DNA of 32,967 nt from Ophryocystis elektroscirrha (taxonomy: Eukaryota; Apicomplexa; Conoidasida; Neogregarinorida; Ophryocystidae). The stretch is taken from NCBI GenBank assembly GCA_030141585.1, contig JAQIFP010000008.1, forward strand, positions 174,822 through 207,788, in the 5' to 3' direction. Positions 1 to 32,967 of the stretch are shown in pieces; the stretch's first letter is position 1; the number at the start of each line of letters is the position of its first letter. A program made the position numbers and the translations under genes. Under the pieces are notes generated by a model. That model was not told where the DNA came from. It searched no databases and saw only the letters and a program-made list of their open reading frames with translations.

Positions 1-159
1 ATATATATACATATAATTGATTTTTTATTAAAACAATACACATGATGCATTAATATTATAATGATTAGCTGGATAATGTTAATATTTTGCCATATAAACA
101 CCATATGTATGAGCATATTAAATTTCACGATAATATCCATGTTTACATTTTATAAGTAG
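1..159. other. Left-edge AT-rich sequence
   Basis: Downstream of the last Utp3-like stop. No gene, RNA or repeat can be supported here. It may hold the 3' untranslated region or the start of an intron leading to a missing C-terminal exon beyond the window. Confidence 0.3.
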
Positions 160-1026
160 CTAAGTGTATATTATTTGATAAATTACAATTCTTCGTTGCC
201 TTTCTTGATTGATTATCATATTGACAAGTTCTTCTTTTGACAAATCATTATCGCGTGAAGTTCCGACAAATGATTCCGCATCAATTTCCGATTGTTCTCC
301 AGAAGCGCTTCCAGAGTCCAAAGCATCGGATATTTCGAAATTTCGGGAAGGCTGGATTTTTTTCAACTCTGATAGTTTTAGCTGTCTCTTATTTTTTTTA
401 TAAATTTGCTTAAATATTTCAAGCGTCTTCAAAGCATTTTTCATATCTTGCATATATCGAGCTTTCTCAACAACGGGATCTTTTATGTCTTCAGACACAT
501 CGCAATTGACGTATAAAATCATGTAAAGTATTGCGATTTTTAGTGTCTCTATATAATGCAGACAAAAATCTTTTCCCTAGAGACAAAAAATAAACTTAAA
601 TATAAACAAAAGACAAACTGCTGCACACTATCTAATTTATTGATATTTTAAAAAAGTGTATAATTTTTTCAAAAAGAGATTAACTAATCTATATATTACA
701 TAACATATAATGTGATATATATTTTTTTTTAAAATATTAGTTCAACACACATCTTCATGTATATATTTATATATATTTTATATTTGTAGTGCCAATTAAA
801 TATATAATAATATAAATTATAATAAATGTTAAGTTTATTATTATAATAAATATAATAATAAACATAATAATAAACATAATAATAAACATAATAATAAATA
901 TAATAATAAATATAATAATAAATATAATAATACATATAATAATAAATATAATAATTAATAAAGTTATTATATTAAAGTTAATATAGTGATAAATATAATA
1001 ATTTATAAAATCATAAATATTATTAT

Positions 1027-1064
<38 letters not shown>

Positions 1065-1974
1065 ATTATTATTATTATTATAAATATTGTTACAAACATC
1101 ATTATAAATACAATTATGAATATAATTGTAATAATTATTATTATAATCATTATTATAAATATTATTATACAAATTGAATAATATAAATACTGCTAAATTT
1201 GTATATTACTTGGTTTAAATATATATATTAGTATAAGTAAATTTATTTTGAAGTAAGTATAATAATAAAATTACATTTTTTGTAAGGGCATGACCACAAG
1301 TGTTATATATGGGGAGTATTCTTTTTTGAACTACTTCATTATGTCTATTAAGGAATGAAATAATTTCAGAAAATGTTTCATTAATATCGTTTGAGTCGTT
1401 TATGTTTTCATCTATTTTGGAGAGCAGAATTTCTAAAGGAATCTGAATAAATTTGGTTGAATAAAAAAATTTTACTTACTATGTCATTTTTAAAAGGTTT
1501 CTCTTCTTTTTGAAGCTGAGTTGGAGCTAAGTCCAAATTGAAACTAGTTGGATCTACAAAATCCATAGTTTCATCATGAATATGAACCGCTTCAGAATAT
1601 TGGGACTCTTCATCACTCTTATTTAATTCACTATCTTCCAAATCTGATGATCAAAACCTAATGTGAGATAATTTAAAATTACCTGATTCGTAATAATTTT
1701 TTTTTTTTGAGCCCCATTTTAACTCGAAATTATTTTCCGCTTCATCAATTGAGTCATCTATAACTTGTCTCATTTTCTCTTTTGTTCCTTGGATTTTGCG
1801 AAGAGAGGTTTTGTTATTTGATTTGTCATCTTCGGACTCTTCATTTTTATCAAGATCAATTTTATTGTCATTTGGTTGTATAAAAGGTTTTAGACGAGAT
1901 AACTTTGGTAAGTTCATAGCTTGGTACTCTTCGGAATCCGACCCCGAATTATCTTTTCAATATACATAAATATA

Positions 1975-2017
<43 letters not shown>

Positions 2018-2296
2018 TTTAAGTCATTTATTATATAAACCATATATATACATTATTCCGTTTATTATACAAGCTATATATATATATATAAATAAATATA
2101 TATAAATACAAATATATATATGTATATATATATATAGTTTTTATATAGTTTTTATATATTAATAAATATATATATAATATTTATATTTATATACATATAT
2201 ATTTATATATATTAATATATAAAAACACATTATATTATCTATGATATAAACTATATATATATATATATACACTACATCATTTATTATATGAACTAG

Positions 2297-2327
<31 letters not shown>

Positions 2328-2710
2328 GTTTAAATAATAATCAGTATTATGTATATACGTACATAATATTTTAGTGTTTAGTATATAAACTATATATATA
2401 TATATACATTATATTATTATTATTTAAACTATTTACATATATATATATATATACCATTAAATAAAATAACGTATCAGTAATATTGCACTTTCCATTAAAG
2501 TCGCATAATATATTGTTTATTATATCGCTTAAAAGATGGAGTATATAATCATGAACATGTAAATATTCATGCAAATAAATTATAAACAATTTTAAAATGT
2601 AAAATACCTTCAAATGGATTATTTACGGAATCTCCATAATGCGATTCGTAGTAGGTATCAATTTCGTCCATATCAATAGACGTTGGCTTTTTGAAGTTTT
2701 TTCCACGCAT
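160..2710 (-). CDS. UTP3: Sas10/Utp3-family small-subunit processome protein, five exons
   Basis: Nucleolar protein of the U3 small-subunit processome, acting in 18S rRNA maturation. I read five exons on the minus strand: 2710-2608, 1952-1683, 1643-1480, 1442-1275 and 576-160. They join in frame to give 373 residues. Seen: start MRGKNFKKP; an acidic stretch DNSGSDSEEY; the family block ELKWGSKKKNYYES, which matches the W-G-x-x-K-x-x-YY signature of Utp3; the Sas10 helical region from IPLEILLSKI through LHYIETLKIAILYMILY and DPVVEKARYM; and a charged tail ending RQRRIVIYQI. Introns 2 and 3 are only 39 and 37 nt (1682-1644, 1479-1443). Introns 1 and 4 (655 and 698 nt) are almost pure AT repeat. 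The exon 4/5 junction is the least certain, because its donor GTAATT lies in AT-rich sequence. The usual basic C-terminal Sas10 domain is absent or lies in a further exon. The family call is fairly firm; the exact C-terminus is not. Confidence 0.72.
577..1274 (-). repeat. Low-complexity intron of the Utp3-like gene with TAA/TA tandem repeats
   Basis: The stretch holds, on the plus strand, a tandem array of a roughly 12-base unit (ataataaacata and variants) at about 840-960. A pure TA run followed by a TTA run lies at about 1021-1080. It is bounded by a putative donor at 1274 and a pyrimidine-rich acceptor at 578-577, so I read it as an intron. Tyr/Ile-only reading frames here are translations of the repeat, not genes. 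Confidence 0.7.
1953..2607 (-). repeat. AT-dinucleotide-rich first intron of the Utp3-like gene
   Basis: GT at 2607-2606 and AG at 1954-1953 bound a 655-nt intron between exon 1 (ending NNPFE) and exon 2 (starting DNSGSDSEE). Its content is repeated TA runs of 10-30 bases interspersed with short AT-only spacers. A 60-base less biased island at about 2460-2590 gives no recognisable protein. Confidence 0.7.
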
Positions 2711-3201
2711 TTATTTTAACAGGTACAATGATTCTAAATGTAAATATATGGCGTGAGTACTTGAAGCCAAAATGTTACATTTAATTTTTTATTTATTTGT
2801 TATTATATATACGATATGTTTGTGCTTTATAACTTTCTAAAACATGTACGTAAGTCGGGAGGTTTAAATCGTTAAATATGTATAAATTCAATTGTAGAAA
2901 TAAAAATTTGTCAGTATTGTTTGAAACAGATAGATTCATAACTCAAAATTTATTTAATTATGATGATAGTTCATTTTATAAAAAAAAGAAAAATGATGCC
3001 GATTTATGTCCGTAAAATTTAAAAACTTGTTTTTGCTAAAGTTTTTGAATATTTTTTCAAAAATATTATATTTAATTAATTCAAATATGTCATGAATAAA
3101 ATACTATTAGTATACGCAATGGTCTCTTAGAGTAATTGTAAAAAAAGAATCAGATTTTGAGTGGTATATTTCAGGCATAGCTGCCGAAAAATCGAATCAC
3201 C
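2711..3201. other. Divergent intergenic region between the Utp3-like and MOCS3-like genes
   Basis: The Utp3-like gene starts leftward at 2710 and the MOCS3-like gene starts rightward at 3202, so these 491 bases must hold both promoters and 5' untranslated regions. A 45-codon reading frame at 2878-3015 (plus) ends in Lys-rich sequence. It cannot be spliced in frame onto the 3202 start, because an in-frame TAG lies at 3178-3180 and no acceptor follows it. I see no known promoter motif. Confidence 0.5.
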
Positions 3202-5407
3202 ATGAATAATAATATTAAGCATTTAGAAGAATGCTTGATTGAGCATTTTGCTCATAAAATGGGAAATTCTTTACCAGAAAACAATTTAATTGCTCTTTTT
3301 AATTTTTTTTGTGACAAATTTATCGATTTTAACATGGAACCAACATTGAGGAATATAATTTTGACCATATTTTTGACTCCACATTATTCTGCAGATATTG
3401 AGGAAATTTTTCCAGGAATCACATTTTTCTTGTTGAAATACGGCAAATCTTTTGAATACAAATGTGACGTTGAGTTAACCTCATTTTATTTATTTATCTG
3501 TTCTGCACGTACCATTGAGTCTCCTATTTCCAATGAAATCGCTTATGATATTTGCTCCTCTTTTTGTGAATCTTCTATCAACAGTTTCCAGAAACATTTG
3601 ATAGAGCCTCTGTACTCAAAATATTTCGATTATTTTTTCGAGGCAGTTTGTCGTTGGTATTCTTATAACACGTAAGATTTATTTAAAATATATTTATATA
3701 CTTCATAAATTATGTTTAATTTATACTGAATGACATATTAATAATTATAGTACAAAAAATAATGCAGATGTTTACATATATATATGTAAACATGTATGCA
3801 TATACACATGTATACATATATACATATATACATATATACATATATACATATATACATATATACATATATACATATATACATATATACATATACACATATA
3901 TACATATATACATATATACATATATACATATATACATATATAAATATATGTATTTTCATTTATATATACATATATATATGCATTTATTAGCTTATAGGGT
4001 ACATATTGAATAATATAAGTGTTGTATTGTTACAGTAATGAATTTATATCAATTTTCGTAAATTCAGAAGATTCGTTGTGTTATCGTTGTTTCCTTCCTC
4101 AGCCTCCTCAAAGTTCTGGCTCTTGTGAGACAGAAGGTGTCATAGGCCCAGCTCCAGGTGCTTTGGGAGTTTTACAAGTGCCATTTTTAAGCTTTTAAGT
4201 GTACTTTTAGGCAGCTGAAGCTATGAAAATCTGTTTACATTTATTTAAGTCAGTATTATACAATAAAATGCTAGTTTATAATGCTCTCAATCCAATACAG
4301 CTTATGCGCGTTATAAAGTTGGGTGAACGTAAAAACAATTGCTTATCTTGCGGTCCTGAAGCAAATCTTTCTTACTTAGTATCGGTAATATATAAGTCAT
4401 TTATATATCATGAATGCCATTTAAAAAATAATATATATATATACTTATATATATATATATATATATACATATTGATACCAACGTATGTATTTTTTACAGT
4501 TATATATATATACTTTATTATATATATATTTGATTATACATATATACTTGATTATATATATGTACTTGAATATATATATATATACTTGATTTAATATATA
4601 TATATATATACTTGATTATATATATATATATACTTGATTATATATATATATATACTTGATTATATATATTTATATACTTGATTATATATATATATACTTG
4701 ATTATATATATATACTTTATTATATATATATATATATACTTTATCATATATATTTATATTGGATTATATATATATACTTATTAAAATATATATAGTTTCG
4801 CAAATAGATAATTAATTATATAGATAGTCTAAATACAAGCGTAAGAATATATCCACTTATTCAGTATTGATAAATAATTTAAACTTTTGAATATATTCTT
4901 TATTATTAGAATGAAAAGAAAGTTGAGTTATTTCAATGTCCTTCCACCAAAATAATCTCAAGCCTTCCTGAAGATGTTCAAATAACACCAAAAGAATTTT
5001 TTGAAAATTTTCTTGAAATTGAATATAAAAATGGAGCAAAAGAGTTAAAAGTGAAGCCAAACAGTGACGCAGTAATATTGGATGTACGTCCAGAAGCTCA
5101 ATTCAATGCTGTCCATATAACTGGAAGTATTTCGTACCCTGCAGCTAAGTTGTATAACGATTTATCTAAAATCAACACCTTTAATGAGTTCAGTGAATTT
5201 CTGCAGAAATTACTACCAAAATCTAAAATGAATATTATTTGTTTTTGTCGTCGAGGTAGGGAATCTACAAATGCTACAATCGCTCTATCAAATAAAGCCT
5301 CTCTTTTATTAAAAAATTCAGAGCATCCCAAAATATCTAACGCAGAAAAAGGTTTATTTGGGTTGTGTGCTGAAGTTACCAATTTATCTGATTTCCCTGC
5401 ATTATGA
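3202..5407 (+). CDS. MOCS3: MOCS3/Uba4-like sulfurtransferase with replaced N-terminus, four exons
   Basis: MOCS3/Uba4 proteins normally adenylate and thiocarboxylate MOCS2A or Urm1 for molybdopterin synthesis and tRNA thiolation, using an N-terminal ThiF/E1 domain and a C-terminal rhodanese domain. Exons 3202-3671, 4036-4177, 4211-4384 and 4910-5407 join in frame to 427 residues, close to the usual 450-460. Residues 158 onward match the family: [10 protein letters not shown], the E1 cysteine block [16 protein letters not shown], the second zinc pair CLSC, the linker QITPKEF, then rhodanese with [10 protein letters not shown] and active loop CRRGRES. Residues 1-157 are a helical, Cys/Phe-rich segment that I do not recognise. 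The GxGGxG nucleotide-binding core and Arg finger of the E1 are nowhere in it. The first splice (donor GTAAGA at 3672, acceptor 4034-4035) keeps frame, but exon 1 could instead be a separate gene ending at the stop 3673-3675. The rhodanese half is firm; the joined model is moderate. Confidence 0.68.
3672..4035 (+). repeat. Intron carrying an 8-base tandem repeat (TATATACA)n
   Basis: Between the GTAAGA donor at 3672 and the acceptor TACAG at 4031-4035 lies a near-perfect tandem array of an 8-base unit (catatata) at about 3811-3943, roughly 16 copies. It is flanked by degenerate copies from about 3770. The unit length is not a multiple of three, so all frames cycle through Tyr/Ile/Met/His/Thr/Cys and look open by chance. 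Confidence 0.8.
4385..4909 (+). repeat. Intron with minisatellite of TA runs punctuated by ACTTGAT
   Basis: Bounded by a GTAATA donor at 4385 (after LSYLVS) and the acceptor TTATTAG ending at 4909. From about 4500 to 4790 a unit of roughly 18-25 bases, a TA run followed by tacttgat or tactttat, recurs about a dozen times with length variation in the TA part. It separates the zinc-binding region from the rhodanese domain of the MOCS3-like gene. Confidence 0.75.
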
Positions 5408-5687
5408 TTACTCATTTTTCAATTGTAACTTTTATTTTTTATAATATCAAGATTAACCTTAAAACTAATCTTCAAATCTAAATTTATATGCACAATTTGG
5501 AATTATGCATATAACCCTAAATAAATAACGTTCAAGTATGAATAAATATATGTAATTCAATTATGTTCTTGATATTTTGCGATATCGTTCGCAAAATTAG
5601 CGTAATAATAATTTGCCACTATTTACAAACAATAATAAAACCTGAATATCTGGTAACTCGAACAAAAAAAAAAGTTAAGTCAATGGA
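5408..5687. other. Intergenic spacer before the kinase gene
   Basis: AT-rich sequence between the stop of the MOCS3-like gene and the kinase start. No coding potential or repeat stands out. An oligo-A run at 5663-5673 sits just upstream of the chosen ATG at 5688. An ATG at 5683 ends after two codons, which supports 5688. Confidence 0.45.
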
Positions 5688-8600
5688 ATGAGTCAAGAAA
5701 TTAATCAAAACTCAGAGTCTATCCCTTCAAATACAGTTTTCTATACTGCTTCCACTGCATACCAAACGTGCTCTGATGTCAGTTTATTGATGAACCAAGT
5801 AGTAGTTCTTGTAAGTTTTTTTTTTAGGTTTTAGCGTTTTTTAATAATAAAATATAATTATAGAGCTCTTTAATCTTTATAGAAAGACATATCAAGTTAT
5901 AATTTTCTAAAAAAATAATCAATAAGCGTAATTGAGTTACAAATTGTATATATTGGTCTTTTCATGTACATTAATAAGTTGCTGTAATAAATATTTTTAT
6001 GTATATATAATAGTAATTAAGATATTTGTATATATGACTTAATAATAAATATGTTCATGTACGAAATCTTTAATTTTCGCTCTCTATGATATTTTATAAA
6101 TAAATATTAAAAGAATTACTAAAATAGTTACTAAAATAATCAATAGAATAGTTACTAAAATATTGAAGTATTATATAGTTCAATATAATTTTATAATTAG
6201 TTTACATAACACAATTGAATAGATTAATTAATTACATCTTTTAATATGTATCATATATACGGGTTTTTACAAATATTTGTTTACTTTTTCAGAATGAAGC
6301 TCCGGATGAAATGAATATTACCCCTGTAAGATCTGATGCTGATTACAGTATGAGCAATCTTTCTCCTGTAGATTCAATAACTCCATTGTCTAACGTTACT
6401 CCATTAAGTAAAACATCTCCAATCGCATATACAAACTCTCCAAATACAAATTATCTCCTCCAACAAAATGAATCAGTTCCCCGCCTCCCCCCATTACAGT
6501 TGAACACAGTTTTACGCAAAAAAGTAAATTACATTCCAGAAACAATCCCTGAAGAAGATTTTGATATTTTATCTAACCCAAATACCCATGAGAATTCTCC
6601 AAAGCAAAGTTTCAACGCATATAATACAAAACATTTATCATATACTCAGCAAACTCCGTCCGTCGTTAAAAAAAACATCCATTCAACATTGAAACAATTC
6701 ATATCCAAGGAAATTTTATCAAATAAAGATGAATTAGATGCGGTTCATACAAATAAAACAAAAAGTTCTCCACAAATAAAACAATTTTTGAATCCTAAAA
6801 TATCTCAGGAAAATTCTCTTAATGTTGTTAAGGTTCAGTCTAAAGGAGCAACTTCATCACCGCTTGCAAAGTCCCATACAACCAATAAATCAAACCCCAG
6901 ATTATCGCAAAATTATTTTAAGGAAGGTAATTTTATGATTGAGCATAATAATATGTTGATAAGTGGTATACTAAATCATAAAGACTTAAATGAAGTAGCT
7001 CGACAAAGTTATGACTTTCCCCAATCAAATATGAATAAAACAAACTCTAAGCCTTATGTAGATAGAAACGTATTACAGAAAAGTTCAACTTTCAACAAAA
7101 TGTCTCCAAATAAGAATCTTTCCGGTAAAATTCCAATATATAACAAATATACAATAAATAAATCACCTATAGTACCCAAATTACCAAATCTTAATAATTT
7201 AATGCGCAGCAAGACAGCGGAATCTGCCGTATCAGTCAATGATAACTTGTCAGACTACAATATATTAAGTTCTCATTCTAGAATACAAAATGTACCATCT
7301 TCACGGCGCTCTATCAAGTCCAGTGTGATAAATAATCAACCAATCATAAAATTTCTTAATGTAGTAATAAGTCAAACAGGGGAGTTTAAACATGGAAATT
7401 CAAATGTAGTATGCACGGGTATAATTTATGATGATTCAATGCTGGATAAGACTGAAAGTGGTGAACAAGTTATTATAAAAATATTAAGAAAAACCCAGGC
7501 TAGATCTATTTCATTCATACAACCAGGAAAGGAATTTGAAGCATTAAAATTTTTATATAAAGCTGGTATATCTGTACCAAGACCCATTCATTTTTTTATG
7601 AATTATGATAGTAGAGAAGTAGAACAGTCTATTATAGTTATGGATCTAATAAAAGGAGTAACTTTACGGGATTGGATTAATAAACAATCTGAATGTGTGC
7701 GATACCATAAAGTTAGTGGTCGTACAATACATCCTAGTATGACCATTGAAACGGCATTAGTTCGACTTCAACTTGCTATAGAACTCATCGAAAACTTACA
7801 AAAATTAGACATTTTTGGAGTATTTGTTGACTGTAAGCCCCGTAACATAATGGTTTCCATGGAAAATAATAAACCAAAAGTCACTTTCATTGATATTGGC
7901 GGAATTTTACTAAGGAATCAAATTGGTATGATTTCTCAGTTCTTTGTAATATTTTATAGATAAATCCGTGGAAAAGGTATGGATGGATTACCTCAATCTC
8001 GGAAAAACTTTAAAGTAAAACATTTTTTTTTAAGTTAATTTATCTTTGTTAGAGTTACAAACTCCCCTTCTCTATACATTTTTCCAAACCAACATCGTCA
8101 ACATGTAAGCATATTAAAAAATATCTAATACTGTACTAGATTGAAACAACATGCTCTTACATCTCTCCAGAATTGTCCTTGATTTTGACTGAAAATGACC
8201 GAAGTAATAATTTTTTAAAAAGTAGATTTGCTGCAAATATTTATGACCATATGCTGTATAATGACGCTAAAGAATATTGTAAGCGTAGTTTACAGTATAT
8301 AGCAGAAGATATGGCCATATATATTTCCGAGAAAAATAACAATGACAAAACAAACAATATTTTCTTGGATGAATTAACAAAATTTGAAGCTTTAAAGAAA
8401 TCAATGCTGAGAACTGAAAATAAAGATGATGAAAATGCAATACAGTCTAAGTATCTTCAAACGGAGTTTTATAAATCAAAAGAAAGTATACCGTTTGTGT
8501 TAAATTTAATCAAAACTTTGTATCTGTCGAAATTATATCATTTACAGACCGTAAAAAACTTAACTTTACCTTTTGAAGATCAAATATTAGATCCTTTAGT

Positions 8601-9777
8601 CAACATTTTAAAGATACATTATTTCTTTACACTATACCATTTGTCTAAAAATGAGATAATCCATATTAATAGTCCAACTCCACCAGCTAATAACCAGATC
8701 CTTAATAAATCTCTTTGGGAAAGTAACTGGTACACAAAAATTGGAGAAAAGTCTACAATATTCACTTTGGGTCTTATATTAGTAGAATTATTTGGTGGCG
8801 CACGAACTGGATTAGGTAGTTTAACGTATTTACCGGTCATAGAGAAATGGTATTCAGCTGACTATGGAGAGGTTTTATTCAATGTTAAACAAAAACCAAA
8901 ATCAAATACTGTAAAATTAACTGAAGAGCAAGAAAAATTAGCTGATATATTTATATCTTCATTTAACAATCAAATAGACAATGCGCTAGGAAGTTCTTTT
9001 GAAACAGATAAAAAAGATAAACTGCTGCATAATGAAATTCGCATAGCTATGGAGTGGGATGTGAAGCAAATACCTATATCCATAATGAATGATATAAGCG
9101 GTCCTATATATGACAGTAACACTATTCGAAAACAGTATAATAAGTTACATTCACATTGTTGTTTAATTAATAATAATAAGATAAATGTACCAAATAGCAA
9201 TTTTCAGAATAATTTCTGTTGTACGGACACAAATAATATAGTCCATAGAAATATAGATTCTGGACCATTACTTGAACAAAATACAACAGCGGATACTGTA
9301 CAGTATACATCTAATGAAATATGTAATGAATTTCTACCTGTTATAGAATTTTCATTTTTTGATATATACCGTCTATTTTGCTATCCCGTTGAAGGTTTTT
9401 TTTCCAAAAATTGGGTTTTCAATTTAGGACTTCAAACACAAAATAACGCTTATCAATTACATAAATTTACATTTGGTAAAACAATCACTGATATATTAGA
9501 TCGTTGCTTACAATTAAATCCTAAACAAAGACCGTCTTATACGTATTTGAGAAGAGTTTTGAAAGCACTAGAATTAATACTTAAAATTACTCTTAAAGAT
9601 AAACAAAACAATCCTAAACATGTATCAGAATCCCATCAATGTGTACTAACAGTTGACTCTGACGGTCTATTAACGCTGAAAAAAACTAACAGTGATATGA
9701 TTATTCTCAAATCTAAAATTTCCCCCCCTTCAAAATCTCATGAGCTCGAGTTTGTTTTCCTGGAAATATATGTTTGA
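5688..9777 (+). CDS. Divergent protein kinase with long N-terminal extension, five exons
   Basis: Exons 5688-5810, 6293-7925, 7960-8014, 8053-8104 and 8140-9777 join in frame to 1,166 residues. The first 390 or so residues are Ser/Asn/Lys-rich and probably disordered. A kinase fold follows. The N-lobe has VIIKIL (beta-3 Lys) and FEALKFLYKAG (helix C). The catalytic loop is FVDCKPRNIM, where the His of HRD is replaced but Asp, Lys and Asn remain. The Mg-binding motif is FIDIGG, a DFG variant. Splicing the three small exons restores an APE-like motif in CSYISPEL. The C-lobe has FTLGLILVELFGG (helix F) and LDRCLQLNPKQRPS (helix H with the conserved Arg), with long insertions between. The three introns in the activation segment are 34, 38 and 35 nt; intron 1 is 482 nt. 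I cannot assign a subfamily. The catalytic residues suggest an active enzyme. The 7960-8014 and 8053-8104 boundaries are chosen for frame and motif. Confidence 0.7.
5811..6292 (+). other. Intron 1 of the kinase gene
   Basis: It starts GTAAGT immediately after exon 1 (ending NQVVVL) and ends TTTTTCAG at 6292, where reading resumes as NEAPDEMNITP. The interior is AT-rich non-coding sequence with short repeats of aatagttactaaa around 6115-6165. No gene is seen within it. Confidence 0.75.
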
Positions 9778-10029
9778 CTTAATAATTTTTTAATTGAATA
9801 TATCAAAACTAAAAGTAAAATACATATATTTATTTATATAATTAACAATCAATTTAGCTGAATAAAGAATGCATTGCATAAATTATAAAACTAAGGTTTA
9901 GTAATCTGCTGCGCCTGTAAAAAATAATTACTAATTTATTTTTAATAGCATTATACAAAGTTTACACAGAGAAACATAAATTGATATATAATTAACATTT
10001 GTCACTTTGTATAACGCTGGATTATCAAT
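9778..10029. promoter_or_regulatory. Spacer between kinase and BRR2 genes
   Basis: The two genes run head to tail with about 250 bases between stop and start. This must contain the kinase 3' end and the BRR2 promoter and leader. No recognised motif was found; the call rests only on position. Confidence 0.35.
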
Positions 10030-13000
10030 ATGGCAGAAAAGTTTGAAGCTTTTAGACGATTTGACTATCGTTTAAACTCTAATTTGGTAATTCAGAAAGA
10101 AACCCATAATATTAACCAAAATGAGCCAACGGGAGAGCCTGAATCTTTGGTTGGAAGAACGTTATATCCAATGGGAGATAAAGTGGTCCGAATGAAACCA
10201 AAAGACCTTTTAGAGTTAAATAAGAAGCGTGTACAGCAAACAGCAGTAAAGTTAGGTAAAAGTAACCCAGTTGTATCAGAAGAAACAAAATCTGTGTCTT
10301 CTAAAGTCTTACATGACAATAAATTAGCACATGAATTTCGCAGAGCGATTAAAAAAGGCCCTAATATATTAAGAACAGATATTCACGAATCTAATTATTA
10401 TCACCCCACCACCAAAGAAAATACATATATATATGAATCTATATTGGATGAAATTAAGCTAATAATTGGAGATCAACCAAATGATGTATTATTAGATGCT
10501 ACTGAAGAAATATTATATATATGTAAATCTGAAATTAGAGATTTGGAAAAAAAATCTATGGTGATTAATTTATTAGGTGACTCGTGCACAAATGAAAAAT
10601 TTCAAAAAATTTATAATCTTGTTCATAATTTGAACGACTACGTACCCAAAAATGCCTTATCAGATTTGGCAACTGCTACTAATGTTCCTTTAGACGATGA
10701 TTTAGATAATACAGGTGGTGTAGCTGTGATTTTTGACGAAGATGATGATAATGAACTCATAGACTATGACATAAACAATAAAATAATAGACGACACGAAT
10801 AATAATGACACTTTTTATGAAGAAGAAGAGGAAGAAGACGAGGAAGATAAATTAAATTCGGCAAATGACAAAAATGTGTATATTTCCATAAAAGATGATC
10901 AAAGAGAAAAGTCGGCAGATATTTTGTTTGATAATAAATATAATTTAAATGTTCGAGATATTGATACCCATTGGTTACAACGCGAATTAACTAGAATATA
11001 TAATGACGTAGAGGTTGCTGCAGACTTAGAAAAAAAAATATTGAACGTACTAACCACAGAAAATTTACAAGAGTGTGAAAATAAGCTTGTTTATCTTTTA
11101 AAATATGATAATTTTAATTTTGCAAAATTATTACTAAAAAATCAATGGAAGGTTTATTTTTGTACAAAGCTAGGTCAAGCTCAATCTTCCGTGGAGCGAG
11201 ACAATATTTTAAAGAAAATGAGTGAGTCTCCGTATGGACAAGAAGTCCTTAAAGAATTGGAAGCAGTAAAATTACGTACAGATCGTGAAAAGGAGTTTAC
11301 ACGGAATGTACAGAGAGAAGCTGCCATTTTAGCGGAAAGATCAATGAATTTGTCCAATAAAGAAGATGAAGATGACATTTTAGGAGATAGGACAGTGATA
11401 GATCCATTTGCTAAAAAAAATGTTATTGTCAATGTACAGGCGTCCGAAAAACCTCCTCCAAAAGTTTTAGAGGAGAAAGACAAAGGGGAGCCAGAGATAC
11501 TCAATTTAGAAGCCATGACGTTTACGGAAGGATGCCGATTTATGGCAAATACATCTGTAAAGTTGGGTGAGTCATGTGAACGTATAGAATTGAAAGAATA
11601 CGATGAAGTTATTATACCCCCTCCTATAGTGAAAGAAACAGCTAATGAATATGACCCTGAATTTAATAAAGAGTTACTAGTAGAGGAATGTCTTCCAAAA
11701 TGGGCACAAGATGCATTTACTTGTGTAAATATAAAGCGTTTGAATAAAATACAATCAGCTGTATTCCATATAGCATATTCCGCTCCTAGCAAAAACATGC
11801 TTATTTGTGCACCCACCGGAGCAGGAAAGACCAATATTGCCGTTCTTAGTATTTTATCCATTATAAACCAAAATATATTAAACACAAGTAACAAGCAAAC
11901 TTTACCAGAAAATTTATCAACGGATATTGTTGATACTCCTATGGCAGATAACCCCACGGATTTCTTGAGTTTGAATGAAATATCTTTATTAAAAAAAAAC
12001 ATCAAAGTTGTATATTTATCACCCATGAAAGCTCTAGTAAATGAGCAAGTATTAACCTTAAGTAAAAGATTTAGTCCATACGGTCTAATAGTTGAAGAAT
12101 TAACAGGAGACTCTCATTTGACTCGAAGTCAATTAAGAGAGGCCAACATTATTATTGCTACACCCGAAAAATGGGATATTATTACGCGTAAAACTGGCGA
12201 AATAAATGAAGTTATAAGTTTGATTATATTTGATGAAATCCATTTATTACATGACACTCGTGGAAGTATAATAGAATGTATAGTAGCTCGTACATTACGG
12301 TATATAGAGTCTAGCCAGCAACCAATACGCTTAATAGGGTTAAGTGCAACTTTGCCTAATTATATGGATATCGCTTTATTTCTAAGAGTCTCTTTGACGC
12401 CAAATGATGGTCTCTTTGTATTTGGATCTCTTTATCGACCAGTACCTTTAAAGCAAACATTTATAGGTTTGAAAGAAAAGAAACCAACCAAGAGATTACT
12501 AACCACGCATAATATATTATATAATAAAGTTATCGAAGAATTAAAAAATAACAATTCAATTTTAATATTTGTACACTCCCGGAAAGAAACAGCAAAAACC
12601 GGGAATATACTGAAAAAGATGTTTTTAGAAAAAGAAACGGTCAATTTATTAATTAAGGAAGAAAATATTGCTTCAAATGAAATCCTCAAAACAGAATCAG
12701 AGGCATGTAAGAATACAGACTTGAAAGAACTTCTTCTATATGGTATAGGAATACATCATGCAGGATTACCAAGAACCGATAGACGTCTCATAGAAGATTT
12801 ATTTAGTGATAAACATGTATCGATCTTAATATCAACAGCAACCTTAGCATGGGGTGTTAATTTACCAGCACATACTGTTATTATCAAAGGGACTCAAATA
12901 TATAATCCCGCTCATGGAGCATGGGAGGAATTATCTATGCTCGATATGATGCAAATGATTGGTAGAGCTGGAAGGCCTCAATTTGACTTAACAGGACATG

Positions 13001-14417
13001 GTATAGTTATAACAACACATAATCAATTGCAATATTATTTAAGTTTACTTAATCAACAATTGCCCATAGAATCTCAGTTATTGCATAATTTACCAGATAT
13101 TCTTAACTCTGAAATACAGCTCGGAACAATAGCCACACGTGCAGATGCTGTCAAATGGATACAGTATACGTATTTCTATATTCGAATATTAAGAGAACCT
13201 TCTTTATATGGATTACCAGAAGATGTTCGTAAAAATGATTCTGCATTAATTATACCACTAACAAATATAGTGCATACAGCATTATGTACGTTAGAGAAAT
13301 ATTCTTTGATCCGTTACGAAAGAAGACTAGGTATGATACAACGCATTGGACTAGGAAGAATAGCATCGTACTATTATATCAAATATCCGTCAATATGCAC
13401 ATATAATGAACATCTTAGACCCACCTTTACAGATATAGAGTTATTAAGACTATTTAGTTTGTCACATGAGTTCAAATATATACCAGTAAGAGATGAAGAA
13501 AAAGCCGAAATCACACGTTTACTTGAAAGAGTACCAATACCAGTCAAAGGTTCGGCATCTACGCAAAACTCTAGCGTTAAAATCAATATATTGCTGCAAG
13601 CGTATATATCTCGGTTATCATTAGTGGGTTTTGCGCTTAATGCAGATATGATATATGTAACCCAAAATGCCTCCCGAATTATGCGCGCCCTATTTGAAAT
13701 CTCTTTGAAACGCTCATGGGCATTTTTGGCCAAAAGGACCTTGCTGTTTTGTAAAATGATACATTTCCGTATGTGGAATGTTTTGTCCCCTTTAAGGCAA
13801 TTCAGTAACGTACTCACAGAAGATGTCCTCAAAAAACTAGAAAAAAAAAACTTCCCCTGGGAAAGGTATTATCATTTAAATCCCGTAGAATTAGGCGAAC
13901 TGATACGCGCACCCAAATTAGGTAATGTAATACATCGTCTCGTTCATACATTACCAAAAATGGATATAAGTGCATCTATTCAGCCTCTTACGCCATCTAC
14001 GTTACTTATTGAGTGTACATTAACTCCGGACTTTAAATGGGATTCAAAGTATCATGATATTCATGGTGAAGCTTTTTGGATCATTTTAGAAGATAACGAT
14101 CAAGACGTCATTTTACACTATGAAATGATACGCGTATATCAAAATTTAGCTGAAATTACCATTGATTTTGCCGTACCTCTCACGGAACCTCTTCCTCCAA
14201 ACTATTTTCTACGTTGTATTTCCGACAAGTAATTTTCATTTACCATTTATTTCATTATAATATTTAATTATATTATTCAATAATACTAATATTTAATAAT
14301 GATATTACTAATAATATTTAATAATAATATTTATTAATTATTAATTAATTAATAATATTTAATAATAATAAAATTTAATAATAATAATAATAATAATAAT
14401 ATTTAATAATAATATTA

Positions 14418-14453
<36 letters not shown>

Positions 14454-17453
14454 TAATAGTGTAATATTAAGTATAAGTGACTTTATAAGTATATAAACAG
14501 ATAGATTTGCATCTATATTCAAATGTATATGTATATTTAATTTGTATAAAATTAGATTTTTATTTATTATTTTGGTGCAGATGGATTCAATCTGAATCTT
14601 TGCTAGCTATCTCGTTCAAAAATTTGATACTTCCACAGAAAAATCCTCAGTGTACGGAATTATTGGATTTGCAGCCCGTGCCAATATATAATCTTAAATA
14701 TCCAGAAGCTGAAAAAATGTATAATGCGGAAAGAATAACTCATTTCGGGCCAGTAGAGTCACAAGTCATACCATCGTTATATCATTCAAACGACAATGTG
14801 CTTGTTTGTGCGCCAACAAACGCTTATGGATTGAAAATATGCGCAGAATTCGCTATTCTTCGAATGCTTAAAGAGAGCAGTGTAAAACGCTGTGTATATT
14901 TGACTCCATATGAAAGTTGGGCAGAAAACCGGTATAATTACTGGAAATCTCAATTCGGCGAATTCTTCCCGGATGTTAAAGTTGTTATGTTGACTGGCGA
15001 TACATCAGTAGATTTAATACTAATAAATGAAGCCAATATAATAGTATCCATTGCAACACATTGGGACTGTGTTTCACGCAGATGGAGAACCCGCAAAGTC
15101 CTTCAACAAATACCACTATTTATAGTAGACAATTTGGAAGCATTGAATAGTAGAACCGGTTCTATTTTAGAAGTATGCTTTAGCCGTATGAGATACATTT
15201 CCGCACAACTCCCGAATCCTATCCGTTTTATTGGATTATCTATACCACTTGCAAATGCTATTGATATAGCTGGCTGGTTTGCTGTAGATCACATGAATAT
15301 GTTTAATTTCCCAAGCTCAAGGGGTTATTTAAAGACATATATTGAAGCATACGAAATATACAGTCGTAGTGTAAGATTGGCATCAATGGCTCAACCTACA
15401 TATCAATGGATCAAGAAAACTCCAGAGTACAGTGTTATATTAATTTGCTCAGATCGCAAGCAGTGCCGAATAATGGCAGTCAACTTTTTATTATACAGCT
15501 CATCAGATAATAAACCTTACCAATTCTTACATTTAGACAAAGAAAAAATAGTAGAGGAAATGCAAAAATATCAAATCACAGATAAAACGCTACAACGTAC
15601 ATTACAGTATGGAGTTGGATATATACATGAAGGATTAAATCCAGATATTAAAAACTTTATACTTGAATTATATAAAAAGAAATATATACAAGTATTAATT
15701 ATTATGGAATCCCTTATATGGAGTTTACAAATAACAGCTCAATTAGTTATAGTACAAGATACTATTAAATATCATATGAATACGAAAAGATGGAAAACTT
15801 ACGACTTAGTGGATATTTTTCGTATGATGAGTTTAGCAGATGATAATAAATCAACATCCTCTATGTTTGTATTAATGTGTCCTCAAAGTAGATGGACGTA
15901 CTACAGTAAATTCATATCAGAGCCTATACCGCTTGAATCTGCTTTAGATCAAGGTTTAACTGATTTCTTAAACGCTGAAATTGCTTTAAAAACTATCGAA
16001 TCTAAACAAGATGCAGTAGACTGGCTAACATGGTCATTTTATTACCGCAGATTAACGAAAAATCCTAATTACTATGGATTACAAGGATCAACGCCAACGC
16101 ATCTTTCCGAACATTTGTCCGAATTAATAGAAAACTCCGTCGACGCTTTAACTACAGGTCAATGTATAGAAGTAGATCCAGAAAATCAAATCAATTTAAC
16201 TCCTCTCAATTTAAGCTTAATAGCAGCTTTCTATTATATAAACTTTACAACGATTGATCTTTATAATCGATCCGTCGGAAAAGATCTTAAAAAAAAAGCT
16301 CTAATAGAAATCTTATGTGCGGCTTCTGAGTTCACAGATCTTGTTCCTTTCAGATTTGGAGAAGAAGATATTCTTAAAACAATGGCGAATGAAACAGGAG
16401 TCTATTTAGGTCCAGAAACAGACGTTAACGATCCCAATGTTAAAGCCTTAATTCTTTATCACTCCCATATACACAGATCAAGATTTACTAGTGATCTTGC
16501 TTGGGATAGAAAGTTATTATTAGATGTCTATGTACGCTTACTTCATGCGTTAGTTGATGTTATTGGAAGTAATGGATGGTTCCTTACAGCTATACATGCT
16601 ATGGAATTATGTCAAATGACTATACAAGCCATGAGAACTGAACTTTCCCCTTTATATCAATTACCTTTTTTTGACGAAAAAAGAGTCTCTTTAGCAAAAT
16701 CCTCCAATATAAATGACGTTTACGATTTAATAAATGCAGATGACGATATACGTAATCTAGTACTGTCTGATTTAAGCAATAATCAAATCCAAATGATTGC
16801 TACCATGTGTAATGCATACCCAGTTATAAATGTTGACTTTGATATTCCTGCTGCTATTCAAGAAAAAATTAGCGATGACTCTATTATATACGCTCTGGAT
16901 TGTAACTCCTCTGGAACCCTTGTCATTCAGCTGTCTAGAGTTGTTGTAAGTATAACTCTAATAAATATAGACTATAAATCTATCTCATTATCATGAGAAA
17001 CATTAATATTATTTTAAACTAATTAAACATTATATATAATATATATATATATATAATAAATAATATAATAAATATATATTTATTATATATATTTATTAAT
17101 AAATAATAATTAATTATTATTATTATTATACTTTATAATTATTGCTTATTAGGATAATGAAGAAGAAGAAATAAGTCCAGTAATGACTCAATATTACAGT
17201 AAACCTAAAGACGAACAATGGTGGGTTGTCCTAGGGTCACCTAAAACTAATAACTTATTAGCAATAAAAAGGACAGTAGCAAAGTAAGTTTACAATAATC
17301 ATTTCATTTATTAATAATAGAGTTAAAAATCAAGTTAAATTGACTTTCGATACACCGAAAGAACCTGGATTATATGAATACGTTTTAAATGTTATATGCG
17401 ATAGTTACATTGGATGCGATCAAGAGTATAGTTTAAAAATAAGAACACAGTAA
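10030..17453 (+). CDS. BRR2: Brr2 (U5 snRNP 200-kDa) spliceosomal RNA helicase, four exons
   Basis: Ski2-like helicase that unwinds U4/U6 snRNA during spliceosome activation in the nucleus. Exons 10030-14228, 14581-16945, 17153-17283 and 17321-17453 join in frame to 2,275 residues (human about 2,136). The N-terminal PLUG/PWI part keeps the family lines YRLNSNLVIQ, EPTGEPESLVGR and RDIDTHWLQREL, around an acidic run near 10815-10845. Cassette 1 is intact: Walker A CAPTGAGKT (about 11807), DEIH (about 12233), SATLPN, TATLAWGVNLPAH, QMIGRAGRP, then a Sec63 unit. Cassette 2 starts in exon 2 and retains the fold (LLDLQPVPI, QDAVDWLTWSFYYRR, LNLSLIAAFYYIN). Its ATPase motifs are lost: Walker A reads CAPTNAYGLK and the DExH box reads VDNLEAL. 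The last two exons encode the Sec63/IgG-like C-terminus (WWVVLGSPK, GCDQEYSLKI). Introns are 352, 207 and 37 nt. The identification is very secure. Confidence 0.95.
14229..14580 (+). repeat. (TAA)n-rich intron 1 of BRR2
   Basis: The donor is GTAATT after ISD plus two bases of the next codon. The acceptor TTTGGTGCAG ends at 14580, and the joined sequence reads ISDKWIQSESL, matching the family. The intron is a mosaic of TAA and TAATAT repeats, the longest around 14375-14455. Confidence 0.85.
16946..17152 (+). repeat. AT-repeat intron 2 of BRR2
   Basis: It begins GTAAGT after QLSRVV and ends TTATTAG before DNEEEEISP. The middle (about 17030-17130) is TA/TAAT repeat. In frame, the join gives the expected Sec63-domain sequence. 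The following intron, 17284-17320, is only 37 nt. Confidence 0.85.
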
Positions 17454-17481
17454 ATTTCATTTTTTTTTTTTCTATACAAAA
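17454..17481. other. 28-base gap between converging stop codons of BRR2 and the PKS
   Basis: BRR2 ends with TAA at 17451-17453 and the PKS ends, on the minus strand, at 17482. The gap includes an oligo-T run (about 17457-17471). Both 3' untranslated regions must therefore run into the neighbouring coding sequence on the opposite strand. Confidence 0.7.
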
Positions 17482-18780
17482 TCACGATTGTTCATAAACG
17501 TAAAATTTATGAAGAAATGGGTCCAAGTTTTCTATATCAATAATTTTTGAGAATCGTTGATATATCATTTGATCAGTGAGTTGATATTTGGATTTTATAG
17601 ACTGATATTCTTCCGAAGTTTTCATAAGAGATTTATCTGCGGGTGGTAGTTGGTTGAAAGTTGTATCTGATGATTTAAGGAATTTCAGTATATGATGAAC
17701 AGTTTTTTTAGTTGATTTTTTGAGGTTATCATAAGAAATATCAATAAATCGATTAGAAAATTGTGGATTAGCTGTTCTAAATTGAAACATTTTACTTAGA
17801 ATAATCTGTAGGTAGTTGATTTCGGAATCAATTAATTGTTGTATATTTTGTGTTTGAATACGATTTGCTTCCCTTACAGAATGTACTAAATGTATCCAAC
17901 TAGAGACAGCTTGTGGCAAATTTCTATGTAAGCAAATGACTTTAGCTGTAGGGAATGTTTTGAATATTTCATCTAAAGCCAATGCGTGCAACGGGCTTTT
18001 TAATACCCATCGTTGATTACTTAACCATGGTTTTTGAATTTGTAAATGTTGAAGATATTTCTTATATTTTGAGTACGTTTTTTTGTATTCAGCATAGTCA
18101 TTATCTGAAATCCATTTTAAGTAATTGGGACAATTGAATATTGTATGTAAATTGGGAGTACGTCCATATTGAGCAAACAGCATATAATCCTCTTCAGACC
18201 CATCCGGAGAATGATGATGTATTTTTTTCCAGTCAGGGAAAAGGAAATTTTCTACTTGAAACAATAAATCGAGTTCTTGTATTCTAGGATCTACCTGACT
18301 TTCACTAAAGTCAGAAGATTTCCCATCTAGACCATACGGTATAAGTAGTTCATATAATTTGACTGTACGGAAGTTTTTATGTAAGCCAAGAATATTTTGC
18401 AAGTAAGTAGTTCCCGTTCTATGTAAACCAATGATAAAAACAGGATCTACAATTTTCTGATTTTCATATAAACTAGGACATATTGATTCGTGATAATTAA
18501 GAGCAATATTATTAACGTATGCTTGATAAACAATTTGAGATAATATCCAATCTTTTTGGAAAGTTTCATCTGAATTTTTTGATAAAGATTCTTTACATAA
18601 AATATCAAATGATTCATCAATAAAGCTTAAGTCAAATTGTTCATATGGTAATACCGTGTATGCTTTTCTTTTGAGTTCTTGAATATTACGGTTTATCAAA
18701 TAAGCTTTACCGCTTACAGATTTCATTAAAGGTTGAACAGACAGTGGTGATAAAATTGAAGATATATATTTACTTAAATC
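17482..18780 (-). other. PKS C-terminal sulfotransferase domain (Sulfotransfer_3 type)
   Basis: It transfers sulfonate from PAPS to an alcohol. Seen: the 5'-phosphosulfate loop VFIIGLHRTGTT (18406-18435 and flank) after the family's typical helical lead-in (QFDLSFIDESFDILCKES); WVLKSPLHALALDEIF; and the 3'-phosphate motif AKVICLHRNLPQAVSS with Arg and Ser in place. A final helical region ends at the stop with YVYEQS. The closest resemblance I recognise is to bacterial-type Sulfotransfer_3 proteins rather than cytosolic SULTs. It is fused directly after the reductase in the same exon, so sulfonation of the released alcohol is the simplest reading. Confidence 0.85.
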
Positions 18781-21700
18781 TATTTGAAATTTGTCCTCAG
18801 GGAACTCCTTTTGTAAATGGGAAGAATCAACAATAATATTTGATTTATTAACTTTCATAGCACTGGGTCTATATACATATTTATAATGTGTCATATATAA
18901 TAATGCTGGTAAATGATTGATATCGGGATTTTCATTAATAAGATCAAATATTGAAGAATAATCTTTACAATTAATATGATTGGACATATATTTGATATTC
19001 TTCCACAGTAGAGGTAAGTCATCATTTGGAGATATAATGTGATACGTAGTATGTTGCAGTTTCTTTTTTAATATAATTTTAGTAATAAATTTGACGGCTT
19101 GATCAGTAGGAGTAATTATATATTTTATATTTGATAAATCTAAACGTATATTTTTTTGGAAACATTTCATTAGGAAACTATACAATACATCTTGAGAGGT
19201 TAAAGGTCTTGCATTAGTAGAAATAAGTAAATGACCTAATCTTAATATAACAACTGGTAATAAATGTTTTGTTGCTAGACATATATTTTCTGTAACCCAT
19301 TTTACCCATGGATAACCAAAGAAATTAGGTGTACCAAAAGAGAGCATTTCGTCTATGGAAGGTAAATCCGTCTCATATATATTTTGCTTGATATTATTGG
19401 AAAATTCAAATGATGTAAAATAATTGAAAAATATACCAATTGATGATATATGATAATAATATTTTAGACGATGATTTAAGCATAATTTAATTAATTCAGT
19501 TGTACCCAATATATGTGATGATCGTAATGTTTTATAACTACTGCACATATCTACGGTACCTCCTGAATTTAAAACACAATCAGCGTTTTCACTCAAAAAT
19601 TTATAATCTTCATAGGATGCACCCAAATTAATTTTTTCAATGTCCCCTGGTATAATTTTGATCTTTTCATATACACTGGTTGGTAAATCTAATAAATTAT
19701 TTTCAGAAAGTGTTAATATTATTCTTTCGAACCCGTCTTTGGGAGTTGAACATCGAATCAAACAAAATATGTTTAAATTTAAATTTAATAAGTTGTGCAA
19801 AACATGTATTCCCAAATAACCCGTGGATCCTATCAATAGAATATTTTTGATTTCATCAGGAAGTTGGTTATTTATTCTTTTATTATTTTTTTCATAATGG
19901 AGAATTTTAGATATAGATGATTCTACATCATATTCAGGTGAAACACTTTTGGGTGTATATTTAAGTAAAATATTGACATATTTATCAAATTCTTTTTTAT
20001 TATTTGCAGTATCTATGATAGATTTCAAATAATAATTAGATTGAGCTTTACTATTTTCAACAGATGAAGAAAATTGACATAATTCTTTCATTTGAGTTTT
20101 AGTTTCTTCGTATATTTTACTCCATTTATAAAGATTAGAGTAAATATCGGTGCATATATTATTTAAATGATCAAATTTGACAATTTCTTTGATTAATTTA
20201 TCAGATATTAGCTGATAGTGATCTGCTTCTTTGTAATTAGTTACAATATTGTAAATAGAATTTGTAGTTTCAACCGGCTGTTCAAATAACTGAGTACTAG
20301 ACACAAATATGAATTTATTTTTATTTGCATTATTTAATCCTTTAATGAAAACATCTAATAATTGTTTGGTTAGTTGATAATTGGTATCAGCATTGAAACT
20401 TCGCGTGAAATTGGACTGGAATTGCTGAGATAAACTAGAAAGAAAAGATAAACACATATTTTGTCTTTCTTCTGTATCTGGAATAACGTAAATAATTTTA
20501 GCATTAGGGTATATTTGTTGTATTGCAGGTAAAGAGGAAAGATGATATAATGAGTTTAATATTAACTGTGAATTTTTTTTGATAGGTAAACATGGGTAAT
20601 GGAATTTCAAATAATATTCTTGTAGCTGTTGAATTTGATATGATGCAACATGTTCTATATATTTATTGGAACCAAATTTAGATGCTAAACTTAAGCAAAT
20701 ACCTCCAGTTTCCAGTAATAAAGTATCTTCCCATATATCATCTATTGTGGTTGGGAAGAAATTTTGATATAATTCTCCAACAGTATTTTTCACAAATGCT
20801 AATGTATGATTAAGGAAATCTTCGGAGCTGATTTGGAGATTTTTTCTTTGATAATTTGACATCATATCTTGAAATGTTGTAGAATGGCAATTTGGAATGG
20901 TGCTTAATAAATTTTGCAAGCATAAATTAGCTATTCGGTCTATACCCGTGATAATAATAGGAGCGAAGTCACTGCAAGCAGCTTGGACCTCAGCTACCGT
21001 AGCATATTTAATATTAGTATATAAAGAGTTCGATGCTAAAGTATGAATAAATAAATGACCAGACCGTGTATATGGAATATCGCATAAAGTATTAAAGTCA
21101 TTTTTACATTTTTGTATGGCATTTTGAACTGGTTCAGTTTTAAAAATGGCTTCCTCTTGTTTGTTCAATACATAATTCTTTTTATATGCCGTACAGACAG
21201 ACTCAAATTGAAATGGATTTATAAATCTAATATAGTGATTTAACTTGGATTCTGGAGCAACTTGTTTTTCTGTTTGTAACCTTTTCAAAAATACACTAAT
21301 TGAAGAACTATTTAATTTAACTGTATGCGGTAACTCTAAAAACCTTGTACAATTACTTTGAAAAAAATCTTCTCTTGTCTAAAATAATATATGACACATC
21401 TAAAATTATTACTTTTATAAAATAAAGTAGAGCAGATTTTTGCATAGAATTTGTTGGTAATTCAAGTCTTTTTATTAATTGATTTAAATTTAATACTGGA
21501 TATTCCAATCCAAAATATGTTGATAGTAAACAAGAAAATTCATGTCTAAAAAAAAAAAATTAATTATCAAATATATTATTAATATCAATTTTTAATATAT
21601 ATATATTATATATATATGTATTTATATTATTAATTTATATTATTAAATTATCAAATATATATATATATATATTTGATAATAATTATTATTCTTATAATTA

Positions 21701-24700
21701 TTTATATATTATGTATTTATATAAATTTTTTTTTTATATTAAGAGATAAAACTTACGCTTTAATACAATTAGAACTCATAATATTAAAATCATAAGAATG
21801 ACTTGTTTGAGTATGACTATTAATAATATTAAGAATAGCTTGAGACACTTCTTGTTCATCTACAAATTCTAAGAACCATAAATCTGGTATATAATCAACT
21901 TGAGAGCTAAACATAGAAATGATTTCATTTTTAAAATGTGGGAATCTGATTAGTGTGTACTTTAAATTAGGATACATCAGATATATATCATATATCATAC
22001 GCTCTAATAATAGAGAATTATTTGGCATATATTCTTCTAATTCAGAGAGTGATGTTAAAGAGTTTATAGACGACAAAGTTGTCCTTCCTCCTGTCATATA
22101 CCATGGTGTATATTCTAAATCGGTAATTAAATATAACGATAATGATTGTTTTTGTTGATCATTTTGTAATATGGTTAATAAAATAGCAGATATTAATTCA
22201 AATGTAGGTATAAAGGTTTTAGAGATCATCTTTTGTATATTATCTGTAAAACTAATAATTAATTTTCGTATATTATATATCCATTGATATATGGTATGGT
22301 CCAATTCATAGTCATATATGTATATAATGATTTTAGAGTTTAAACTGTCTGTCATAGTTTTCTCATAATTGGCAGTACCATACATTATTGCATATATAAT
22401 ATTTAATATTTGAAGTACAGATTCAGTTGTATTTAATAATACTAATACAAGTTTTTCATTTTCTTTCAGCTGATTTATGAATTGTTTTAAACTAAAAGGA
22501 TAATTCGAAATATATTGTTTAGTGGATATATATGTAATGTATGATACTTTTGTTTCTATTGGTATACCATATGGTATTTTATTTTGTGCAGCACTTATTA
22601 AAGCTTTTGTATTTATATTAAAGGAGTTTTCATAATTTGCAAAGTTTATCATTGAGACTATTTGTGAATTGTATTTCCATGGGTATTTTTGGGTTACCAA
22701 ATATTTATTTGTTAAACAGTTAATTAAACCATCGTGATATACAGCGGGAGATATTGTAAGTGCTGCATTTACTCCTCCTATTCCAAATGTCTGCATATAT
22801 AATTCCGACGAAGAAGTTATTGTAAATGTATCATTTTCTGTGGGAGCTATAAAATTAGAGCTAAACATATTTAAATGTTCATTCCATTTCTCAAAACCCA
22901 TTAATTTTGGTATTACTTTATATAATCCCATTAATATGATTTTTAATAATTGTGCGGCTCCTAATGCTGCATTATTATGTCCTACCGATGGATGTACACT
23001 TCCTATATATATATCGGATTTTTCTCTGATAGATTTATTCCATGCAGCATCTAGAGCGGATAATTCTATTGCATCTGCAATTGGTATTCCTATACCTTGT
23101 GTCTCTATATATGATATATTTTTATTTAATAGTTTTTGTGCTAATTGACGTTGTGCTTTACGCGAAAATCCCGTTAACATTGTAGAGTTGCCGTTATGAG
23201 TAACACTTGAATTATTTAAATAGCATAAAGCATTTGAGGGTTTATTATCTTGCAAATATGACTGTAATATAAACATTGCTCCTCCTTCTCCTAGTAAAGT
23301 ACCAGAGGCTTTTTTATCAAATGGATATATGCATCTACTATTCGACAAATATCCTATTTTAGATAAAGCTATGTTTGTGTAAGGCGTTAGTAATAACGAT
23401 ATACCTCCAACAAGAGCGGTATTTATTGTTCCACTAAATAGAGCATTCATTGCAGTATTGATTGCTACTGTAAATGAACTACAGCCAGTATCAAGTGTCA
23501 TTGATGGTCCTATCAAGTTGAATATATATGATATACGATTCGATAACATACATGTTGATATATTAACATGTTTATTATTTATTATATCGCTATTTATTGT
23601 ATTATTCAATGCTAATATTGACGGCCATTCCAAATGATTCGTAAAACCTATGTAAACTCCTGTATCGGGTGATAATTGATCGATATTCTTCATTGCCATA
23701 TTACTTAGCTCAATTGCTAATCTATGATGTGGATCAATTACTTCTATTGGTTCTTGAGTATATATACTGGAATCAAAGGAATCTACGTTTTCTAGTAATG
23801 CTGCATACTGGGAATTTATTACAAATCTACTCTTCGGTATTATATTAAATACGTTTTTGCAATTGATTATGGACTCCCAAAACTCCTGTAAACTATCGGA
23901 TTGAGGGAATCTACATGCAGCGGAAGTTACTGCTACAAAATAATCGTTTTTTGTTAATTCTGAAGTTTTTATATTGAAAATATCGCTTTCACGGGTATAA
24001 GGGTCTGAATTGACGCTTTCTCCACATAAAATGTTCAAAATAGCATTCAATAAATCTTCAAAGGTTTTTAAGTCTAAAAATATCACAGTTGATATATGTA
24101 TATCAAATTCCAAGTTCAGTTTTTCCCTGTACTCCATAAGTGCTAAAGAATCAAATAAATCCTGATAATCCGATATACGACTGCTTGGTGTTATTTTGTC
24201 TATACTTAGTTTTCCTTCTTCCGTTGCTACTATTTCCTTTAATAGGGATTTCATTTTTTCCCATATGCCTTCTTTTTCTTTTTCCGTAAAGCCCATTTTA
24301 GGTGTTTGAGGTCCATATTCGCTGACAACACCGGACTTTTCCAAAGAGGAACTATCCCATGGGAATGATTCATGATTCCATTTATAAGAATAGTAGCCTA
24401 ATTGATCCTCGTGTATGTTAATCAATGTTTTGCTAATGTTACATAAATCATTGATATTATTGCTCAATATATCAATTGAAGACATATTTTTGGCAGTAAA
24501 ATCTACGTACTGTACTGGTGATTTGTCGGATACTATACTTTTTATTAATTTCAATAATATAGTCGAAGGCCCTACTTCTATATATACATTTCCATTTAAA
24601 GATTCACGTATATACTTTATTGCTGTATAAAATTGGACGGGATTGATTACTTGATTCCTCCAATAATCTGGAGTCTGTAGTTGATCGAAAGTCTCCTTTG

Positions 24701-27700
24701 TACCCGTCACTGTAGATACAAAAGTTATATCTGTATATTTGGAAAAAGAACTTCCCATCGTTGGATTAAATATTGTATATATATAATCTGCTAATGGTTT
24801 TACATATACTGAATGATATCCGTAACTAACATCTAATATTTTTGATGTTACTTTTTGAGATAAATCTTGAATATCTTGTTTACTTCCAGATAAAGTATAA
24901 TTGAATTCTCCATTTTGTGCTGCTATATGTACATTAGGGTATTTTTCCAGTAAATTATTTAAATCTGCAGAATCTATGCGACATGCCAACATTGCACTTT
25001 TATCACAAAGTTTTTCTACATATATACACCTATTATATAACATATATATGGCAGTTTCCAAACTGATGGCTCCCACTGCTACAGCGGCGGTATACTCTCC
25101 TAAAGAATGCCCAATGACTATATCTGGCTTCACATTATTGCTTATTATCAAAGCATATAAAGCATACTCCAAGAAAAATATAGCTAGCTGCATAAATTTA
25201 TCATCAGGTTGTGTGAATATATGTAGTAAATCAATATCAGGAATATACTTTTTACATTCTAATATACAGTAGTCAATATTTTTTTTAAATATATTATTAT
25301 TATTATACAAATATATACCCATGTCTTTATATTGCGAACCTTGCCCAGTAAATAATATTACTAATTTATGATCTATATTATATGTATTTTGGATTTCGGA
25401 TTCTTTTGAAGGAAGTGATTCCAATATTATATGTGTATTTGTTCCTCCAAAACCAAAAGAACTTACTCCCGCTTTTAATACTCCTCTATCATCCAGAAAA
25501 GTCTCTTTTTTTAAAGGAATTTTAAAATCGTAAGGATGGAAATTGATAGAAGGATTAAATTTCTCAAAGTGCAGATTTCTTGGTATTACTCTTTGTTGAA
25601 GAACTAGACATGTTTTGATTACTCCTGCTATACCCGCTGCTCCTTCTAAATGTCCTATATTTGTTTTTAAAGCGCCTAAATATAAAACATTGTTTAGTAA
25701 TAAACGATTTGGGACACCATATATCGCTTTCAATGCAGCTGCTTCAATAGGGTCTCCTAAAGGTGTTCCAGTTCCATGACATTCTATGTAGTTTACGGAC
25801 TCTGGTAAACATTTAGCTTTTATTAGAGCATTCTTTATTACTTCTTCTTGACTTTTTCCATTAGGTGCCGTTAAACTAGCACTTTGTCCATCGTGGTTTA
25901 CTGCAGATCCTTTACAAATCGCAATTATTCTGCGTATATTTCCACCCGATTCTTCTTCATTTGACCCCTCTTTTGCTCGACTTAATAGATTTTGAGCTTG
26001 TTTAAGCTTCATGAGGACTATAGAACCGGCTCCTTCTCCTCTTGTATAACCATCCGCTTTATGATCGAATGTTTTGCATCTACCTGTTGGAGATAACATT
26101 CGTGTACGACAAAACACTATAAATGCATGTGGAGCCAATATTAAATTAATTCCTCCAACTAACATTGCACTTATGGTATTATCTATTAGAAACTTTTCAT
26201 ATGCTGCGTCCAATGCTACTAAGGAAGAAGAACAAGCCGTATCAATTGTTAAAGAAGGACCACGAAGTCCCAAACAGTAACTTATACGATTAGCTATTAG
26301 AGACATTGCTATACCTGTTGAAGAATATGAACTTTCATATTGTTCGGGTGCGTCTAACATATGCCAATCAAAATTACAGCAACCTATATATACACCTATT
26401 TGTTTTCCACGTAAATTTGCTTTACTATATCCAGCATCTATTAGAGCATTCATTGATACTTCTAATATTTTTCTTTGTTGGGGATCCATTGACATTACTT
26501 CTGGTGTAGATATATTGAAGAACTTTCGATCAAACATATATACGTTATTTATTAGACCTGCTTCTCTAACATAACATCTACGTAACATTGCTGGATTAGG
26601 ATCAAATATCTTTACTATATTTAGTCTTTCTGTGGGTATTTCTATTATACAGTCTTTTCCGTCTATTAAATTATTCCAAAATGCCTCTATATTGTTGCTA
26701 TTTTGAGGGAAATCACATGAGGCTCCTACTACTGCGAGATTCGTATCATAATCACTCAAAACGCTGTTTGTATTTGCGATGCTTATATCCCGTTTAGGTA
26801 ATACAGATATTTTATTTTTAACGGAATTTCCTGTCGACTTTACAGTTTGTATAACGGTATCTATTATGTAATTTTGTAACATGCCTAAAGTGGGATAATT
26901 AAATAAAGCTGTGGTAGGAAGAACGATACCAATTTGACTGGATAATTCATTTCCAAATTCCACTGCACCTAGGGAATCAATTCCTGAATCTTGTAAGGAA
27001 ATATCCAACGGAATTTCCGTTATATTGGGCTTATTGTTGCCGATAACTTTTTTCGCTGAATTCATGACTACATTTTTAATGTATATCTCGATTTCGGCAT
27101 CTGTCATTTCTTGAAGCTCAAGGAGTTTATTATGTGAAACAATATTGTCCGATACCGAGTTATCTGTGGCAGCTATATCCAATATACTTTCAAACATTTT
27201 TGGGACTTTATTGTTTAAATATCTCTCAAGGAATTTTTTCCACTTTATTTCGATACATCCTATGGTATTTTCGACGTTTTGGACTAATAAATTGTGCAGT
27301 ATATATTGACCCAATTTATGACTAAAACCAGTTATACCGGCATTTTCAAATAATTTGAGTTGTTGCTGCTCAGATATGTTCAATTTATTGCTGCTTACAA
27401 CCATACCGTATTCCGTCCATGGACCCCATTGGATGGATAGTCCACGCTCGTTTTTAGCATTACGTAAATTTATAATTGAGTCTACTGCACTATTTGCTGC
27501 ACTGTAAACTACTTGTCCAACATTTCCTACCATAGCAGCTACAGAGGAAAATACGACAAAATGATCCAAGTCTTTATTTAAGTCAAGTTGTTCTGACAGT
27601 ATATGGAAATTCCACGTACTATAAAACTTTGGACCATACACTTTCGAAATATTGTTTGCTGTAATAGATGCCAAACTACAATCATCTAATACACCCGCAC

Positions 27701-30700
27701 AATGGAAAAAGCCTCCTATTTTTATCGGGAATCGGTAACTTGCTAACACAGTTTTTAATAAATAAGAACATGCAGTTAAATCTGTTGTATCAATTTTATA
27801 TATTAATATATTTTTTTGTGTGGAAAAAGAATTGGTTGACTTATACAAAATTTCTGTTTTATCTTCGGTATTTTGAACCCGTTCAAAGTTATTTCCCGTT
27901 AATAATTCTTGTAACCTTTGTTCATTGATTTTATTGAAGGATCTTGTACATAAAACTATATGCTGTATCATTGGATCACTTAATAAAGTTTCTGCTGTTG
28001 TTATACCTAAGGCTCCTAAACCCCCTGTTATTATATACGTTTTATTGATTTGTATGTCATTTTGCGTCATTTTGGGAGTATATGGATACTTATTGATTAT
28101 TGCTGTTTTTTGAAGTGGAGATGATATAGAAGGCATACGGACAATGACTTTCCCTATATGCTGTGCTTTTAGTAAATGACGGAATGCGGCTTGTATACCT
28201 CCATTCTCTAATACGGTTTCACTCGAATCATCTTTAAAGGGAAATACAGATAATGGAAGACAATTTCTAATGTTAGGATAAGCGTTAGTATACTCTAAAA
28301 ATTCTTCTAACTGTTGCTTGAACCAAATCTCATTTTTCATCGTTAAATCATCTACTGCTAATATATGGTATTTTATATCTCCTCGATAATTCAGCATTTC
28401 TTCTTCCGACCATATTTTTCTTTTTCCTATTTCTATGAAGTATCCATTCTCCGCTAATAAGTCGGCTGAATATTTGATGTACTCATCTGAAAAAGAATTA
28501 ACTACGATGTTTATTTTGTGATTGGTTTTTCCCTCGCTAGCGAGAAATTTTTTCATATCCGCTATAAATATCTCCGGTTTTCGAGAAGACGTGATGTTAT
28601 ATATACCGTAGTTGTCTCTAAGGAATTGGGCCTTGACTTCTGAACCTACGGTGGCGTATATTCGATCTGGAGTAGTCAGCGTTAATGCTAAGGATATGCA
28701 TAACAGTCCTACTCCTCCGGATGCCGCATGAATCAATACACGGTCCAATTTCTTCATATTCGACAATTTCAGCAAACTCATATATGCAGTAACTGCGACG
28801 ACTGGTAAAGCCGCTGCTGCTTCAAATGACATATCCTTTGGGAATTTTGTTACTAAGTCCGCTTTTGTGATTGTAGTAGACTTTAAACACCCTGGTGCTA
28901 ATCCAAATACGTGATCTCCAGGCTTTATATGCTTCACGTCTTCACTTACTCGAAGTACTGTTCCCGCAAAATCAGCTCCTGGAGGCCCTGCTTGTCCCGG
29001 ATATAAACCCATCACATTTAAAACATCCCGGAAATTCAGACCTACTGCAGCGACGCATATTTCAACTAACCCATTCTGGATGTATTTTTGTGCATTTTGG
29101 TTCATTTGGGTCAACTTCAAACTCGACAAAGTATTTTTTTTATCGGAATCAATAGCCATTTGAGATGGATATATACAGTGAATGAGATTTTCTGGTTTTA
29201 TGCGTGGTGCTATTATGGTATCTTCATTTTCAATTTCTATGATAGTTTCTCTTTCTATATTTTGTTGTAATAATAAAGAAAAATGCTTATTCAAAAATAA
29301 ATTGAAATTTGACAATTTTTCCATATTCTCATTTAATAAACAAACAGAATTGTATATTTCCGTTTTATTGATATAATTAATTGGCAACTCTGTATCTATT
29401 GACTTTATTATTCCTAATATACTTTCAGCTAATATTTGTGTTTGTTTATTTACTATATTTATAATCATAAGCCTGCTCAAATGACTAAATATTATTGGTA
29501 TTATATGCTTGTATGAATCTATAGTACATCCTACATACTCATTCAATTTTTCTGTGGTATATTGTGCAGCTGGCATATAGCCCGTTAAATTAAGAACTAT
29601 AGTTGTTTCATGATTATGTAGAGGTAAACTATTTAACTCATTAGGATTTGCTATAAATATGTTTTTATATTTATTATCTGGAATATCCATTATTAAATTG
29701 TCATTATATATTATGATTAATGTGGTATTTACTTTTTGTAAATAAAAGTCTAGTTCATTATAGAAATACGTTCGTATAGGTTCTTCTTGTTCCAGTACTT
29801 CAACATTATTAAGTATTTTCGTAATATTAGAAAGTTTATTAGATTTCTGGTTATTTTCTAACTTTTCCCATTTAGTTTGCCATAATAATAAAGAAGGAAC
29901 GTTTATTTTTTGTGAGGATTGGTATACTTTAAGCTTCAAAGTATTTATTACACATATAGTCTCAAATTTTGAGGACAATAAAAACAACCTCATATTAATA
30001 TTATCATTCGACTTTGTCATGTCTATATCAATATATGAATAATATACATCAAATATTTGTTCAGGTATTTGTATATAGACATCATCCATTTGTATAGGTA
30101 TATAAGATTCATTTACTTTTTGGCTATATAATAGTAAAGCCGCTGTTTGCACTGCACCATCTAATATTCCAGGGGGTAATATAAACGTATTTTCCATAGT
30201 GTTTGTATTTAGCTGTAATTTACCTATGCATGCCATTTTATTCTTTAGAATCCAGGCTTCATTAATTGTACGAAAATTAGGTCCGTAATTATATCCTGCT
30301 TTCAAAAGTTCCAAATATATTTGTGAGCATTCTTGGTTGTTTAGATGTATCGAAGGTGTTTTACTATTCAAAACATTTTGCATTTCTAAGGAATATTCAT
30401 TTGCTGTGTATAGGAGACTATCTAATAAAGACTGATTCAGTACTGTAGTATTTATTTTTGCTGTAGCATGTTTTAAAGATGTATCCAAAATATATATGTT
30501 AGGCTCAATATTTCGATCTGTTACTATGGCGATATCTCCAAAATCGTTGATCAGTAATCGTATATATATATTCTCTATGGATTCATCTAAAATAATAGGT
30601 GAAATTATATGGAATGTATTTATGTATATAATTGATTTATAACCTCTTTTTACTACACATTCTATGGTATTTTTTTCTATGGAGTTTTCCGTTATATTGG

Positions 30701-32967
30701 GCTTAAATTCGTTAATTGTTTGACATATAGAAGGATGATTATATTTATCGTAAATTGACATAGCCGCTATTATATCCAAAAATACAACAGCTGGTACAAG
30801 TACTTTATCTTGTATGCGATGATCTTTCATATATGCCCGTATATCCTCTCGAATGATAGAAGTATACACACGTGTGTCGTCTATTACATGTCTTCGTCCA
30901 ATGAATGAATGCGCTAGACCGCACCAGGGCAAATAATTCTTTTTATCATCAATACTGTTAAAATTATTCAAGTCAATTGGTTGTTTGGGAGCTTGTACTA
31001 TTACATGAGCGTTAGCACCTCCAAATCCAAAGGAGCTTGCGCCACCGTATAATACGCTTGTTCCATCTGCTAGCTCTATGTCATTTATATCGGCGTATCT
31101 TTCATGAGGAATTTCCACAGATAACTCCCCAAAGTCAACATATGTGTTGAGTTTAGAGAAGTTCATTAAAGGAGGTAGTTTACGCATATTTAGAGATAAA
31201 ACAAGCTTCAATAATCCAGATATACCTGCCGCTCCTTCGGAGTGATTTATATTTGTTTTGAGTGCACCCAAGTATAGTGGTCTATTGCGTAATTTTGTCT
31301 CAAATATTGAACGAATGGCTCCCGCTTCAATAGGATCTCCTAATGCAGTTCCCGTACCATGAGTTTCTATACAAGTTATTGCGGAAGGCTGTAAAAATGC
31401 ATTTTTAAGAGCGTTTTTAATACAAGCTGCTTGTAATGGGCCGTTTGGCGCTGTTATAGTGCTGCCTTTACCAACATGATTGATACTTGATCCCACTATA
31501 TACCCAACAACATTTTTTTGATCGCTTATGTAATTTAGTGGCTGTAAAATCATAGCTACTGCTCCTTCTCCGCGACCATAACCATTTGCTGTTACGTCAA
31601 ATGTTTTGCACCTTCCATCTGGAGATAAAAGTCTGGTTTTAGAAAACCCTATAAATAATTGTGGAGATAGCATCAAATTGACTCCACCAACTATAGCGCC
31701 TTCTATGGCGGGATTTAATTTGCATTTCTCATAAGCGGCATCTACAGCTACTAAGGAAGAAGAACATGCTGTATCTATTGTTGCACTAGGACCTTTGAAA
31801 CCATATATATAAGATATCCTATTTGATATCAAACACATGGAACCTCCTGTACAGGAATATGGAGACCCTGAATTAGGATTTGTATTAGCATCTAAATAAT
31901 GCCAGTCAAAGTTGCAGCATCCAATATATACGCTAAAATTGCGGTTTAATATATTCATTTTATCTGTATTGGGTACTGACTCTATAGCAGAATTCACTAC
32001 AGATAATATGCACCTTTGTTGAGGATCCATTAACAGCGTTTCTGGTAAAGATATATTAAACTTATCATAATCGAAATATTCTGCTTTATTAATTGATGCT
32101 CCTTTACGTACGTAAGAACATCCGAGTGTTTGATAATGGGGATCATAAAATGAATCTATATTAAATCTACTAAGTGGAATCTCGCTTATACAATCTTTTT
32201 TATTTATAAGGTTGTCCCAAAGTATGCATGGGTTATATGCATTTCCCGGTAACCAGCAACTCATTCCTACTATACCCAGCTTTATGTTATTCTCTACATT
32301 AATACTTCGAATAGACTTTTGTACAGATTCTATGGGATCTTCTTGAGTATTTAATATTTTATCTTGTATGTACTTTGTTATGGACTCTATATCTGGATAA
32401 TCAAATATAGCAGTTGCTGGTAATTTTATTCCTAGCTCGAATTCGAGTCTATTTTGAAGCTCTACAGCTCCCAGTGAATCTATACCCATTCCTACTAATG
32501 ATTCCTTTTCATTAAGTGTTTGATCTACAGTGTGGCCCAAAACTAGACTAATTTCTTCTAAAACTTTATTATGTACATACTCTCCTATTTTTGTTGGTGG
32601 TAAACTCAATATGCTTTTTAATTTTTCTGTTCTTTGCTCGACACGTACATCGTTATCTACTGAATTTATATTATATATGGAAACATTCAGAGTATTGTAT
32701 ATTTGTAACATTGAAGAAGCAGGATTTTCAGCTAAGAAATTTGAGTTTTCTTCTATTTTTTCGTTCAAAACACCGAAACGATTAACAAATTTGCTCCAAT
32801 TCAAAGAGGCTATACTGACAACGGCAGGTAAAGCTACTGTTTGTTCTTGATTTATAGTAGATGTATCATTAATTTGATTCATTATATATTCTTTTAGTAT
32901 TCGAATGTATATATCATTTGTTAGATGCTCGAAACCGGCTTCCTGTATAAGTTTATTGGAGACAGCC
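17482..32967 (-). CDS. Giant modular type I PKS, C-terminal 5,079 residues, with terminal reductase and sulfotransferase (5' end outside window)
   Basis: Exons on the minus strand are 32967-21757, 21545-21413 and 21378-17482. The junctions are donor GTAAGT at 21756 with acceptor after an oligo-T tract at 21547-21546, and a 34-nt intron 21412-21379. The reading is open to the right edge, where it shows the tail of a ketoreductase, so the Met at 32882 is not the true start. Numbering from 32966, the order is: KR tail; ACP (Ser164); KS (226-660, Cys401); DH (690-1010); pseudo-KR; ER (1279-1616); KR (1636-1930); ACP (Ser1998); KS (2074-2516, Cys2245); AT (2529-2863, Ser2621); ACP (Ser2940); KS (3001-3411, Cys3162, His to Gln3290); decayed reductase; decayed sulfotransferase (about 3828-4181); reductase (about 4285-4648); sulfotransferase (about 4674-5068). 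Apicomplexan type I PKS/FAS enzymes are cytosolic chain builders. Reductive release followed by sulfonation is my inference. The product is unknown. Confidence 0.9.
18780..19900 (-). other. PKS terminal thioester reductase domain
   Basis: NAD(P)-dependent SDR-type reductase that releases an ACP-bound acyl chain as aldehyde, or after a second reduction as alcohol. The nucleotide motif NILLIGSTGYLG is followed by IFCLIR. The catalytic set is seen as YYHISSIGIF and FGYPWVKW (Tyr-x3-Lys, about 19297-19325). RLGHLL follows, as in carboxylic-acid and thioester reductases. All key residues are intact, unlike the upstream copy. Cryptosporidium PKS is known to end with a reductase, which fits the lineage inference. 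Confidence 0.85.
20180..23965 (-). other. PKS decayed module: KS with Gln for His, degenerate thioester reductase and degenerate sulfotransferase
   Basis: KS (23965-22735) keeps Cys in LDTGCSSF (23481-23483) and the last His in SVGHNNAALG. The HGTGT motif reads QGIGI (Gln codon 23097-23099). Then comes a Rossmann-like stretch (about 22600-21413, across two exons) whose ITYISTKQYIS aligns with ILLIGSTGYLG of the downstream reductase but lacks the glycines; its YMPNNSLLLERM lacks the Tyr-x3-Lys Lys. The following 350 residues (21240-20180) align with the terminal sulfotransferase: IITGIDRIANLCLQNLL against IIGLHRTGTTYLQNIL, and YPNAKIIYVIPD against FPTAKVICLHRN. The PAPS-binding residues are missing. 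I read this as an inactive duplicate of the terminal unit. Confidence 0.75.
21546..21756 (-). repeat. AT-repeat intron of the PKS gene
   Basis: The donor is GTAAGT at 21756; the acceptor follows a run of T on the minus strand and ends at 21546. The interior is TA repeat with inverted AT-rich halves (ATCAAATATAT and ATATATTTGAT near 21650-21680) that could form a hairpin. Joining across it gives CIKAHEFSCLL in frame. The second intron, 21379-21412, is 34 nt. Confidence 0.85.
23990..26745 (-). other. PKS non-reducing module: KS-AT-ACP
   Basis: KS at 26745-25420 keeps Cys (DTACSSS, 26232-26234) and both His (ECHGTGTPLGDP, NIGHLEGAAG). It carries a short acidic insertion with SNEEESGGN. AT at 25380-24380 has FTGQGSQY, the catalytic Ser in GHSLGEY (25104-25106), and YGYHS at the position of the specificity motif that is usually xAFH for malonyl. 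ACP at about 24290-23990 has DLFDSLALMEY, Ser at 24147-24149, and is divergent from the two upstream ACPs. No KR, DH or ER is present, so the beta-keto group would be kept. Confidence 0.87.
26860..32290 (-). other. PKS fully reducing module without acyltransferase: KS-DH-psiKR-ER-KR-ACP
   Basis: KS at 32290-30990 has active Cys in DTACSSS (31764-31766), His in ETHGTGT and His in NINHSEG. Only about 30 residues separate the KS end (GFGGANAHVIV) from the DH start, so the usual AT is absent. DH (30900-29940) has YMKDHRIQDKVLVP, where the usual Gly of HxxxGxxxxP is Asp, and the second motif LDGAVQ. The structural pseudo-KR lies at about 29900-29160. ER (29130-28120) has LIHAASGGVGLL. KR (28060-27180) has TGGLGALG, the LDD motif in GVLDDCSL (typical of B-type KRs), and catalytic Ser/Tyr in FSSVAA and VYSAANS. 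ACP Ser is at 26973-26975. As built, the module would fully reduce its beta-carbon if an extender is supplied by another AT. Confidence 0.87.
32340..32967 (-). other. PKS upstream module remnant: ketoreductase tail and ACP
   Basis: The first residues in the window (AVSNKLIQEAGFEHLT and later ASLNWSKFVNRFG) line up with the tail of the next module's KR (KLFENAGITGFSHKLG, EIKWKKFLERY), so the window opens inside a ketoreductase. An acyl carrier protein follows at about 32600-32340 with GMGIDSLGAVELQ. Its phosphopantetheine Ser codon is at 32475-32477. Confidence 0.85.

Follow-up and report, generated by a model that had tools for sequence, protein, structure and literature searches.

A polyketide synthase gene of Ophryocystis elektroscirrha with a probable decayed KS-R-ST module ahead of its C-terminal reductase-sulfotransferase pair

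A polyketide synthase (PKS) gene at a contig end of Ophryocystis elektroscirrha was characterized in a preliminary description as closing with two successive reductase-sulfotransferase units, the first of them catalytically dead, which raises the question of what the inner unit is, where it came from and whether it still serves the enzyme. The window analysed here, a stretch of 32,967 nucleotides (contig positions 174822-207788, in a contig of 207788 bases), belongs to an 8.0-Mb assembly of 118 contigs; the gene is on the minus strand and runs off the contig, so that its 5' end is missing. With two predicted introns removed, the 5'-incomplete product has 5079 residues and the domain order ACP-KS1-DH-ER-KR-ACP-KS2-AT-ACP3-KS*-R*-ST*-R-ST, where KS is ketosynthase, ACP carrier domain, R thioester reductase and ST sulfotransferase, and asterisks mark the divergent or decayed inner copies. 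Exon 1 (window positions 21757..32966; all features of the gene are on the minus strand), cut at its 5' end by the contig end, encodes the domains from the first ACP through KS* and the start of R*. Predicted intron 1 (21546..21756; 211 nt, 5.7% GC, GTAAGT...TTTTAG) is followed by exon 2 (21413..21545), which contributes 44 aa inside R*, by predicted intron 2 (21379..21412; 34 nt, GTAATA...TTTTAG) and by exon 3 (17482..21378), which encodes a linker and ST*-R-ST. Exon 3 is a stop-free open frame of 1298 codons (1298 aa), and its codon-position base composition resembles that of the remainder of the gene.

The last pair carries the motifs of both of its halves, and motif reading of exon 3 bears out the preliminary description, which had listed GSTGYLG, Tyr-x3-Lys and HRTGTT as retained. 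The reductase (18862..19869) matches NAD_binding_4 at 6.5e-39 and contains GSTGYLG and GYPWVKW, so that both its profile match and its two motifs are those of a thioester reductase; MxaA and other thioester reductases are its relatives with solved structures. The sulfotransferase (17557..18453) contains GLHRTGTT, LKSPLH and LHRN, with a Sulfotransfer_3 match of 3.7e-38 for the whole of exon 3. Of 44 positions that are near-invariant in 33 ordinary ST rows it retains 31, G/T/T, K, H/R and S/W among them, and the residues expected of a PAPS sulfotransferase (GLHRTGTT, LHRN and SSW) are all present. Its solved relatives, 2zq5 and 2z6v, were both deposited as putative uncharacterized proteins. Upstream, the last carrier domain of the gene, ACP3 (24072..24269), retains the serine of its FDSL motif and is presumably the carrier that R unloads.

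These features suggest a type I polyketide (or fatty acyl) synthase whose chain would leave ACP3 through the C-terminal R-ST. Using NAD(P)H, the reductase would turn the thioester into a primary alcohol, which the sulfotransferase would then sulfate with PAPS, yielding an alkyl or polyketide sulfate. As judged from its motifs, the seemingly intact last pair probably releases the product as a sulfated alcohol. An APS kinase is encoded in the genome (1.4e-44), a finding that is only permissive for such a release. The metabolites of apicomplexan PKS and FAS genes have been hard to identify, as a 2020 review likewise has it; a motif-bearing R-ST end and an APS kinase in one genome lead to a concrete predicted chemistry, that of a terminal alcohol sulfate.

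The inner sulfotransferase, ST* (20155..20961), is by its sequence a sulfotransferase domain, well beyond chance in four methods. In a six-frame search of this one genome, Pfam Sulfotransfer_3 (PF13469) matched it with 31 bits against a cut-off of 27 (E 7e-7, profile positions 72-208 of 216). In a local set of 78 sequences, blastp related it to FAS-type ST domains at ~2e-11, and a profile built from 17 ordinary R-ST proteins detected it at 8e-14. With hhalign it reached 96.8% (E 2.3e-10) and a score of 78, compared with a maximum of 25.5 in 60 shuffles, and glocal alignment gave z 13.5 against 60 shuffles. The Pfam comparison that had been proposed for the upstream sulfotransferase thus recognizes it, and the alignments between the upstream and downstream sulfotransferases quoted in the preliminary description proved to be real.

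Its binding residues are another matter. In sulfotransferases, PAPS-binding roles are assigned to the phosphosulfate loop and to Arg/Ser residues. ST* keeps 18 of the 44 near-invariant positions (against the same 33 ordinary ST rows), and has lost, among others, the phosphosulfate-loop GTT, the Lys, HR and Ser-Trp: GIDRIANL stands for GLNRSGTT of the synthase on contig C42, IPD for HRD, S is changed to M and W to C, and K is lost. Neither the 5'-phosphosulfate loop nor the 3'-phosphate Arg/Ser of an active PAPS sulfotransferase is found among its residues, and in the ST alignment the upstream domain does lack the PAPS residues, as had been claimed.

Lesions are also seen in the ketosynthase that precedes the inner unit, KS* (22761..23984). 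It retains TGCSSF and GHNNA, and hence the Cys and the second His, but the first His is replaced by Gln (ETQGIG), as noted earlier, and the KTN Lys is lost as well, so that it lacks the Cys-His-His triad of an elongating ketosynthase. At the same site, four other KSs of the genome read ETHGTG, ECHGTG, EAHGTG and ESHGTG. Seven KS matches were found in the genome, three in the PKS gene and four on contig C42; KS* scores 150.7 bits with the KS profile, compared with 214.5-282.7 for the six others, and its branch is by far the longest in the KS tree. Profile searches found no AT or ACP match after KS*.

Between these two recognizable domains lies R* (21756..22601), a stretch without sequence support where a reductase would be expected. 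The gap from KS* to ST* is ~520 residues, while R start and ST start are 465 and 462 residues apart in two intact tails, leaving room for an R plus linker. No Pfam match to NAD_binding_4 was found in exon 1 or ahead of ST*. With hhalign, R* scored 12.8 against the reductase profile, below the shuffle mean of 14.8, and hmmsearch --max, glocal alignment (z -0.25) and ST-anchored alignment with reductase profiles were at shuffle level. In global alignments to the R profile, Besnoitia R, C42 R and U2 R, the best of 12 settings, with a single sequence, left 4 of 100 shuffles as good, and for the C-terminal piece of R* 24 of 200 shuffles matched a reductase equally well. A by-eye match of the C-terminal half of R* to a reductase looked convincing, but shuffle controls do not bear it out. 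We also considered and rejected a decayed AT, KR, DH, ER or KS, none of whose profiles it matched; for all of them glocal z lay between -1.4 and 1.5. The statement that the upstream pair aligns with the downstream one along its length therefore fails for the R* half, which in hhalign, HMMER, glocal, ST-anchored and global comparisons scores no better than its own shuffles.

Structure prediction adds a rough outline. Without an alignment, the AF2 model of R* had pLDDT 33, useless as a fold; guided by an R alignment, which biases the result, it was still poor (pLDDT 58.8, pTM 0.56) and roughly of SDR type. The two models place beta-alpha elements at the same positions, with 65% three-state agreement at the true register and no more than 52% once the offset exceeds 3. 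The first three solved matches of the R-guided model were R domains of thioester reductases, tied with other SDRs (Z within 1), and Foldseek returned epimerases first and several R domains lower, with query TM mostly 0.3-0.4. In alignment A2, R* keeps 7 of 58 near-invariant R positions, and the loop glycines, Tyr and Lys are all absent. We infer, tentatively, that R* is a former reductase. Of the two successive reductase-sulfotransferase units first proposed, the last pair and ST* thus stand, but an upstream reductase lacks sequence support; likewise, the glycine motif and Tyr-x3-Lys are missing upstream in the R-guided alignment, as had been stated, but from a stretch whose identity as a reductase has no sequence support.

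Taken together, we think it rather probable that a decayed KS*-R*-ST* module lies between ACP3 and a working C-terminal R-ST release pair of a type I synthase. The module would be a decayed terminal one, still folding but performing no chemistry. With its first His lost and no AT or ACP of its own, KS* presumably cannot extend a chain; R* would be inert with the cofactor loop and Tyr-x3-Lys missing, and ST* with the PAPS site missing. The dead block may act as an in-frame spacer or scaffold, perhaps providing KS-type dimer contacts and a footing for the last R-ST. A scaffold role is possible, and the block may, much as the preliminary description proposed, be kept as structure only.

The R-ST tail is not peculiar to this gene. 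Among 8000 scored candidates, it occurred in proteins of Eimeria, Cyclospora, Cardiosporidium, Vitrella and Gregarina and in bacterial proteins of ~830 aa. Like the PKS gene, the apicomplexan and chromerid type I FASs of these five genera, giant synthases or fragments of them, end in R then ST, ~460 residues apart, but they showed a single pair, to which the PKS gene adds a PAPS-less ST and an R-sized stretch in front. A paper on SwfB (PMC3908369) already describes the tail, in SwfB and in coccidian FASs, so that both the R-ST unit and the chemistry proposed for it have been published. Alkyl or polyketide sulfates, it notes, would go undetected by ordinary saponification-methylation. SwfB of sponge-symbiont bacteria resembles the PKS gene in having a fused R-ST beside a KS-AT-DH-ER-KR-ACP synthase (same source), but it is a separate protein of ~830 aa with a single pair. 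The bacterial R-ST proteins agree with SwfB in length, R-ST order and synthase neighbour: among the best 80 of 116 bacterial loci, 77 had one R and one ST match, 2 had two ST and 1 had ST only, and a KS was found within the flank at 60 of these 80. In Cryptosporidium, PMC2995488 describes the FAS1 reductase, CpFAS1-R, as ~780 aa long with a motif-less C-terminal half unique to apicomplexans. That half occupies the ST position, as in R-ST tails, but here R is active and single and the ST likeness is weak.

None of 38 proteins with R-ST tails showed a second stretch of R or ST; among them, two Cryptosporidium proteins and P0056 have marginal or no ST signal. The absence of a doubled tail outside the PKS gene is weakly tested, since the protein searches spanned ~714-2270, 512-1628 and 2055-6540 aa, leaving out very long PKSs, 8000 candidates were scored, and the relatives considered are the best 120 of 2215 matches. 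A protein search with exon 3 returned two R-containing proteins and no ortholog, but, depending as it does on 5-residue words in common, it would overlook orthologs that have diverged; against viral_contigs, exon 3 gave 10 matching stretches, none of them a relative. Among the openly accessible journal papers listed in literature searches, in one case 15 of 24, none was by title or abstract start on a doubled or dead R-ST tail. The earlier statement that no PKS with this layout has been described thus holds for the doubled tail within the reach of these searches, but R-ST tails as such have been published, and an ACP-KS-R order occurs in a Besnoitia gene model.

That model bears on the origin of the inner block. 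In Besnoitia besnoiti P0079 (residues 5313-6404; gene model only), ACP, KS and R follow one another with neither AT nor ACP separating KS from R, an uncommon terminal order that matches ACP3-KS*-R*. KS*-R*-ST* may therefore represent a terminal KS-R-ST of long standing and not a copy made from the outer pair. A possible account, though less likely than not, is that a coccidian-type PKS at first ended in the inner block as its KS-R-ST, that the outer R-ST was gained later, from the FAS paralog or elsewhere, and that the inner block then decayed. Consistent with this, a KS tree that holds KS* to the Besnoitia KS had a likelihood 1.3 above the free search (p-AU 0.552), and in both KSs a His replaces the KTN Lys. 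However, the Besnoitia R keeps its motifs, the gene model has no second pair and ends 131 residues later without ST likeness, and the account relies on this one gene model only. Besnoitia KS5 was tried as an ortholog of KS* and is suggestive by order only, as the two share one exclusive residue, whereas KS* shares up to 6 with several other KSs.

Slightly more doubtful, though possible, is the tandem duplication put forward in the preliminary description, in which copying of the R-ST pair, or of KS-R-ST, within the gene would have been followed by decay of the inner unit. Two ST domains of the same kind do occur in one gene, the inner one after an R-sized stretch, and the other synthase of the genome has just one pair. 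However, ST* matches the FAS-type ST of the C42 synthase with 54 bits and the downstream ST with 32 bits (E 0.014), and the downstream ST ranks 17th of its 40 matches in the set of 78 sequences. The ST tree does not join ST* and the last ST, though both are on very long branches; constraining them as sisters lowered lnL by 2.3 (p-AU 0.168), so that sisterhood is neither favoured nor rejected. In addition, the downstream unit has no counterpart of KS*, and R* shows no detectable likeness to the downstream R (70 to 91 of 100 shuffles were equally good). With ST* closer to the C42 FAS-type ST and the two copies apart in the tree, duplication of one release unit is less likely than not.

Whatever its origin, the inner ST* has parallels elsewhere. 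ST domains with lost PAPS positions appear to recur, as judged from alignments, in Vitrella P0019 and, weakly, in two Cryptosporidium FAS tails. In Vitrella P0019 the ST is well recognizable; the GTT loop, Lys and Ser-Trp are lost and His-Arg is kept. At the ST position of the two Cryptosporidium FAS tails, z ranged from 1.5 to 4.7 over four settings, hhalign alone was within the shuffle range, and Pfam ST scores were 14.9 and 12.4 bits, short of the cut-off of 27. Together with the dead inner copy, these recurrent losses offer a natural test of whether reductive release depends on the ST fold; they also hint at the identity of the C-terminal half, devoid of motifs, of the Cryptosporidium FAS1 reductase. 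It is conceivable, though we hold it to be doubtful, that the ST fold outlives its chemistry for a structural reason, with the inert KS-R-ST as a scaffold or gate here and repeated uncoupling in Cryptosporidium FAS1 and the Vitrella synthase. We consider it unlikely that the dead block has acquired a new, non-catalytic job in binding or gating, such as holding the chain or a partner enzyme in position ahead of release. Such a job would fit the long open frame, which retains the fold-defining pattern in an AT-rich genome, the retention of the domain in other lineages that lost the PAPS positions, and the activity of CpFAS1-R, with the ST position included, as an MBP fusion (PMC2995488), but decay alone explains the losses.

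That there are two genes rather than one protein, an upstream one ending in R* and an ST*-R-ST frame that is a separate gene or a decaying remnant, is very improbable: the exon 1 frame stops at 21753, the exon 3 frame opens only at 21378 and both introns are predicted only, the second just 34 nt, but the splice signals and reading phase fit, intron 1 has its 5.7% GC, and the first Met of exon 3 is residue 172 while ST* starts earlier, at residue 138, so that a separate gene started by ATG would lose the start of ST* and a join to the upstream exons is favoured.

The single gene favoured here shares the genome with a second synthase on contig C42 (C42:137730-167267), where adjacent open frames carry AMP-binding matches upstream of four KS. 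The C42 synthase ends in ACP-R-ST, with one intact pair, and its tail shares ~51% identity with Eimeria and Cyclospora tails and 52% with a eukaryotic transcript. In module 1 of the PKS gene (window 24269-32966), DH directly follows KS1 and an AT match is absent. At least four AT matches were found in the genome, all within the two synthases (the counts are lower bounds), so the extender units of KS1 may come from the module 2 AT or from the other synthase.

Within the window, the PKS gene converges on a splicing helicase of Brr2/SNRNP200 type, which spans two or more open frames (10015-16996, plus strand). A rhodanese-like domain (4910-5407, plus strand) and a weak RIO/Kdo-type kinase match (6245-7963, plus strand) were also detected. 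FAS likeness points to an apicomplexan-like alveolate, as do 9 ApiAP2 domain matches, 5 of them over the cut-off, and 11 alveolin matches across the genome.
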